DNA from: Desulfobacterales bacterium HSG16
GTDB lineage: Bacteria > Desulfobacterota > Desulfobacteria > Desulfobacterales > HSG16
Reading direction: 5' to 3'
NCBI GenBank assembly: GCA_030377965.1
Contig: JAUCGE010000007.1
Coordinates: forward strand, 1 to 64,000
DNA length: 64,000 bases
In this document: positions 1-64,000 of the stretch, piece after piece
How the letters are laid out: the number at the start of each line of letters is the position of its first letter
Position numbering within the stretch: position 1 is the first letter of the stretch
Made by a program: the position numbers and the translations under genes
The notes under the pieces: generated by a model
Databases searched by the model: none
Seen by the model: the letters and a program-made list of their open reading frames with translations, nothing else
What the model was told of the DNA's origin: nothing

Positions 1-206
1 GGGAACTGGCAGTGGTATTGTTTGAAAAAGTCAGGGCCAATGCCTCTATCGACTGGACAATTAAAGAAAGTGTGAAAGCCAGACTGAAGGTGATTGTCAA
101 AAGAACCCTGCGACAATTCGGGTATCCTCCGGATATGCAGAAACTGGCTACCGAAACCGTGTTGAAACAGGCGGAACTGATAGCGGAAGAGAGTTGTCGA
201 GTGTAA
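1..206 (+). CDS. hsdR: Type I restriction endonuclease subunit R, C-terminal end (partial)
   Basis: The open frame enters from the left edge (first full codon at 3) and stops at 204-206, so only the last 68 or so residues are visible. The residues around IDWTIKESVKARLKVIVKR and FGYPPDMQKLATETVLKQAE match, from memory, the conserved helical C-terminus of HsdR (EcoR124-type), which contacts the methylase core of the type I restriction-modification complex. The motor and nuclease domains lie outside the window. A GTG at 12 could be read as a start, but the frame is open further upstream, so this is a truncated tail and not a small gene. Confidence 0.75.
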   Translation, partial: ELAVVLFEKVRANASIDWTIKESVKARLKVIVKRTLRQFGYPPDMQKLATETVLKQAELIAEESCRV

Positions 207-328
207 TGCCATGACAGCGGATGCGAAAGGAATAGATTGCGGATGTTAAAAAAAATTTGATGAGGTACTTGGCAAGAAATAATTACAACAGTTTAATTAT
301 TCTGTGCAAAAGGAGGTATGAAAAAGTT

Positions 329-1147
329 ATGTTTTTAAAACGAATAGTTATTTGCTGTGTTTATCTGCTGTTTTTTGGGGTAGCGTTCAATGTGGGAATA
401 AAAATTGAAGCCTCTGAAATAACACCAAAAAAATTAATCCTTGCAACAACCATGAAAAATGCGAATAGCGCTTTGATGCTATATCATGTCTTGGTTTATC
501 GTGAGGCTGGAAAACGATTGGGTATTGACATTAATATTGTGGCGTACCCTTCAAAACGAGCTACATATCTTGGAGATGTTGGTGAAGTGGATGGTCAAAG
601 TGGAAGGGTTTATAACTACAACAATAAACATCCTAATCTGACTATAGTTGAGGAAAGCATTATTTCCGTCTATTTTACCGCCTATGCTTTAGATACAAAT
701 ATCGAGCTTAACGGTTGGAAAAGTTTAAAAGGGACACCTTTCAAAGTGGATTATAGAAGGGGGACCAATTTATGCAAAATAAAATTGCCGAATGTCTTGC
801 CTCATGATCGAATTACAGCAATAGATGAGATCAAGTTGGGTTTTAGAAAAATTCTCATGGGACGTACTGATATCATAGTAGGAATTGATGATTATATTTC
901 TGAGGAGCTTGAGCAGGCAGAGTTTAAGTCTTCAGGGATTCACAAAGTTGGTGTGATGGAAGAAGTAACTGTGCATCCATTTCTGCATTTAAAACATAAG
1001 GTGCTGGCATCCAAATTATCCAACGTCTTGAGTGAAATGAAGAAAGAAGGATTGATGAAATATTATTTGTCTTTTGCCAGGTCAAGTTATCAAATATGTA
1101 AAGAATCAAAGGTTCAAAATGATTCAATTAACTGTTGGTTGAAATAA
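329..1147 (+). CDS. Periplasmic solute-binding protein, SBP_bac_3-like, probably a sensor partner
   Basis: The protein has about 272 residues. It starts with a basic stretch and a hydrophobic segment (residues 3-24, an export signal), followed by a mature part resembling family 3 extracellular binding proteins. I chose the ATG at 329 because AGGAGG lies at 311-316 and the signal peptide then begins cleanly; an in-frame start at 257 would add a non-signal N-terminus. Its stop codon directly abuts the start of the hybrid histidine kinase at 1148, so the two are translationally coupled. I infer that it delivers a ligand signal to that kinase rather than serving a transporter, since no permease or ATPase gene is nearby. 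The ligand is unknown. Confidence 0.7.
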   Translation: MFLKRIVICCVYLLFFGVAFNVGIKIEASEITPKKLILATTMKNANSALMLYHVLVYREAGKRLGIDINIVAYPSKRATYLGDVGEVDGQSGRVYNYNNKHPNLTIVEESIISVYFTAYALDTNIELNGWKSLKGTPFKVDYRRGTNLCKIKLPNVLPHDRITAIDEIKLGFRKILMGRTDIIVGIDDYISEELEQAEFKSSGIHKVGVMEEVTVHPFLHLKHKVLASKLSNVLSEMKKEGLMKYYLSFARSSYQICKESKVQNDSINCWLK

Positions 1148-3745
1148 ATGAAATTTAATAATTCTTTGACACGAAAACTTCTATTTTTTATTGTAATATC
1201 CAGTTCTATCCTGACCTTGCTTATTACGTGTCTACAACTGTATATAGATTATCGCACTGAAGTCAAATCTATAAATAGTAGAATTATTCAGCTTAAAAAT
1301 AGTAATCATAATACGTTGGCTCAAAGTTTATGGTCAATGAACATTAAACAGGTTAATAACATATTAGATGGGATGTTGTTATTTTCGGACATTCAGTATT
1401 TAGAAGTACGTGTTGAAAAAAAACTTTTTGCACAATCTGGGAAATTTCGAAATGAAAACACCATCTCCAAGCAATTTGGGATAGAGTTTACTAATTTAAA
1501 TAAAAGAAATAATGTTGGGTCGTTGTTGATTGTCGCCACGCTTGAAGCTGTGCATCAACGGATATTCGATAAAATATTAATTATTCTTGCTTCACAGGGA
1601 GTAAAAACTTTTCTGGTATCGATATTTATTCTTTTTATTGTTCACTATCTGATTACTAGACATCTTGTTACTATGAGTGTTTGCGCTCAAGAACTTAATC
1701 TTGATTGTTTAGGAACATCTTTGACTCTTGATCGTCGAAAACCCAGGAAACCAGATGAACTAGAAAGAGTTGTTATAGCATTTAATGAAATGCAGGAAAG
1801 AATGCGACTTGATTTAAAAAATCGGATAAATGCGGAGGAAGCACTGCGCGAAAGTGATAGTCGTTTTCGAGCGGCTTTTAATTCAGCCCAGGACTGTGTG
1901 TTGATTTGGGACAAAGACTACAATTACCTCTATGCAAACCAGTCGGCCATTGATCATGTAGGGACAACTCCCGACAAAGTCATAGGTGAGAATATTAGGG
2001 ACGGCCTTGGTCATGTTCCTGATTTCATGAATCTTTGGATGAGTCGTATTGACAGAGTATTTGAAACAGGTGAAGTGATGCGAGTGCAGGACAAGCAAGA
2101 AATACAAGGATGTTTTTACCATACCGATTCAATAATTTCTCCTGTATACACTACAAAAAAAGCGGTGTCCTCGGTATGTGTTGTATATAGAGATGTAACC
2201 GAACTTAAACAAGCAGAAATAGCACTATCACAGGAAAAAGAACGTCTGCATGTTACGTTACGTTCTATCGGTGATGGAGTGATAACATCAGATACAAATG
2301 GTCGAGTGACACTAATTAATAAAATTGGTGAAAAGCTTACGGGCTGGACACAGGTGGAAGCCATTGGAAAAGATATTAAGGAAGTATTTAATATCATAAA
2401 TACAAAAACCAGACAAAAATGTGAAAATCCAGTTGAAAAAGTGCTTGAAGCTAAAACAATTATAGGACTCGCTAACCACACAAATCTAATTAGTCGGGAT
2501 GGTACTGAGCGAATGATTGCTGATAGTGGCGCTCCAATTTTTGATACAAATAGTGAAATAGTCGGTGTTGTCTTAGTATTTCGAGATGTTACCGAAAATT
2601 ATAGAATAGAAAAGCAACTTCAGCAATCACAGAAAATGGAGGCAATTGGAACATTGGCAGGTGGCATTGCTCATGATTTTAATAATATGCTTGGCGTTAT
2701 CACCGGAAATATATCATATGCCTTAACTGACTTGAATAAGGATGGTGAATTATACGAAGTCCTTTCTGATATACAAAAATCTTCAAAACAGGCACAAGAT
2801 CTAACACATCAACTTTTAACATTTTCTAAAGGTGGCGCACCGATTAAAAAAGTTTCAAATATCAACAAGTTGATAAATGATTCAGCGATATTTTCGCTTA
2901 GAGGTTCAAAAACAAACTGTATTTTCAAATTGTCAGATGAGTTATGGACAACGGAAATCGATGAAGGGCAAATTAATCAAGTCATTGGGAATTTGGTTAT
3001 AAATGCCAATCAGGCAATGCCGAACGGTGGGACTATCACCATAAGTACAGAAAATGCTGTAATAAATTCTAAAAGTGGAATTCCCTTATCTGCTGGGAGG
3101 TATATTATAATAGCTGTTGAAGACCAAGGTGTTGGTATTTCAAAAAAGCATCTTTCAAATATCTTTGATCCATATTTTACAACTAAACAAAAAGGAAACG
3201 GTCTCGGTTTAGCAACTACATATTCGATCATCAATAATCACGGAGGACATATTTCTGTATATTCCGAGATAGAACAAGGAACCGTTTTTAATATGTATCT
3301 GCCTGCTTCCACAAAATATGTTGGTAAGATTGAAGAGAATGAAGAATCAAAACATACGGGTCAAGGCAAAATTTTGATTATGGACGATCAAGAGCCGATT
3401 TTGGATATGACCGGTAGAATCCTGAATCGCATGGGGTATGAAAGCACCTGTACTCTGGATGGTTCTGAGGCTATAACAAAATACAAAGAAGCGCAATCCT
3501 CTTATAATGCCTTTGATCTGGTAATTCTTGATCTTACGGTTCCTGGCGGCATGGGAGGGTTAAAAACTATAATAGAATTATTAAAAATCGATCCTAATGT
3601 AAAAGCTGTGGTTTCGAGTGGTTATTCTAATGATCCAATAATGGCAAATTATGAAGATTATGGTTTTTGCGGGGTTGTTCCAAAGCCATATACAAAGGCA
3701 CAATTAGCTGAAGTTTTAAATAAAATATTCAGCAAAAAAGGTTGA
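1148..3745 (+). CDS. Hybrid sensor histidine kinase with two PAS domains and a receiver
   Basis: The protein has 865 residues. A membrane segment near residues 10-30, a periplasmic region and a second one near 155-172 are followed by a HAMP-like linker, two PAS domains (about 235-350 and 360-485) and a HisKA domain with the phospho-acceptor His in GGIAHDFNN (about residue 508). The HATPase domain shows an N box (NLVINANQAM), a G1 box (DQGVGIS) and a G2 box (GNGLGLAT). The C-terminal receiver carries the acceptor Asp in VILDLTVPGG. The start codon follows the stop of the binding-protein gene with no gap. The hybrid form suggests an internal phosphorelay, but no partner HPt or output regulator is encoded nearby. 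Confidence 0.9.
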   Translation: MKFNNSLTRKLLFFIVISSSILTLLITCLQLYIDYRTEVKSINSRIIQLKNSNHNTLAQSLWSMNIKQVNNILDGMLLFSDIQYLEVRVEKKLFAQSGKFRNENTISKQFGIEFTNLNKRNNVGSLLIVATLEAVHQRIFDKILIILASQGVKTFLVSIFILFIVHYLITRHLVTMSVCAQELNLDCLGTSLTLDRRKPRKPDELERVVIAFNEMQERMRLDLKNRINAEEALRESDSRFRAAFNSAQDCVLIWDKDYNYLYANQSAIDHVGTTPDKVIGENIRDGLGHVPDFMNLWMSRIDRVFETGEVMRVQDKQEIQGCFYHTDSIISPVYTTKKAVSSVCVVYRDVTELKQAEIALSQEKERLHVTLRSIGDGVITSDTNGRVTLINKIGEKLTGWTQVEAIGKDIKEVFNIINTKTRQKCENPVEKVLEAKTIIGLANHTNLISRDGTERMIADSGAPIFDTNSEIVGVVLVFRDVTENYRIEKQLQQSQKMEAIGTLAGGIAHDFNNMLGVITGNISYALTDLNKDGELYEVLSDIQKSSKQAQDLTHQLLTFSKGGAPIKKVSNINKLINDSAIFSLRGSKTNCIFKLSDELWTTEIDEGQINQVIGNLVINANQAMPNGGTITISTENAVINSKSGIPLSAGRYIIIAVEDQGVGISKKHLSNIFDPYFTTKQKGNGLGLATTYSIINNHGGHISVYSEIEQGTVFNMYLPASTKYVGKIEENEESKHTGQGKILIMDDQEPILDMTGRILNRMGYESTCTLDGSEAITKYKEAQSSYNAFDLVILDLTVPGGMGGLKTIIELLKIDPNVKAVVSSGYSNDPIMANYEDYGFCGVVPKPYTKAQLAEVLNKIFSKKG

Positions 3746-3854
3746 TCACTGCAGTGTACAATGCTGCTATGATGATAGACTTATGATGATCTGAAAAAAT
3801 TAATATTGATATGGCAAATTCGCACTTTTTGAAAAACAGCATATTGAAAACGCC

Positions 3855-3917
3855 ACATAACAAAAAAATCCAGCGGACGCAAAAAGCCGCGCCGCTGATC
3901 AGCCTATATGGTTATGA
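3855..3917 (+). other. attC-like integron recombination site
   Basis: The outer boxes are ACATAAC (3855-3861) and GTTATGA (3911-3917). They enclose an imperfect inverted repeat, CAGCGGACGC (3871-3880) against GCGCCGCTG, with one extrahelical A and an A-rich apex. The core is nearly identical to two sites near 11.4 and 12.0 kb. The overall form (short boxes, bulged stem, 63 nt) matches known attC sites. The following EEP gene would be the next cassette, but no attC is visible after it, and no integrase gene lies in the window. Confidence 0.55.
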
Positions 3918-3948
3918 ATGTGGAATTCCAATAAGATAGGAAAATATT

Positions 3949-4791
3949 ATGAAATTTTTATTACCCGGTATTTTTTTGATTCTGCTATGTTCATGTGGAT
4001 ATACTCCTACATCTTCCCCTTTAATTATAACAGGGGGCGGAAAATCTCTGCCAGCTTTACAAGGCCCGGTTATCAAATTTATGAGCTGGAATATACATAA
4101 AGAAGGAAACGAAAAAAACTGGATAAATGATATTTTGAATACAGATTGCACAAAAGACCCTGATATTTTATTGTTTCAGGAAGCCAGTTTAAATGCTGGG
4201 TTGAAATACGTTCTTAAGGTCAAGGATCTTGGCTGGAAATTTGTCTCAAACGCAATAAAAGATAAAGAATACACAGGTGTATTAACAGCGTCAAAATCAA
4301 GTTCATCAATTAATATTCCCTTGATTTCAGATGGAAGAGAGCCAATAACAGAAACACCAAAAGTAAGCTTGATAACTTCCTGCGTTGTAAATACAAAAGG
4401 TATGAATACTCCTGTGTTGATTGCAAATGTTCATGGAATGAATTTCGTCCGCCTGAAAGATTTTGATGGGCAGATAAAAAACTTGTATAATAAATTACTG
4501 CCGTACGTTGAAGACAGGGCTATTATTGTCGCAGGTGATTTCAATACATGGTCTTCAGACAGGGCCTTAATCTTAAATAAATATTTTTCAAAATTAAAAT
4601 TAGAAGAAATAAAACTAAAAAAGGCAGCAACTCCTGCGTGGTATGTCTGGTTATTTACACCGGTTGAAAGATTGCCTCTTGATCGTGTATATTATAGCGT
4701 TAACAAGCTGTCTGTAGAAATCTCAGAAGTACTTGATTGTGTTAAGTCATCAGATCATAAGCCAATATATATTGAATTTATGGTACGTTAG
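3949..4791 (+). CDS. Lipoprotein of the endonuclease/exonuclease/phosphatase (EEP) family
   Basis: The protein has 280 residues. The N-terminus is hydrophobic and ends in LLCSCG, a plausible lipobox with Cys as the anchored residue. The mature part carries the DNase I-like EEP motifs in order: MSWNIH (metal and active-site Asn), FQEAS (metal-binding Glu), NVHGMN, GDFNTW (catalytic Asp/Asn) and SSDHKP (catalytic Asp-His). The family hydrolyses phosphodiester bonds in nucleic acids, phosphoinositides or sphingolipids. A membrane-anchored location would allow extracytoplasmic DNA or lipid cleavage, but the substrate cannot be told. The gene starts 31 bp after an attC-like site, so it may have arrived as an integron cassette. 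Confidence 0.8.
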   Translation: MKFLLPGIFLILLCSCGYTPTSSPLIITGGGKSLPALQGPVIKFMSWNIHKEGNEKNWINDILNTDCTKDPDILLFQEASLNAGLKYVLKVKDLGWKFVSNAIKDKEYTGVLTASKSSSSINIPLISDGREPITETPKVSLITSCVVNTKGMNTPVLIANVHGMNFVRLKDFDGQIKNLYNKLLPYVEDRAIIVAGDFNTWSSDRALILNKYFSKLKLEEIKLKKAATPAWYVWLFTPVERLPLDRVYYSVNKLSVEISEVLDCVKSSDHKPIYIEFMVR

Positions 4792-5135
4792 AAACTTGCT
4801 ATTCGAGAGATTAGCGATGTTCAGCGGATTGGAAAAATACATCCCAGAGGTTTAAGATTTTGTCTGGTCAGGGCAATCGTAAAATCTCATTGCGGCGATA
4901 TCAATATCCAAAGTCAGAAAGATAAAGAGAGTTTTTTTATCGTAAAATTTCCTCAATTATCGGTTTGTGAGTAAAGGATCTGTCCGGTTCTATCTTGACA
5001 GATAAAAACTTTACGGATAAAAACTTTACAGATTTTAATTTTCAGAGTTGAAAAAATCATAGTTGGCTGACATATTGGCGTGATGTGTGGCTGCGGATAT
5101 TAAGCTTGATAATAGACTGAGGAAGGAAAACAGAA
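4792..5135. other. Intergenic region with a short tandem repeat
   Basis: I see no gene in these 344 bp. A 15-bp unit, GATAAAAACTTTACG, occurs twice in tandem at 5001-5030, followed by a partial third copy. No RNA gene or convincing terminator was recognised. Confidence 0.4.
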
Positions 5136-5738
5136 TTGAAAGCCATAAAATATCGAATATTTCTGTCTCGTATTGCGACAGCCATATGTTTCTTGTTTAT
5201 ATGCAGTACACAGAGCTGCTGGGCAGCAAAAAATGAAATGATTTCAATTGTATTATTTTTTACAGGTATAATTCTTATCGGTATTGCTTCATTGGGAAGA
5301 ATGTGGTGTTCACTCTATATTGCCGGTTATAAAGATGACATATTGGTAATAAAAGGCCCTTACTCCATTTGTCGAAATCCTTTGTATTTTTTTAGCATGA
5401 TAGGAATAATTGGTATTGGGTGTGTCACCAGAACTTTTACTGTTCCAATAGTTTTTACTGTTCTTTTTGCATTCTATTATCCATTTGTTATCAAAGGTGA
5501 AGAACGTCGTCTCAAACATCATTTTGGAGTTGAGTTTGAAAAATATGCAGAAAGAGTACCTGCATTTTTTCCAAAGATTGCGATTTTTGACGAGCCTGAA
5601 AATTATAATGTAAAGCCAGCCGTCTACAGGAGACATATTTTTAGTGCAGTGTGGTTTATCTGGATAGTTGGAATACTTGAAATTATTGAGGGAATTAAAA
5701 CGAGTGGATTATTTATATCATTGTGGTCAATCTATTAA
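5136..5738 (+). CDS. ICMT/PEMT-like membrane methyltransferase
   Basis: The protein has 200 residues, with membrane segments near 10-28, 38-58, 98-118 and 170-190. The diagnostic part is GPYSICRNPLYF, the conserved RxPxY-type S-adenosylmethionine-binding motif of isoprenylcysteine carboxyl methyltransferase and phospholipid methyltransferase families, followed by EERRLKHHFGVEFEKYAERV, which matches the family's conserved EExxL...Y motif. The start is a TTG at 5136, with a purine-rich GAGGAAGG about 8 nt upstream; no ATG gives the full N-terminal helix. The substrate is unknown. The gene stands alone. Confidence 0.8.
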   Translation: MKAIKYRIFLSRIATAICFLFICSTQSCWAAKNEMISIVLFFTGIILIGIASLGRMWCSLYIAGYKDDILVIKGPYSICRNPLYFFSMIGIIGIGCVTRTFTVPIVFTVLFAFYYPFVIKGEERRLKHHFGVEFEKYAERVPAFFPKIAIFDEPENYNVKPAVYRRHIFSAVWFIWIVGILEIIEGIKTSGLFISLWSIY

Positions 5739-5867
5739 TTGATAATAATCTCACAAGTCGCTGATAGTAAATTGAAATTAGATGCATAGGTAAGATAATT
5801 GTAACCATAATTTTAAAGATTTTAAAAGGGTTGAAAAATTGGGGATTAAAGCCATTGCACCAGTTCC

Positions 5868-5900
5868 GTAGGTTGGGTTGAGGAACGAAACCCAACCTAC
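5868..5900. repeat. REP-like palindrome
   Basis: Twelve-base perfect arms, GTAGGTTGGGTT (5868-5879) and AACCCAACCTAC (5889-5900), surround a 9-nt loop. A related, shorter copy (TTGGGTT...AACCCAA with a similar loop) lies at 44434-44456. Such GGGTTT-type palindromes occur as dispersed repeats in many bacterial genomes. No poly-T tract follows, so I do not call it a terminator. Confidence 0.6.
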
Positions 5901-6029
5901 AACTGGATTTAACTTGACACGAGAAGCGCCGGATTATGCGGTTTTTCATCCCTGAATTTCGCAATTTAATCTGGGATTATGCCTAAACGACTAAAATTAA
6001 TCTCTTAGCATTGCCCGCCGCCAAATCGC

Positions 6030-6842
6030 TTATTCCATATATTCTTCTGCTCTTTCTATCGGCTGATCAAGAATTGTCACGTTATACTTTTTCAGCAAAT
6101 CGTCATGATATTTTGAAGCTTTCACTTTTTTTAACGCTTCGGAAAATTTTTCAACCAGTTCCGGTTTCACTGTTTTTTTGCTGAATACCGGATACATATT
6201 GGCAAAGACGAATACTCTGTCAGCCAAAAATACGGTTTCTTGCATTCCGATCTTTTTAGTCATGTATTTTGATACATTGATTTCGGCATACAAAGCGTCA
6301 ATTCTACCTGCGTTCAATTTTTTATAGTTATATATATCTTTGCTGACTGCCTCAATTGTGGAATGCATTTTGGTATATTCCATAATCTTCTTTCCATAGT
6401 ACACACCTCTTATAATGCCAATTTTTAGCCCTTTCAAATCTTCAAGTTTTGTATATTGTATTTTTCCCACATTTTTTTTCAAAATAACGAGACTCCAAGC
6501 CTGAAACATAAAACCGTCCGATGGAAAATAGCCCCATTCCTGTCTTGCATTTGTTTTACCTCCTGAAATATAAAAATCATATTTACCTTTTTTTGTATTC
6601 TCCTGGCATCTTGCATATGATGCCATCTTTAGGTTCACTGAAATACCGATTTCCTCACAGCTTGCTGCAAAGAGATCTGCAAAATATCCGACTATTTTGC
6701 CTGACTTATCCTCATATTGATAAGGAGGGAATTCCCATATTCCTCCTTTTAATAACTTATTTTCCGCATGAAGTGGAAATGAAAACAAGACAGTTAACAG
6801 GGATACCACAACAAATATTCCAAATCGTTTCAGCTTCATCAT
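6030..6842 (-). CDS. Amino-acid-type periplasmic binding protein (SBP_bac_3)
   Basis: The protein has 270 residues with a classical signal peptide: basic start, hydrophobic core, and a probable cleavage after FPLHA. The mature sequence begins with GIWEFPPYQY, typical of family 3 binding proteins (a beta strand followed by a ligand-contacting Pro/Tyr segment), and continues with GYFADLFAASCEEIG and LKGLKIGIIRG as in that family. The ribosome site AAGGAG lies 5-8 nt before the two possible ATG codons at 6842 and 6839. No ABC permease or ATPase is adjacent, so this may be an orphan receptor subunit. A perfect palindrome 70-95 bp upstream may be an operator. Confidence 0.85.
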   Translation of the reverse strand: MMKLKRFGIFVVVSLLTVLFSFPLHAENKLLKGGIWEFPPYQYEDKSGKIVGYFADLFAASCEEIGISVNLKMASYARCQENTKKGKYDFYISGGKTNARQEWGYFPSDGFMFQAWSLVILKKNVGKIQYTKLEDLKGLKIGIIRGVYYGKKIMEYTKMHSTIEAVSKDIYNYKKLNAGRIDALYAEINVSKYMTKKIGMQETVFLADRVFVFANMYPVFSKKTVKPELVEKFSEALKKVKASKYHDDLLKKYNVTILDQPIERAEEYME

Positions 6843-6911
6843 AATGACTCCTTTCTAAAAAATGGGGCTTGGTTATTGTTTGGGCTATCATTTTGATAAC
6901 CGCATTTAATT

Positions 6912-6937
6912 ATTAATTTTATCATAATAAAATTAAT
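6912..6937. promoter_or_regulatory. Perfect palindrome upstream of the binding-protein gene, possible operator
   Basis: The arms ATTAATTTTAT (6912-6922) and ATAAAATTAAT (6927-6937) are perfectly complementary across a 4-nt spacer. The palindrome sits 70-95 bp upstream of the minus-strand start at 6842, a usual position for a regulator site. It is very AT-rich, so chance cannot be excluded. Confidence 0.35.
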
Positions 6938-7020
6938 TTGGGTGCGACTCTTCTGGAACGACGTTGCACAATTTGGAGAAACGATTAATAATAGCAGGTT
7001 GTCAATTATGAGTTGGTTTT

Positions 7021-7272
7021 TTATCGTTGCTTCACTATTTGTTTAAATTCATTTTTAGGCATAGAATCTATAATTGCACGAAGGATATTGTTAACAGATT
7101 CAGAGGATTGAAAAAATTTTGCTACATCTGGGTCAAGAATAATTGTGCAATTATTTTCTTCAATTTGTACAAACCGATTTCTACGTGCTTTGTTATAATC
7201 AAAATTGTATGTGACTTCATAAAATAGCATTATCAATGATTGGCTCAGGATTTTCTGTAAATTGTTATTCAT
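7021..7272 (-). CDS. Small protein of unknown function, possibly antitoxin-like
   Basis: The reading frame has 83 residues. I do not recognise it firmly. The second half (ARRNRFVQIEENNCTIILD then VAKFFQSSESVNNILRAII) resembles small prokaryotic proteins with a short beta strand followed by helices, similar in layout to some antitoxins. No toxin partner is adjacent. The start ATG at 7272 lacks a strong ribosome site, and a shorter form is possible. About 230 bp upstream and 180 bp downstream hold no other gene. Confidence 0.4.
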   Translation of the reverse strand: MNNNLQKILSQSLIMLFYEVTYNFDYNKARRNRFVQIEENNCTIILDPDVAKFFQSSESVNNILRAIIDSMPKNEFKQIVKQR

Positions 7273-7501
7273 CAGTACCCACCCGCAGATTCACCATGAA
7301 ATTTGAATCATCGTTACCCCCCTCATCATACCGGTACGCGCACAGAATAATGACTTGAAAACGTTTAGCCTGACAATTTGATAAAATATTCATTCTGCTA
7401 CAACAGAAATGAATAGATCATGCATTACTTAAAAAATCAAGGGTAAAAGATCCCAAGACATTATTCTATTATGCGTTGTTGTCTGTCTATATTGAGGTGA
7501 A

Positions 7502-10501
7502 TTATATCTTATGAAGGTTCAATTCTCTGCCTTTCAATTTCTCATTGGCCTTTTCAAGCTTCTCGCTGTTTGACACCACAGCGACAGATCTTTTTTTCTT
7601 TGAATCAGAAAAATATTTTTCAGCCGCTTCCATAATTTTTTTGCGGTTCATATCGAGAATCCTGGACTTGAACTGTTTTCTTATATCATCATTCAGGGAA
7701 ATAAGATTCCTGAAAAAAGACTTCCTTGCGGCAGCCCCTGGAGAATCCGGTTTGTCGATTTCCGAACATGCCTGGAGTATTGATTCTTTTACATCCTCAT
7801 CGGAAAAGGGAGCTGACAGCAAAAAATTGTCCGCGCCGTCATAGACATCAAGCGTGGACACAATATGTGGATCTCGATAAGAGCCAAATGTGAAAAGCCC
7901 GTCTTCAGCGTTGTATAAGGAAAAACCGCCGTATGCTCCGCCTTTTTCCCGGATTTCTCCGTGTATGTACAATGATTTTAAAAGTTTGCTGATAACATAA
8001 AGTGCGGGAGCATGTTCATGTTCCATCCGAACTGTCTCAAAGCATGAGGCCACGAAAGATACAGCAGTAGAAGTACTCCACCCTTCTCTGGGCAGAACGC
8101 TTTTATCTGGATTTATGTCTGGACTAGTAAATTTTCTGTCTTCACTGCTCTGGATCAGGTTTTTTGCCAGAACTTTTGCAGGTTCGACAGCCGAACCAAG
8201 CTCATGATCTTCTCCTATCAGGGCTATTTTCATATTGTCGGGAATGAAGATACCAGCAGCAATAGCTTGAAGATCTTCTGAAATGCTTTTGAGCCTTTCT
8301 TCGGTAAGGTCTTCGGTCAGTGCCTTTATTGTCCTGATCTGAGACACACCGTTCCACATTTCGGAAAGACTGCGGGTTTGTGAAAAATTTTTCGCTGCCA
8401 GAGACATGGCCAGGCCGTGACCGTTATGAACTATCATTGATTCAAGCCCTGCTTTGTATTCCATAAGCAGGTTTTTTAAACGGGCAAGATCCGTAAAAGC
8501 ATACTCGTGAACCAGCTCTGTGAGGATTTCAAACATCTTTGCCTGGTTTCTTGCAAGGCATTTTCCGTTTAACACGAGAAAAGGCATACATGCGGCAGTT
8601 TGATCAAAGCAGGTGCGGGCATGGGCTGATATTCCAAGGCCGCCTGTGTACATATCAATGAGGCGGGCAAGATCCGTGTAGTCTCTTCGGGCTGTGCCGA
8701 TTTTCGAAAATGTACGGCAGAAAAAAGGAACCAGAGGAAGCAGGGATTTTTTCAATATTCCTGCGCCTGCCGCTGCACTGAAATAGAAAATGCCGGATGT
8801 GGGCTGCCGGAAAAACGAAGGGCCGAAATTGTCATATGGTTTAACTTTGGTAACGCTGGGAACCGATTTTGGAATGTCTGAAATCGCAAGTGTAGGCAGG
8901 CAGGAAATATCTTCTGCTGAGTCCTGCAGCATCTTCAGCTTTTTGGCATTTTCCCTGATTGTCTCCTTTTCTTCAGGCGTTAATTCCTCTTTGATCTTTT
9001 CAAGTTCTGCTGTGACCCGTTTTTCTTCTTTTTTGCTCATTTCCTTGTCAGGCTCAAGATAAAATGAGACACGATGGGGATTATCAAGAAAATATTCGCG
9101 TATTTTTTCTTCCAGAAACCTTCCCGTCGCAAGCTTGTTTTCCAGTTGTTTCAAATCATTGTCAAGATTCAGGACTCGTTCGGGATCTCCTGCATGAAAC
9201 CATGTTCCGGAAATCTGGAGCAGGAGTTTTATGCCATAGGGATAAGGGGAGTTTGTCACTTCTTTTTTGTGAAACTCGATCTGGTGTATGGCCGAATCTA
9301 TGAGTTCTTTGTCGATCCCCTTATCAACGAGTTCTTTTAAAGTATCAAAAACAATGCCTTCAATTTTATCTCCGTCTGCCGGATCTATCCCTTTGAGGCC
9401 GCAGGAAAAAAATGTGTCCCTGTTATCTGCGTCAAAGCCTGTGGCATCGCTGAGTGCAGAACCTAAACCTGATTCGATAAGGGCTTTATACATAGGAGAA
9501 GCCGGATTTCCGAAAAGAACCTGCTCAAGCACTGAAAGTGTGAGCATCGCAAAAGTATCCTGAATGTCTGCTGTCATCCATGTCACACATACCTGGCTTT
9601 TTTTAGCCGAATCTTCCATAGGCTCAAGAGGATAATATTTTGTAACGGTCTTTGGCTTATCCCACCTGGGCTGATTGGGAACATCCGTATTTGGATCAAT
9701 CTTTTCAAAATTTTTCAATATCCGGTCATGGATATAGATCAGATGTTTTTGAAGAGGCAGATTTCCATAAGTATAAAGATAGGAATTGGAAGGATGGTAA
9801 TGTCTCTTATGGAAATTTACGAGTTGTTCATGGGTCAGAGTCGGGATATCTGACGGTTCTCCTCCTGAATTGTAATGATAGGTCGTATCAGGATAGAGAG
9901 CGCCTAAAAGAGAGCGGTAAAAAACCTGATCGGGTGAAGACATTGCCCCTTTCATTTCATTGTAGACAACACCCTTGTAAACTAGTTTTTCTTCATTTTC
10001 TTCCGTTTTTTCAAACTCAAGCCTGTGTCCTTCCTGAGTAAAGCTCAAATTATCCAGGTTCGGGAAAAAGGCGGCATCCAGATATACGTCCATGAGATTG
10101 TAAAAATCGTTTTTGTTCTGGGTAGAGAAGGGATACATGGTCCAGTCGGATGCTGTAAATGCGTTCATGAAGGTTTTCAAACTTCTTTTCAGCATGGAAA
10201 AAAACGGATCTCTTACACGAAATTTTTTTGAGCCGCACAGGGCAGTGTGTTCGAGGATATGAGCCACGCCAGTGGAGTCTGAAGGAACCGTTTTGAAGGC
10301 CGCTGCAAAAGTGTTTTCCGTGTCGTTTCTGCTGATGTGAATATGCCTAGCATTGGTTGGCACATGTAAAAGTTCGTAAAATACCGCCTGAATCTGTTTT
10401 AATTCAATTATGCGTTCTATCCGGTATCCCAAGCCGGATTCAGTTTCCCCCAGCCCGTTCTCGACAAGCCCCGGATTGTTCCGGTCTGTAAACTCTGCCA
10501 T
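7502..10501 (-). CDS. M16 family metallopeptidase, PreP/Cym1-like
   Basis: The protein has 999 residues, close to the usual size of presequence-protease-type M16C enzymes. The inverted zinc motif HxxEH is present as HILEH at residues 81-85, followed by the family segment ALCGSKKFRVRDPFFSMLKR. The C-terminal half is the inactive partner domain that closes the chamber. These enzymes degrade unfolded peptides. No signal peptide is seen, so it should be cytoplasmic. I prefer the ATG at 10501, preceded by AAGGA about 9 nt upstream, over the GTG at 10540 that would add 13 residues. The gene stands alone on the minus strand. Confidence 0.9.
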   Translation of the reverse strand: MAEFTDRNNPGLVENGLGETESGLGYRIERIIELKQIQAVFYELLHVPTNARHIHISRNDTENTFAAAFKTVPSDSTGVAHILEHTALCGSKKFRVRDPFFSMLKRSLKTFMNAFTASDWTMYPFSTQNKNDFYNLMDVYLDAAFFPNLDNLSFTQEGHRLEFEKTEENEEKLVYKGVVYNEMKGAMSSPDQVFYRSLLGALYPDTTYHYNSGGEPSDIPTLTHEQLVNFHKRHYHPSNSYLYTYGNLPLQKHLIYIHDRILKNFEKIDPNTDVPNQPRWDKPKTVTKYYPLEPMEDSAKKSQVCVTWMTADIQDTFAMLTLSVLEQVLFGNPASPMYKALIESGLGSALSDATGFDADNRDTFFSCGLKGIDPADGDKIEGIVFDTLKELVDKGIDKELIDSAIHQIEFHKKEVTNSPYPYGIKLLLQISGTWFHAGDPERVLNLDNDLKQLENKLATGRFLEEKIREYFLDNPHRVSFYLEPDKEMSKKEEKRVTAELEKIKEELTPEEKETIRENAKKLKMLQDSAEDISCLPTLAISDIPKSVPSVTKVKPYDNFGPSFFRQPTSGIFYFSAAAGAGILKKSLLPLVPFFCRTFSKIGTARRDYTDLARLIDMYTGGLGISAHARTCFDQTAACMPFLVLNGKCLARNQAKMFEILTELVHEYAFTDLARLKNLLMEYKAGLESMIVHNGHGLAMSLAAKNFSQTRSLSEMWNGVSQIRTIKALTEDLTEERLKSISEDLQAIAAGIFIPDNMKIALIGEDHELGSAVEPAKVLAKNLIQSSEDRKFTSPDINPDKSVLPREGWSTSTAVSFVASCFETVRMEHEHAPALYVISKLLKSLYIHGEIREKGGAYGGFSLYNAEDGLFTFGSYRDPHIVSTLDVYDGADNFLLSAPFSDEDVKESILQACSEIDKPDSPGAAARKSFFRNLISLNDDIRKQFKSRILDMNRKKIMEAAEKYFSDSKKKRSVAVVSNSEKLEKANEKLKGRELNLHKI

Positions 10502-10642
10502 TTTGCCTGATCCTTGTAATATTCTGTTTATATCTATCACGGATAATCTAGCACGAATAATCTACCACGGGTATGCCGTTCCGTCATATGTCGGCGTTAA
10601 AATCCGAATTGTCAGCCATTATTCATGAAGAAAAGAGCATGA

Positions 10643-10996
10643 TTATGCAGCTATGTAAATACCTCTTTTCTTCCGTTCGATCCTTCCGATATCGTTGAGT
10701 CTGAATATAATGTTCCTGAGTTTTTTTTCCTCAAAATTAGTTCTGTCCTGGATCTCTGCAAAACCGACCCCCTTCTTTTTAAAACTCTTGATCACATTGT
10801 AGACAATATCGGAGGCTGACATGTTATTTTGCCTGGTTTTGACTGCATTGCCAGCCTTTTTCTTTTCTGGAGCCTTTTCTTCAGCCTGTCCGAAGTGATT
10901 CAAAATCAGGTATTCGATATGATCCAGCCGTTTATTGAGGCTGTCCATATCTTTTTTTGTCGGGATGTTGTATTTTTTGATAAAATACTTTACCAT
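10643..10996 (-). CDS. Probable winged-helix DNA-binding protein, possibly 5'-truncated
   Basis: The C-terminal 60 residues (SASDIVYNVIKSFKKKGVGF, then a LRNIIFRLNDIGRIERKKRG-like stretch) read as a winged-helix domain ending in a basic wing. The N-terminal part is a short coiled coil (KKDMDSLNKRLDHIEYLIL) followed by a Lys/Glu-rich linker. The frame stays open upstream to 11137, but there it overlaps the binding-protein fragment at 11016-11372 in another frame, so that upstream part is probably artefactual. The ATG at 10996 is the first plausible start. The junction near 11016 suggests that DNA insertion or deletion removed the original upstream region. Confidence 0.5.
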   Translation of the reverse strand: MVKYFIKKYNIPTKKDMDSLNKRLDHIEYLILNHFGQAEEKAPEKKKAGNAVKTRQNNMSASDIVYNVIKSFKKKGVGFAEIQDRTNFEEKKLRNIIFRLNDIGRIERKKRGIYIAA

Positions 10997-11015
10997 AGCA
11001 TCGAAACTTACGGAT

Positions 11016-11372
11016 TTATTTCCAATCAAAAGGATAATCTTTTCGGTGAAAAAAAACAAACTTAATTTCTCCAATTGGGTCGCTTCCATAAAGTGTATCC
11101 TGCCATTCAGTATTAGGCGACCAGAAACCTGTGCCATCCCATTTCCCTCTTTTTGTTAACATCAGACTACGTGCCCAAGGAAAAAAACCAAATTCGACTT
11201 TTACACCAACTAATATAAATGCTTCTTTCACTATATGATTCGATACCCCGTAATGCTTAAGATGTTTAGATGTGAAAGGAATCCATTCACCACTTGCTAA
11301 ACGAAAAACATCTTCAGCATGACATAAAATTGGAAATGCAATTAGCAACAGACATAAAATTAATTTCTTCAT
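11016..11372 (-). pseudogene. Truncated periplasmic binding protein (SBP_bac_3-like)
   Basis: It begins well: ribosome site AAGGATG, ATG at 11372, and a signal peptide ending near LCHAE. The mature start (FRLASGEWIPFTSK) and FGFFPWARSLMLTKRG match binding proteins of the family seen at 6030-6842. It stops after 118 residues, at FHRKDYPFDWK, less than half the family's usual 240-270. The second lobe, which completes the ligand site, is missing, and the sequence runs straight into the winged-helix reading frame. An attC-like site lies just upstream (11430-11488), so this may be the remnant of an integron cassette that lost its 3' half and its own attC. Confidence 0.65.
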
Positions 11373-11429
11373 CTCTCATCCTTTCAATTTTTTGTAGCTA
11401 CGTAAAAATAAATAAAAGTAATTATTGCG

Positions 11430-11488
11430 ACATAACGTCGCAATTCAGCGGCGCGGCTTTTTCCGTCCGCTCAAATGATTGGTTAGCC
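11430..11488 (-). other. attC-like integron recombination site
   Basis: Read on the minus strand the site opens with GGCTAAC (11488-11482), passes through a bulged stem GAGCGGACG / GCGCCGCTGAA around an A-rich apex, and closes at GTTATG (11436-11431). The core matches the sites at 3855-3917 and 12031-12090. Its orientation fits the minus-strand gene at 11608-11979, for which it would be the cassette's 3' recombination site. Confidence 0.65.
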
Positions 11489-11607
11489 AGTATGTATATG
11501 TTTGATATAGCTGCATTGGTTTTGACATTTTTAGCAATTAGAGAAAGGTGTAAAATGGTTTTTTCTCGTAAAAATATGCAAACAAATCCCATAACCAGCA
11601 CTTGTAC

Positions 11608-11979
11608 TCATTTCTGAAAGGATCCCCAGATTTCCTCCATGGGGCGTGGGTCAAAATAGGGTTGAATATGAGAAATCTTTCCATCCCTGAAGCGGAAGTA
11701 GTCCAACAATGCAACCACCTTGCCGCCAGGCAGGGTCAGTTCGGCACGGGTGCATACCTCATGCTCGTCGATCACATGACCGAGTATCCTGAGTTCCATG
11801 TTTTGGAACGATCCGGAGACCTCGGCGACAATCTTGCGGACCTCTGTCTCGCCATGTACGATACCGACCATTGGCCCTTCAAAGGTGATGTCGTGGGTGA
11901 AGGGAAGATCTTCCGCACGTCCAGCCTTTAGGGCAGCGAAATATACTTCAAGGAGTTGTAGGATTTCTTTGCGAGTCAT
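11608..11979 (-). CDS. SnoaL-like / NTF2-fold small protein (integron cassette gene)
   Basis: The protein has 123 residues in the NTF2-like fold typical of SnoaL-like polyketide cyclase-related proteins: N-terminal helices (EILQLLEVYFAALKAGRAED), then curved beta strands including AELTLPGGKVVALLDYFRF and RDGKISHIQPYFDPRP. The start at 11979 is chosen because CGGAGG lies 9 nt upstream; a further in-frame ATG at 12018 has no such site. It is flanked by two attC-like sites in its own orientation (12031-12090 and 11430-11488), the exact layout of an integron gene cassette. The substrate is unknown; the fold serves many small-molecule enzymes and binding proteins. Confidence 0.75.
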   Translation of the reverse strand: MTRKEILQLLEVYFAALKAGRAEDLPFTHDITFEGPMVGIVHGETEVRKIVAEVSGSFQNMELRILGHVIDEHEVCTRAELTLPGGKVVALLDYFRFRDGKISHIQPYFDPRPMEEIWGSFQK

Positions 11980-12030
11980 TTGCGTAAACCTCCGAAAAAA
12001 ATGATTAATAATGTCCATGGAATATCATGG

Positions 12031-12090
12031 GGCTAACGTCGCAATTCAGCGGCGCGGCTTTTTGCGTCCGCTGAAATTGCATTGTTATAT
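12031..12090 (-). other. attC-like integron recombination site
   Basis: On the plus strand GGCTAAC (12031-12037) and GTTATAT (12084-12090) bracket a long imperfect inverted repeat, GCAATTCAGCGG against CCGCTGAAATTGC, with one extrahelical A in the second arm. Extrahelical bases of this kind define the bottom strand for the integron integrase. Its place just 3' of the gene at 12100-12495, read on the minus strand, fits the cassette's own attC. Confidence 0.7.
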
Positions 12091-12099
12091 TTGCATTTT

Positions 12100-12495
12100 T
12101 CAAGTTACCAGCTCAGAAAGATCCTCTGGGATGACCCCAAGTTGTTGCAGAATCTCCAGTCGATTAATGGCAATCCAGTGTTCCACAATTTTGCCATCAG
12201 CAATACGGTAAACAATATTAAACGGTTGAGTTATATGTATTCCGGTTGGAGCGATGCCAAGAAAGTCGCCCTTGTGTGTGCCTTTGAATGTTGCACGTAC
12301 TGCCACCTGATCTCCTTCCGCTATCATGTCGTCAATTAACATCTCAAAATGTGGAAAAACTGTTTCACCCCAGGCAATGAATCCTAACAGATCTCTGTCT
12401 GTTGTATATTCTTCCACAACTGTTGCAGGTTTGTCCTTACCCTTTATTGCCTCAAAATATCGACGGATTAAAGATTTGTTTTCTTCTGTTGACAT
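12100..12495 (-). CDS. SnoaL-like ester cyclase-type protein
   Basis: The protein has 131 residues in the NTF2-like/SnoaL-like family. It starts MSTEENKSLIRRYFEAI and ends with the family hallmark IVYRIADGKIVEHW followed by LEILQQLGVIP, as in many proteins annotated 'ester cyclase'. A ribosome site AAGGAG precedes the ATG at 12495. The attC-like site 10 bp downstream of its stop suggests it is, or was, an integron cassette gene. The second such gene next door is only distantly similar, so the pair did not arise by recent duplication. The reaction is unknown. Confidence 0.8.
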   Translation of the reverse strand: MSTEENKSLIRRYFEAIKGKDKPATVVEEYTTDRDLLGFIAWGETVFPHFEMLIDDMIAEGDQVAVRATFKGTHKGDFLGIAPTGIHITQPFNIVYRIADGKIVEHWIAINRLEILQQLGVIPEDLSELVT

Positions 12496-12560
12496 AATTC
12501 TCTCCTTTTATACATTTTTTGAATTATTCAATATCCTTTATGCAAATATAACCATTGATC

Positions 12561-12708
12561 ATCAGGTATATTTGCCCTGATAACAGTCAGAAACAATTGC
12601 AACCAAGGCAAATTTGACTTGATACAGACAAAATTAAACATTATCAAGGCTATTTCGCCTTGATAACCGATCAAGTTCTTTATTATCAGAGCGAATTTTC
12701 CTTGACAA
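12561..12708. repeat. Array of four imperfect palindromes with about 40-bp period
   Basis: Four related units of 22-26 nt, each of the form TATCAAGGC-spacer-GCCTTGATA, start near 12561, 12601, 12641 and 12683. The third is a perfect 10-bp stem (TTATCAAGGC, 12641-12650, with GCCTTGATAA, 12657-12666). The others keep the outline with mismatches. The region of 371 bp between the genes at 12495 and 12867 holds nothing else that I recognise. Confidence 0.5.
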
Positions 12709-12851
12709 TACCAATAAATTTTTCAGAACAATTTTTGGCATGTAACGGATATTACGCCTAAATTTTACTATGATAGCCGAATAAATTGAAATATGTCAAG
12801 CATTAAAAAAATTGAAAAATAATGGATGATGTTCGTGATGTGGCGAGAGAT

Positions 12852-12881
12852 AAAAAAAACCCGGATTCAAACCAGATCGGG
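12852..12881 (-). terminator. Rho-independent terminator overlapping the end of the cNMP/DUF4388 gene
   Basis: Read on the minus strand, CCCGAT and ATCCGGG form a stem with one bulge, the gene's TGA stop lies in the loop, and eight T residues follow directly. Overlap of stop codon and terminator is compact but not rare. Confidence 0.6.
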
Positions 12882-14057
12882 AATCATGGTATGCAGAAAT
12901 CGCTTGTCATCATCTTCGATTCTTCTCAAGCCCTCAATCAGCAGATACATAAAATCGCCTATGGGCTTGGTTCTTGCCAGTTCAGATGGGAGGCCGGGAT
13001 GATAGTTAAAACGGCCGTCTCGAAGCTTGAGCATCTCAAAAAAAGCATCCTCGCCTTCTTCCCTTTCGTATCTGGCATCGACTAGCTGCCCGTCTCTGAA
13101 AACCAGTCTTGCGGATTTATGGCTCAAGTTGAGAGTCAAAACTCCTGTTTTCTGGTTTATATTAAAAGCCTGGAAGAGATCGGCAGGAGGCATCTCGGAC
13201 AGTTTTCCAGCAAGACTTGATGCAAATTCATGTGATCTCAGGGCGTTGATCTCGTTCATGCGTCTGACCAGCATCCTGAGCAATCCTTTTTGAAGGGAAG
13301 GCATTCTTTCCAGAATACTTTTGAAATTTGTCTGATCCAGGCGCAGGAGCGAGGTGGGTGTAACTGCCTTGACCGTGGCTCCGACCGGCCCGCCTGTCAA
13401 AAGGCTCATTTCTCCGAATACATCCCCTCTGATCATGGATGCTACAGGAAGCCCGTCTTCATTCAAGACCTCGACATTGCCGGAAACGATGATAAAAAGG
13501 TTTCTTCCCGGATCGCCTTTTCTCAAAATGATGTCACTGCCAGCATATTTGTCAAGTTTCAGGTAATCAATCAGAGTTCTGATATCTTCTGCAAAAATTC
13601 CTTCGAACACTGCAAAATTGGAAAGTATCCGGGCAAGGGTATCCTTGTAATGTTCTTTTGCACGCTTACTCGTTTCCTTGAAAACTATGGAACCACTGCA
13701 TCCGCTGCATGAAAAAGCCCTGCCTGAAAATCCGGCTTCCGAATTTTTAAGGATTTTAGCCACATCCCGGATTAAAATCATGCATGGTGCTTTATTTTCG
13801 GGTGTAACGAATACTGAGCCTTTCAATTGAAATTGATCACCCGCCTCGTAAAGGGGGCATTTGTCATTGTCCGTGATCAAAAACAGCGGTGCATCTGTTT
13901 CGTCCGATGGTACAGATTCCGTATGCTCATTGATCTTGGGCGGATATACCCGAAATTTATCTTTACAAGTCGAACAACGCACCTTGGAGCCTTTCTCCTG
14001 AATCATGCCTGCATCAATCTCATACAGTGTTTTGCATTTTTTACATCTGATACGCAT
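12867..14057 (-). CDS. Zinc-ribbon, cyclic-nucleotide-binding and DUF4388 regulator
   Basis: The protein has 396 residues from the ATG at 14057, which begins the zinc ribbon of the MJ0042 type (MRIRCKKCKTLYEID, then VRCSTCKDKFRV). A cNMP-binding domain follows (about 155-270), with GDPGRNLFIIVSGNVEVL and the pocket segment FGEMSLLTGGPVGATV. That pocket has Val/Gly where classical cAMP receptors have Arg-Thr, so cAMP binding is uncertain. The C-terminus is a DUF4388-like domain (FNINQKTGVLTLNLS, LVFRDGQLVDARYE). There is no HTH, so I infer a protein-protein signalling role in gliding, polarity or gene control. It is transcribed away from der and ends in its own terminator. Confidence 0.8.
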   Translation of the reverse strand: MRIRCKKCKTLYEIDAGMIQEKGSKVRCSTCKDKFRVYPPKINEHTESVPSDETDAPLFLITDNDKCPLYEAGDQFQLKGSVFVTPENKAPCMILIRDVAKILKNSEAGFSGRAFSCSGCSGSIVFKETSKRAKEHYKDTLARILSNFAVFEGIFAEDIRTLIDYLKLDKYAGSDIILRKGDPGRNLFIIVSGNVEVLNEDGLPVASMIRGDVFGEMSLLTGGPVGATVKAVTPTSLLRLDQTNFKSILERMPSLQKGLLRMLVRRMNEINALRSHEFASSLAGKLSEMPPADLFQAFNINQKTGVLTLNLSHKSARLVFRDGQLVDARYEREEGEDAFFEMLKLRDGRFNYHPGLPSELARTKPIGDFMYLLIEGLRRIEDDDKRFLHTMIPDLV

Positions 14058-14386
14058 GTTGCAATGTTTTCCAATACAGTTCAAATTGATCTTATTGCAT
14101 TTTCACTGGAATGTAAATCATAACAACTTTTTTTCAGGGAAGCTGCCTGACTGTTTTGATAGCGGCCATATTCAAAAATTATAAAAAATCTTTTGTAAAC
14201 CCCCTTTTTCGAGTATATATAGATTTTACGAATATGCTTCTGGCAGTGCCGGAAATAAAAACGCGTGTTTTTCGTATTTTGCAGGCAGACAGTTTGAAAC
14301 GTTTTTTTTATCTTGAAAGCCATATATAAACGATAAGACACGTTTGTTTGAAAAACAATGACTCAAAAAAGGTGCAGCGGATCGAA
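14058..14386. other. Divergent intergenic region
   Basis: These 329 bp lie between the divergently transcribed cNMP/DUF4388 gene and der and must hold both promoters. A weak candidate for der is TTGTAA (14193-14198) and TATATA (14216-14221) with 17-bp spacing. No RNA gene was recognised. Confidence 0.3.
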
Positions 14387-15787
14387 ATGAAACCAATTGT
14401 CGCAATTATCGGCAGGCCCAATGTGGGCAAATCAACGTTATTCAATAGGGTAACACGTAGCAGAGACGCTATTGTGGATGATTTGCCGGGCGTGACCCGT
14501 GACCGTAATTACCAGGATGTGGTATGGGATGAAATAGAATTTACATTAGTGGATACAGGTGGTTATATCGAAGATGATGATGATGATTTTGCCAGTCATA
14601 TCAAATATCAGATAGAGCAGGCTATTGATGCTGCGGATATTATCGTTTTCGTGCTTGATGGAAAACACGGCCTGTCTCCTTTTGACAGGGATCTGATCGA
14701 GTTGTTGAATCATACCACAAAAACAATTTTATATGCGGTCAACAAAATCGACGGAATAGAGCAGGAAGCAAATCTCTATGAATTTTATGGGCTTGGCATC
14801 GAAAATCTTTATCCGGTCTCAGCTGAACATGGATATGGGGTGCGTGATTTTATGGATATCCTCGTGGGTTTTTTCCCGAAACAGGAAAAAGAATCAACGA
14901 AGGAATCAGATGATGAAGTCATTCAGGTAGCTGTCGTGGGAAGGCCCAATGCAGGAAAATCCTCTTTGATAAACCGTATCATTGGAGAGAAAAGACTTCT
15001 TGTATCAGATGTACCCGGAACAACGAGAGATTCTGTGGATTCCCTGGTCGAAATTGATGGCAGGCCATACAGTATCATTGATACAGCCGGGATCAGGCGT
15101 AAGGGGAAAGTATCGAAAAAACTCGAAAAATTTTCCGTAATCAAGGCATTAAAGAGTCTGGATCGATGTGATGTAGCCCTTATCGTGCTTGATGCTTCCG
15201 AGGGGATAACCGATCAGGATATCAGTATTGCCGGATATGCTCATGACCGGGGTTGTGCGTGCATATTTCTGCTCAACAAATGGGATATTGTCGAAAAAGA
15301 CCGTAACACGGCAAAACAGTATCTTGAGCGCCTGAAAATGGAAGCCAAGTTTCTGGCATTCGCTCCTGCCATTACCATATCAGCTCTTACAGGATTGAGG
15401 GTACATACCATATTCAAACAGGTCAACGAAGTCTATGCCCAATATGCGTTCCGGGTCGGAACCGGAGAGTTGAACCGCATTATAACAAGGGCTGTCACAA
15501 AAACAGAACCGCCTTTATATAAGGGTAAACGGCTGAAATTCTATTATGCAGCGCAGGTGGGGAAAAAGCCCCCTGCTTTTGTCTGTTTTGTCAATTTTCC
15601 AAATGGCGTTCATTTTTCCTATCGCAGATTTCTGTCAAACCAGATCAGAGAAGGAACCGGACTTTCAAAAACACCCATCCGGGTATGGTTTCGCCAGCGT
15701 ACCGGCAAAATCGATTTTGGAAGCAGAAAGCGGGTAAAACCACGTCTGGGTAAAAGAAAGTATGGAAAAAAAGGCAATAAACGGTGA
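14387..15787 (+). CDS. der: Ribosome-assembly GTPase Der (EngA)
   Basis: The protein has 466 residues and the two consecutive G domains that define Der. Domain 1 has GRPNVGKST, DTGGY and NKID; domain 2 has GRPNAGKSS, DTAGI and NKWD. The C-terminal KH-like domain (YYAAQVGKKPPAFVCFVN) is followed by a basic tail. Der binds the 50S subunit and is essential for its maturation. I chose the ATG at 14387 because MKPIVAIIGRPNVGKS begins directly with the first beta strand; upstream TTG/GTG starts would add 5-13 unrelated residues. rarA, a peptidase and lptF follow in one run with short gaps. Confidence 0.97.
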   Translation: MKPIVAIIGRPNVGKSTLFNRVTRSRDAIVDDLPGVTRDRNYQDVVWDEIEFTLVDTGGYIEDDDDDFASHIKYQIEQAIDAADIIVFVLDGKHGLSPFDRDLIELLNHTTKTILYAVNKIDGIEQEANLYEFYGLGIENLYPVSAEHGYGVRDFMDILVGFFPKQEKESTKESDDEVIQVAVVGRPNAGKSSLINRIIGEKRLLVSDVPGTTRDSVDSLVEIDGRPYSIIDTAGIRRKGKVSKKLEKFSVIKALKSLDRCDVALIVLDASEGITDQDISIAGYAHDRGCACIFLLNKWDIVEKDRNTAKQYLERLKMEAKFLAFAPAITISALTGLRVHTIFKQVNEVYAQYAFRVGTGELNRIITRAVTKTEPPLYKGKRLKFYYAAQVGKKPPAFVCFVNFPNGVHFSYRRFLSNQIREGTGLSKTPIRVWFRQRTGKIDFGSRKRVKPRLGKRKYGKKGNKR

Positions 15788-15809
15788 AAACTGATGATGA
15801 GAACTGAAG

Positions 15810-17186
15810 GTGGTTGAGCAATTGGATCTTTTTGAATACCAGGCAAAAGAGAAAACTCGCAAATTATCACCCCTTGCGGAAAGAATGCGGCCTGAAAAAC
15901 TTTCCGGTTTTATTGGTCAGAGCCATGTGACCGGAGAGCAGGCTTTGATACGCCATGCTGTCGAACAGGACAAAATCTTTTCCATGATCTTATGGGGGCC
16001 GCCTGGATGCGGGAAAACAAGCCTTGCCAGGATTATATCAAAAGAGACAGGATCGTTTTTTTCCCGGATTTCAGCAGTACTTTCAGGTGTCAAAGATATT
16101 CGGGAAGTGATTGAGACAGCAAAAAAGCAGCAGGGTTATTATGGGAAAAAAACCATATTGTTCGTGGATGAAATACATCGGTTCAACAAAAGCCAGCAGG
16201 ACGCATTTTTACATCATGTGGAAAACGGCCTCATTACCCTGATCGGGGCTACAACGGAAAACCCTTCTTTTGAAGTTATAGCCCCCCTGCTTTCCAGATG
16301 CCGGGTCATAAAATTAAATCCTCTTGCAGAAGATGCTGTTGAAGAAATCATCCGTCATGCCATAGAAGACAGGACAAACGGGTTAGGTAAGATGAATATT
16401 GAAATTGAGCCGGAGGCGGTATCCCTTCTTGCCAGGCTCGCAGACGGTGATGCAAGAAACGCATTAAACAGCCTTGAAATAGCTGCTGGAATGCTCGAAT
16501 CTTCACGGGAAAACAACGGCAGAAATTTCATCAGCCTGTCTAATATGGAAAAAATTTCCCGTAAAAAATCTTTGAAATACGATAAAACCGGGGATATGCA
16601 TTATGATATTATCTCAGCCTTTCATAAAAGCCTGAGAGGTTCTGATCCTGACGGTGCGATTTACTGGCTGGCTCGTATGTTAGCGGCAGGAGAAGACCCT
16701 CTGTATGTTGCAAGAAGAATGGTTCGCTTTGCCGTGGAAGATGTGGGAAACGCTGATCCAGCAGCTTTAAACGTTGCCATAAACGCAGTTGAAACCTATA
16801 GATTTTTAGGATCTCCCGAAGGTGATCTCGCTCTTGCCCAGGCTGCCCTATATCTGGCTGCCGCTCCCAAAAGTAACAGTGTTTACAAAGCTTATTCACA
16901 AGTCATGGATGTGGTAAAAAAAACCGGATCACTGGAAGTACCTCTTCACATCAGAAACGCTGCCACAAAACTCATGAAGGAATTCGGCTATGGCACAGGC
17001 TACCAGTATGCCCATGATTATAAAGACGGATTTGCACCGGAACAGACCTATCTGCCAGAACCTCTTGCCGAATACAGATTTTATGAGCCAACACAGCGAG
17101 GATATGAAGGAATAATAAAAAAACGGCTTGAAAAATGGCGGCAATTAAAAAAGGAAGCACGTTTTCCAGAACAAAAGGATATATGA
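15810..17186 (+). CDS. rarA: Replication-associated recombination protein A (RarA/MgsA)
   Basis: The protein has 458 residues and is an AAA+ ATPase of the clamp-loader clade. Walker A is GPPGCGKTSLAR, Walker B is FVDEIHRFNKSQQDA, sensor 1 is IGATTENPSFEV and the arginine finger lies in LLSRCRV. The C-terminal part (EDPLYVARRMVRFAVEDVG, then ALNVAINAVE) is the RarA tetramerisation domain. RarA acts at stalled replication forks and interacts with single-stranded DNA-binding protein. The GTG at 15810 gives the usual N-terminus (QLDLFEY). It lies 22 bp after der and overlaps the next gene by 4 bp. Confidence 0.95.
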   Translation: MVEQLDLFEYQAKEKTRKLSPLAERMRPEKLSGFIGQSHVTGEQALIRHAVEQDKIFSMILWGPPGCGKTSLARIISKETGSFFSRISAVLSGVKDIREVIETAKKQQGYYGKKTILFVDEIHRFNKSQQDAFLHHVENGLITLIGATTENPSFEVIAPLLSRCRVIKLNPLAEDAVEEIIRHAIEDRTNGLGKMNIEIEPEAVSLLARLADGDARNALNSLEIAAGMLESSRENNGRNFISLSNMEKISRKKSLKYDKTGDMHYDIISAFHKSLRGSDPDGAIYWLARMLAAGEDPLYVARRMVRFAVEDVGNADPAALNVAINAVETYRFLGSPEGDLALAQAALYLAAAPKSNSVYKAYSQVMDVVKKTGSLEVPLHIRNAATKLMKEFGYGTGYQYAHDYKDGFAPEQTYLPEPLAEYRFYEPTQRGYEGIIKKRLEKWRQLKKEARFPEQKDI

Positions 17187-18139
17187 CTGTCACGAATATC
17201 ATATTCTGCCTGATATTTTCGATTTTTACTTCAACTGCCGCTGTGTGTCCGGCATATGCCCAGATAGACGGAGGTATCTTAAAAACAAGAAACGCCATTA
17301 TTTTATACCAAGATCTTACGCCATCAGCTGGAAAAGAGATTGCAGATATTTTCCTGAAAATCAAACAGGATCTTGAAACGACTTTCAAATGGCGTTTGAA
17401 CTTCAAACCGACCATTGTATTGATAAGAAGCACAAAAAAATTTCAGGAAACCGCAAAAAATCCCCGCATCATTGCGATGGCATTTCCTCTGGTCAGGCGG
17501 ATTATAATCGACTATGAAAAAATGAACAAATCAGGCACAGATACGTTAGCTGTCACTTTGAAACATGAAGTCTGCCATCTGCTGGTTCATCACTATATCA
17601 AGTTACCCCGCCTGCCAAAATGGCTTGATGAGGGAGTATGCCAGTGGGCAAGTGAAGGCATTTCCGAGATGGATTTTCAAAAAAGCTCATTTGCCTTGAC
17701 CAGGGCAGTGGTAACCAATCGCCTGATTCCATTAAGATCTTTACACTATTCTTTCCCGAAGCAGGAAAATGATTTGATCCTGGCATATGCTCAAAGCCTG
17801 TCTGCAGTCAGGTTCATCCGAAAAGAATTTGGTCATGACGGGCTTTTAAACCTTTTAAAAAATCTCTCAGGCGGTTATACTCTGGATATGGCTGTGCAGA
17901 AAAGCCTGCTTATTTCCGCTGCCGAACTTGAAAAAAAATGGCGGCAGAGTATCGAAAATCGTCTGACATGGCTGATCTGGTTTGCCTCGCATATGTATGA
18001 AATTTTATTTTTTGCAGCAGCCATGCTGACAGTATTCGGTTTTTTCAAGGCAACAATCTCAAGAAAGCAAAGATATGCAGATGAAGAAGAAGAAGATGAT
18101 GATGATGATTACTATGACGACAATAACACAGATGAGTAA
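17183..18139 (+). CDS. Exported HExxH metallopeptidase with acidic C-terminal tail
   Basis: The protein has 318 residues. An ATGA overlap with the rarA stop fixes the start at 17183, and a signal peptide runs to about VCPAYAQ. The gluzincin motif LKHEVCHLLVHHY supplies HExxH, and the third ligand is probably Glu in LDEGVCQW 19 residues on, the layout of peptidase-MA-like families. A C-terminal membrane segment (WFASHMYEILFFAAAML) is followed by an intensely acidic tail of Glu, Asp and Tyr. The catalytic domain should face the periplasm. The substrate is unknown; the position before lptF hints at an envelope role, which is inference. Confidence 0.75.
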   Translation: MTVTNIIFCLIFSIFTSTAAVCPAYAQIDGGILKTRNAIILYQDLTPSAGKEIADIFLKIKQDLETTFKWRLNFKPTIVLIRSTKKFQETAKNPRIIAMAFPLVRRIIIDYEKMNKSGTDTLAVTLKHEVCHLLVHHYIKLPRLPKWLDEGVCQWASEGISEMDFQKSSFALTRAVVTNRLIPLRSLHYSFPKQENDLILAYAQSLSAVRFIRKEFGHDGLLNLLKNLSGGYTLDMAVQKSLLISAAELEKKWRQSIENRLTWLIWFASHMYEILFFAAAMLTVFGFFKATISRKQRYADEEEEDDDDDYYDDNNTDE

Positions 18140-18145
18140 CTGGAT

Positions 18146-19330
18146 ATGAAGATGAACACGACCGTTAACCGTTACATTTTCAAGGAATTTTTAGGGCCAT
18201 TTTCATTGAACGTATTTTTTTTCACCTTTATTTTCCTGCTGGCCGCTATCCTTGAGATCACGAAGATGATCGTAAATTACAAGATCAGCCTTTCCAGCGT
18301 ACTGTTGCTTATGGCCTATAAGATGCCGTCATTTTTGATTTTTATCATACCAATGTCGATAATGCTGGCTGTGCTGCTAACTTTTTTAAGGATGTCCAGT
18401 GACAATGAAATTATAGCTCTTAAAGCAAGCGGCATAAGCATTTATCAGATATTGCCATCGGTCTTTCTTTTTTGCCTGGCAGGCTGTCTTCTCACAGGAT
18501 TCATGAGTATCCACGCCATGCCCTGGGGCCGAATTTCGTTTAAAAAACTAACTATATCAGTTATATCATCGAATCTTGATATCGGTCTGAAAGAGAGGAC
18601 ATTTAACGATAATTTTAAAAATGTAATGCTCTATGTAAATAAAGTGGATCTGAAAAGCAAAACATTGATTGATGTTTTTATCGAAGACAGGAGAAGCAAG
18701 AATGCTGTGATTACCGTGATCGCACCCAAAGGTAAACTCTCTTCCAATTCTGAAAAAGGTCTGTTTCATCTTCGACTGTCAAATGGCTTTATAAACCAGG
18801 TGGACACTGATGATCGCCGAGCAAATTCCATTCGCTTCAAGACCTATGATATCCAGTTAGATATTGAAAAAGCTCTGGTAAGGTCTCGCAACCGGCCCAA
18901 AGACGAAAAAGAAATGACATTGTTTGAGTTAAATGATTCCTTAAAAAACGCGAAAAAAAAGGATGGAAGATACTATGAATCACTTATAGAATTTCATAAA
19001 AAATTCTCAATTCCGTTTTCATGTTTTACACTGGGGCTTTTAGCCGTACCCCTTGGAATTCATTCGAGTGCAGCCAAACGAACCTTCGGTCTCGGACTGG
19101 GGCTTTTTTTCTTCCTTTTTTATTACCTTCTTCTTTCTGCAGGAATTGTGTTCGGCGAAACCGGAAAATATCCGCCGTTAATCGGGATGTGGGTCCCAAA
19201 TATAATTACGGGCATTACAGGGATAATCTTTTTAGTTAAAAGCGTCCGGGGCAGGCTTGTTTATTTCCGACTGCCTGCCGGTATATTGAAACTGTTCGGT
19301 AACAGATTCAATAACGTTTCAGACAAATAA
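18146..19330 (+). CDS. lptF: LptF/LptG family lipopolysaccharide export permease
   Basis: The protein has 394 residues with the LptF/LptG topology: three membrane helices at the N-terminus (roughly 12-110), a periplasmic beta-rich domain (about 130-260) and three more helices (about 285-380). The start NRYIFKEFLGPF and the segment LRMSSDNEIIALKASGIS, the coupling helix that contacts the ATPase LptB, are diagnostic. It acts in the inner membrane with LptB and its partner permease to extract lipopolysaccharide. The usual lptG partner is not adjacent here, and I cannot decide between F and G from sequence alone. It is 6 bp from the upstream peptidase gene. Confidence 0.88.
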   Translation: MKMNTTVNRYIFKEFLGPFSLNVFFFTFIFLLAAILEITKMIVNYKISLSSVLLLMAYKMPSFLIFIIPMSIMLAVLLTFLRMSSDNEIIALKASGISIYQILPSVFLFCLAGCLLTGFMSIHAMPWGRISFKKLTISVISSNLDIGLKERTFNDNFKNVMLYVNKVDLKSKTLIDVFIEDRRSKNAVITVIAPKGKLSSNSEKGLFHLRLSNGFINQVDTDDRRANSIRFKTYDIQLDIEKALVRSRNRPKDEKEMTLFELNDSLKNAKKKDGRYYESLIEFHKKFSIPFSCFTLGLLAVPLGIHSSAAKRTFGLGLGLFFFLFYYLLLSAGIVFGETGKYPPLIGMWVPNIITGITGIIFLVKSVRGRLVYFRLPAGILKLFGNRFNNVSDK

Positions 19331-19382
19331 CTTGTAAGAAAATGCTTTTTTATTTTGAGACTGAATAACTAAAGGAGCTATT

Positions 19383-20441
19383 ATGAAACCTGAAAAAACC
19401 ACTCTGTACTTCAAACAGGGAAAAAGCGACAAAGTTTACAAAGCTTCACTGGAAGAAACAGACAGCAACAGCTTTATCGTGAACTTTGCATATGGCCGCA
19501 GGGGAGCTACCTTAAAAACAGGCACTAAAACAAAGGCTCCCGTAGATTATCCTTCGGCTAAAAAAATTTATGACAAACTCGTAAAAAGCAAAACAGCCAA
19601 AGGTTATAAGCCCGGTGAAGAAGGGGCTGAATATGTTCATACGGACACAGATGCCAGAGAAACTGGTGTTCAATGCCAGTTACTGAATTTTATCGAAGAA
19701 GCGGAAGTAATCAGGTTCATTGACGATGCCAGATGGTGGGCGCAGGAAAAGCATGACGGAAAAAGAATGCTTATTCTTAAAAAAGAGAGCATCACTCCAA
19801 TCAACAGAAGAGGGCTTTCCACCGGCGCTCCAGATACAATAATACACGGTGCGGACAGAGTCGAAGGTGCATTTCTGGTTGATGGCGAGGCTGTTGGTGA
19901 AAAGCTTTTTATTTTCGATATATTAGAAGTCGATAATACGGATTTAAAGCCAGCTCCATATAGTCAACGCATGTCACATCTTGAAAACCTTGGCTTTACA
20001 GAGTCGATAACAGTTGTTGAAACAGCAAAAACAAAAAAAGAAAAGCGACAGTTATTTGACAGCTTGAAAGCATCAGAAGCAGAGGGTATTGTATTTAAAA
20101 AGCATTCGGCTCCTTACACGGCAGGAAGGCCGAACAGCGGCGGAACCCAGATGAAATTCAAATTTTACGCTACAGCGTCTGTGATCGTCACCGGAATAAA
20201 TGTCAAGAACAGCGTCAAGATTGCGGTTATCAAAGGCAAAAAAACGCGGATTAATGTGGGTAATGTGACGATTCCTCCAAACAGAACTGTTCCGGCTGTA
20301 GATTCGATCATTGAGGTTCGATACCTGTATGCTTATAAGGGCGGGAGCCTTTACCAGCCAGTCTATTTAGGTAAACGGGATGACATCGGCCTGTCAGATT
20401 GTATGATTTCACAATTGAAGTACAAAAAAGAGACTGAATAA
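19383..20441 (+). CDS. ATP-dependent DNA ligase with N-terminal WGR domain
   Basis: The protein has 352 residues. The first 85 form a WGR domain (KVYKASLEE, then FIVNFAYGRRGATLKTGTKT), a fold known from PARPs and bacterial nick-binding proteins. The nucleotidyltransferase core follows, with motif I as EKHDGKR (adenylated Lys near residue 123), FLVDGEAVG (motif III region), SEAEGIVFKK (motif IV) and QMKFKFY (motif V). An OB-fold part ends the protein. The enzyme should seal nicks using ATP, a repair role beside the NAD-dependent replicative ligase. A ribosome site AAGGAG precedes the ATG at 19383. The WGR domain probably targets it to DNA ends. Confidence 0.88.
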   Translation: MKPEKTTLYFKQGKSDKVYKASLEETDSNSFIVNFAYGRRGATLKTGTKTKAPVDYPSAKKIYDKLVKSKTAKGYKPGEEGAEYVHTDTDARETGVQCQLLNFIEEAEVIRFIDDARWWAQEKHDGKRMLILKKESITPINRRGLSTGAPDTIIHGADRVEGAFLVDGEAVGEKLFIFDILEVDNTDLKPAPYSQRMSHLENLGFTESITVVETAKTKKEKRQLFDSLKASEAEGIVFKKHSAPYTAGRPNSGGTQMKFKFYATASVIVTGINVKNSVKIAVIKGKKTRINVGNVTIPPNRTVPAVDSIIEVRYLYAYKGGSLYQPVYLGKRDDIGLSDCMISQLKYKKETE

Positions 20442-20534
20442 CAAAAATGTCTGACTATTCTGCGGAAATTGAGGCATGCAGAATCAGATTCCCTGGCTGC
20501 GGCGGAAAACTATTTGTGTCGATAGGAAGATAAT

Positions 20535-22568
20535 ATGAAAAATCAAAAAATAAAGCTGGTTGATAAGGAAAATATTCTGCGATTTTTTCTGAACCTGTAC
20601 AAGACTCAATCAGGAACAGATACTGGGGAATATTTGTCAACGACAATAGATAACTTCGACCCTACGTCAAGTTATAATCTGCGCGTTCAAAAATACGAGG
20701 AGTGGAAATCAAGACGGGTTTCAATTGCTCCTCTTGGAGATGGAAGCGGCAGTAAGAGTAAATGTTTCAAGGTAATTTACGACGAGGTACTGGTAGTTAA
20801 AATTCCTCCTGTTCCCATAAAAAGTTTCGATCAATATCTTGAGTGTATCGAAACAGAACGACGCATTGTTGATAAGCTTTCGCCGGATATTGTATGTATC
20901 ATACCCAATGTCTCTACTATACTTAAAAGGATTCCTCCTTTCTCCAGAGACATTGAACTTGCTCCTGAAGTATTTGAAAAAAAATGCATCGAACGATTAA
21001 AAAAAGATCCTTATCTTCAGAACTATTTAAAAATAGACGACAGTTTTGTTTTTTTCATGAATTTAACAAAGTATTCGTTCCTGAGCAACGTCATAGATAA
21101 ACTACATGATATAAGTCAGGATGTAGCAGAAGAAATTTTGAGTCACACGGACATTCTACAGGACTTGATATTGTTCGAGGACAAGTTCGGGAGCGCAGGT
21201 GAATCGCTGTTCTATAAGATAAATGAAGTATATGGTTTTTATAATAAGGAAGTGAACCGGCTGGCAGGACGCATTGGCAATCTGCCGGCAGTCTCTGCCT
21301 CACAGACAATTGAATGGTTTCTTTCTCTTATGATCGGGAAAATGATGAAAGAGGATGATAGTTCACAATATTCTTCGCAATTTATACAAAAAATGAAAAT
21401 AATGTCCAAGCAGGTTTTGACAAAATACAGGAAGGAGATCGAAGAATACAGGCGAACGATGACAACATATGTCCGACAGAAAAAATTTATACAGAACAAA
21501 AGTATTTTCGAAGGATTAATCACCAACATACTTGAGATGATAGGCGATTTGAAAAATAAATGCGTGGCCATCAGAGATTTGAAGCCGGACAATCTGTTCG
21601 TGGTGGGAGACTGGGAAAAAAATCCGCTCCTTTTAGCCTCCCACGGAAGCTATTCTCTCGGCCTTATCGACTTTGAAACTTCGGTAAGCTTCGATACCAA
21701 GTATGATGTGAAAATAGATCAGCCGCTTCTGGCAGGAACTCCTTCATATTCAACCCCTTCACATCTTTTTGAAAATACACTTCTGGAAAAAATATATAAA
21801 GATTTGCCGCGTATATTGTTCTTCCAGGACTGGCAGGCTGTAACAAATATGATTTATAATGTTGCAACCGGAAAGCACCTGGCTCAAAAAACTGGAAGGG
21901 TTTTACCCGAAACTATGAGAACGATGAGAATCACCATGAAGGAAGGCAAACCCCTTCCCGATGTTTATATTAGAAGCAACGGCAAATTCTGGCGTGAGGC
22001 TGCAAATGAATTGAAAGAAAAGCTGAAGAACAGCAAAGCTGATTTAAAATCGATTCAAGTGGTTATCCCGGATCAAACAAAAGATATATTCAAACAGGAA
22101 CTTTCGTATCAAAATAGCAAAATAAAAAAAAGTATATTGAAACAGGTCAAGTCTCACAAAATATTCAAAAGCAAAAATGTCCGCCGGACTTTAATCAAAG
22201 CCCCGCCTGAAATAATAGCACGATACAAAGCAAAATGGAAAAAGGGCATAGGTATCCCGAAAGCCCCTCCAAAAGTTCGGGCGGAAATTATAAGTTTTCT
22301 TGACAAACTGGAAAGCCGGAAGCGCCGGAAAAATCATATAGATCGAATTCTGGAATCTATGGATCAGGCATTACCTGAATTACAGGTTTATGAACTTTTA
22401 AAAGTAATGTTTTTTCTCGTTCATGAAACAATGCATAAACCGGAATGGAATTCGCTTCCTGATATAGATGAACCGGGTGCAGATATGGAAAATATATCTC
22501 ATGAAGAAACTATTGTTTATGAACAGACTCTTGTTTATCAAACATCCAGAAAAAGCGAAACTGCATGA
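20535..22568 (+). CDS. Divergent eukaryote-like serine/threonine protein kinase
   Basis: The protein has 677 residues. A glycine-rich segment (PLGDGSGSKSKCFKVIY) and the VVKI lysine form the N lobe. A helical insert of about 200 residues separates it from the catalytic loop IRDLKPDNLFV (near 345) and LIDFETS, where Glu replaces Gly of the usual DFG. AGTPSYSTPSHLF resembles the activation/P+1 loop, and FFQDWQAVTNMIY corresponds to helix F. The catalytic Lys, Asp and Asn are present, so activity is likely. The last 180 residues are basic and of unknown fold. AGGAAG precedes the start. It sits 93 bp after the WGR ligase gene. Confidence 0.75.
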   Translation: MKNQKIKLVDKENILRFFLNLYKTQSGTDTGEYLSTTIDNFDPTSSYNLRVQKYEEWKSRRVSIAPLGDGSGSKSKCFKVIYDEVLVVKIPPVPIKSFDQYLECIETERRIVDKLSPDIVCIIPNVSTILKRIPPFSRDIELAPEVFEKKCIERLKKDPYLQNYLKIDDSFVFFMNLTKYSFLSNVIDKLHDISQDVAEEILSHTDILQDLILFEDKFGSAGESLFYKINEVYGFYNKEVNRLAGRIGNLPAVSASQTIEWFLSLMIGKMMKEDDSSQYSSQFIQKMKIMSKQVLTKYRKEIEEYRRTMTTYVRQKKFIQNKSIFEGLITNILEMIGDLKNKCVAIRDLKPDNLFVVGDWEKNPLLLASHGSYSLGLIDFETSVSFDTKYDVKIDQPLLAGTPSYSTPSHLFENTLLEKIYKDLPRILFFQDWQAVTNMIYNVATGKHLAQKTGRVLPETMRTMRITMKEGKPLPDVYIRSNGKFWREAANELKEKLKNSKADLKSIQVVIPDQTKDIFKQELSYQNSKIKKSILKQVKSHKIFKSKNVRRTLIKAPPEIIARYKAKWKKGIGIPKAPPKVRAEIISFLDKLESRKRRKNHIDRILESMDQALPELQVYELLKVMFFLVHETMHKPEWNSLPDIDEPGADMENISHEETIVYEQTLVYQTSRKSETA

Positions 22569-22665
22569 CTTTACAATGGCGATAAAACTTGAAAAGTATG
22601 AGGTATTTTAAAAAAACTTTTAATAAAATACTTGACATACAAAAGAGAGTAGCGAAAGATAATCA

Positions 22666-22697
22666 TCAAACATTGCCTTAAAAAAAGCAATGTTTGA
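22666..22697. promoter_or_regulatory. 11-bp perfect stem-loop in the leader of the acidic lipoprotein gene
   Basis: TCAAACATTGC (22666-22676) pairs with GCAATGTTTGA (22687-22697) around a 10-nt A-rich loop. No T tract follows, so it is not a standard terminator for the kinase gene and may be a 5' leader element. TTGACA at 22632-22637 is a possible -35 box nearby. Confidence 0.4.
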
Positions 22698-22710
22698 AAA
22701 ATATGTTGAA

Positions 22711-22749
22711 GGGGACATTTATTAACCGCTGAGGGGACATTTATTAACC
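22711..22749 (+). repeat. Two direct copies of a 17-nt motif before the acidic lipoprotein gene
   Basis: GGGGACATTTATTAACC occurs at 22711-22727 and again at 22733-22749, a 22-bp period, ending 21 bp before the start codon. Two helical turns of spacing would suit a dimeric regulator. Confidence 0.5.
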
Positions 22750-22770
22750 ATCAAAAAAAGGAGAAGTTCA

Positions 22771-24321
22771 ATGGCAAGAATCGTTCAACAGAAAAAGATC
22801 TACGCACTTCTGGCATTAGCGGTAGTTATAGGGCTTACATTTGCTATATTTACGGGTTGTGACGACAGCGAAAATGTTGTGGTCGAACCTGAAGAAGTAC
22901 TTGAAGGAACCTTTGTTGACAGCGTGGTTGTAGGTTTGCAGTATAAAACCAAGACACAGATGGGCATCACTGGACATGGCGGTAAATTCAAGTATAAGAA
23001 AAATGAAAAAGTTAAATTTTATATCGGCGATATCTCCTTTGGAGAGGTCATTGCCCAACCGGTAATAACACCGGTAACTCTGGTTGTCGGGGCAGCAGAT
23101 GAACCAGAACCTTATTTGAATCCGGTTGTAACGAACATATGCAGAATCATACAGACCCTGGACGATGATGACAATCCGGGCAATGGCATATCAATCACCG
23201 AGGCAATCCGGGTCAACGCTGTCAACATGTCCCTTAATTTCAATGTAGGAATTTCCGAATTTCAAAATGATACAACAGTTCAGGAAATAGTGTCCATTCT
23301 CACTCCCCTCAGACTTGCCGGGATGCGAACCCTGGCCCTGACCTACAGAGTTCAGACCCATTTAAAGATCAATTTAGATATCATTGCTGGCGGATCTGTT
23401 CCTGATGTCGAAGAACCACCGGCAGAATGCACGGTCATTCCGGCAGACGGAACCTGGACAGGAACTACCGATCAGGGACATGAAATTTCGTTTTCCATTG
23501 CCGACGGCAAGGTTACGAATATCAGTACAAAAATGGATTATGAGGATTACCATTCCGAAGGGTGTGTAGGAACGAATGCTTTGGAAACCGGAGATCATGA
23601 AGTGGCAGTCAGTGGATGTGCATTTTCATTTTCAACCTCTGAAGTTGAAGTTACCGGATCGTTTACCAGCCCAACTATGATTGCTGGAAGCTGGTCATAT
23701 CAGAACAGTGATTGCGGAGGAGCGGGCATCGGCACATTTACTGCCACCGGATCTGGTGCATCAGATGAAGATATTGATGGAGACGGATATTCCGAAAGCC
23801 AGGGAGATTGTAATGATACGGATGCTGACATAAATCCGGGTGCAGTTGAAATATGTGATGATGGAATCGATCAGGATTGCGATGGCCTCGACTGCACACT
23901 GCTAGATCCCAGCGATGTAGATGATGACGGTGATGGATACACAGAAAATGATGGTGACTGCAACGACGCTGATGCCTCCATCTATGCCGGAGCTGTTGAA
24001 ATTTGCGGTGATGGAATCGATCAGGACTGTGACGGAAGCGATCTGATCTGTATTGATGATGATGATGATTCTTCTAAAAAAGATGATGATTCTAAAAAGG
24101 ACGATGATTCTTCCAAAAAAGATGATGATTCCAAAAAGGACGATGATTCTTCCAAAAAAGATGATGATTCCAAAAAAGATGATGATTCCAAAAAGGACGA
24201 TGATTCTTCCAAAAAAGATGATGATTCTAAAAAGGACGATGATTCTTCCAAAAAAGATGATGATTCTAAAAAGGACGATGATTCTTCCAAAAAAGACGAT
24301 GATTCCAAAAAGGATGCATAG
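22771..24321 (+). CDS. Lipoprotein with MopE-type metal-binding repeats and a Ser-Lys-Asp repeat tail
   Basis: The protein has 516 residues. The N-terminus is a signal sequence ending in the lipobox FTGC (Cys near residue 30). The middle has beta-rich regions, with residues 215-325 possibly forming a small barrel-like domain. Two copies of the 'putative metal-binding' motif follow (DIDGDGYSESQGDCNDTDAD, then NPGAVEICDDGIDQDCDG; the second near 385), as in MopE and thrombospondin type 3-like modules that bind calcium or copper. The last 90 residues are a low-complexity tail of alternating SKKDDD and SSKKDDD units. AAGGAG precedes the ATG. It is probably outer-membrane or surface anchored; its role is unknown. 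Confidence 0.75.
   Translation: MARIVQQKKIYALLALAVVIGLTFAIFTGCDDSENVVVEPEEVLEGTFVDSVVVGLQYKTKTQMGITGHGGKFKYKKNEKVKFYIGDISFGEVIAQPVITPVTLVVGAADEPEPYLNPVVTNICRIIQTLDDDDNPGNGISITEAIRVNAVNMSLNFNVGISEFQNDTTVQEIVSILTPLRLAGMRTLALTYRVQTHLKINLDIIAGGSVPDVEEPPAECTVIPADGTWTGTTDQGHEISFSIADGKVTNISTKMDYEDYHSEGCVGTNALETGDHEVAVSGCAFSFSTSEVEVTGSFTSPTMIAGSWSYQNSDCGGAGIGTFTATGSGASDEDIDGDGYSESQGDCNDTDADINPGAVEICDDGIDQDCDGLDCTLLDPSDVDDDGDGYTENDGDCNDADASIYAGAVEICGDGIDQDCDGSDLICIDDDDDSSKKDDDSKKDDDSSKKDDDSKKDDDSSKKDDDSKKDDDSKKDDDSSKKDDDSKKDDDSSKKDDDSKKDDDSSKKDDDSKKDA
24053..24318 (+). repeat. In-frame tandem repeats encoding (S)SKKDDD
   Basis: Units of 18 and 21 nt built on GATGATGATTCC and AAAAAAG/GG alternate about a dozen times. 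The units differ by synonymous changes (AAAAAA or AAAAAG, GAT or GAC, TCT or TCC), and all keep the reading frame, so the array expands and contracts in triplets without frameshift. Confidence 0.85.
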
Positions 24322-24382
24322 AAATAATAATGCCTGCCTTTGATTAAATGTCTCAGCAGGGAAATAATTCCCGATTTACGTA

Positions 24383-24420
24383 AAGCCGGTCCGGGTAAAA
24401 CCGGATCGGCTTCAGGTTTT
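24383..24420 (+). terminator. Rho-independent terminator after the acidic lipoprotein gene
   Basis: AAGCCGGTCCGG (24383-24394) pairs with CCGGATCGGCTT (24401-24412) with one G-T wobble and a 6-nt loop; CAGGTTTT follows. The next gene starts only 10 bp further on, so its transcription probably needs read-through or a promoter inside this region. Confidence 0.6.
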
Positions 24421-24430
24421 ACACAAAATC

Positions 24431-25258
24431 ATGAAAAAAGATAATTCACTTCAAATTCAAATAGACATAGATCGAATTGCCCATAGCCTGCTGATTGTCT
24501 GTATAGCTATCGAAATAGCACTTGTCGTGCTGGATGTATTCATAAATTTCTATGAATATTCAAGTCTTAAAGAGATTCAACGATTATGCAACATAGCAAG
24601 GGAAGATTCTCTTGCATCCTGGATCGGAAGCATGCAGACATTCATGATCGGCATGACTTTATGCCTGATCGTATTTTTGACACGCCAGGCATCGATTTCA
24701 TGGAAAATAACCACAGGATGGCTCCTGCTTTCCCTGTTTTTCATTTATATGGCAATTGATGATGGAACTGAAATACACGAAAGGCTTGGTTCGGCATTTG
24801 AAATGATTTTCAAATCACCCGACAATTCAAATGTTCCAATGTCCGGAATATCGAGCTTGCTTGAGTTTTTCCCAAGTTATGCCTGGCAGTTATTATTCAT
24901 CCCTTTTTTTGCAGGTGCAGGGCTTTTCATACTGATTTTTTTGATGAATGAACTCAAAACCAGACAGTCAAAAATATTTGCCATTCTGGCGTTATCATGT
25001 TTCGTTTTTGCAGTCGGACTCGATTTTTTTGAAGGGTTGGATAAAAACCATCAATGGAATTTTCATACTTACCTGCAAAAGGAATACCAGCTTGAAAAAT
25101 ATACAGTGCGCCATTTTTCCAAATCCCTTGAAGAATTCATTGAAATGCTTGGAATGACATTTTTCTGGGTATCGTTTATTCAATATTTCAAATCATTTCC
25201 AAAAAGTATTATCATCAACATTATCTTTCCTGCCAGGCCATCAATGCCATCGGCTTAA
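24431..25258 (+). CDS. Multi-pass membrane protein of unknown function
   Basis: The protein has 275 residues and about six hydrophobic helices (near 17-38, 65-83, 92-112, 150-172, 182-198 and 235-252). I do not recognise the family. Conserved-looking polar residues cluster at membrane boundaries: MAIDDGTEIHERLG after helix 3 and LDFFEGLD after helix 5, and His residues later. Acidic and His residues in such positions are seen in membrane hydrolases, but I make no functional claim. The start has no strong ribosome site and lies just behind a predicted terminator. Confidence 0.55.
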   Translation: MKKDNSLQIQIDIDRIAHSLLIVCIAIEIALVVLDVFINFYEYSSLKEIQRLCNIAREDSLASWIGSMQTFMIGMTLCLIVFLTRQASISWKITTGWLLLSLFFIYMAIDDGTEIHERLGSAFEMIFKSPDNSNVPMSGISSLLEFFPSYAWQLLFIPFFAGAGLFILIFLMNELKTRQSKIFAILALSCFVFAVGLDFFEGLDKNHQWNFHTYLQKEYQLEKYTVRHFSKSLEEFIEMLGMTFFWVSFIQYFKSFPKSIIINIIFPARPSMPSA

Positions 25259-25396
25259 AAGTCATATTCTCATCTTTCAACAGAACCCACTGCCAAACTT
25301 TCAACAGACAGTCCGTGAAACAAATTATAAATTTTCTTGATTTCATATGAAATATATCCGATAATATCAGGAGAATATGGAAACGGAGGTTTTCCA

Positions 25397-26866
25397 TTGG
25401 AAAAAAACAATGCTCTCAAAATATTGGAAAACAAAGTGCAGGAGCTGAAAAAAAATATTGACCAGAACAGGTCAGGCTTTGAAAAAAGCGATAATATATA
25501 TCATGTCATAGTCGAAAATGCCAGCGCAGGTATTGTAATCGCTCAGGATCATCATATACAATTCGTAAATTCCCTTGCTGCTGAATTGATGGGTTATTCG
25601 GTAGAGGAAATGACATCTCGACATTTCGTAGATTTTGTCCATCCTGATGACCGGGAAATTGTCTATAATCGTCACACGAAACGAATAAACAGGCAATACG
25701 CTAAACCAGTATATAATTTTCGAGTGCTTACCAGAAATAAAGCCCTGATGTGGTTAGAGGCCAAGGTTGTTATTATCGAATTTGCCGGCAAACCGGCCAC
25801 CCTCAATTATCTCAGCGATATTACAAGGCAGAAACAGGCAGAAGCAGAGCTTGAACTATATCGTAACCGCCTTGAAGAGATAGTGGAGCAGCGAACAGCC
25901 GAATATGTAAACGCCAATGCGAAGCTTCAGCAGGAAATCGTGGAAAGAAACAAGGTTACAGAAGCTTTGAGAAAAAGCGAAGACAGGTATAAAACTATCA
26001 TCGGCAGTATCGAAGAAGGTTATTTTGAAGTCGATCTTGCAGGAAACCTGACTTTTTTCAACCGGGCCATGTTAAAAATATCGGGTTCCACTCATGATGA
26101 ACTGGTAGGAATCAACAACCTTTCATATACAACTCCTGAAACCGCAAAACTAATGTACAAAGTCTTCAGCGATATATATAAAACAGGTAAACCGGTCACT
26201 GTCATGGATTATGAGATCATCCGGAAAGACGGTACAAAACGGGTACTTGAAGTATCCACTTCTTTGATCGAGGACAGGAAAAACAAGCCATCAGGCTTTC
26301 GGGGAATTGCAAGGGATGTAACTGAGAGAAAAAAATATGAAGAAAAACTGGTTTACCTGGCTTATCACGATTCTTTGACCGGACTTTTTAATCGAAAAGC
26401 CTTTATGGAAAGGATGGAAGAAACTCTGGCCTTTGCTGTGCGCTACAAAATGCGTATTGCAGTCATGTTTATCGATCTGGACAGATTCAAGGAAGTCAAT
26501 GATCGCTTTGGTCATAAAATGGGAGATATAGTATTGCAGGAAGTTTCGAAACGGCTGCAGGCCAGCGTTCGGCGAAGCGATTATATCTGCCGCATGGGAG
26601 GGGATGAATTTACAGTGATATTGAGAAATCCAAATGAGTTTTCGCCAGCCAAAGTTGCTGACAACCTTCTGAAAAACATATCTAAACCATATTGTCATAA
26701 TGACATAACCATTGATTTTGTATCATCCAGCATCGGCATCAGCCACTTTCCGGATGATGGGCATGATGTAGAGCATCTGATCAAATACGCTGATACAGCT
26801 ATGTATGCTGCAAAGGAGACAAAAAACCGGTGTGTCTCTTACAATGAATGTCAACTAAGTCATTAA
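25397..26866 (+). CDS. Diguanylate cyclase with two PAS domains
   Basis: The protein has 489 residues from a TTG start at 25397, chosen because GGAGG lies 7 nt upstream and the preceding in-frame codons look non-coding. It contains a short coiled coil, PAS 1 (about 35-150), a signalling helix (ELELYRNRLEEIVEQRTAEY), PAS 2 (about 200-315) and a GGDEF domain (about 325-485). The active site is intact as GGDEF, with FIDLDRFKEVNDRFGH upstream, and the RxxD product-inhibition site (RRSD) lies five residues before GGDEF. It should therefore make cyclic di-GMP under feedback control. It has no membrane segment and no EAL domain. Confidence 0.92.
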   Translation: MEKNNALKILENKVQELKKNIDQNRSGFEKSDNIYHVIVENASAGIVIAQDHHIQFVNSLAAELMGYSVEEMTSRHFVDFVHPDDREIVYNRHTKRINRQYAKPVYNFRVLTRNKALMWLEAKVVIIEFAGKPATLNYLSDITRQKQAEAELELYRNRLEEIVEQRTAEYVNANAKLQQEIVERNKVTEALRKSEDRYKTIIGSIEEGYFEVDLAGNLTFFNRAMLKISGSTHDELVGINNLSYTTPETAKLMYKVFSDIYKTGKPVTVMDYEIIRKDGTKRVLEVSTSLIEDRKNKPSGFRGIARDVTERKKYEEKLVYLAYHDSLTGLFNRKAFMERMEETLAFAVRYKMRIAVMFIDLDRFKEVNDRFGHKMGDIVLQEVSKRLQASVRRSDYICRMGGDEFTVILRNPNEFSPAKVADNLLKNISKPYCHNDITIDFVSSSIGISHFPDDGHDVEHLIKYADTAMYAAKETKNRCVSYNECQLSH

Positions 26867-26930
26867 TTGAAAAAGTTTTTTAACATCCGTACTGGATAGA
26901 AACAACAACAGCGTCCGGCGGTCAAGCAAC

Positions 26931-26963
26931 TGGTGGGCAACGCTCCGCTTTTGCCCGCCCTAC
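26931..26963. repeat. REP-like palindrome
   Basis: GGTGGGCAA (26932-26940) pairs with TTGCCCGCC (26951-26959) around a GC-rich loop, with one G-T pair. Dispersed palindromes with a GGGCAA core are common in bacterial genomes. It lies in the 198-bp gap between the diguanylate cyclase gene and the next small gene. Confidence 0.5.
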
Positions 26964-27064
26964 CAAAAAATGTCACGGCATTTTTGTGCAGGTACTTAGT
27001 ATTTTCTTTAAGGGATGTTATAGCAACGCATCGAAAATATTCATTATGAAAAGGAGCAGTGGCT

Positions 27065-27382
27065 ATGAGCAGCAGAGAAGAGAGACAGTGGTATAAAAAA
27101 TTTTATGACGGCACATTCCTGGTCAAAGGCTGGAAACATCGCGTAAAAGAGGTTACCGACCTCATGCCCGACGAAAAGAAGGCAGATGTCAAAAAACGAC
27201 TCGAAGCTCTCGGTGAAAAAATGGGCAGAGAATGGGCCCGTGATAATAATGTTCGAAGGATCGACACTGCCACGCTTCAAAAATGGGGAGAATCCCTTCA
27301 AAAAATCAAAAAGAACGGATTTACCGCTATTGACAACAAAATCATCGAAATAGACCGGGAAGTCGATGAGATGCTGGTTTAA
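27065..27382 (+). CDS. Small helical, charged protein of unknown function
   Basis: The protein has 105 residues, rich in Lys, Glu and Arg, and predicted to be almost all helix. I recognise no family. The ATG at 27065 is preferred because AAGGAG lies about 9 nt upstream; a GTG at 27059 is the alternative. It ends 29 bp before the CoA hydrolase-acetyltransferase gene, so the two are probably cotranscribed, and it may support or regulate that enzyme. Confidence 0.6.
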   Translation: MSSREERQWYKKFYDGTFLVKGWKHRVKEVTDLMPDEKKADVKKRLEALGEKMGREWARDNNVRRIDTATLQKWGESLQKIKKNGFTAIDNKIIEIDREVDEMLV

Positions 27383-27411
27383 AAACAGGAATAATAAGGG
27401 ATGCAGCTCTG

Positions 27412-29268
27412 ATGAACGATAAACAATATCTTAAATGGGAAAAACGCCTGGTCTCTCCTGAAATAGTTTTCGAAAAAATCAGGCCGGGGATGCGTATTTT
27501 CATTGGAACCGGGGTTGCAGAACCCAGAACGCTTGTCAAACATCTGATGAAAAACGAATCTGGCAATCTTCAGGATCTGGAATTAATCCAGTTAGTCAGT
27601 ATGGGAGAGGCAGTGTCGTTAAGCGAAATGTCCTTTTCAAAATTCAGGTTGAAAACCTTTTTTTCAGGCTGGATTGCCAGCGAGGCTATAACCAAAGGGA
27701 GAGTGGATCTTATCCCGTGTCGTTTTTACCGGATTCCACAATTGATAGAATCAGGTAAAGTGGCAGTAGATGCAGCTTTTGTCCAGGTTACACCTCCTGA
27801 TGAAGCTGGGTATTGCAGCTTAGGAGTTGCTGTGGATGTGGCCAGACAGGCCATGGAGCAGGCTTATTTTGTCGTGGGAGAAATCAACGATAAAATGCCC
27901 GTCACTTATGGAGATACATTTGTGCATATTTCGGAATTCGATCTTCTGGTCAAATCCAACGAAGCACCCATGTATTTTTGCCGATGGCCAGAAGAAGAGG
28001 TGTTCGACAAAATAGCAGCCAATGTAGCTTCTATCATTGATGATGAGTCCTGTATTAATTTTTCCATTGGCCCCTTGTTTGCATCCCTTGCAAAACATCT
28101 TGTTCATAAACGCCATCTTGGTATCCATTCCCCATTTTTTACTGATGCCCTGATGGATCTGGTCAAAAGCGGTGCTGTCACAAACCGTAAAAAAGGTATC
28201 TATCAGGGAAAGAGCCTTACATCCCATGCTATAGGCACGGAGGAATTAATGTCATGGCTGGACAGAAATCCTATTGTGGAATTTCAGGGAATAGATAAGG
28301 TCTTCAACCCGATAACCATAGGCAGTAATCCCAGATTCGTTGCAATCCTACCGGCAAGAAAAGCTGATTTGACAGGAATGATAGCTCTACATGCAGGAAA
28401 AGGTAAGGCATTGACATCCAACCCTGCGGAAACCATGAGTTTTGTTCATGGTGCGGAACTATCCACAGGCGGCATTACGGTGTTTGCACTGCCTTGCAGG
28501 AACAGGCTCGGAAAATCGAATATTCTTATTTCTCTGGAACGATTCGAAAATTTGTTTACCGTAAGAGAATCAGTGGATCTGGTTGTAACCGAATACGGAG
28601 TTGCTGATCTCAAGGGAAGAACTGTTCGAGAACGGGCACAGAGCCTGATAGATGTAGCTCATCCCGATGATCGCAAAAAGTTGGTGGAACAGGCGAAACA
28701 AGCTAATATTCTCTATCAGGATCAGATTTTCTTAGCCGAAAGCGCGAAATGTTACCCTTCCAAAATAGGCACAATAGAAATCTTCAAGAACGATTTAACG
28801 GTCAGATTTCGAGCCATAAAACCTTCAGACGAAGAAGAAATGCGAAGACTCTTTTACAGATTCTCGGACGAAGCCGTCTATTACCGCTATTTCTCACCAG
28901 TAAAAAGTATGCCTCATAAAAAAATGCAGGAATATGTCAATGTCGATTATAACCAGATCATGTCCATAGTCGGACTGACAGGAGAGTCAGGCCATGGAAA
29001 AATAATAGCGGAAGCAAGATCGATTCGCGAAAAGCTACGGCCCTGGGCAGAAGTGGCTTTTATTGTGGATGAAGAATATCAGAAAACCGGCCTGGCTACC
29101 TATATGTACAAGATGTTAATCCGTCTTGCAAAAGAAAAAGGGCTGCAAGGATTTACAGCAGAAGTTCTGGCTTCCAACAAGGCTATGATCAAAGTTTTTG
29201 AAAAAGGCGGTATGGTAGTCAAAACCACGCTGGAGCAGGGAGTTTATTCCATAACTATTCCTTTTTGA
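27412..29268 (+). CDS. Acetyl-CoA hydrolase/CoA-transferase fused to a GNAT acetyltransferase
   Basis: The protein has 618 residues. Residues 1-430 match the acetyl-CoA hydrolase/4-hydroxybutyrate CoA-transferase family, with FVQVTPPDEAGYCSLGVAVD, GPLFASLAKHLVHKRHLGIH and the late conserved VTEYGVADLKGRTVRERA. Residues 450-618 form a GNAT domain (VRFRAIKPSDEEEMRRLF, then the acetyl-CoA loop region EEYQKTGLATYMYKMLI). This fusion is a known architecture in anaerobic bacteria; the transferase may generate or move acyl-CoA that the GNAT domain then uses, for instance in protein acetylation control. Both halves look complete. Confidence 0.9.
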   Translation: MNDKQYLKWEKRLVSPEIVFEKIRPGMRIFIGTGVAEPRTLVKHLMKNESGNLQDLELIQLVSMGEAVSLSEMSFSKFRLKTFFSGWIASEAITKGRVDLIPCRFYRIPQLIESGKVAVDAAFVQVTPPDEAGYCSLGVAVDVARQAMEQAYFVVGEINDKMPVTYGDTFVHISEFDLLVKSNEAPMYFCRWPEEEVFDKIAANVASIIDDESCINFSIGPLFASLAKHLVHKRHLGIHSPFFTDALMDLVKSGAVTNRKKGIYQGKSLTSHAIGTEELMSWLDRNPIVEFQGIDKVFNPITIGSNPRFVAILPARKADLTGMIALHAGKGKALTSNPAETMSFVHGAELSTGGITVFALPCRNRLGKSNILISLERFENLFTVRESVDLVVTEYGVADLKGRTVRERAQSLIDVAHPDDRKKLVEQAKQANILYQDQIFLAESAKCYPSKIGTIEIFKNDLTVRFRAIKPSDEEEMRRLFYRFSDEAVYYRYFSPVKSMPHKKMQEYVNVDYNQIMSIVGLTGESGHGKIIAEARSIREKLRPWAEVAFIVDEEYQKTGLATYMYKMLIRLAKEKGLQGFTAEVLASNKAMIKVFEKGGMVVKTTLEQGVYSITIPF

Positions 29269-29452
29269 CTTGATATCCGACAGAATAGCGCTCTGCGTCC
29301 ATCGCAGCGAAATGCAGAATACGAGATAAAAAACAAGCAGGACAGGTGTATTTTTTTGACTTCCCTAACTTCAACGAAAGATATTAAGCACCTGTGCATA
29401 AATTCTGCAATATTTCATTTTATCATCAACTCTGAAATTATTGAAAAAAATC

Positions 29453-29481
29453 TTGATATCAATATCAGTTTTCTATATAAT
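29453..29481 (+). promoter_or_regulatory. Sigma-70-type promoter of the channel/cyclase operon
   Basis: TTGATA (29453-29458) and TATAAT (29476-29481) are separated by exactly 17 bp. They lie 85 bp upstream of the first gene, in a 297-bp gap that holds nothing else I recognise. This is the best promoter match I found in the window. Confidence 0.65.
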
Positions 29482-29565
29482 CTCTCGAAATTTTGAAATC
29501 CGGTAAGACCTTGTTTGTAACGGGTTGATATCAATAAAAATCGATGGGAAAAAGGGAATCAACAA

Positions 29566-32500
29566 ATGAAAATGAGGCATCTGATAATATCCATACTGTC
29601 TGTCATCATGACATTCTGTTCCCTGTTTTCTTCTGCTGCTGCCGCAAAGAATCCGATTCATATTGCTATCGTCTGCCCCCTTACTGGCGATTATTTAACC
29701 GCTGGAGAATCGATGATAAGAGGAGTCAAATTTTATATCGATAAAATAAACAAAGGAGGCGGGATATCCGGCAGAAAAATAATTCTGGACATCTATGATG
29801 ACAAGAGCAAGGCTGTTGATGCTGTGAAATGTGCTCGTAAAATCGTTCAGGATAACAGAGCCGTGGCTGTCATTGGCCATTATTTCAGTTCATGTTCAAT
29901 AGCAGCAGGCAAGATTTATAAAGAACACGGTATTCCGGCTGTCACTCCCTGTTCGACCAATGTCGATGTGACCATAGATAACAAATGGTATTTCAGGACC
30001 CATTTTAACGATAAATTCCAGGGACGATTCCTGGCATACTACTCAAACAAAATACTGGAACGAAATGCAGTTTCCATAATCTATGAAGACAAACCCTATG
30101 GATCAGGTCTTGCCGATGAGTTTGAAAAAACCTCAAAAGATCTTGGAGTGACCATAAAAGCCAGATTGAAGCTGAAAATTGAAGACAGCCCTGAAAAAAA
30201 TGAAACATCTATCTTACAAATCGCAAATAAGTTGAGCAAGCTTGATGATGCAGGCATGATATTTCTTGCAACCCATGCGAATGAAGGCGCAAAGCTGTTA
30301 AAACAGATAAGAGACGCACATATAAAAAATGCTATTATTACGCCGGATTCTTTCAACTCGGAAACTTTTATACAGAAGATTTCGGAATATGATAAAGAGA
30401 AAGGTTATATGGGCTATTATTCCAATGGCATTTTAGTGACATCCCCCCTTGTTTATGATATTGCAAGCGACCAGGTTCAACTTTTCAAACAGGAGTATAT
30501 GGAAAAACATGCAAAATCGTCTCCGGACTGGCGCGCCGTCACTGCCTGTAATGCAGCAATGGTGATCAAATATGCAATTGAAAAAAAAATCCAGGAAAAT
30601 CGGGGCAGCATAGAAGATGATCGCAGAAAAATAAGAGATTGTCTGGCGGGCATTGATAACATTACAAAATCGATTGCAGGACTTGACGGCCCCATATATT
30701 TCGATCATAACGGAGATCAGGCAAAAACCATAACAATCGGAGAATTTAAAAAACTCAATATCATTTCATCACTGATCCAGTTACAAATTATAAATAACCT
30801 CAAAGAAGTCCCCAAACTGTCGGACACTATCTGGAAAGAGCGGATACTTTTAATTGACGAGCAATATATGTACAAAACCAATATAGCATATGCCGGAGTC
30901 GAACTGAATGAAATTACTGATTTTGATTTTAATAAATCGACATGTTCCCTTGATTTGAATCTCTGGTTCCGCTTCTACGGCAAAAGTCATCAAGAAGGTA
31001 ATCTTGACAATTTTATATTCATGAATGCTGAAAAAATTACCACTCTGGAAAAACTGGATGAAAGATTTGATAATTTGAACACTTATATACTTTTTCATTT
31101 GAAGGGAATTTTCAAGACGGACTTTCTTCCCAGCCGGGTCGGTTTTGGGGAACATGTTGTTGGAATCAGCTTGCGTCATAAAGAATTATCTCGTAATAAC
31201 CTTATTTTTGTTGTCGATGATATTGGTATGGGGCTTACTCGCGATGCTTCTTTGACCAGTATACTCAACAAGAAACGAGTAGCCAGAAACATAAAAGAAT
31301 GGACCATGAAGCAGGCTGTTTTATTTCAGGACACAATCGAAGAAACGTCTCTTGGAAATCCGGATTATCTCAGTGTACCCGGAGGAAAGATCCAATTTTC
31401 CAGATTTAATTTAAAGGTTCTTGTCAAAAAAAATAAATTAGGTATTCGTAGAATATTCCCACAAAAAGTCGCTATGTATTTGTTGATCATATGCACAGGC
31501 CTGATACTGGTACTCTCTTTTACAGGAAACATGAATTTTTTTACACCGTTTGTATCCTTTATCTGGCTTGTAAAGGCAACCATGGCCGGTATTATACTTC
31601 TGGCTGCTGAAGTAATAATGATTGACTGGCTGCAGAATGAAGCTGGTAAATTTGCACTGGCCCTCAACCAGAAAATTTTTGATATCCTGTACTGGGTAGT
31701 GCCTGCCTTTCTGATCATACAGGCTGTAAAACATTTTATATGGACCCCGCTGGAAATCAAAACAGGCAACAAAATCCCTAATATCATGAGATTTTTTGTC
31801 TCAGGTTTCATAATAGTTTTAACCTGTTTCGGCATAACGGCCTTTGTATTTGGACACAAGGTCACAGGTCTGCTGGCAACTTCAGGCGTTGTGGCAATGA
31901 TCATAGGTCTGGCGATCCAGATCAATATTTCAAACATTTTTTCCGGAATAGCCCTCAATCTGGAACGTCCTTTCCGCATAGGAGACCGGGTCAGAATTGG
32001 GGATAATCAGGAAGGAACAATAATTGATGTAAACTGGAGAGCGACCAGAATTCAAACTGGAGACAATTGTGTCTGCAGTATCCCGAACAGCACAGTCTCT
32101 GAAACTATCATCCATAATTTTGATTACCCGGATGAAGTTTTCAGCTTATCCATCAATGTATTTGTCGATCCTGCTCTTCGTCCTTTTCGAGTTCAGAAAA
32201 TTCTTGAAGATGCAGTGCTTTCCTCTCATGGAGTTTTAAAGACTCCTGCGCCGACTGTAAGATTCATAGAAGTCGGAGAATGGGCAGCCAGATACAGCCT
32301 GAGTTCAAGCTATAAAAACTATGGCGAAAAAGCAGCTTATACAGAATTTTTGTGGGAAAGCATATGGAAGCATATGAATATTGCAGGGATCGAATTTGCA
32401 AGGCATGACCGTAACTTTATAAATTTGGAAAAACGCAGAATAAAAAAGCATACGGATGCCCCGGACATCCTTTTAAATAAGCTGGAAATTTTTAAATCAT

Positions 32501-32985
32501 TTACAGAAGACTCGATAATGTATCTTGCTCAAAAAATAAAACTTAATCATTATCCAAAAGGCTCAATTGTCGTCCAGGAAGGTGACTGGGGCGATTCCAT
32601 GTTCATCATAGCGGAAGGAATTATAAGTGTACGGACAAAACTTGAAACTGGCTCCGATTTTGATGAAAGATTCGAAGTCGCCAGAGTCAGCGCAGGAGAT
32701 GTTATCGGAGAAATGTCTCTTCTGACCGGAGAAGCCAGGACGGCCAGCCTTTTGTGTCTTACGGAAACTGTGTTATACGAAATTTCCAAAGAAGATATTT
32801 CGCCCATCATGCAGCAATATCCAGAAATGGCGGAACACCTGGCTGTGATGCTGACTGAACGAAAAATCAAAACACAAGCAACTAAAGGAAAATATTACTT
32901 TGAAAAAAGTGAGAAAGAGAAAAATGACATTCGTTTATCATACATCGCAAAATTGAAAAACTTATTTTTGAAAAAACAATCTTAA
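29566..32985 (+). CDS. Binding-protein / MscS channel / cNMP-binding fusion, copy 1
   Basis: The protein has 1139 residues. A signal peptide (to about residue 26) leads into a branched-chain amino-acid-type binding domain (about 28-430: VCPLTGDYLTAGESMIRGVK, HGIPAVTPCSTN). A beta-rich region of about 150 residues (TSLDLNLWFRFYG-like core near 465) resembles the ligand-binding domain of Cys-loop channels. Four or five membrane helices (635-770) end in the MscS pore helix and beta domain (LERPFRIGDRVRIGD, SIPNSTVSE). A cytoplasmic cNMP-binding domain (about 975-1105) has GEMSLLTGEARTASL, with the Arg-Thr expected for phosphate binding. I infer an ion channel gated by an external ligand and an internal cyclic nucleotide. 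It is the first gene of the operon. Confidence 0.88.
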   Translation: MKMRHLIISILSVIMTFCSLFSSAAAAKNPIHIAIVCPLTGDYLTAGESMIRGVKFYIDKINKGGGISGRKIILDIYDDKSKAVDAVKCARKIVQDNRAVAVIGHYFSSCSIAAGKIYKEHGIPAVTPCSTNVDVTIDNKWYFRTHFNDKFQGRFLAYYSNKILERNAVSIIYEDKPYGSGLADEFEKTSKDLGVTIKARLKLKIEDSPEKNETSILQIANKLSKLDDAGMIFLATHANEGAKLLKQIRDAHIKNAIITPDSFNSETFIQKISEYDKEKGYMGYYSNGILVTSPLVYDIASDQVQLFKQEYMEKHAKSSPDWRAVTACNAAMVIKYAIEKKIQENRGSIEDDRRKIRDCLAGIDNITKSIAGLDGPIYFDHNGDQAKTITIGEFKKLNIISSLIQLQIINNLKEVPKLSDTIWKERILLIDEQYMYKTNIAYAGVELNEITDFDFNKSTCSLDLNLWFRFYGKSHQEGNLDNFIFMNAEKITTLEKLDERFDNLNTYILFHLKGIFKTDFLPSRVGFGEHVVGISLRHKELSRNNLIFVVDDIGMGLTRDASLTSILNKKRVARNIKEWTMKQAVLFQDTIEETSLGNPDYLSVPGGKIQFSRFNLKVLVKKNKLGIRRIFPQKVAMYLLIICTGLILVLSFTGNMNFFTPFVSFIWLVKATMAGIILLAAEVIMIDWLQNEAGKFALALNQKIFDILYWVVPAFLIIQAVKHFIWTPLEIKTGNKIPNIMRFFVSGFIIVLTCFGITAFVFGHKVTGLLATSGVVAMIIGLAIQINISNIFSGIALNLERPFRIGDRVRIGDNQEGTIIDVNWRATRIQTGDNCVCSIPNSTVSETIIHNFDYPDEVFSLSINVFVDPALRPFRVQKILEDAVLSSHGVLKTPAPTVRFIEVGEWAARYSLSSSYKNYGEKAAYTEFLWESIWKHMNIAGIEFARHDRNFINLEKRRIKKHTDAPDILLNKLEIFKSFTEDSIMYLAQKIKLNHYPKGSIVVQEGDWGDSMFIIAEGIISVRTKLETGSDFDERFEVARVSAGDVIGEMSLLTGEARTASLLCLTETVLYEISKEDISPIMQQYPEMAEHLAVMLTERKIKTQATKGKYYFEKSEKEKNDIRLSYIAKLKNLFLKKQS

Positions 32986-33021
32986 AAAATATTTATTTCT
33001 TCAAGGAAAATGGAGTTGCTA

Positions 33022-34587
33022 ATGAGGTTAATGCGGACAAATCTGCTTAATTTTGTATATTCATGTTCTTATTCTGCCGCAGGAATGGCTGTTTTCATTT
33101 TTCTCCTGTCAGGCTTATCTGGAACGGCATTCGGGATCACACCAGAGACAGTAGAAGAGACGGACATCTTCAACATGGTTCATTCTTCCGAATGGGACGC
33201 TCACGAATCACTTGACCCGACATCTCCCACCCGATTCCTTCCCCCCATAATGTTATTATATGAACGGCTGGTGCGACCGGACAAAAACGGAAATCCTTCG
33301 CCCTGTCTGGCAAAATCCTGGATGTACGACGAGACAGGCAAAAAATTTACTTTTAAAATTCGTAAAAATATAAGATTTCATAATGGCAAGCCGCTGACAG
33401 CCCATGATGTTGTATATACATTCAAACATATTCTCGACCCGGATTTCGATTCCCCCGCAGCTCCTGCATTGAATATTATAGATACCCGAAAATTTGCAAC
33501 TCCTGATACACACACAGTAATTTTTTCTCTAAAAAAGCCGCATTTTGACTTTCCCGTACTCCTCATGCATTATATGGTACGCATAATTGCCGAAGGAAGT
33601 GCAGAGACAACAGCAAAGAGCGGGAATGGAACCGGCCCTTTTAAACTTATAGAACTTGATCCCAGAGGGGTTACAAAGCTCGCTGCTAACGAAGATTACT
33701 GGGGAGGTAAACCTAGACTGAAAAGGATTGATGTTATCAGTATGGCTGGTAAAGATATCCAGGTTAATGCTTTACTCGAAAATAAAATCGATTATGTAAA
33801 CGGAATTTCATATTCCCAGGCTCATATTATCAAGGAAAATAAGAATTTTACGATTCAGGAAGCACATGCCAGCGCATGGCATGGTCTTGTGATGAACACC
33901 AGTGTCTCTCCTTTCGATGACCTGAGAGTGAGAAAAGCCATGAAACTTGTGATGGACAGCGAAAAAATGGTCTCCATGATATTGAGGGGGCATGGAATGC
34001 CTGCGTATAACAACCCTGTATCACCCAGTGACCGATACTACATGAAACTTGATACAAAGCCGGATATCGATAAAGCAAAATCTCTGCTTGCCCTTGCTGG
34101 CTACCCGAACGGCATGAATATAGAATTATATGTCACTGATGACGACCCCTTTCTAACTCCCATAGCAACAGCATACGCAAAAATGGCAGAACCTGCTGGT
34201 ATAAGAATAAAAATAAATCTGATGAAACCTGAGAAATACTGGAATTCAATATGGATGAAAGCTCCATTCCACGGCACGGACTGGTTTGAACGATTTGCAG
34301 ATCAAATCCTTAACGAGGCGTTTGTATCTGGAGCCATATGGAACGATACCTTCTGGAGTAATCCTGAATTCGATCAACTTCTTGTAAACGCCAGAATGGA
34401 AAAAGATTTTGAAAAACGAAAACTCTGGTATCATAAAGCTCAAAAGCTCGTTGCAGAGCAGGGGGGTGCTATAATACCATTTTTCCCAAATTCGATCCGA
34501 GCGTTCGCCAATACAGTTTACGGGATTGATCCAGACTATGGCGACCATAATATTAACTGGGCAAATGTCTATAAAAATTCTTTTTGA
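33022..34587 (+). CDS. Peptide/nickel-type ABC solute-binding protein (SBP_bac_5)
   Basis: The protein has 521 residues with a signal peptide ending near GTAFG. It matches family 5 binding proteins: LAKSWMYDETGKKFTFKIRK, then IRFHNGKPLTAHDVVYTFK, GTGPFKL, and VRKAMKLVMDSEKMV. I chose the ATG at 33022 because GGAG lies 6 nt upstream; the ATG at 33010 has its purine tract too close. It lies between the two channel-fusion genes, with gaps of 36 and 12 bp. No permease or ATPase follows, so it probably presents a ligand to the neighbouring channels or to the propeller kinase rather than importing it. Confidence 0.88.
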   Translation: MRLMRTNLLNFVYSCSYSAAGMAVFIFLLSGLSGTAFGITPETVEETDIFNMVHSSEWDAHESLDPTSPTRFLPPIMLLYERLVRPDKNGNPSPCLAKSWMYDETGKKFTFKIRKNIRFHNGKPLTAHDVVYTFKHILDPDFDSPAAPALNIIDTRKFATPDTHTVIFSLKKPHFDFPVLLMHYMVRIIAEGSAETTAKSGNGTGPFKLIELDPRGVTKLAANEDYWGGKPRLKRIDVISMAGKDIQVNALLENKIDYVNGISYSQAHIIKENKNFTIQEAHASAWHGLVMNTSVSPFDDLRVRKAMKLVMDSEKMVSMILRGHGMPAYNNPVSPSDRYYMKLDTKPDIDKAKSLLALAGYPNGMNIELYVTDDDPFLTPIATAYAKMAEPAGIRIKINLMKPEKYWNSIWMKAPFHGTDWFERFADQILNEAFVSGAIWNDTFWSNPEFDQLLVNARMEKDFEKRKLWYHKAQKLVAEQGGAIIPFFPNSIRAFANTVYGIDPDYGDHNINWANVYKNSF

Positions 34588-34599
34588 GCTTTTGAATAC

Positions 34600-37500
34600 A
34601 TGAATCAGATAAAAACAAAAAAAAATCAACCGGCAAAAAAACGAAACTTTGCCCCTGTCAAAGTATTGATCTTTGTACTTGCGGCAATCTCTGCGATATG
34701 TCTTACGCTTATATTCAAACCGAATCTTTTCCTGACTGACAAAGATGATCTGTACATAGCGGTGGCAGGACCTATGAGCGGTAAAGATGAACTAAAAGGT
34801 AGAGAGATGATACGCGGTATAAAATTTTGTATCGATAACGTAAACAAAAATGGGGGAATTGACGGAAGAAAAATCAAGCTCCTTATTTTCGACGATCAAA
34901 ACGATTCGTTTCTTGCCAGGAAAAAAGCTATCGAAATTATCGAAAATCCGAAAATCCTCATGGTTATTGGACACTATAAAAGCAAAGCCTCTCTTAAAGG
35001 CGGTGAACTCTATCGAATCTCGGAAATACCTGCAATTACCGCTTCAGCGACAGATGAGGGAGTAACTGAATTGAATGACTGGTATTTTCGGGTCATTTTC
35101 GGCAACAGATCAGAAGGCGCTTTTCTTGCCGATTATGTAATGACAATATTAAAACAGGATACAATCAGTATTATATACGACCAGGGCATCTATGGTTCTT
35201 CATTGACCAGATCTTTTACAAAATCCTACAACGCATTGCACGGGAAGATTGAAAATACCTGGACTTTCAATCATGAATCCGCTGATATTGATAAAAAGAT
35301 CGATCTGATAGCAGAAAATATCAAAAATCATAAGAATGATCCCGGCATGATTTTTATAGCAGCCCATTCCATTGAAGCTGCAAAGATTGTAGCAGCCATG
35401 AGACGCAGAGGTATAAAAAGCCCTTTGATAGGGGGAGAATCTCTCGGAGATAATGTTTTTGCCATGATGTTTAATAACTATCCGGAAGAAAAGGCATATC
35501 CCGGCTATTTCTCAGATGACATTTATGCAGCATCTCCTGTCATATTCGATATAGCGAGCGAAAAAGCCTACCGGTTCAGAGAAAAAATGACAAAAAAATA
35601 CAAGCAGGGACCAGGATGGATCGCAGCCTCTTACTATGAAGCAGCTTTAGTCGCAGTAAAAGCACTGGAAACAGCACAGATAAGTGGAGATAAACCATAT
35701 GTGACAGATGATCGCCGAAAAATCAGAGACGCATTGGCCGGGCTGAACAGCGCTGAGAAATCAGTGGATGGAATTACCGAAAATGTATATTTCGATGAAC
35801 AGGGCAATGTCGTCAAACAGGTTTCTATGGGTTTTTTTCAGAACCAGCAGTTTGTTTCGGCACTGACACAACTGCAACCGGTAGACGAATTCAGCAGAAT
35901 TACAAAATTCGATGAAGAAATCGAAACAGGCCGGATAATTTCTGTTCGTAATAAATATATGCATAAAACCAATATCGTATATACAGGCATCAAGATTAAC
36001 GAAATCAGCAAATTTAATGTAACTGATTTAACCTGCAATCTCGATTTTTCCCTCTGGTTTCGCTACCAGGGAGGTTTTAAAGCAGACGACATCGAATTTC
36101 TCAATGCACTTGAACCCATTCGATTGAAAAAACCCTCATTTCAAAAGATCGACGACACTTTTACCTATAGACGGTATGATATAACGGCACGATTCAAAGC
36201 CGACTTCCTTGATATTCACACGAAATTCGGCCAGCATGTTCTCGGAATCAGCTTTTATCATAGAAGTCTGACACGCAACAACCTGATCTATGTCATCGAT
36301 TTTCTGGGTATGGGCCTGGCTTCAGGTACATCATTTGCTGAAAAACTGGAAAATGACCATGTATTCAAATCTGTTCAGGGGTGGAATATTGATCAGACAC
36401 TGCTGTTTCAGGACACTGCTGAAAAATTTATACAGGGAAACCCGAAATACCTCGATTTGAAAAACGGAGTAATCGATTTTTCACGATTCAATTTAGGCGT
36501 GATAATAAATCAAGACGAATTTTTTCTGTCTCACCTGATTCCTGCAGCCCATGCCAGGCATATCTTGATTATAAGCTGCATTTTGCTGATTATAAGCTGT
36601 ATTATAACGAGAATATACGATCTTGAGCGCTTCCTGGGCATAAATTATTTTTTTCAGGTAATCCTGACATTGATCTCACTGATGTTTTCCGAACATTTCT
36701 TTCTGAACCATTTTTACGGTGAAATAAGTATGTACTCAATGAAAATTATGATCGGTATATTCGATATCTTATGGTGGATCATACCTGCTGTAATCATTCA
36801 TATAGGCATTGAGCGCTTTGCCTGGATTCCTCTGGAGAAAAAAACAGGAAATAACATCTCGAATCTCGTGCGTCTTATGACTTGTTTTTTGATTTACTTT
36901 GCAACCTTATGCGGTATCTTTGCTTTTGTATTCGAACAACAGTTAACCGGTCTGCTGGCAACTTCCGGAATGCTTGCCATGATCATAGGGCTTGCAGTCA
37001 AAATAAATATTTCAAATATTTTTTCAGGAATAGCGTTAAATATCGAACGTCCTTTCCGAGTCGGCGACATGGTCAAATTCGGCAATAATACGGAAGGCAG
37101 AGTCATAGATGTAAACTGGCGAACGACCAGAATAAAAACATCAGATGATAGTATTTGCAGCATTCCAAACAGCACTGCGTCAGAAACTGTCATCCATAAT
37201 TATTACTATCCTGATCAAATTTTTTCATTGACTGCAAACGTCTATGTCAATTCCGCACACCCTCCTGCTCGGGTGAAAAAAATCATGACAGATGCTGTTC
37301 TGGCCGCCAGAGGAGTTCTAAATTCTCCAGAACCGGTTATTCGATTTACAGGCATCAACGAATGGTCTGCCATGTATTCCATTACTCCATACTACGAAAA
37401 TTATGCACAAAGATTCGTTTTCATCGAATCCATGTGGAAACAGATATGGATGCAGTTAGAGGCAGCCGGAATTGAATTTTCAATAAAAAAATCTGATTAC

Positions 37501-38061
37501 AGAGTTACTGGAAAAACCGGGACAAAGCTGACATATGCAAAAAACCCAATCTCACTTCTGAATGAAATAGATATATTCAATCCTTTCCCTGATGATTTAA
37601 AAGAGAATCTGGTCAAACGTATGAAATTTCAACATTTTCCAGCCGGTTCTACTATAATGCATCAGGGAGCTATCGGAGACTCCTTATTCATCATTGTTGA
37701 AGGAGTTCTTGGAGTTATGGTAAAATTTGATACATCAGATGAAGATAAAGAAGTCGAAGTTGCCCGCAGATCGGCAGGTGATATAGTAGGAGAAATGGCC
37801 CTTATGACAGGCGAGTCAAGAACAGCAACTCTTGTTTCAATCACACCAGCCTCTCTTTTTGAGATCACAAAATCAGATATCGCTCCGTTTATGGAAGAAC
37901 ATCCTGAAATGGCAGAACATCTCAGCAGAATACTGATTGCAAGACAAATGGAAACAGATGCTAAAAAAAATGTCGGGGACATGCTCGATATAGAAAACGA
38001 CTCGTCTTATTCCCAGCTTCTTGATAAAATTCGTTCTTTTTTCAAGCTGGACAATCAGTAA
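34600..38061 (+). CDS. Binding-protein / MscS channel / cNMP-binding fusion, copy 2
   Basis: The protein has 1153 residues and is a full-length paralog of the gene at 29566. An uncleaved-looking N-terminal anchor (VLIFVLAAISAICLTLIF) precedes the binding domain (GPMSGKDELKGREMIRGIK). The beta-rich region (TCNLDFSLWFRYQGGF), membrane helices, MscS core (ISNIFSGIALNIERPFRVGD, SIPNSTASE) and cNMP domain (GEMALMTGESRTATL) follow in the same order. The MscS core is far better conserved between copies than the binding domain, suggesting different external ligands but the same internal control. Its N-terminal membrane anchor instead of a cleavable signal is the main structural difference. Confidence 0.88.
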   Translation: MNQIKTKKNQPAKKRNFAPVKVLIFVLAAISAICLTLIFKPNLFLTDKDDLYIAVAGPMSGKDELKGREMIRGIKFCIDNVNKNGGIDGRKIKLLIFDDQNDSFLARKKAIEIIENPKILMVIGHYKSKASLKGGELYRISEIPAITASATDEGVTELNDWYFRVIFGNRSEGAFLADYVMTILKQDTISIIYDQGIYGSSLTRSFTKSYNALHGKIENTWTFNHESADIDKKIDLIAENIKNHKNDPGMIFIAAHSIEAAKIVAAMRRRGIKSPLIGGESLGDNVFAMMFNNYPEEKAYPGYFSDDIYAASPVIFDIASEKAYRFREKMTKKYKQGPGWIAASYYEAALVAVKALETAQISGDKPYVTDDRRKIRDALAGLNSAEKSVDGITENVYFDEQGNVVKQVSMGFFQNQQFVSALTQLQPVDEFSRITKFDEEIETGRIISVRNKYMHKTNIVYTGIKINEISKFNVTDLTCNLDFSLWFRYQGGFKADDIEFLNALEPIRLKKPSFQKIDDTFTYRRYDITARFKADFLDIHTKFGQHVLGISFYHRSLTRNNLIYVIDFLGMGLASGTSFAEKLENDHVFKSVQGWNIDQTLLFQDTAEKFIQGNPKYLDLKNGVIDFSRFNLGVIINQDEFFLSHLIPAAHARHILIISCILLIISCIITRIYDLERFLGINYFFQVILTLISLMFSEHFFLNHFYGEISMYSMKIMIGIFDILWWIIPAVIIHIGIERFAWIPLEKKTGNNISNLVRLMTCFLIYFATLCGIFAFVFEQQLTGLLATSGMLAMIIGLAVKINISNIFSGIALNIERPFRVGDMVKFGNNTEGRVIDVNWRTTRIKTSDDSICSIPNSTASETVIHNYYYPDQIFSLTANVYVNSAHPPARVKKIMTDAVLAARGVLNSPEPVIRFTGINEWSAMYSITPYYENYAQRFVFIESMWKQIWMQLEAAGIEFSIKKSDYRVTGKTGTKLTYAKNPISLLNEIDIFNPFPDDLKENLVKRMKFQHFPAGSTIMHQGAIGDSLFIIVEGVLGVMVKFDTSDEDKEVEVARRSAGDIVGEMALMTGESRTATLVSITPASLFEITKSDIAPFMEEHPEMAEHLSRILIARQMETDAKKNVGDMLDIENDSSYSQLLDKIRSFFKLDNQ

Positions 38062-38077
38062 ATTTGAGGAGTTATAA

Positions 38078-41000
38078 ATGAAATACAAAATGCTCTTATC
38101 TGTTTTTATTCTTTTTACACTCATATTTTCCAGCAGCCTGAAAGCAGGAAATATCAACGATCTTCATTTTATCTCCTACGGAAAAAATGAAGGGCTGACA
38201 GCAAAAGATATAACGGATATCTATCAGGATAATAAAGGATATCTATGGGTTGCAACTAATAATGGCATATGGAAATACAACGGCTCCAGGTTTTACCAGA
38301 CAATATCTAAAAAAGACGGGCTGTCTTCAAACACAGTCCTTTCCCTTTTTGTGGACAGCAGTGGAGTTTTCTGGGCAGGAACTCCCAATGGCCTTAATAA
38401 AATCATAAATGGCAAAGTCGAAAAAGTCCTGGGGAAAGGAAAATACGTCGAAGTTTCTGGAATCGAAGATGAAAATAAAAATTTATGGTACGTATTCGAT
38501 AAATACCTGGTGAAAATCAAAAATGATCGCATCGTAAAAGAATATGGCAAAAAAGATGGTATTAAATCAGATGCGTTCAAGATTGCAAAAGACAGATTCG
38601 ATAATATCTGGCTGGGAACAATCTCTTCCGGAATCTATAAACTGATCAACGGTAAAATCGAAAAACGATATACCACCAAAGATGGTTTAACCAGCAATTC
38701 GATCAATGAAATAGCAGTAGATGGAAAAACTTTATGGATTACCGATGAGAACGGCTCGCTCAACCAGATGAGGATAGCAGATGGCAAAATAATACATAAA
38801 GAACCTTCCATAACTGGCTATCTGCATAGTTCCTTCACGGATAAAGCCGGCAATATCTGGCTCGGCAGCTCTGTCGGCCTGCTTTGCTATAAAAAAGGAA
38901 AGAAGAAGACAATTTATACAACCAAAAGCAATCTTCAAAGCAACTATGTAAACGTAACCTTTGAGGACAGTCAGGGGAATATATGGGTTGGAACATCAGG
39001 AGGAGTCAGTAAATGGATTAAAAATAAAATAATCGAATCTTTTCCAACAAGTAAAGTTTACGCCCAGGCAATTGACCGTAAGGGGCGCATATGGCTGGGA
39101 CATCCCGATGGACTCCGAATTTTTGACGGTCAAAAAATGCTGAAAAGATACAGCATAGCTGACGGACTGCCTGTCGAGAATATCAAAGCTTTAGTCAGCA
39201 GCGGCCCGGACGAAATATGGGCAGGATCGACCAATGGCCTGACATTGATAAAAAACGATACGATAATAAAAACTTATACCGTTGATGATGGCCTGCCCCA
39301 CAATAAAATATGGTCTTTGAGTTCGGATAATGCAGGAAAAATCTGGGTCGGTACGGAAAACAGCCTCGCTGTCATCTGGAACAATGCAGTTATAAAGACC
39401 TTTGACAACGAATTACTTCAAACACGAATCGAAGCTCTTGCAACAGATGACAGAGGTAATATTGCAGCAGGAACCAAAACAAGCGGGCTGATTGTTATTG
39501 ACAGCAATAACATGAAAATTTTGAAACATTTAACAAAAACAGACGGTCTTGCCGGAAACAGAGTCAGAAGTATTGTAAAAGATGGCAGTAATCTATGGAC
39601 TGCATGCCCTGATGGCGGTGTCAACAGAATTTCAGATTATAAAGTAGTAAAAACTTTTATAGCAGATAAAGATATCCCCCCCCTGCCAAGATGTATAACA
39701 AGGGATAAAAAAGGAAGTATCCGGGTAGGACATGACGGTATGGGCCTGACTCATATCGAAAATGAAAAAGTTATAAAAACTTATACCTATGACGATGGCC
39801 TGCTCAATATGATCGTTTATTCCCTGAGTGTAGATAAAAAAGGTAATGTTCTGATCGGCACGGGAGGCGGTCTTACGGTTTTAAACCCGGTGCATTTTGA
39901 TCTGGACATAAGAATCGACACAGTTTCAAACCCGGAAATCACAAAAGAAGGAAAAGTCTATGAAAGAATCGCAGCCCCCGCCAGAGATGGCCTGTACATA
40001 TTCAGCTATAACCAGAATACCATACGATTTCGTTATTCTTCGCTTGATTTTCGAATAGAACAGAAAAAGATTCTCACTTTCATGGAAGGATTCGATAAAA
40101 ACTGGAGAGATATGGAAGGGCAAACCACACGAACTTATATGAATATGGGTGCGGGTAAGTACACTTTCAAGATGAAAATCCAGAATTTTGATGGTTCCTG
40201 GAGTCCTGTCATGGCCCGAGTAAAAATAAAGGTACTCCCCCCTTTCTGGAAAACGTGGTGGGCATACTGCATTTATGCTTTTTTTATTGGCTCTGTCATA
40301 GCATTCTATATGCGGATTCAGGCAAAAAAACTCGAACGGGAACGGGTCATAAATGAACGACTTGTAAGAGTTGACAAGCTGAAAGATGATTTCCTTGCTA
40401 ATACATCACACGAGCTTAAAACCCCTTTGAACGGAATTATAGGAATTGCCGAATCTCTGCTTGACGGCATTGCAGGGCCTTTGACAGTAACCGGGCGCAA
40501 AAATCTTTCTTTGATAGAGTCTTCAGGAAGACGCCTTGCAAATCTGGTCAACGATATACTCGATTTTTCAAAAATGAAATCCCATGATCTGATGATCAGG
40601 AAAAAACCAGTCAGTATCAGGATAATAACAGATGTCGTCCTCTCTCTGAGCAGCACACTGCTTGCAGGAAAACCCATAGTTCTGAAAAATGAAATAGGCC
40701 AGGATATTCCCTTTGTGACAGGCGACGAAGACCGGCTTCAACAGATCTTTCATAACCTGGTGGGAAACGCCATAAAGTTCACAGAATCTGGAGAGGTGAC
40801 TGTTTCTGCAGAAAAGCAGGATAAAATGATAGCCGTTTCCGTCAAAGACACGGGTATTGGTATTCCGAAAGACAAGCTCAAAAAAGTCTTTAAATCATTC
40901 GAGCAGGTTGATGCCTCCACAGCCAGAGAATATGGCGGAACAGGGCTTGGACTGGCTGTCACCAGACAATTCGTGGAACTTCACGGGGGAACGATCAGGG

Positions 41001-42457
41001 TAGAATCCGAAATTGAAAAAGGATCGAATTTCATCTTTACCCTCCCTGTTTCAAAAGAAATTCCGGGACATGAGATAAAGCAACAACCTGAAATCGCAGG
41101 ACAAAAACCGCCAGATCAGGAAATAACGAGGGTCAAAGATGCCGAAGAATTAATGGATGCCGAAAATATCATCTCTATGACAGAAGATATGACAACGCCT
41201 GGCAAAAAATTCAAAATTCTTGTGGTTGACGATGAACAGATCAACCAGCAGGTGCTGGCAAACCATCTTACATTAGATAATTACAACGTCACCCAGGCAT
41301 TGAACGGAGCATGTGCATTAAAAGAGATAGCTGCTATGGAAGCCGGAGAAAAATTCGATCTTGTGCTGCTTGATATTATGATGCCCAAAATGTCCGGATA
41401 TGAGGTCGCTCAAAAAATCCGCGAAAAGTTTCTTCCCAGTGAACTGCCGATTCTCATGCTGACTGCAAAAAATCAGGTATCCGACCTTGTGGAAGGTTTT
41501 ACCTGCGGTGCAAACGATTATCTTGCAAAACCGCTTTCAAAACACGAACTTTTAGCCCGGATAAAAACCCACTTGAACCTGTTGAAGATAAATTCATCAT
41601 ACAGCAGGTTCGTTCCTTATGAATATCTGAGATTTCTTAAAAAAGAGAGTATCTTAGATGTAAACTTAGGTGATCATATCAGCAAAGAAATGGCGATTAT
41701 GTTTTCGGATATTCGATCTTTTACCAGCATATCCGAGGGCATGACACCCCAGGAAAATTTCGATTTTGTCAACGCTTATCTGAAACATGTCGGTCCTCCT
41801 ATTAGAAATCATAACGGTTTTATCGTCAAATATCTGGGAGACGGTATGATGGCAGTTTTCCCCAACAGTGCAGATGATGCTGTTATGTCTGCCATAGACA
41901 AGCTTGAGCAGGTGACTACATACAATATTAAACGTCAAAAAGACGGATATCAGCCAATACGGATAGGAATCGGGGTGCATATAGGGCATATGATGGTAGG
42001 CATGATCGGAGAATCTGCCCGTATGCAGGGTGATGCGTTGTCGGATAATGTCAACCTTACATCCCGCATTGAAGGCCTGACCAAGTTCTACGGTGTGAAT
42101 CTGCTCATCAGCGGGGAAACTCTTGAACACCTGGAAGACAAAGATAAATACAGCATTCGTTTTATCGACAGCGTAATAGTCAAAGGAAGAAAAAATGCCA
42201 TTTCTGTTTTTGAAGTCTGCGACGGTGATTCTGCTCAAATTATCGAGTTGAAAATGAAAACAAAGCCTGATTTTGAAAAAGGACAGAAGTATTATTTTGC
42301 AAAAGAATTTCCCGAAGCTCTGCTCTGTTTTGCAAAAGTTCTTGCGGTACACCCTGATGATAAAACTGCTGATCTTTATCTGAAACGGTCGGAAAAATGC
42401 ATGTCACAGGGAGTGTCCGATAACTGGGACGGAGTTGTGACTATGACAAGTAAATGA
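38078..42457 (+). CDS. Beta-propeller hybrid histidine kinase with receiver and adenylate cyclase
   Basis: The protein has 1459 residues. After a signal peptide come about 600 residues of two-component propeller repeats (repeated LWVATNNGIWKY- and IWLGT-type strands), a Y_Y_Y domain (640-725) and one membrane helix (about 732-752). The HisKA domain has its His in NTSHELKTPLNG (near 777), and the HATPase has KDTGIGIPKD and GGTGLGLAV. A receiver (about 1045-1160, LLDIMMPKMSGY) precedes a class III cyclase (about 1200-1390) with metal-binding Asp in MFSDIRSFTS and KYLGDGMM. The Lys there and the Asp in SDNVNLTSR are the pair that selects ATP, so cAMP is the predicted product. A TPR-like tail ends the protein. 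GAGGAG precedes the start. Confidence 0.93.
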   Translation: MKYKMLLSVFILFTLIFSSSLKAGNINDLHFISYGKNEGLTAKDITDIYQDNKGYLWVATNNGIWKYNGSRFYQTISKKDGLSSNTVLSLFVDSSGVFWAGTPNGLNKIINGKVEKVLGKGKYVEVSGIEDENKNLWYVFDKYLVKIKNDRIVKEYGKKDGIKSDAFKIAKDRFDNIWLGTISSGIYKLINGKIEKRYTTKDGLTSNSINEIAVDGKTLWITDENGSLNQMRIADGKIIHKEPSITGYLHSSFTDKAGNIWLGSSVGLLCYKKGKKKTIYTTKSNLQSNYVNVTFEDSQGNIWVGTSGGVSKWIKNKIIESFPTSKVYAQAIDRKGRIWLGHPDGLRIFDGQKMLKRYSIADGLPVENIKALVSSGPDEIWAGSTNGLTLIKNDTIIKTYTVDDGLPHNKIWSLSSDNAGKIWVGTENSLAVIWNNAVIKTFDNELLQTRIEALATDDRGNIAAGTKTSGLIVIDSNNMKILKHLTKTDGLAGNRVRSIVKDGSNLWTACPDGGVNRISDYKVVKTFIADKDIPPLPRCITRDKKGSIRVGHDGMGLTHIENEKVIKTYTYDDGLLNMIVYSLSVDKKGNVLIGTGGGLTVLNPVHFDLDIRIDTVSNPEITKEGKVYERIAAPARDGLYIFSYNQNTIRFRYSSLDFRIEQKKILTFMEGFDKNWRDMEGQTTRTYMNMGAGKYTFKMKIQNFDGSWSPVMARVKIKVLPPFWKTWWAYCIYAFFIGSVIAFYMRIQAKKLERERVINERLVRVDKLKDDFLANTSHELKTPLNGIIGIAESLLDGIAGPLTVTGRKNLSLIESSGRRLANLVNDILDFSKMKSHDLMIRKKPVSIRIITDVVLSLSSTLLAGKPIVLKNEIGQDIPFVTGDEDRLQQIFHNLVGNAIKFTESGEVTVSAEKQDKMIAVSVKDTGIGIPKDKLKKVFKSFEQVDASTAREYGGTGLGLAVTRQFVELHGGTIRVESEIEKGSNFIFTLPVSKEIPGHEIKQQPEIAGQKPPDQEITRVKDAEELMDAENIISMTEDMTTPGKKFKILVVDDEQINQQVLANHLTLDNYNVTQALNGACALKEIAAMEAGEKFDLVLLDIMMPKMSGYEVAQKIREKFLPSELPILMLTAKNQVSDLVEGFTCGANDYLAKPLSKHELLARIKTHLNLLKINSSYSRFVPYEYLRFLKKESILDVNLGDHISKEMAIMFSDIRSFTSISEGMTPQENFDFVNAYLKHVGPPIRNHNGFIVKYLGDGMMAVFPNSADDAVMSAIDKLEQVTTYNIKRQKDGYQPIRIGIGVHIGHMMVGMIGESARMQGDALSDNVNLTSRIEGLTKFYGVNLLISGETLEHLEDKDKYSIRFIDSVIVKGRKNAISVFEVCDGDSAQIIELKMKTKPDFEKGQKYYFAKEFPEALLCFAKVLAVHPDDKTADLYLKRSEKCMSQGVSDNWDGVVTMTSK

Positions 42458-42539
42458 TTGACTGACAAGGCAGATAAATAACAAAAATTTTCAGTAGATT
42501 CTCAGCACAAATATAAATGCCTGAAAAAAAAAACTTGCA

Positions 42540-44432
42540 ATGACGGTACTTATGATCGGAAAATATACCCGACTCAAACCAGAAATGGAGAAAATGATAA
42601 TGCATGATGAAAAAATACTGCCTGTGGAAGAAATGGTGGAATACGAAGAATTTACGGATCGGGTGGAAATCCTGCGGGAACTGGATATGTGGGTCAAAAA
42701 TATCCAGCGCATGGCATCCCCAAGTACGGCTATTCTGGCACCGCGACGTATGGGAAAAACAGTTCTGCTGGACAGGCTGGTGAACACAGTGTTCTTCAAA
42801 CCGGAATACCGGGTGGCCCCCTTTTATTTTCGTATGAAACAGGAAGAAAAAACTTTACGGGATTTTTTGTTGGAATATGCCACCACTTTTTTTAGACAAT
42901 ATATTGCATATTGTCATCAAGATCCAGTGCTTTACAGCAGTCGAACAAGACTTGAGCAATTATTGAAATATCAGTCGGATCACAAAGCGGTAGATCTTGC
43001 AAAAGCTAATATCGAAGATTTTCTATACAATTATGACAACTATGATGACATAATAAATCAGTGGGATGGTTTTGTTACCGTTCCTGAACGACTGGCTTCA
43101 TATTCCGGGATCAGGGTAGCAGTCATCATTGATGAATTCCAGGATATGAAATTTTATGTTCACGATGTGGATAAAAGTGAACTGGAACGTCTTAGAAAAA
43201 AACGCCTTAAAAATCCTTATGCATTAGGCACTAATCTGACTGCATCATATGGCAGGCAGGCCCAAAGCAAAAAAGCTCCCATGCTTGTATGCGGATCATC
43301 AGTGACATTGATATTCAGAACGGTCATGGGCGGGCCTCTGGGGGGAAGATTCGGATTTACATATTTAAAACCATTTTCCGTCCCGGATGGCGCTGCCCTG
43401 CTCCACAGCCTGCTCGATATTTATACTCCTGCCAATTATGACAGGCCAATAAGCTCAAAGAATGCTCTGTACGCCAGCGCTCAGACAGGTGGTCACCCTT
43501 ATTATCTGTATTGCCTGGTGATGTCAAAATGTGACAGCAAAAAATTTGACGACAAAGCTTCCATTGACAGAATAATTAAATACGAAATCGAGCAGGGAAA
43601 AATTTACGGTTTCTGGCAGACTCATTTTCACGACAACCGCAGGATTATCAATGCGGACGAAGATGATGCCCTGGGTAAAAAAATCATCTATTATTTTACT
43701 ATGTATAACAATCGACCGGTTGAGATCAAAGAGATTGCCGAAAAACTTCAAGTTACAAAAAAAGCAGTTGAAGCAAAAATCGAAAAACTCTATCAGGCAG
43801 ATCTGGTCTATCGAAATGCTGCAAGATTTTATACCTTCAACGATATCTGCCTGATGAGGTACATTAAATTTGTCTATGAAAAGGATATTACGGGAATAGA
43901 CGACATTGACCTTAGTCAGCAGAACCTTTTTAATACTTTAAAGGGCAAGTTCCTTGAAATTGTAGTGCAGGTTACGATGATGAAATTCAACTGTGAAATA
44001 CTTGCCGGAAAATTTTTCGGAAAAACAGGCAGTATCGAAATGCCGTTGTTTCAATTCATTGATTCCCGTTACGTAAAAGGGGCGAAAACCAGGTCTTTTC
44101 AAATTGATGTATATGGAAGCGAACTGATGAAAGAAAGAGTCTGGCTCTGCGAATGTAAATATACCAGGGCCAAAATGGGAATCAGGCAGGTAGAAAAACT
44201 GGAAAGTGCAGCAGAAGCTCTGAAACAGGAATGCGAAGAGACTGAACGAGCCATTCCAGAAATTCAAATGTGGATTGTGTCCACCGGCGGGTTTACCGAA
44301 GAGGTCATCGAATATGTCAAATCCAGAGAGGATATATATTGCTCTGACCATGAGGGCATAAACTCTATTTTCAGAGAATACGGCGGCAATTACAAAATTC
44401 CGATTTTTACGAAAGAAGGAGAGAATTCATAG
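42540..44432 (+). CDS. STAND-like P-loop ATPase with C-terminal nuclease-like domain
   Basis: The protein has up to 630 residues. Walker A is APRRMGKTVLLDRL and Walker B is VAVIIDEFQDM, the layout of archaeal-type/STAND ATPases. A winged helix (EIKEIAEKLQVTKKAVEAKI) follows near residue 400. The C-terminal 170 residues contain FQIDVYG and, 12 residues later, LCECKY, an Asp...Glu-x-Lys arrangement like PD-(D/E)XK nucleases. The start is uncertain: ATG at 42540, or ATG at 42600 with GGAG 9 nt before it. It lies upstream of the first DGR target gene and ends in a short palindromic repeat. I infer an NTP-dependent switch with a DNA-cleaving or DNA-binding output. Confidence 0.75.
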   Translation: MTVLMIGKYTRLKPEMEKMIMHDEKILPVEEMVEYEEFTDRVEILRELDMWVKNIQRMASPSTAILAPRRMGKTVLLDRLVNTVFFKPEYRVAPFYFRMKQEEKTLRDFLLEYATTFFRQYIAYCHQDPVLYSSRTRLEQLLKYQSDHKAVDLAKANIEDFLYNYDNYDDIINQWDGFVTVPERLASYSGIRVAVIIDEFQDMKFYVHDVDKSELERLRKKRLKNPYALGTNLTASYGRQAQSKKAPMLVCGSSVTLIFRTVMGGPLGGRFGFTYLKPFSVPDGAALLHSLLDIYTPANYDRPISSKNALYASAQTGGHPYYLYCLVMSKCDSKKFDDKASIDRIIKYEIEQGKIYGFWQTHFHDNRRIINADEDDALGKKIIYYFTMYNNRPVEIKEIAEKLQVTKKAVEAKIEKLYQADLVYRNAARFYTFNDICLMRYIKFVYEKDITGIDDIDLSQQNLFNTLKGKFLEIVVQVTMMKFNCEILAGKFFGKTGSIEMPLFQFIDSRYVKGAKTRSFQIDVYGSELMKERVWLCECKYTRAKMGIRQVEKLESAAEALKQECEETERAIPEIQMWIVSTGGFTEEVIEYVKSREDIYCSDHEGINSIFREYGGNYKIPIFTKEGENS

Positions 44433-44433
44433 G

Positions 44434-44456
44434 TTGGGTTGATGAATGAAACCCAA
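44434..44456. repeat. Short REP-like palindrome, relative of the copy at 5868
   Basis: TTGGGTT and AACCCAA arms of 7 bp surround a 9-nt loop; flanking bases AGG match the longer copy at 5868-5900. It overlaps the region just after the ATPase stop codon, where AGGTTGGGTT follows directly. Confidence 0.5.
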
Positions 44457-44506
44457 CAAGGTCCAAACTTGATTTCAGCCAATGAAATAAGGAACACAGG
44501 AAAAAA

Positions 44507-45652
44507 ATGACAGTTCAGGAATTGATCGAATCAGGAATACCAGAAAAATGGCTCTCCAGAGAGCTTTACCGCAGAGCTGCATTCCATTTTGAAAAATGCG
44601 GGGAACTGCACGAAGCTGCCGGATGCCGGGTAAAAGCGCATGAATTCAGTCATGCAGTAGAAATTTACCTGAAACTTGATGATCATGCCAGAGCCGCTCC
44701 ATTGTTATTATCCGAAAAACGATATCCAGAAGCCTTGAACTGCTTTCAGCGGTGGATGAATGAAATTTCCGAAAAAACTTCGGAAAATCAGGTTTCTGCC
44801 ATGCTTGGCATATCCGCATGTCTGAAGATGATGAAAATCGATTTGCAGGCCGCACGGGATATGTATTGTAAGGCAAGAAAGATTATCGAAAGAGAAGACG
44901 ATGATGATCATGGCCACAGCTCTTCTCTGGCTTCAGGCCGATGCTGGGAGGCTCTGGGAATCTACGGCAGGGCTTTGGAGCGGTACGATCTGATTCAGGC
45001 AGGATATGAAAAATCTCTGGCATGTTTTGGAGAAGAACATAATCATGAGCGCTTGAAAACCGCTGTAACGTATCTGGAGTTGATAAAAAAAAACCGGCTC
45101 CTTGCTGCCGATCTCGAAAATCGTATTGCTGAATGGAGTTTGCCGGAAGATGATGATATTGTGCCTGTGCCTCCGCTGGTTCAATTGAGAAGTACGACGC
45201 TTACGGTTTCAGATGATGAGTTCAGAAAAGTTTTTAAGTTGGGTAATAATCGTAAGCCACTGGATTATATACAGAATGAGTTTGAGGATCTTGGTGAAAT
45301 TATTCTGGATCATACAACCGGTATCATGTGGCAGCAATCAGGCTCGAAAGATTGGATAACATATGAATCTGCTGAAGCTTATGTAAAAAAATTGAACCAG
45401 GATCATTTTGCCGATTATGATGACTGGCGTCTGCCCACAGTTGATGAACTGGCATCTCTGCTTGAACCTGAGAAAAATTCAGAGAATGATCTTTACATTG
45501 ATCCGATTTTTGATTGTGCAAATGTATTTCCCTGGTACTGGACCTCAGATAAGCGAGTTGGTGGCGGTGCGTGGGGCGTTGACTTTAACCTCGGCGGTGT
45601 TAGCTGGAGCACTCTCCTCAACGCTGGTTACGTGCGAGTATGTCGCGCCTGA
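44507..45652 (+). CDS. DGR target protein 1: helical-repeat N-terminus with DUF1566/C-type-lectin-fold variable domain
   Basis: The protein has 381 residues. Residues 1-210 are helical and TPR-like (FHFEKCGELHEAAGCRVKAH, then LKLDDHARAAPLL). A linker containing LTVSDDEFRKVF leads to a DUF1566-type domain (about 255-381: EIILDHTTGIMWQQSG, DWRLPTVDELASLLEP), related to the C-type-lectin fold used by known DGR targets. The last 34 residues plus stop (348-381) are encoded by variable repeat VR1. Twelve template AAY codons give Gly, Asp, Asn, Leu, Gly, Ser, Ser, Thr, Leu, Asn, Ala and Gly here. AGG precedes the ATG by 6 nt. Its leader is shared with target 3, with which it is nearly identical along most of its length. 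Confidence 0.88.
   Translation: MTVQELIESGIPEKWLSRELYRRAAFHFEKCGELHEAAGCRVKAHEFSHAVEIYLKLDDHARAAPLLLSEKRYPEALNCFQRWMNEISEKTSENQVSAMLGISACLKMMKIDLQAARDMYCKARKIIEREDDDDHGHSSSLASGRCWEALGIYGRALERYDLIQAGYEKSLACFGEEHNHERLKTAVTYLELIKKNRLLAADLENRIAEWSLPEDDDIVPVPPLVQLRSTTLTVSDDEFRKVFKLGNNRKPLDYIQNEFEDLGEIILDHTTGIMWQQSGSKDWITYESAEAYVKKLNQDHFADYDDWRLPTVDELASLLEPEKNSENDLYIDPIFDCANVFPWYWTSDKRVGGGAWGVDFNLGGVSWSTLLNAGYVRVCRA
45548..45652 (+). repeat. DGR variable repeat VR1
   Basis: These 105 nt align with the template repeat at 48345-48449 without gaps. The first 27 nt (to GTGCGTGG) and the last 24 (from TACGTGCGAG) are identical to the template. In between, 16 substitutions occur, all at template adenines. 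It ends with the target gene's stop codon. Confidence 0.93.
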
Positions 45653-45699
45653 CAATGTGGATCATTTGGTCATTTGAATTATTTGATAATTATGGGGGT

Positions 45700-45719
45700 G
45701 CAGGGGGCGTGCCCCCTGC
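45700..45719 (+). promoter_or_regulatory. Hairpin downstream of VR1, likely DGR target-recognition element
   Basis: GCAGGGGG and CCCCCTGC form an 8-bp stem with a CGTG loop. It starts 47 nt after VR1. Known DGRs, for example that of Bordetella phage BPP-1, need a hairpin or cruciform just after the variable repeat for efficient retrohoming, also with an 8-bp stem and 4-nt loop. No T tract follows. Confidence 0.75.
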
Positions 45720-45785
45720 TAGCGACAAAAATGGATTCAGGGATATTTTTTATTTTTTTTGCCGAACATGGTATAGGACATCATT

Positions 45786-47708
45786 ATGACAACAGCACAA
45801 ATCAATAAACAATCTGAAACTCATCTGCGTACGCTCTCTTTGAGCCATGTCAAGCCCCCTTCTCCTTCGCGTCCGGCTGCATGGCTTCGAGGAATAGGAG
45901 CTTTAGGATATTGTGTACCCCTGTTTCTAATTCAGGATCTTGGCACACTCCTGACCATGCCCCGCCAGCGGCTTCGGATATCTCGTCCTGACCATCTGCC
46001 GGATGATATCGACACATCCGCCTATTCCGTGTTTCTGGATCGAATGGCCGGATATGCACTGCTGTGCCAGATAAGCGCATGGAATATATCCGACTCTGTG
46101 GCAGGTGTGATAATAGCCAAACTGTTGAACGATGTGAAATTTCCGGGGCTATACGCTATTCCGGGAGGAAACAATGGAGCGGATTTTGCCCGTCGGCTTG
46201 GTGTCAAAATGGATCGTGCTGACCCTGCCGGTATATGGAGGGAAACCTTGCCGGAAGATCGTCCGGTATTGTCAGAGCTTTTACCTGAAGAAGCCATGAC
46301 CGATATAGCGAAAAATCTGCGTAATCTGGATGAAGATGAACTTCGATTTCTCCACCGCTACGGGCCTCGTTTTGCCGGAGCGCCTGATCCAGAGGACATG
46401 CTTGACCTGTTCAGCCTGCTCAATCTTCCGCCGTCAGTGCGCCTTGCCATGTCCCAGGTCATGAGTCTGCTGCCCAGAATCAGCCAGACAACCCGTGCCG
46501 GAGGAACTCAGACCTACGCAATGGGCGGATATGAAGGCTTGACCCGCAAGGGCAGCCTCGACAGCATCATACCCACTGAACTGGCCTGCCCGGATGATAT
46601 TCTGTTTCACCGCCTGCTGAACAACGAGGCTCTTTACTATGGCAGAGAAGGCGAGCGGGAGAGGCAGAAAGCGCTTGCATATATTGTCACCCAGTCCGGT
46701 ATGGAAATGCTCGGAGATTTCAACGTCATGGCCCAGGCCCTTACTCTCGCACTTGCTCAGGCCATGCAGAGCCGGGGCTACGAAGTGTTGCAGAGTTTTG
46801 CAGGCAATCTCCTGACTCCGCCAGCGGGCATGAACAAACCAAAAGATGTGCATCGTATATTGTATTATCAGGACAAAGGATGGAGCCTGCCGGAAAAGAT
46901 TTTGAACAATGTTTCCGAACTTCTTCGCTCATGGAAAGAAGAATACAGAAGTGTACAGGTTTTCTGGGTGGTAAACGAGTTCTGGGATGCAGATGACTGG
47001 GATCTGCATCAAAAACTCTACAGAAATTTAAAAAAACAGGCCGGGCAGCAGATCTGGTTCATTCAATGCGGATACGGCAGATCAAAACTCAACGGAACCC
47101 CGCCTGTGGCAGCCCGGCAATTTCATCGATACCACATTGTACATACTGAATCCATGTGGAAAGATCGAAAACCTCCGCGTGTCGATTTCACTGTGGCACG
47201 AAAAAGAGCAGCAGCCATCGAAAAAAAGAAAGCTGATCCCCTTTTACGGAGCGAATTTTTGACTGTATCCGATGATGATGCAGCAGAGGTTTTCGGTTTG
47301 AAGCTGATCAGAAAAACAGAGAACTGGACTCAGTTGAAACCTGTCGAACATATGAAAAACGACTTTGAAGACAGGGGAGACATTATTTTTGACCGTGAAA
47401 CCGGCCTGACATGGCAGAAATCTGACTCGGGAAATGAAATGACATATGAAGAAGCAGAGGCTTATGTCAGCCAACTGAATCATGATCATTTTGAAGGCTG
47501 CAATGACTGGCATCTGCCCACAGTGGATGAACTGGTTTCCCTGATCGAGCCTGAACAAAATTCGGCGGGCCTTTACATTGATCCGATCTTTGATTGTTCA
47601 GAAGGGTGGTACTGGAACTGGACTTCCGATAAGCGAGTTGGTGGCGGTGCGTGGTACGTTGGCTTTAACCTCGGCAATGTTGGCTGGCACTATCTCAAGC
47701 ACCACTGA
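45786..47708 (+). CDS. DGR target protein 2: degenerate vWA-like N-terminus with DUF1566 domain, frameshifted in its variable repeat
   Basis: The reading frame has 640 residues. The N-terminal 470 differ from the other targets. The segment GGYEGLTRKGSLDSIIPTEL followed by NEALYYGREGERERQ resembles, from memory, vWA-region proteins of MoxR-vWA ternary conflict systems; the metal-binding Asp-x-Ser-x-Ser seems lost (MEMLGDFNVMAQALTLALAQ at that place). From FLTVSDDDAAEVFGL onward it carries the same linker and DUF1566 domain as targets 1 and 3. One extra G at about 47699 inside VR2 shifts the frame, so the protein ends YLKHH at TGA 47706-47708. Without it the frame would run to 47733 and end in VRVCRA like the others. 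Confidence 0.8.
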   Translation: MTTAQINKQSETHLRTLSLSHVKPPSPSRPAAWLRGIGALGYCVPLFLIQDLGTLLTMPRQRLRISRPDHLPDDIDTSAYSVFLDRMAGYALLCQISAWNISDSVAGVIIAKLLNDVKFPGLYAIPGGNNGADFARRLGVKMDRADPAGIWRETLPEDRPVLSELLPEEAMTDIAKNLRNLDEDELRFLHRYGPRFAGAPDPEDMLDLFSLLNLPPSVRLAMSQVMSLLPRISQTTRAGGTQTYAMGGYEGLTRKGSLDSIIPTELACPDDILFHRLLNNEALYYGREGERERQKALAYIVTQSGMEMLGDFNVMAQALTLALAQAMQSRGYEVLQSFAGNLLTPPAGMNKPKDVHRILYYQDKGWSLPEKILNNVSELLRSWKEEYRSVQVFWVVNEFWDADDWDLHQKLYRNLKKQAGQQIWFIQCGYGRSKLNGTPPVAARQFHRYHIVHTESMWKDRKPPRVDFTVARKRAAAIEKKKADPLLRSEFLTVSDDDAAEVFGLKLIRKTENWTQLKPVEHMKNDFEDRGDIIFDRETGLTWQKSDSGNEMTYEEAEAYVSQLNHDHFEGCNDWHLPTVDELVSLIEPEQNSAGLYIDPIFDCSEGWYWNWTSDKRVGGGAWYVGFNLGNVGWHYLKHH

Positions 47709-47733
47709 TTTCGTGCGAGTATGTCGCGCCTGA
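47628..47733 (+). repeat. DGR variable repeat VR2, with a single-base insertion
   Basis: The repeat has 106 nt against 105 in the template. Thirteen substitutions all lie at template adenines, including one in the TAC codon that stays unchanged in VR1 and VR3. The one extra base is a G within the template's first AAC after CTC. With that G removed, the 3' codons read Asn-Thr-Thr-Asp-Phe, all reachable by adenine changes. Confidence 0.92.
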
Positions 47734-47780
47734 CAATGTGGGTTATTTGGTCATTTGAATTATTTGACAATTATGGGGGT

Positions 47781-47800
47781 GCAGGGGGCGTGCCCCCTGC
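47781..47800 (+). promoter_or_regulatory. Hairpin downstream of VR2
   Basis: It is identical in sequence to the hairpins after VR1 and VR3 and again starts 47 nt after the variable repeat. The intervening segment is also nearly identical (CAATGTGG, CATTTGAATTATTTGA). Confidence 0.75.
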
Positions 47801-47832
47801 TAGCGACAAAAAAAATTTAAGGAGTTATTTCC

Positions 47833-48183
47833 ATGGCAAGATATGAGCATCTTCCCATATATAAAAAAGCATTTGATCTGAATCTGTATTTCGAAAAAAT
47901 TGTTCGAGGCTTCAGCCGTTACAATAAATACACTCTTGGAACAGAACTGAGAGAATATTCCAGACTTGCCGTAAAACTGATTGTCGAGGCCAATAACAAC
48001 AGGGATAAGATGGACAAACTGCTTGAGTTGAGGGCGCTTCTTGAACAGTTGAAGCTCACGATCCGGCTATGCAAGGAATTGAAAGCATTTAACAATTTTG
48101 ATTCATTTCAGGTTGCAATCAATCTTGTTATTGATATAAGTAAACAGAACGAGGGGTGGATAAAGAGTTTTTCCCGTAAATAA
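47833..48183 (+). CDS. avd: DGR accessory variability determinant (Avd), four-helix-bundle protein
   Basis: The protein has 116 residues, the usual size of Avd and its 23S-rRNA-intervening-sequence relatives. It begins YEHLPIYKKAFDLNLYFEKI, matches the four-helix-bundle pattern and is basic. In studied DGRs Avd forms a pentamer that binds the reverse transcriptase and the template RNA and is needed for mutagenic cDNA synthesis. AAGGAG lies about 8 nt before the ATG at 47833. It sits directly upstream of the template repeat and the reverse transcriptase, the classic avd-TR-RT order. Confidence 0.9.
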   Translation: MARYEHLPIYKKAFDLNLYFEKIVRGFSRYNKYTLGTELREYSRLAVKLIVEANNNRDKMDKLLELRALLEQLKLTIRLCKELKAFNNFDSFQVAINLVIDISKQNEGWIKSFSRK

Positions 48184-48344
48184 GGACATGGCCAGAATTC
48201 GGACTTGCTTGAAATCAATCCGGAGTGTGCCAACATAATCATTGTGCATCCTTTCCGCCTTACCGGGCATTATGAATCAGGCTGTCATACCATGACATTG
48301 TGGATTGGCGGCCGGTGATCCCTTTTTCTGGGAATAAGTGAAGG

Positions 48345-48449
48345 GATAAGCGAGTTGGTGGCGGTGCGTGGAACGTTAACTTTAACAACGGCAATGTTAA
48401 CTGGAACAATCTCAACAACAATAATTACGTGCGAGTATGTCGCGCCTGA
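48345..48449 (+). repeat. DGR template repeat (TR)
   Basis: This 105-nt repeat matches the three variable repeats except at adenines. Its middle is a run of Asn codons: 12 AAY codons in 19, flanked by invariant ends. It is intergenic between avd and the reverse transcriptase gene and overlaps the earliest possible start codon of the latter. The template diverges from the variable repeats right after TGA (T against C) and lacks the downstream hairpin, as expected for the IMH*/IMH distinction that makes information flow one way. Confidence 0.94.
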
Positions 48450-48457
48450 TAATGATA

Positions 48458-49990
48458 ATGTCTCAATTCACTTTTGAAAATATTTACAGGGCTTATATCG
48501 ATTGCAGGAAAAACAAACGGAATAAGTCCGATGCATTACAATTCGAAATCGACGCAGAAGAGAACATTCACAACCTGCACCTCGAATTGACGGGAAAAAC
48601 TTACCACCCCTTACGTTCTGACTGCTTTGTTGCCCGAAAACCCAAGCTGAGAGAAATATTCGCAGCAGATTTCAAAGATCGAATCTCCCATCATCTGGTT
48701 GTGAGTTATCTTGAACCCATATGGGAACCTGCGTTTATCTTTGACAGTTATGCCTCCAGACGGAAAAAAGGCATACATCTTGCCATTGAAAAATTAAAAA
48801 AATTCACACGAAAAATCACAAAAAACGGATCTCAACAGGCATTTTTCATGCAGCTCGATATAAAAAATTTTTTCATGTCGATCGATAAAGATATCCTGTA
48901 TGATATCGTCAAAACCCGCTGCCCTGACCAGGAAATCCTGTGGCTGGCAAAAACGATAATTTTCCATGATCCAACCAAAAATTACCAGCTCAAATCATCC
49001 AGAAAGCTTTTGAACAGGATACCTGTACAGAAATCCCTTTTTGGAAATGAAAATGAAAAGGGGCTGCCTATCGGTAATCTGACCAGTCAATTCATGGCAA
49101 ATGTTTATTTAAACTGTCTTGATCAGATGGTAAAGCATGAACTGAAATGCAGTTTTTACATGCGCTATGTGGATGACTTCATACTGCTGAATACTGATGA
49201 AAAACAACTTCTATCCTGGAAAAAGATAATTGAAAAGTTCCTTGATAAAAAATTGAAGCTGGAGCTGAACCATTCAAGAACAAAAATCCGCCCTATAACA
49301 AACGGAATAGATTTTTTAGGGTATGTCGTTCGTCCAGGGTACATTCTTTGCCGAAACAGGGTGGTCAACAACCTGCAAAAAAGACTGATATCTTTTTCAA
49401 AAGAGTTGATAAGCAGCGATGGGCGTATCCAGAGAATCAATTATAATTATGATATCCTGGAAACACTGTTTGCATGCCTGAATTCTTATCTGGCCCATTT
49501 TAAACATGCCAATACACACAATCTGACCAATAAAATATTTGAACGGCATTCATGGCTGGGTCACTATTTTTTTATGCATAAATTTAAGCTTAAAAGAATC
49601 TATTGCCCGCCTTCGGGATTCAATGCGCTGCGGTTTCAGTATCGCTATTTTCAGAAACAATTTCAGCAATTTCTGATATTCTTTCAGGTGGGCTGCTTTT
49701 ATGAATTTTATGAAATACAGGCTGCCAGAGCGATACAATACTTGAAACTCAAAAGGATAGAGAGTAAACACGGTTTCAGGCTCAGATGCGGTATTGGCAT
49801 CAAAGGATTGGATCGTTTTGTTGACATGGCTTTAAAAATGAATTTGCCCGTTGCTGTGATAAAACAGACCGGACATTATTTAAATCGCCTTGCTGAACGC
49901 AGAATATCTGATCAGTATATACCTTCACAGCAAACAACAGACTCGGATTCCGGGTTTTCCGGTTGCAGTTCGATTCTGGTAATCCGCTGA
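48458..49990 (+). CDS. DGR reverse transcriptase with a C-terminal MutS domain I-like extension
   Basis: Numbered from ATG 48437 (inside the template repeat) it has 517 residues; I prefer ATG 48458, just after the repeat, with 510. RT motifs: LREIFAADFKDRISHH (71-86), FFMQLDIKNFFMS (catalytic Asp near 141), GLPIGNLTSQFMANVYLN (209-226), which is typical of DGR enzymes, and FYMRYVDDFILL (YVDD 244-247). Most DGR reverse transcriptases end near 300-400 residues. Here about 120 more residues follow, containing FFQVGCFYEFYEIQAARA and MNLPVAVIKQTGHYLNRLAE, which closely match MutS mismatch-recognition domain I, including its Phe-x-Glu motif (F421, E423). No start has a clear ribosome site. Confidence 0.92.
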   Translation: MSQFTFENIYRAYIDCRKNKRNKSDALQFEIDAEENIHNLHLELTGKTYHPLRSDCFVARKPKLREIFAADFKDRISHHLVVSYLEPIWEPAFIFDSYASRRKKGIHLAIEKLKKFTRKITKNGSQQAFFMQLDIKNFFMSIDKDILYDIVKTRCPDQEILWLAKTIIFHDPTKNYQLKSSRKLLNRIPVQKSLFGNENEKGLPIGNLTSQFMANVYLNCLDQMVKHELKCSFYMRYVDDFILLNTDEKQLLSWKKIIEKFLDKKLKLELNHSRTKIRPITNGIDFLGYVVRPGYILCRNRVVNNLQKRLISFSKELISSDGRIQRINYNYDILETLFACLNSYLAHFKHANTHNLTNKIFERHSWLGHYFFMHKFKLKRIYCPPSGFNALRFQYRYFQKQFQQFLIFFQVGCFYEFYEIQAARAIQYLKLKRIESKHGFRLRCGIGIKGLDRFVDMALKMNLPVAVIKQTGHYLNRLAERRISDQYIPSQQTTDSDSGFSGCSSILVIR

Positions 49991-50029
49991 TCATCGAAAC
50001 AGAGTTTATCAGGCACTTTCATTTTATGC

Positions 50030-50143
50030 CTGTAAAATAAGGAACACAGGAAAAAAATGGCAGTTCAGGATCTGTTTTTTGAACCGCAGATAATCATGAT
50101 GATATTGATGCCCATGATGTTTCCAGGTAATCACCAATTGTAA
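50030..50143 (+). pseudogene. Remnant of a DGR target-gene start
   Basis: About 40 nt of leader and start codon (ATAAGGAACACAGG, then ATG at 50057 and CAGTTCAGGA) copy the start of target 1 at 44507. The similarity stops abruptly at 50070, where a long inverted-repeat element begins; the frame runs only 28 codons, to 50143. This looks like a third helical-type target gene whose body was lost or displaced. Confidence 0.6.
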
Positions 50144-50215
50144 ATTGACCACATTCAACATAAAATACCGCCTATCATGCTCATCATATCCATCATGATT
50201 ATCTGCGGTTCAAAA
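50077..50215. mobile_element. MITE-like element with 25-bp terminal inverted repeats
   Basis: Positions 50077-50101 and 50191-50215 are perfect 25-bp inverted repeats (ends TTTTGAACCGCAG). They enclose 89 nt without a reading frame, containing further ATGATG-type repetition. The size (139 bp), perfect terminal repeats and lack of coding capacity fit a miniature inverted-repeat transposable element, though a large RNA hairpin is also possible. I see no clear target-site duplication. Confidence 0.6.
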
Positions 50216-50305
50216 CCAAAACTTGTCGTTGAAGACAAATCATGGTAATCCTTCAATCCTTAAATCAAGGTTCAAACTCGATTTCAGACAACAACAGGAA
50301 AAAAA

Positions 50306-51460
50306 ATGACAGTTCAGGAATTGATCGAATCAGGCATACCAGGCAAATGGCTCTCCAGAGAGCTTTACCGCAGAGCTGCATTTCATTTTGAAAAATGCGG
50401 GGAGCTGCACGAAGCTGCCGAATGCCGGGTCAAAGCGCATGAATTCAATCATGCTGTTGAAATTTACCTGAAACTTGATGATCATGCCAGAGCTGCTCCA
50501 TTGTTATTATCCGAAAAACGATATCCGGAAGCCTTGAACTGCTTTCAGCGGTGGATGGATGAAATTTCCGAAGAGACACAGGAAAAGCAGGTTTCTGCCA
50601 TGCTTGGCATATCCGCATGTCTGAAAATGATGAAAATCGATTTGCAGGCCGCACGGGATATGTATTGTAAGGCAAGAAAGATTATCGAAAGAGAAGATAA
50701 AGATGATGATCATGGCCACAGCTCTTCTCTGGCTTCTGGTCGATGCTGGGAAGCTCTGGGAATCTACGGCAGGGCTTTGGACAGGTACGATTTGGTTCAG
50801 GCAGGATATGAAAAATCTCTGGCATGTTTTGGAGAAGAACATAATCAGGAACGCTTGAAAACCGCTGTAACTTATCTGGAGTTGATACAGAAAAACCGGC
50901 TCCTTGCTGCTGATCTCGAAAACCGTATTGCTGAATGGAGTCTGCCGGAAGATGATGATATTGTGCCTGAGCCTCCGCTTGTTCCATTGAGAAGTGAAGC
51001 AATTACGGTTTCAGATGATGAATCTTCAGAAGTTTTTAATATTGCCCCAAAATATCCACGGAGACCGCTTGAATATGTCAAAAACGAATTTGAGGTTCTT
51101 GGTGAAATTGTTCTGGATCATACAACCGGCATTATGTGGCAGAAATCAGACTCGAAAAACGAAATGCCATATGAAGAAGCCAATGCTTATGTAAAAAAAC
51201 TGAATCAGGATCATTTTGCAGAATATGAAGACTGGCGTCTGCCCACAGTGGATGAACTGGCATCTTTGCTTGAACCTGAGAAAAATTCAGAGAACAATCT
51301 TTACATAGATCCGATTTTTGATTGTGCAGAGGGGTGGTACTGGAACTGGACTTCAGATAAGCGAGTTGGTGGCGGTGCGTGGGGCGTTCACTTTAACGAC
51401 GGCAGTGTTGGCTGGAGCAGTCTCAACTACAGTAGTTACGTGCGAGTATGTCGCGCCTGA
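50306..51460 (+). CDS. DGR target protein 3: helical-repeat N-terminus with DUF1566 variable domain
   Basis: The protein has 384 residues and is nearly identical to target 1 through residue 230 or so. It diverges in the linker (EAITVSDDESSEVFNIAP) and is again very similar in the DUF1566 part (EIVLDHTTGIMWQKSDSKNE, DWRLPTVDELASLLEP, GWYWNWTSDKRVGG). The last 34 residues (351-384) are encoded by VR3: the 12 template AAY codons became Gly, His, Asn, Asp, Ser, Gly, Ser, Ser, Asn, Tyr, Ser and Ser. Target 1 and this gene are therefore a recent duplication on both sides of the DGR core, now carrying different variable sequences. Confidence 0.88.
   Translation: MTVQELIESGIPGKWLSRELYRRAAFHFEKCGELHEAAECRVKAHEFNHAVEIYLKLDDHARAAPLLLSEKRYPEALNCFQRWMDEISEETQEKQVSAMLGISACLKMMKIDLQAARDMYCKARKIIEREDKDDDHGHSSSLASGRCWEALGIYGRALDRYDLVQAGYEKSLACFGEEHNQERLKTAVTYLELIQKNRLLAADLENRIAEWSLPEDDDIVPEPPLVPLRSEAITVSDDESSEVFNIAPKYPRRPLEYVKNEFEVLGEIVLDHTTGIMWQKSDSKNEMPYEEANAYVKKLNQDHFAEYEDWRLPTVDELASLLEPEKNSENNLYIDPIFDCAEGWYWNWTSDKRVGGGAWGVHFNDGSVGWSSLNYSSYVRVCRA
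51356..51460 (+). repeat. DGR variable repeat VR3
   Basis: These 105 nt align with the template without gaps and show 12 substitutions, all at template adenines. Ends are identical to VR1 and VR2. It ends with the target's stop codon. Confidence 0.93.
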
Positions 51461-51507
51461 CAATGTGGATCATTTGATCATTTGAATTATTTGACAATTA
51501 TGGGGGT

Positions 51508-51527
51508 GCAGGGGGCGTGCCCCCTGC
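51508..51527 (+). promoter_or_regulatory. Hairpin downstream of VR3
   Basis: This is the third identical copy of the 8-bp stem with CGTG loop, again starting 47 nt after its variable repeat. Confidence 0.75.
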
Positions 51528-51612
51528 TAGCGACAAAAAATAAACGGGCATAAAAAAATGGAAATCCGGAGAACATCTCCGTGATAAAAAATTATAATCC
51601 GAGGATCTAGCT

Positions 51613-53502
51613 ATGGGACAATGTAAAACGACTCTTGATACAGGAAAGCAGTGCAGCAACCGGACAGTACCCGGAAAAGATTATTGCAGTAAGCATAAAC
51701 CGAGAATAAAATTCCATCGGATAACAGACAAAACTCCTGCCGCCGCCCCGTCAAAAAGCGGAGGTGGTGAAAAAAAGCCTCCGGACTATAAGGCTGAACC
51801 CAAAGATGGCAATGCTAAACCGGCATTTCCGGGTTTGCAGACAGACAAACGCAACATCCTTATAGCGCCCGTAGGGATCATCTGGTTAAGACAGACAGAT
51901 AAAAAGGATGAGACAGGAAATATTTCCGGCCGCCTGATAAGAGTGATCTCCTGTCTGAACAGAGAAACAAGCCTTGCTGGCCTTGTCACGGTCTTTTCAG
52001 CAGAGAAAAATGGTATCATCATCCGCATAAATCCAAATAATCCTTCGACAGATGATCTTTCCCGGTTTTATGACACTGCACTTGCAGCAGCGGAACTCAG
52101 TGACGGCCTTTTTTATATCGGAAAGGAGCGGATCTTTATCCGATATCGGGATGGGAACGCACCCGGAGGTTATGATGCAGACAATGTGGATATTCCCGAT
52201 AGCAAAGATATATTCCTTATAGATATCGACGGAACTCATGTAATACAGGAAAAAAGCCTGGCTGAAAAACCATTGGATAAACTTCTTCTGAGCTTTTCTC
52301 CCCGGCCCGAACGGGGAACCGAAATTCCGGAAACAATTTACGCACTCTGCCGGCCCGCCCTTTACTCCATGCTCGCAGAATATTTCCGAAACCATGACTT
52401 CCTCTATGATGTGGCCCGTTTCTGTACACCTGAAAAATCGACCCTCGTTCTGTTCAAAATTTTCCCCCGGCATGACGCTCCAATCGGATCAATCATACCC
52501 GGATTTATGCTGACCTGGCTTGCAGGACTGCCTTGGTGTGCCGTACTTCAGGAGTCGGAAATCGAAGAAGGCCGGACAATGCTTGTCGAATACGGCTATC
52601 GATATCCCTGCCGTCGGATCGCTGATGTATTTCCCCAAGAGAGCCTTCTTATATTTACTTCCAACCCTGATTTTTCCAACATGTGCCTTATTCCATGCCC
52701 TACTTTCTTTGATGGTGACGAACTTATAAAATCGACTGATTCATGCAATGCTGCCGAATACGAGATAACACCGGTCAATGACAGCTCCAGAGTTTCCCTG
52801 AAAGTTCCCGTCCGCCTGATACCCGCTTCCGGCCCGTCTCCATTTCCGTCAGCGCTTATATTGGACAACCGGGAAACATCCTGGCTCTGCCGCCTCATAC
52901 GCTGCCTGCCGGAACTTCCTTTTCACAGATTTTTTATGTGTCAGGGCAAAGAATCCTCTGTACTCATGAGCCGTGAAAACCACATAGAGGGCATCCCCTT
53001 TGGTATCCCCTTATGCAGTGTAAAAGACACAAATCTCTTCGTTCCTGTCCAGTCAAGGCTTACCCCCGAACTTCCCTGGGCAGTTCTTTCCGAAGTCATG
53101 GGGATTTCAAAAAACACATATTCGTTCATGACAAAAGATTTTCGACTCGACGTGCCGGAAAAGAATTTTTCCCCCCTTTCACGGGCGCTGGTGGCAGAAT
53201 CAAAAGAACTGCGGTCAGATTTGAAGATCGAGCCTGCCTCCGAGCTTCCGAATTTGAAATGGACAGGCCCGACGCAGAAAAAAGGCAAATCAGGAAACCG
53301 GAAAGGACTTTTTCAGAAATTATCAGAAAAAGCCACAGGCGCTTCAAACAAAGAAAATCCTGCAAACAGGGAGGCAGCCTTTCAGCAGGAGGCGGAAAAA
53401 TGCAGGGGAAAAGGAGATTTTCTTGGCGCTGGAGTCTGTTTTGCCATGATAGACGACAGCGCAAATGCTGCCAGATGCTTTAAAAAAGCTGCCGAGAGAT
53501 GA
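51613..53502 (+). CDS. Large protein with N-terminal Cys/His zinc finger; conflict-locus component of unknown fold
   Basis: The protein has 629 residues. The start holds CKTTLDTGKQC, then DYCSKH: a compact C-x9-C...CxxH finger like those in DUF5763-type proteins. A Lys/Pro-rich linker follows. I do not recognise the central 450 residues, which look like alternating beta strands and helices. The last 60 residues (CRGKGDFLGAGVCFAMIDDS, then ANAARCFKKAAER) are a helical repeat resembling the N-terminus of DGR targets 1 and 3. It lies 150 bp after target 3 and 50 bp before the KAP NTPase gene. I infer a structural or adaptor component; it may correspond to one of the middle-domain proteins of ternary conflict systems, which I cannot verify. 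Confidence 0.6.
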   Translation: MGQCKTTLDTGKQCSNRTVPGKDYCSKHKPRIKFHRITDKTPAAAPSKSGGGEKKPPDYKAEPKDGNAKPAFPGLQTDKRNILIAPVGIIWLRQTDKKDETGNISGRLIRVISCLNRETSLAGLVTVFSAEKNGIIIRINPNNPSTDDLSRFYDTALAAAELSDGLFYIGKERIFIRYRDGNAPGGYDADNVDIPDSKDIFLIDIDGTHVIQEKSLAEKPLDKLLLSFSPRPERGTEIPETIYALCRPALYSMLAEYFRNHDFLYDVARFCTPEKSTLVLFKIFPRHDAPIGSIIPGFMLTWLAGLPWCAVLQESEIEEGRTMLVEYGYRYPCRRIADVFPQESLLIFTSNPDFSNMCLIPCPTFFDGDELIKSTDSCNAAEYEITPVNDSSRVSLKVPVRLIPASGPSPFPSALILDNRETSWLCRLIRCLPELPFHRFFMCQGKESSVLMSRENHIEGIPFGIPLCSVKDTNLFVPVQSRLTPELPWAVLSEVMGISKNTYSFMTKDFRLDVPEKNFSPLSRALVAESKELRSDLKIEPASELPNLKWTGPTQKKGKSGNRKGLFQKLSEKATGASNKENPANREAAFQQEAEKCRGKGDFLGAGVCFAMIDDSANAARCFKKAAER

Positions 53503-53554
53503 ATCAATGATTATAGCCTAAAATCAGGAACAAGACATGGACAGGAGAAAAATT

Positions 53555-55546
53555 ATGACAGAGATCAGGCCAGTTACCATCATAAGTGACACACCGGAAA
53601 TCGGCACAGATTTCTTCGGTTTTGACGCATATGCCAGAACGATTTCAGGCATAATCATAAACAAAAAAAATAAAACGCCCCTGGTGATCGGCATTTACGG
53701 TGTCTGGGGTTCTGGTAAGACAACCCTCATGCAGACCGTGAAAGGCATACTGGATCAGGGAAAATTCAAAGACGAATCTGACTCCATACGCAGATGCAAA
53801 ACTGTCTGGTTTCAAGCCTGGAAATACGCCAAAGAAGAAGAAATTCTAGCAGGACTCATAGAGCAGATATTTAAAACCATGAAAGAAGATGGTTTTATCA
53901 CTGAATTCAAGGCTCGAATAGAAGAACTTGTAAAAAAAATCAATGTATCCAAACTCTCTGAAAAACTCCTCAATTTTGTGGGCGGGGGTGAAATAGCCCA
54001 GGTATTTACCGATCCTGAATACAAGAAAAAGCTCGGTTTCTATGACTCTTTTCAGGAAATTTTTGAACGGCTCATATGGAATTATCTCAGTTGGCGGCCT
54101 AAAATCAGTGTACTGGAGGAGTGGGATGATACCAAAGGAGCGCTTGTGGTTTTTATAGACGATCTTGACAGATGCCCCAGGGACAAAATTCCGATGGTAC
54201 TTGAAACCATAAAGCTTTTTATGGACAAGCCAGGATGCATATTTGTGATCGGCGCTGCTCAGGACATTATTTTAAAGGCTTTGAAAAAGACCTATGAAGA
54301 AGACGCTGTTCGATTTATGGACAAAATCGTCCAGGTCTATTTCAATCTGCCCAGGATTCCGGTCGAACATTTTGAAGAATATCTCGACAAAAAAATCCCG
54401 GAAATGAAAGGACAATTGCTTCCTCACTTACCTCTGATCATCCCGGCCATACAGAATAATCCGAGGCAGTTGAAGCATTTTTTCAACAACCTGAACCTCA
54501 TGGAAGGAATCCGTAGTAACAGGAACGTCAATATTAAATTCGAACATCTTCTATACTGGAGCATTATAGAATGTGTCAGCCCTGAATTGAAAAAAGAAAT
54601 CTGCGATAATCCTGCAATGTTTCAAACTCTTAGAGACAACCTTGAAAAACTTGCCGAAGAAAACGAATCAGGCACTGTGCAGGATATCCCGGAGGAGCTT
54701 CTCACACCGGAAGTCTTTCCTCAATCTCTTCACGTATATCTTCAAAACAGAGGGCTTGTGAATATCCTCATCCATCTTGATACATCCAAAGAGCAAATTC
54801 TCCAACTGATCACATTGACGGGAATGGTAAAAAGCCTCGAAACTGTCGAAAAAAAGCATGAGATAAACCCGGCTGTAAATACGGAGAGCATGGTCAAGGT
54901 TTTATCCGGTGAGTTTTCTCCTGGTGAGGATAAAACAATAAAAACGATTGATGAGCATTATCATATCGATATCTATCCGGTCACAAACGAACAATACAAG
55001 GCATTCATTGAAGCAGGAGGATACGAAAACAGACAACTATGGTCAGAAGAAGGCTTGCAATGGAAAGAAAACAACAATATTAAGCTTCCGGCATTCTGGG
55101 ATTATGATGAATTGAGTTCTCCGGGCTGCCCGATTGTCGGCATCTGCTATCACGAAGCCGAGGCTTATGCAAACTGGAAAGGAAAACAGCTTCCGACAGA
55201 AATCCAGTGGGAACGGGCGGCAGGAGGCGCACAAGGCAGGATATATCCCTGGGGTAATACCTTTGAATCGGAAAAATGCAATACCAGAGAATCGGGAATC
55301 GGAAAAACCAGCAGGGTGACAAGGTATCCTAATGGTGTCAGCCCGGCAGGATGTTACGATATGTCAGGTAACGTCTGGGAATGGACAACAACACAGGATG
55401 GCAATCTCAGAATATTGAAGGGCGGTTCCTGGTCATCGCCTGCAAACAACACAAAAAACGATGCAAAAACGGCAAAGCCCGATGATATGAGGCAGGACAC
55501 AATTGGATTTCGATGTATTTCCATAGAGCGGCAGTACCCACAGTGA
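53555..55546 (+). CDS. KAP-family P-loop NTPase fused to an FGE-sulfatase-like (C-type-lectin fold) domain
   Basis: The protein has 663 residues from ATG 53555, which has AGGAG 7 nt upstream; ATG 53537 is less likely. The KAP NTPase (about 20-330) shows Walker A GVWGSGKTTLMQTV, FQAWKYAKEEEILAGL, Walker B VFIDDLDRCPRDKIP and the family's VRFMDKIVQVYFNLP. The C-terminal 210 residues form an FGE/SUMF1-like domain (YPVTNEQYKAFIEAGGY, QLPTEIQWERAA, MSGNVWEW, LKGGSWSS, GFRC). That is the fold used by many DGR targets, but its 3' end has no similarity to the template repeat. KAP proteins are membrane-associated or signalling NTPases, often in conflict loci. No clear membrane insert is seen. Confidence 0.85.
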   Translation: MTEIRPVTIISDTPEIGTDFFGFDAYARTISGIIINKKNKTPLVIGIYGVWGSGKTTLMQTVKGILDQGKFKDESDSIRRCKTVWFQAWKYAKEEEILAGLIEQIFKTMKEDGFITEFKARIEELVKKINVSKLSEKLLNFVGGGEIAQVFTDPEYKKKLGFYDSFQEIFERLIWNYLSWRPKISVLEEWDDTKGALVVFIDDLDRCPRDKIPMVLETIKLFMDKPGCIFVIGAAQDIILKALKKTYEEDAVRFMDKIVQVYFNLPRIPVEHFEEYLDKKIPEMKGQLLPHLPLIIPAIQNNPRQLKHFFNNLNLMEGIRSNRNVNIKFEHLLYWSIIECVSPELKKEICDNPAMFQTLRDNLEKLAEENESGTVQDIPEELLTPEVFPQSLHVYLQNRGLVNILIHLDTSKEQILQLITLTGMVKSLETVEKKHEINPAVNTESMVKVLSGEFSPGEDKTIKTIDEHYHIDIYPVTNEQYKAFIEAGGYENRQLWSEEGLQWKENNNIKLPAFWDYDELSSPGCPIVGICYHEAEAYANWKGKQLPTEIQWERAAGGAQGRIYPWGNTFESEKCNTRESGIGKTSRVTRYPNGVSPAGCYDMSGNVWEWTTTQDGNLRILKGGSWSSPANNTKNDAKTAKPDDMRQDTIGFRCISIERQYPQ

Positions 55547-55595
55547 ATACACAGAGAATCAATATTGCACACCAAGTTATTTGAGTGTATCGTAA

Positions 55596-55705
55596 ATGGA
55601 TGAAAACAAATTGCTCATGTCAATAGAAAGGGATTTGAAAAAATGATGAACTTCAAACAGCAGGAATTGATAGATGAACTGATTTTCAACATGGTAAAGA
55701 GATAA
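55596..55705 (+). other. Two tiny overlapping frames, possible decayed small gene
   Basis: Frame one (55596-55646) encodes MDENKLLMSIERDLKK; frame two (55643-55705) encodes a peptide beginning MMNFKQQELIDEL. They overlap by ATGA, and the second ends 2 bp before the RING gene. Joined by a one-base shift they read as a charged helical stretch, so this may be the relic of an adaptor-type domain, or a leader region. Confidence 0.3.
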
Positions 55706-55707
55706 TC

Positions 55708-56439
55708 ATGACTCTCAATTCTTCTCATAAAGATAAAACTCATAAAGATAAAAACTCTCTGAAAACAAGACTGTCCAGAGAAATTCAAACAGGAATTGAT
55801 TCTGCAAAGGATTCCGAAAACGCGGATCTGCCAGATCTGGCCATTCGAACCACAACCATGTATTCTAAGTGGTACACACGCCACTGCCCCACATGCAAAC
55901 TCAAATTCAGAGAACAGGATCAGGTAAGATTATGCCCCCAATGCTCTCAAGCCTATCATGATGATGATCAGTACAATCTCAGATGCTGGGAGCGTCATTT
56001 TGCAAATGAACGCAATTGCAAAAACGATAGCCATGATCCCATAAATGAAGTTGACAGAAAGGGCTGTTATTACAAATGGAACGGAAAATTCCCGGATGAT
56101 GATGACAGCAGACGGCAGCCACTTTCCGATTTTTCCCGTGTAGAGGAAATTGGTCCTCAGTTTCTTTCCGGCCTTGAAAATATCCGGAAACCATTTGGTG
56201 AAGAAAAAATCGAGATAGTAAAAGAATATGATGAAAAAGTCGGTCTGAAATGCCCGTGGTGTCGTTTCCTGATCAGACCGGGAGACCATGTGGTAGCTTG
56301 CCCCTGCGGTAAATGCAATACATGGTTTCACATGGACATATACCGGCATCTGACATGCTGGAACGAATGGAACGGGTTCCGGGGGAATAATTTTTGCCCT
56401 GAAACCTCTGCTAAAATCGAGAAGGCCCCTGAAAAATGA
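55708..56439 (+). CDS. Protein with two RING/treble-clef-like zinc domains
   Basis: The protein has 243 residues. Zinc module 1 has C60, C63, C76, C79, H84, C93 and H97 (HCPTCKLKF, LCPQCSQAYHDDD, LRCWERHF). Module 2 has C182, C185, C198, C200, C203, H208, H214 and C217 (CPWCRFLI, CPCGKCNTWFH, LTCWNEW). Both end in a Trp-containing motif (LxCWxxx) and look like internal duplicates of a prokaryotic RING-finger type. Its stop overlaps the start of the E1-like gene (ATGA), so the two should be made together. With an E1 next door and a ubiquitin-like gene further on, an E3-like ligase role is a fair inference. I see no E2-like gene in the window. Confidence 0.75.
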   Translation: MTLNSSHKDKTHKDKNSLKTRLSREIQTGIDSAKDSENADLPDLAIRTTTMYSKWYTRHCPTCKLKFREQDQVRLCPQCSQAYHDDDQYNLRCWERHFANERNCKNDSHDPINEVDRKGCYYKWNGKFPDDDDSRRQPLSDFSRVEEIGPQFLSGLENIRKPFGEEKIEIVKEYDEKVGLKCPWCRFLIRPGDHVVACPCGKCNTWFHMDIYRHLTCWNEWNGFRGNNFCPETSAKIEKAPEK

Positions 56440-57584
56440 AACAGACTGTTGTTGACCGATATGACCGACAGCGACGTATCGACAGATGGAGCCAGAATGC
56501 TCTTACTGATGCAAAGGTGATCATTTTAGGTGCTGGCGCGCTTGGCAACGAAATTGTAAAAAATCTTGCCATGATCGGCATCGGCCATATCCTGGTGGCC
56601 GATTTCGATATTGTGGAAATTACAAACCTGAGCAGAACAGTTCTCTTCCAGAATTCCGATATAGGAAGATCAAAGGCTGAAACAGCAGCAGATATGGCAG
56701 GAAAGCTCAACCCGGATATCGATATCAGATATATTCACGGCAATCTCTTTTTTGACATTGGCCTTGGATTTTACCGCCACTGCGATCTGGTGATAAGCGG
56801 TCTTGACAACATTGCCGCCCGATCCCATGCAGGAATCAAAAGCGCTCTGGCAGGAGTTCCTTTTTTAGATGGCGGCATGTGGGCTATGGGCGGTGAAGTC
56901 AGGTGGTTTTTTCCCGGCAAAGGCCCCTGCTTTGAATGCACCCTGACCAGGGAAGATCGCAGACATGCATTTGAACGCAGGTCATGCACCGGGTTTCGAC
57001 CGGGTGAAGAACAACATCGAATAGAGCCTTCGACAATGAGTACAACCGCAGTTATCGCAGGAATACTCACCCAGGAGGTTGTGCGCTTTCTCTGCGGATG
57101 GGAAACGCCTGAAAACAGCGCCATTGTATATAATGGCTTGACACAGTCCATGCATAAAACAGACTTTTCCCGTGATCCGGACTGTCCTTATCATAAAAAA
57201 TATCAGGATGTGATCGAACTCGATTCAGGAACCAACAGAATAAGGGCTTATGATCTTATTTGCAAAGCGGAAAAGAATTTGGGAAAACCTTGTGTTCTGG
57301 AACTGGGAAGGGATTTTCTGGCCGAATTTAAATGCACGGGGTGCGACCATTGCGAACCGGTCGAAGAACTCCTGGGCCGCATAGATGAGAGCCGCTCAAT
57401 CTGCCCCATATGCGGCAAACCCATGAAACCCGAGATTCTGTCCGGCTTGAAACAAGATGATATTTATGCAGATCGAACTTTGAAAAATCTTGGTGTTCCG
57501 TCAGGAGAAGTTCTGGCAGTTCGGTCAGAACTGGGAATGATATTTTACGAACTGACGGGGGATATTGCTGAGTTCTGGCATTGA
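56436..57584 (+). CDS. E1/ThiF-like ubiquitin-activating-type enzyme with extra zinc ribbon
   Basis: The protein has 382 residues. The Rossmann core has GAGALGNEI (32-40), VADFDIVEITNLSR (54-67) with the ATP-contacting Asp, Asn and Arg, and SGLDNIAAR (121-129). C165 and C168 (CFEC) with C250 may bind structural zinc; C184 (ERRSCTGF) is a candidate active-site Cys. A C-terminal extension adds a zinc ribbon (CTGCDHC, 300-306, and CPIC, 323-326) and a short beta-rich tail. Enzymes of this fold adenylate the C-terminus of ubiquitin-like proteins. The 4-bp overlap with the RING gene and the ubiquitin-like gene 6 kb downstream support a ubiquitin-like pathway. Confidence 0.88.
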   Translation: MKQTVVDRYDRQRRIDRWSQNALTDAKVIILGAGALGNEIVKNLAMIGIGHILVADFDIVEITNLSRTVLFQNSDIGRSKAETAADMAGKLNPDIDIRYIHGNLFFDIGLGFYRHCDLVISGLDNIAARSHAGIKSALAGVPFLDGGMWAMGGEVRWFFPGKGPCFECTLTREDRRHAFERRSCTGFRPGEEQHRIEPSTMSTTAVIAGILTQEVVRFLCGWETPENSAIVYNGLTQSMHKTDFSRDPDCPYHKKYQDVIELDSGTNRIRAYDLICKAEKNLGKPCVLELGRDFLAEFKCTGCDHCEPVEELLGRIDESRSICPICGKPMKPEILSGLKQDDIYADRTLKNLGVPSGEVLAVRSELGMIFYELTGDIAEFWH

Positions 57585-57847
57585 TCGTTAAAAGACACAA
57601 GAATAAGTTTTTCAGGGAATACGTAGGATACTTTCGTGGTAAAGGCGCGTAAAAGAGAGGATGGTATTTATGCACATAATCTTTGACACAATGGTTAATG
57701 CAGGCAAAAAAACAAAACGAAGGAAATTTTCCAGACACATACAATTGAGTAATATGGCTGTAGTTTTAGATTATTACAGAATGATTACAAAATTGAATGG
57801 GTATAAAAAGCTGTAAAAAACTGTCAGATTTTTTAAGGAGATTCAAT

Positions 57848-60800
57848 ATGGAAGAAAAGAAGAATTTTTGTTTTGTCATAATGCCAACAGGCAAAGGCTT
57901 TGATGAAATATATAAATATGCAGTCAAAGAAGCCGTCCGAAAGTACGATATGGAGTGCATCCTTGTTCACAACATTCCCGGGCAGGGCAATATTATAGCG
58001 GAAATTATAGAGCGTATCTACAATGCAAAACTTGTCATCGCTGATTTGACGAATAACACTTCTGAAATTTTATATGAACTGGGACTAACCCATGGTTTGC
58101 TGAACAATGTCATTATGATCACTCAAAATTATGAAGACTTGCCGTTTGATTTGAAAAATTACAGGGTGATTCAATATAGCACAGATGTTGGATGTGACAG
58201 GGAATTAAAAGAAAAAATCAATTCAAGCATAGAAAAGCTTTCTGAATGGATTGATAAATCCAACCCGGTAAAAACCTATCTTCCAAAATCAAAGATTCCG
58301 ATAGCAGCGGAAAAATATAGTGAAATAAAGGCCAAACTGGATCAGGCGGAAGACAACTTCAAAAGAACAGAAAACAAACTGGCACAAAAGGCAAAAGAAC
58401 TGGATGACACTAAAAATGAGATGGCAAAGACTCAGAAAAAATTGTCCAGTCTTTTGCAAGCTGAAGAGAAACTGAAAAAGACCGGCATTGAGCTTTCAAA
58501 TACAATTCAGGAATTTAACGATGTGAAGCAGAAGTTTGATGCTGCAAAGCGTACAATAGATGAACGATCAGAGGCTTTACAAGATAAAAACGGCGAAATA
58601 AAACATTATGAGCAGAAAAATGAAAGATATATACAGCAAGCAAAAGAGATTCAAGAATTGCAGGATAAAAATGATCAATTGCAGGAAATCAGGAATTTTT
58701 CCGAAAAATTTTTCCGAAAAATTTTAAGAGATAACGTCAAAAACCTTACAATAGATGAAACAAAACTATTATACGAAAAAAATACTGATAGGGATTCCAA
58801 ATTAGATGATAACATTGTTATCAAAACCATTCCCATCTTCGATACAGAGAATAAATACTCATCTGAAATAGATTGCGATGCTTTAGCTGAAGGTATCTAC
58901 AAAATGGTATCCAAGAAGTTTTATGATCCAATGCAAGCCGATAATATTAAACAAGATCCGAATCTTTGCTTTGTTTTTATACCTAATAGCCGGAAAAACC
59001 GGTTGGTAGTTTTTCAAAAATGCATATTGCCAACTTTAGAGCAGAACGAATTAAAAATTGAGTTATCACCAGAAATTGATGACGATGAAGCTTATCATGA
59101 AAAGATATTCAATGGAATCAAACGGGCTCAATTAGTAATTGCCGATGTTACCGATCAAAGTCCCGGTGGTTTTTATTACATTGCAGGAATTTGTAATGCA
59201 ATAGGCAGAAAATTATTGATTGTATCTCAAAATGCAGTCGATGCGTCTTTTACAATTTGTATGAAACATATTATGACAATTATTTATAAAGATTCATTTT
59301 TTGGTTTCCAGGAACTTAGCTATGAATTGGAAAATACGATCCAGTCTGCGATGGGGTCTTTGCCTCTCGCAGCTAAATTGAGAACCTGGTATAACGGTAG
59401 AAAAAACTATAAAGTCGATGGTAATATCAAAAGGAATGGAATTTACGCTGATTTGACAGTTAAAATACCAGATGAAAACAAACCTTCTGAGCGACGAGGT
59501 TTGGTGAGAGCTTTTGCAGATATAATACGGCCATTAAATGTAAGAGAGTTAAGTGATGAAGTAAAAAACAACCAACATCTCGATAAAGGAATAATAGTAA
59601 GTTCCAAAGGGGTACATGTCGATGCTTATGATGAAGCATGCAATTACCAGAATATTGATGTTTACACCTTTCATGAACTGATTGACAGTGTTGCTGATTG
59701 GAGTAAATATTTTGAATATCTAAAGAAGCGGTTTGACGAAATTGGGGTAGCAGAAGACTATGTCGAATTATCTGCTACCATCCAAAATTATAGTCAAAAA
59801 GGGAACGATCCAAGAACTTTTGATAATATTGACAAATATATAGATGAATGGATTATTTCTACTCAAAAAAGACAGACTTTTGTACTGGGCGAATTTGGAA
59901 CAGGAAAAACGTGGTTTACATTACATTATACTTCAAAAATTCTTCAACGTTATGAAGAAGCGGTAGAAAAAGGGAATCCAAGACCTCGAATTCCTATTCT
60001 CATTCATCTCAGTGATTACCAAATGGGCATCCAACGAAAAAAGGAAATTTCAAGTTTGTTTTTGGATTTTCGCAAACAAAAAGGTATTGACATACTCGAA
60101 AGCGATTGGACACAACTTGTAAAAATGGGCAGATTACTTTTTATCCTTGATGGATTTGATGAAATGAATTTCAAAGTTAATACTGAAATTATAAAAAGTA
60201 ATTTTGAAAGGCTTATCAAGCCAATGGAAATGAATCCGGCTTCCAAGGCTCTGATAACGTGCCGGAAGGAACATTTTCTTGATATTGATTATGAAGACAA
60301 ATTACTTACAGGTGATATAGTGGAAAAATCTCAAAAATTTAACATTTTATACCTCGAAAGAATGAATGATCAGCAATTATTCCGAGTTTTAGATTCTCAG
60401 ATAAATAAAGAAAACATTAAAAATGGGGGAAGCATTAAAAAAGAAATTATTTCCGATCCAAAGCTGAAAGAGTTGGCAAGACGTCCTTTGATAGCAAAAC
60501 TCATTATAATTGCAATAAACCAAGTCGAATCAAATGAACTTATTGATTTGGCACATATTTATTTACATGCAATACAAAATAAACTAAAAAGAGATTTTGA
60601 TGGTGTAAGTGTAGATGATAAAAAACGCTCTTGCACGCCGCCTGAAAAAAGAGAATTGTTTTTACGGGAAATGGCATGGGAAATGTTCAAAAACGGACAA
60701 AAAACATTTCTGCATTCAGATACGAAAATATCTGAACTCATCAATATACACCTTAACGAGAACCTCGCTGAAGGCGACAAAATAGATATTTTGTTGCATG

Positions 60801-62428
60801 ATATGCTTGGACAAACACTCCTTGTTCGTGACCCGATGAACAAATTTAAATTTGCACATCGATCTATTCTGGAATTTTTCGTCGCTCATAAATTGGCATT
60901 GGAAATTGACGAAGTGACTACTGGTTCTTCCCCTCCACCCGGATCAAGTGGAAATATGCTATCCGAGACACCAAATAAAATTGAAAATTTTGACCTATTT
61001 CCTTTACCAACGACAGTTCTTGAAATGATGTGGAGTTTGGTAAATGATAATGGAATATACAATAAAATAATAGATGATACAAAAAACTTCGATGAAGAAA
61101 AAATACATTATGCAGGAGGAAATGCACTGACTACCCTGCGGTTAAAAGGAGAACGTATAAATAAAGACCTTTCTCATACCAACCTTTCAGGTGCCAACTT
61201 GTTCAAGAGCAATCTTTCAAACGCCAATTTTCATAAAACAATTTTAAGGGAGACAGATTTCAGTGGTTGCAAACTTATAAATGCTGATTTTAGTGAAGCA
61301 AATTTGTCTGGTGCAAAATTTGCTCAAATGAATCAGATTTACACAATGGCCTGGAGCCATGACGGGGAGTGTCTGGCCAGTGGAGGTGCTGACCCATTCA
61401 TCATATTATGGAATACTGCCGATTGGAGCCATGAAATCATTCATCATACTCAAAGCAGTTATACATGGGGGATTAAGTGGAGCAAATGCAATAGACTTAT
61501 AGCATGCAGTACCAGCGGTGAAGGTGTTATTTTAATAGATTATGATAAGTTGAAGCCGAATCTCAATGAAAGATTCGAATTGAATTATCTGCAAGATGCC
61601 TGTGAAGAGATTGTGAATGGAATAGATATTTATGGAGAAGAAAATTCATCCAAATGGATAGCTGTTGGAGGCGATCAATGTAGAATTTTTAATGCAGAAA
61701 GCGGAAAAATGATCGAAGATTTGAGAATAAGCAGAGTCTTTGACATCGCGTTTAGCCCGAAAGGTAACATTGTTGCAGTCGCACAAGAACGAGAGGGAAA
61801 TCATATCCTTTTATATTCATTTGACTTTCAGAAGAATAACATTACACTTCTTGATGAGAGACTTTCTGGCCACCAGAGCAATGTCGTCCGATTAAAATTC
61901 AGCCCTGATGGAAAATATATGGTAAGTTGTACTAGCAGGTCGGGTATTGGCGAAAATGCAAGAGTGTGGGATATGGACAAAATGATACTAAAGAATCAAC
62001 TTGAAAATTCGGACACAATACAGGCAATTGATATCAGCCCTGATGGTAAATATATTGTCGGAGGCTGTATAGGTGGCCAAATTGGTTTTTGGAATGCAAA
62101 AAACGGTAATAGTCCTAAGCTTTTCGAGTTCCATAAAGAAAAAATCCGTGCAATCAGTATCAGTCCGGACGGGAAATATATGGTAAGTGCGGGAGATGGT
62201 GCTACCATATGTATCTATTCTTTAGCTTTAGGGGATGATAAAGTTGGTGAACCGAAGAGAATCAATATCAAGACGGAATATGAAGGGATGAATTTAAGAG
62301 GAGCCAAAGGACTGGATAAAAAAACGTTGAAGCTTTTTTATAAAGCTGATAATTCCGGTGCAAAGCTTGATGAAAAACAGTTAAACAAAATCGGAGTCAA
62401 GCGTGATCAATTTTCGAATAAGCATTAA
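57848..62428 (+). CDS. Multidomain NACHT ATPase with two deoxyribosyltransferase-like domains, pentapeptide repeats and WD40 propeller
   Basis: The protein has 1526 residues from ATG 57848, which has AAGGAG 7 nt before it. Domains: a nucleoside-deoxyribosyltransferase/TIR-like domain (CFVIMPTGKGFDEIY, LVIADLTNN, ILYELGLTHGL; 5-135), a long coiled coil (155-305), a second, more diverged domain of the same type (LCFVFIPN, LVIADVTDQ; about 370-500), and an Mrr/REase-like region (GIIVSSKGVHVDAY; about 515-615). NACHT follows, with GEFGTGKTWF (near 680) and LLFILDGFDEM (near 763), then pentapeptide repeats (LSGANLFKSNLSNANF; about 1108-1158) and WD40 repeats (about 1160-1460). The layout is that of an NLR-like immune sensor: WD40 recognises, NACHT oligomerises, N-terminal domains act. 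Confidence 0.88.
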   Translation: MEEKKNFCFVIMPTGKGFDEIYKYAVKEAVRKYDMECILVHNIPGQGNIIAEIIERIYNAKLVIADLTNNTSEILYELGLTHGLLNNVIMITQNYEDLPFDLKNYRVIQYSTDVGCDRELKEKINSSIEKLSEWIDKSNPVKTYLPKSKIPIAAEKYSEIKAKLDQAEDNFKRTENKLAQKAKELDDTKNEMAKTQKKLSSLLQAEEKLKKTGIELSNTIQEFNDVKQKFDAAKRTIDERSEALQDKNGEIKHYEQKNERYIQQAKEIQELQDKNDQLQEIRNFSEKFFRKILRDNVKNLTIDETKLLYEKNTDRDSKLDDNIVIKTIPIFDTENKYSSEIDCDALAEGIYKMVSKKFYDPMQADNIKQDPNLCFVFIPNSRKNRLVVFQKCILPTLEQNELKIELSPEIDDDEAYHEKIFNGIKRAQLVIADVTDQSPGGFYYIAGICNAIGRKLLIVSQNAVDASFTICMKHIMTIIYKDSFFGFQELSYELENTIQSAMGSLPLAAKLRTWYNGRKNYKVDGNIKRNGIYADLTVKIPDENKPSERRGLVRAFADIIRPLNVRELSDEVKNNQHLDKGIIVSSKGVHVDAYDEACNYQNIDVYTFHELIDSVADWSKYFEYLKKRFDEIGVAEDYVELSATIQNYSQKGNDPRTFDNIDKYIDEWIISTQKRQTFVLGEFGTGKTWFTLHYTSKILQRYEEAVEKGNPRPRIPILIHLSDYQMGIQRKKEISSLFLDFRKQKGIDILESDWTQLVKMGRLLFILDGFDEMNFKVNTEIIKSNFERLIKPMEMNPASKALITCRKEHFLDIDYEDKLLTGDIVEKSQKFNILYLERMNDQQLFRVLDSQINKENIKNGGSIKKEIISDPKLKELARRPLIAKLIIIAINQVESNELIDLAHIYLHAIQNKLKRDFDGVSVDDKKRSCTPPEKRELFLREMAWEMFKNGQKTFLHSDTKISELINIHLNENLAEGDKIDILLHDMLGQTLLVRDPMNKFKFAHRSILEFFVAHKLALEIDEVTTGSSPPPGSSGNMLSETPNKIENFDLFPLPTTVLEMMWSLVNDNGIYNKIIDDTKNFDEEKIHYAGGNALTTLRLKGERINKDLSHTNLSGANLFKSNLSNANFHKTILRETDFSGCKLINADFSEANLSGAKFAQMNQIYTMAWSHDGECLASGGADPFIILWNTADWSHEIIHHTQSSYTWGIKWSKCNRLIACSTSGEGVILIDYDKLKPNLNERFELNYLQDACEEIVNGIDIYGEENSSKWIAVGGDQCRIFNAESGKMIEDLRISRVFDIAFSPKGNIVAVAQEREGNHILLYSFDFQKNNITLLDERLSGHQSNVVRLKFSPDGKYMVSCTSRSGIGENARVWDMDKMILKNQLENSDTIQAIDISPDGKYIVGGCIGGQIGFWNAKNGNSPKLFEFHKEKIRAISISPDGKYMVSAGDGATICIYSLALGDDKVGEPKRINIKTEYEGMNLRGAKGLDKKTLKLFYKADNSGAKLDEKQLNKIGVKRDQFSNKH

Positions 62429-62529
62429 TACCATGTGCTATTTCAACAATTGCATCCAGATTTAAAAGAAACGATAAAAAGCTGAGGTAAAATTGCTGTT
62501 AAAAAATAACAGATTTGAGGAGATACAAT

Positions 62530-63594
62530 ATGGATGAAAATAAGGATTTTTGTTTTGTCATTATGCCGACGGGTGAAGATTTTGATCAAATATATGAATA
62601 TGCAGTCGAAAAAGCTGTTCAGGGACACAATATGGAATGCATCCTTGTTCACAACATTCCCGGACAGGGTAATATTATCGCGGAAATTACAGATCGTATC
62701 TACAACGCAAAACTTGTCATCGCTGATTTGACAAATAATACTCCTGAAATTTTATATGAACTGGGACTCACTCACGGCTTGCTGAATAATGTCATTATGA
62801 TTACCCAAAATTCTGATGACCTGCCGTTTGATCTGAACAATTACAGGGTGATTCAATATAGTACAAGAGTTGGAGGTGATAGGGAACTAAAAGAAAAAAT
62901 CAATTCAAGCATAGAAAAACTTTCTGAATGGATCGATAAATCCAATCCGATAAGAACCTATCTTCCAGCAGCGAAACTTCCGGTAACAGTTGAGAAATAC
63001 AATGAAATAAAAGCAGAGATGGATAGAGCTAAAAATGAAGTTATCGCTCTAAAGCAAGAGGAAGATAACTTCAGAAAAACAAAAAACGAACTTACACAAA
63101 AGGCAAAAGAGCTGGATGACACTAAAAAGGCACTAACAACGACTCAGAAAGAACTATTCAACCTTGTGCAGGCTGATGAGGAACTGAAAAAGACCGGGAT
63201 CGAACTTTCAAACACAACTCGGGAGCTAAACAATCTGGAGCAAAAGATTGAAGCTGTGCAAATTGAAAGGGATGAACAATCAGAGACTTTAAAAATTAAA
63301 GACGGTGCCCTAAAGCATTGCGAGCAAAAAGTTGACGAATATAAAGAACAAGTAAAAGAGATTCAAAAATTACGGGATGAAAATAATAAATTACAGGCTA
63401 TTAAAGATTTTGCAGAACAATTTTTCCAAAATGCTATTGATAGTGAATTCAAAGATATGGAAGTCGGAAAAGCAATTGACAGCTTTAAAAATGAGATGGA
63501 AAATAAGGGGGAAGTGGTTATAAATTTTCCTTCTCCAAAAAACAGACAGAAAACAACTCAGAGAAACAGAGTCAAATTTATCAAAATAAATTAG
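62530..63594 (+). CDS. Deoxyribosyltransferase/TIR-like domain with coiled coil, stand-alone paralog of the NACHT protein N-terminus
   Basis: The protein has 354 residues from ATG 62530 (GAGGAG 7 nt upstream). Residues 1-150 are nearly identical to the N-terminus of the NACHT protein (CFVIMPTGEDFDQIYEYAV, NIPGQGNIIAEI, LVIADLTNN). A coiled coil of about 160 residues follows with similar heptads but more divergence. It then ends in a short basic tail, lacking NACHT, pentapeptide and WD40 parts. The upstream leaders of the two genes are also similar. It could pair with the NACHT protein through the coiled coil as a partner, decoy or dominant regulator, or act as a separate effector. Confidence 0.8.
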   Translation: MDENKDFCFVIMPTGEDFDQIYEYAVEKAVQGHNMECILVHNIPGQGNIIAEITDRIYNAKLVIADLTNNTPEILYELGLTHGLLNNVIMITQNSDDLPFDLNNYRVIQYSTRVGGDRELKEKINSSIEKLSEWIDKSNPIRTYLPAAKLPVTVEKYNEIKAEMDRAKNEVIALKQEEDNFRKTKNELTQKAKELDDTKKALTTTQKELFNLVQADEELKKTGIELSNTTRELNNLEQKIEAVQIERDEQSETLKIKDGALKHCEQKVDEYKEQVKEIQKLRDENNKLQAIKDFAEQFFQNAIDSEFKDMEVGKAIDSFKNEMENKGEVVINFPSPKNRQKTTQRNRVKFIKIN

Positions 63595-63607
63595 GGAGAT
63601 AAGGATT

Positions 63608-64000
63608 ATGGCAATGTCTGAGTCCAACGAATCGATAAGAGCGGATTCTTATGAATCCGACAGAAGTAATGAAATACGACTGGTTCTCGAAACTCAAAGT
63701 GGTGAGAAATTTATATGTTCTGTCCCGCGTGACATGAAATTAAGCACTATTATCGCTGACTTCTTTGAGGAGTTGGAGTTGCAAGCCACCGACAGCAAGG
63801 GCCAGGGGCTTCGAGGAGTGATTGATCTGGCAGATCCTGAAAATCCTAACCGCACAAAGCGGCTGAACAGCGATCAAACAGTGGAAGAGGCAGGTCTCTT
63901 TGACGGGGCAACTCTACGGTTTTTCCCCGAATCAATTGCAGGAGCGGTGGATGAACGGGAAAGGATTCGCGCTCTTGTGGCAGATCATCGGGATATGGAA
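63608..64000 (+). CDS. Ubiquitin-like (beta-grasp) protein, N-terminal part
   Basis: The frame opens at ATG 63608 (GGGAG 9 nt upstream; ATG 63614 with AAGGA is an alternative) and is open to the window edge, 131 codons. After an acidic Ser-rich leader, residues 22-110 show a beta-grasp pattern: IRLVLETQSGEKFICSV (hairpin), LSTIIADFFEELEL (helix), then strands, LNSDQTVEEAGLFDGATLRF as in ubiquitin and EsaB/YukD-like proteins. The C-terminus, where a Gly-Gly would show whether it can be conjugated, lies outside. It starts 13 bp after the paralog gene and shares the locus with E1- and RING-like genes. Confidence 0.75.
   Translation, partial: MAMSESNESIRADSYESDRSNEIRLVLETQSGEKFICSVPRDMKLSTIIADFFEELELQATDSKGQGLRGVIDLADPENPNRTKRLNSDQTVEEAGLFDGATLRFFPESIAGAVDERERIRALVADHRDME

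Follow-up and report, generated by a model that had tools for sequence, protein, structure and literature searches.

Published links between DGRs and ternary conflict systems concern the VMAP class along with related MoxR loci, and FGS tips are known from VMAP and iSTAND systems. Multicellular bacteria have DGR-diversified ternary and STAND systems (Dore et al. 2024, PMC10907252; Kaur et al. 2020, PMC7159879) in which the DGR lies beside MoxR ternary components, a C-type-lectin tip is carried on the vWA component, and several targets are served per DGR. The locus described here shares the first and last of these features and likely the vWA tip, but those systems are of VMAP or STAND type, whereas this one appears to be of FtsH class with a Ubl set, and a TPR subunit is diversified besides the likely vWA subunit. 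The DGR of Bordetella phage BPP-1 (PMC3240598) has the Avd-TR-RT order, adenine mutagenesis and the GC-rich hairpin (8-bp stem, 4-nt loop) 3' of the variable repeat (VR) in common with it. The hairpin spacing is 47 nt here and 4-34 in phage DGRs, the loop is CGTG here and GRNA there, and the present DGR has four cellular targets and a reverse transcriptase (RT) fused to MutS_I. In the literature searched, which covered few subscription papers, FtsH and a DGR were found together only in Kaur et al. (PMC7159879), and the FtsH-class, two-subunit arrangement is new as far as this search shows. We consider it probable that the DGR diversifies two kinds of subunit, TPR and vWA, of an FtsH-class ternary conflict system, with the variable tips as putative invader sensors.

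The window analysed is the whole stretch of 64,000 nucleotides from positions 1-64,000 of contig JAUCGE010000007.1 of Desulfobacterales bacterium HSG16 (GCA_030377965.1), a draft assembly of 4.8 Mb in 408 contigs. The initial annotation had placed avd, template repeat (TR) and RT in the classic order, which is borne out by Pfam matches and repeat alignment.

47833..48183, + strand: avd accessory gene (bAvd 50.8 bits, Pfam cut-off 40)
48345..48449, + strand: TR, with 32 adenines and 12 AAY codons; the VR-type hairpin is missing 3' of it
48437..49990, + strand: RT fused to MutS domain I (RVT_1 70 bits, MutS_I 43.4 bits, both above the Pfam cut-off)

With RT, TR, avd and adenine-specific VRs all present, the DGR is real. 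The true start of the RT is likely at 48461. Both RT and avd are intact, and the RT motifs YVDD and FYE are conserved, the latter being found also in a relative (G035). MutS domain I is located C-terminal of RVT_1, and two accessories, bAvd and MutS_I, are thus present above their cut-offs. A MutS-like accessory, MSL (PF01624), is already known for DGRs (cited in PMC10053308). The common feature is a MutS domain I tied to a DGR, so the RT-linked MutS_I is not new in kind, though here it sits fused on the RT C-terminus. As a guess, MutS_I might handle the mismatched cDNA/VR duplex. Relatives on viral contigs possess avd-RT, in many cases together with Lcl_C, but none gave a match to MutS_I; the VR pattern was not found in viral contigs, and genome contigs scanned with the RT alone gave no matches. 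Two bAvd matches occur in the assembly, the avd of the window and that of a second DGR, located on contig C26, and there are also RTs besides those of the two avd loci.

Three VRs had been counted in the initial annotation, which also suggested aligning the TR to the whole genome. This search confirmed the three coordinates in the window and found a fourth VR on the same contig, 4.5 kb past the window end.

45548..45652, + strand: VR1, 105 nt, 16/16 differences from TR at adenines
47628..47733, + strand: VR2, 106 nt, 13/13 substitutions at adenines, with an extra G at 47699 and a premature TGA at 47706-47708
51356..51460, + strand: VR3, 105 nt, 12/12 differences from TR at adenines
Contig position 68508-68612, outside the window: VR4, 8/8 changes from TR at adenines

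All 49 of the 49 substitutions over the four VRs are thus at TR adenines, which are replaced by G (28), T (11) and C (10). The hypergeometric probability of such a bias by chance is 2e-10 for VR1, 2e-8 for VR2 and 1e-7 for VR3, with a range of 2e-10 to 4e-5 over the four. The arithmetic of 15^12 = 1.3e14 combinations from the 12 AAY codons proved correct; since the AAC codon at TR offset 39 is the same in all four VRs, the realised diversity may fall under this ceiling.

The 73 non-adenine sites of the VRs are identical in all six VR pairs, whereas the 250 nt upstream show just 69-85% identity between pairs, and drift at the flank rate would have given 11-23 non-adenine differences per pair. 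From this comparison of sequences, the identical sites are the footprint of recent template-driven replacement; present-day activity is a separate matter. It is quite unlikely that the DGR is an inactive relic, which diversified its targets once and is now not working or not selected. Such a relic would agree with the frameshift in target 2 (T2) and with the loss of the palm in the RT of the sister DGR on contig C26, but the window RT and avd retain their full frames and motifs, and zero drift at the non-adenine sites stands against a difference of 15-31% in the flanks. The 77 nt 3' of the VRs display 95-99% identity, falling to ~50% beyond, which delimits a recipient cassette of ~182 bp. These 77 nt are absent from the TR, so their conservation would be explained by constraint, gene conversion or recent spread of the cassette.

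The VRs lie at the 3' ends of genes encoding a C-terminal Lcl_C domain. Three targets, each ending in a VR, had been described before; the positions in the window hold, but the contig encodes four targets, and T2 is frameshifted as assembled.

44507..45652, + strand: T1, TPR subunit of the FtsH ternary system, C-terminal Lcl_C with VR1 (Lcl_C 79.3 bits, cut-off 34.9; TPR_12 sub-threshold)
45786..47708, + strand: T2, likely vWA subunit without beta-propeller, Lcl_C with VR2 (Lcl_C 70 bits; 61% identity to target 4; frame broken within VR2)
50306..51460, + strand: T3, TPR subunit, Lcl_C with VR3 (Lcl_C 82.6 bits; synteny)

Target 4, outside the window, is a likely vWA subunit with a clear WD40 beta-propeller and the Lcl_C/VR tail. 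T1 and T3 are indeed near-duplicates (84-94% DNA identity by segment), and the N-terminus of T2 is unlike theirs, both as first described. The N-terminal part of T1 matches stand-alone TPR genes (205-233 aa) of related operons, and T3 adjoins fvmX7, a position as in relatives. The TPR and vWA parts of the targets are under purifying selection, with dN/dS of ~0.16. An AlphaFold model of T3 (pLDDT 39.7) was too poor for use. Between RT and T3, a dispersed inverted-repeat element (50072-50226) has 48 partial matches in the genome, and a fragment like a target start is found beside it at 50041-50070.

The insertion in VR2 is a single nucleotide at 47699 within an AAC, which brings VR2 to 106 nt and, by a frameshift, puts a stop in frame at 47706-47708, and T2 as assembled lacks the Lcl_C end YVRVCRA common to the other targets. 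An indel made during retrohoming is the preferred explanation, and the null allele so formed could be overwritten by later retrohoming. An assembly or sequencing error, with all four targets intact, is doubtful. A draft genome of 408 contigs with several near-identical repeats would be prone to it, but the extra base falls in a template adenine run, where slippage of DGR RTs is discussed (PMC12875486), and the remaining 13 changes of VR2 are in perfect register.

A hairpin was found behind each VR.

45700..45719, + strand: post-VR1 hairpin (8-bp stem, 4-nt loop CGTG)
47781..47800, + strand: post-VR2 hairpin
51508..51527, + strand: post-VR3 hairpin

The GC hairpin, GCAGGGGG-CGTG-CCCCCTGC, lies 47 nt 3' of the VR inside the conserved 77 nt. 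A 34-mer spanning it has four copies in 4.8 Mb, one per VR, even at up to 3 mismatches, and exactly six sites in the assembly fit a relaxed consensus, at the four VRs of the window contig and the two VRs of the contig C26 DGR. All six are behind VRs in a single orientation, and no TR of the 4.8-Mb assembly is followed by one. The element is thus 3' of the VR and missing at the TR, as expected of a DGR, with a longer spacing and another loop than in phage DGRs. Retrohoming of BPP-1 depends on such a hairpin (Guo et al. 2011, PMC3240598). Because TR and VR are equivalent up to and including the stop codon, a downstream element is the evident mark of recipient against template, and we infer by analogy with BPP-1 and from the exact genome-wide distribution that the hairpin marks recipients and spares the template. 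Its place directly after the stop codons would also suit a transcription terminator, or it could be a dispersed palindrome. Both are highly unlikely: its restriction to six VRs of two DGRs in one orientation argues against either, as do flanks that are conserved while the letters of stem and loop differ between the two loci. The terminator was rejected, since a T-run is missing 3' of the hairpin (CTAGCGACAAA) and the distribution is confined to VRs.

Downstream of the DGR, the genes are ordered fvmX7, KAP-FGE, RING, E1, NACHT-associated WD40, Ubl-E2, probable JAB, target 4, a 385-aa conserved protein, FtsH, MoxR and fvmX2.

51613..53502, + strand: fvmX7, FtsH ternary system protein (PF20005 45.1 bits, cut-off 24)
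55708..56439, + strand: prokaryotic RING protein, E3-like (PF14446 30.4 bits, cut-off 29.1)
56436..57584, + strand: E1-like ThiF protein of the Ubl-conjugation set (PF00899 174 bits)

The FtsH ternary core is represented by AAA, bpMoxR, fvmX2 and fvmX7 together with synteny, and no VMAP-type protein was found among the scanned locus proteins, which have FtsH-class fvmX families instead. In the Ubl set, E1, RING and E2 score above cut-off and Ubl is sub-threshold; the JAB candidate has an HxH...SxxD motif by eye, without a Pfam hit. The initial annotation was right to place a multi-target DGR within a conflict-type locus; absent from it were the MutS_I domain of the RT, the hairpin as a feature peculiar to VRs, and the point that the targets themselves are, by sequence, the predicted subunits of the neighbouring ternary system. 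Adjoining the DGR, a KAP NTPase that ends in an FGE-sulfatase domain (53537-55546) has no TR match and is thus not a target of the window TR. A large protein (57797-62428) with the NACHT-associated domain NA-iREase1, pentapeptide and WD40 repeats may act in the locus as effector or sensor.

A survey for fvmX2 recovered FtsH ternary operons from nine further genomes in the phylum. Where the contig allows, the operon order is FtsH, MoxR, fvmX2, WD40-vWA, TPR and fvmX7; the vWA gene is present in 9/9 operons and the TPR gene in 8/9, the contig ending first in the remaining one. T1 and T3 match this TPR gene, and T2 and target 4 match the vWA gene. All four targets bear the Lcl_C/VR tail, and Lcl_C was found on neither the vWA nor the TPR gene of the nine relatives, whose genomes are fragmented; in this fragmented sample, the nine loci and eleven named loci, partly the same set, yielded neither avd nor RT nor Lcl_C. 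The names include Candidatus Tharpella, and one weaker match comes from Myxococcales. In a genome of the same order (G560), FtsH, MoxR and fvmX2 display 71-73% identity. A target homologue is absent from that contig, which ends within FtsH, and the assembly has no vWA match. G560 also has 19 Lcl_C matches, and avd or RT was not matched near the eight Lcl_C regions examined. In gene content, the locus agrees with the complex variant of the FtsH system described by Kaur et al. (2020, PMC7159879), with which it has FtsH, bpMoxR, a likely beta-propeller-vWA, fvmX, E1, RING and Ubl-E2 in common; in contrast to it, two subunits are duplicated here with DGR-targeted Lcl_C tails, which are missing in the examined relatives.

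The domain of T2 and target 4 has no direct match in Pfam, nor did the ivWA profile, described as 'vWA domain found in the FtsH ternary systems', match directly when run on the genome. Five homologues give sub-threshold ivWA matches (best E 5.6e-4). The T2 domain was modelled at low confidence (pLDDT 44.9), and this model returned almost only vWA-type folds from the PDB; a sequence search of solved structures with T2 found no credible relatives. Taken with the WD40-vWA architecture described for FtsH ternary systems (Kaur et al. 2020, PMC7159879), the sub-threshold homologue hits and the low-confidence fold suggest that the domain is likely a vWA.

In the proposed mechanism, TR RNA would be copied by an Avd/RT-MutS_I complex into cDNA mutated at adenines, as the substitution pattern suggests, and the cDNA would overwrite the VRs at the 3' ends of the four target genes, with the hairpin 47 nt 3' of the VR marking the recipient and the hairpin-free TR being spared. 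TR RNA, adenine mutagenesis with Avd and VR replacement are standard DGR steps, established in BPP-1 and presumed here. The VR-bearing Lcl_C (C-type-lectin-like) domain would be placed on both the TPR subunit (T1, T3) and the vWA subunit (T2, target 4), and a single template feeding two subunits would allow each to be sampled independently. By analogy, the variable tips may sense invaders, most likely phage products, and binding could be relayed through the vWA/TPR subunits to MoxR/FtsH and then to Ubl conjugation and the effector. The proposed sensor function builds on what Dore et al. and Kaur et al. had put forward. An immune role has been shown for no DGR target of such kind and Dore et al. 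(PMC10907252) call their own proposal untested, both of which leave room for tips that bind non-invader ligands, in surface or kin recognition, at a ternary locus not used in defence. This is unlikely, as the targets are homologous to core subunits of a predicted conflict system and lie beside a Ubl set and a NACHT protein. With invader sensing as the preferred reading, the microbe appears able to create new sensors for a predicted FtsH/ubiquitin-type immune complex. DGR tips on two subunits of FtsH/ubiquitin class, together with DGR-free relatives, suggest a plug-in gained more than once, and these relatives offer a natural comparison with and without the tip.

The second DGR of the genome (contig C26, 5529-10797) has two caspase-Lcl_C targets, avd, TR and RT. 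Its avd has 57% identity to that of the window, and its RT keeps the N-terminus and MutS_I but has lost most of the palm with the catalytic motif. Over the first 110 positions, all differences between the two VRs and their own TR fall on adenines, and each VR has a hairpin of the window-VR class. We tentatively suggest, from sequence, that one RT-MutS_I might serve two DGRs in trans, which is possible rather than likely: the intact window RT, via the shared recipient hairpin, would use its own TR and the contig C26 TR, the latter diversifying the caspase-Lcl_C proteins. One enzyme would in that case diversify the sensor subunits together with the predicted executioners. Recipient marking and service in trans lend themselves to a direct test, given the six hairpin copies and a second RT without its palm. 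On contig C12 (3971-6538), another TR/VR set lies near an RT and has its two VRs in FGE-type targets; it is probably one more DGR and has no match to bAvd.
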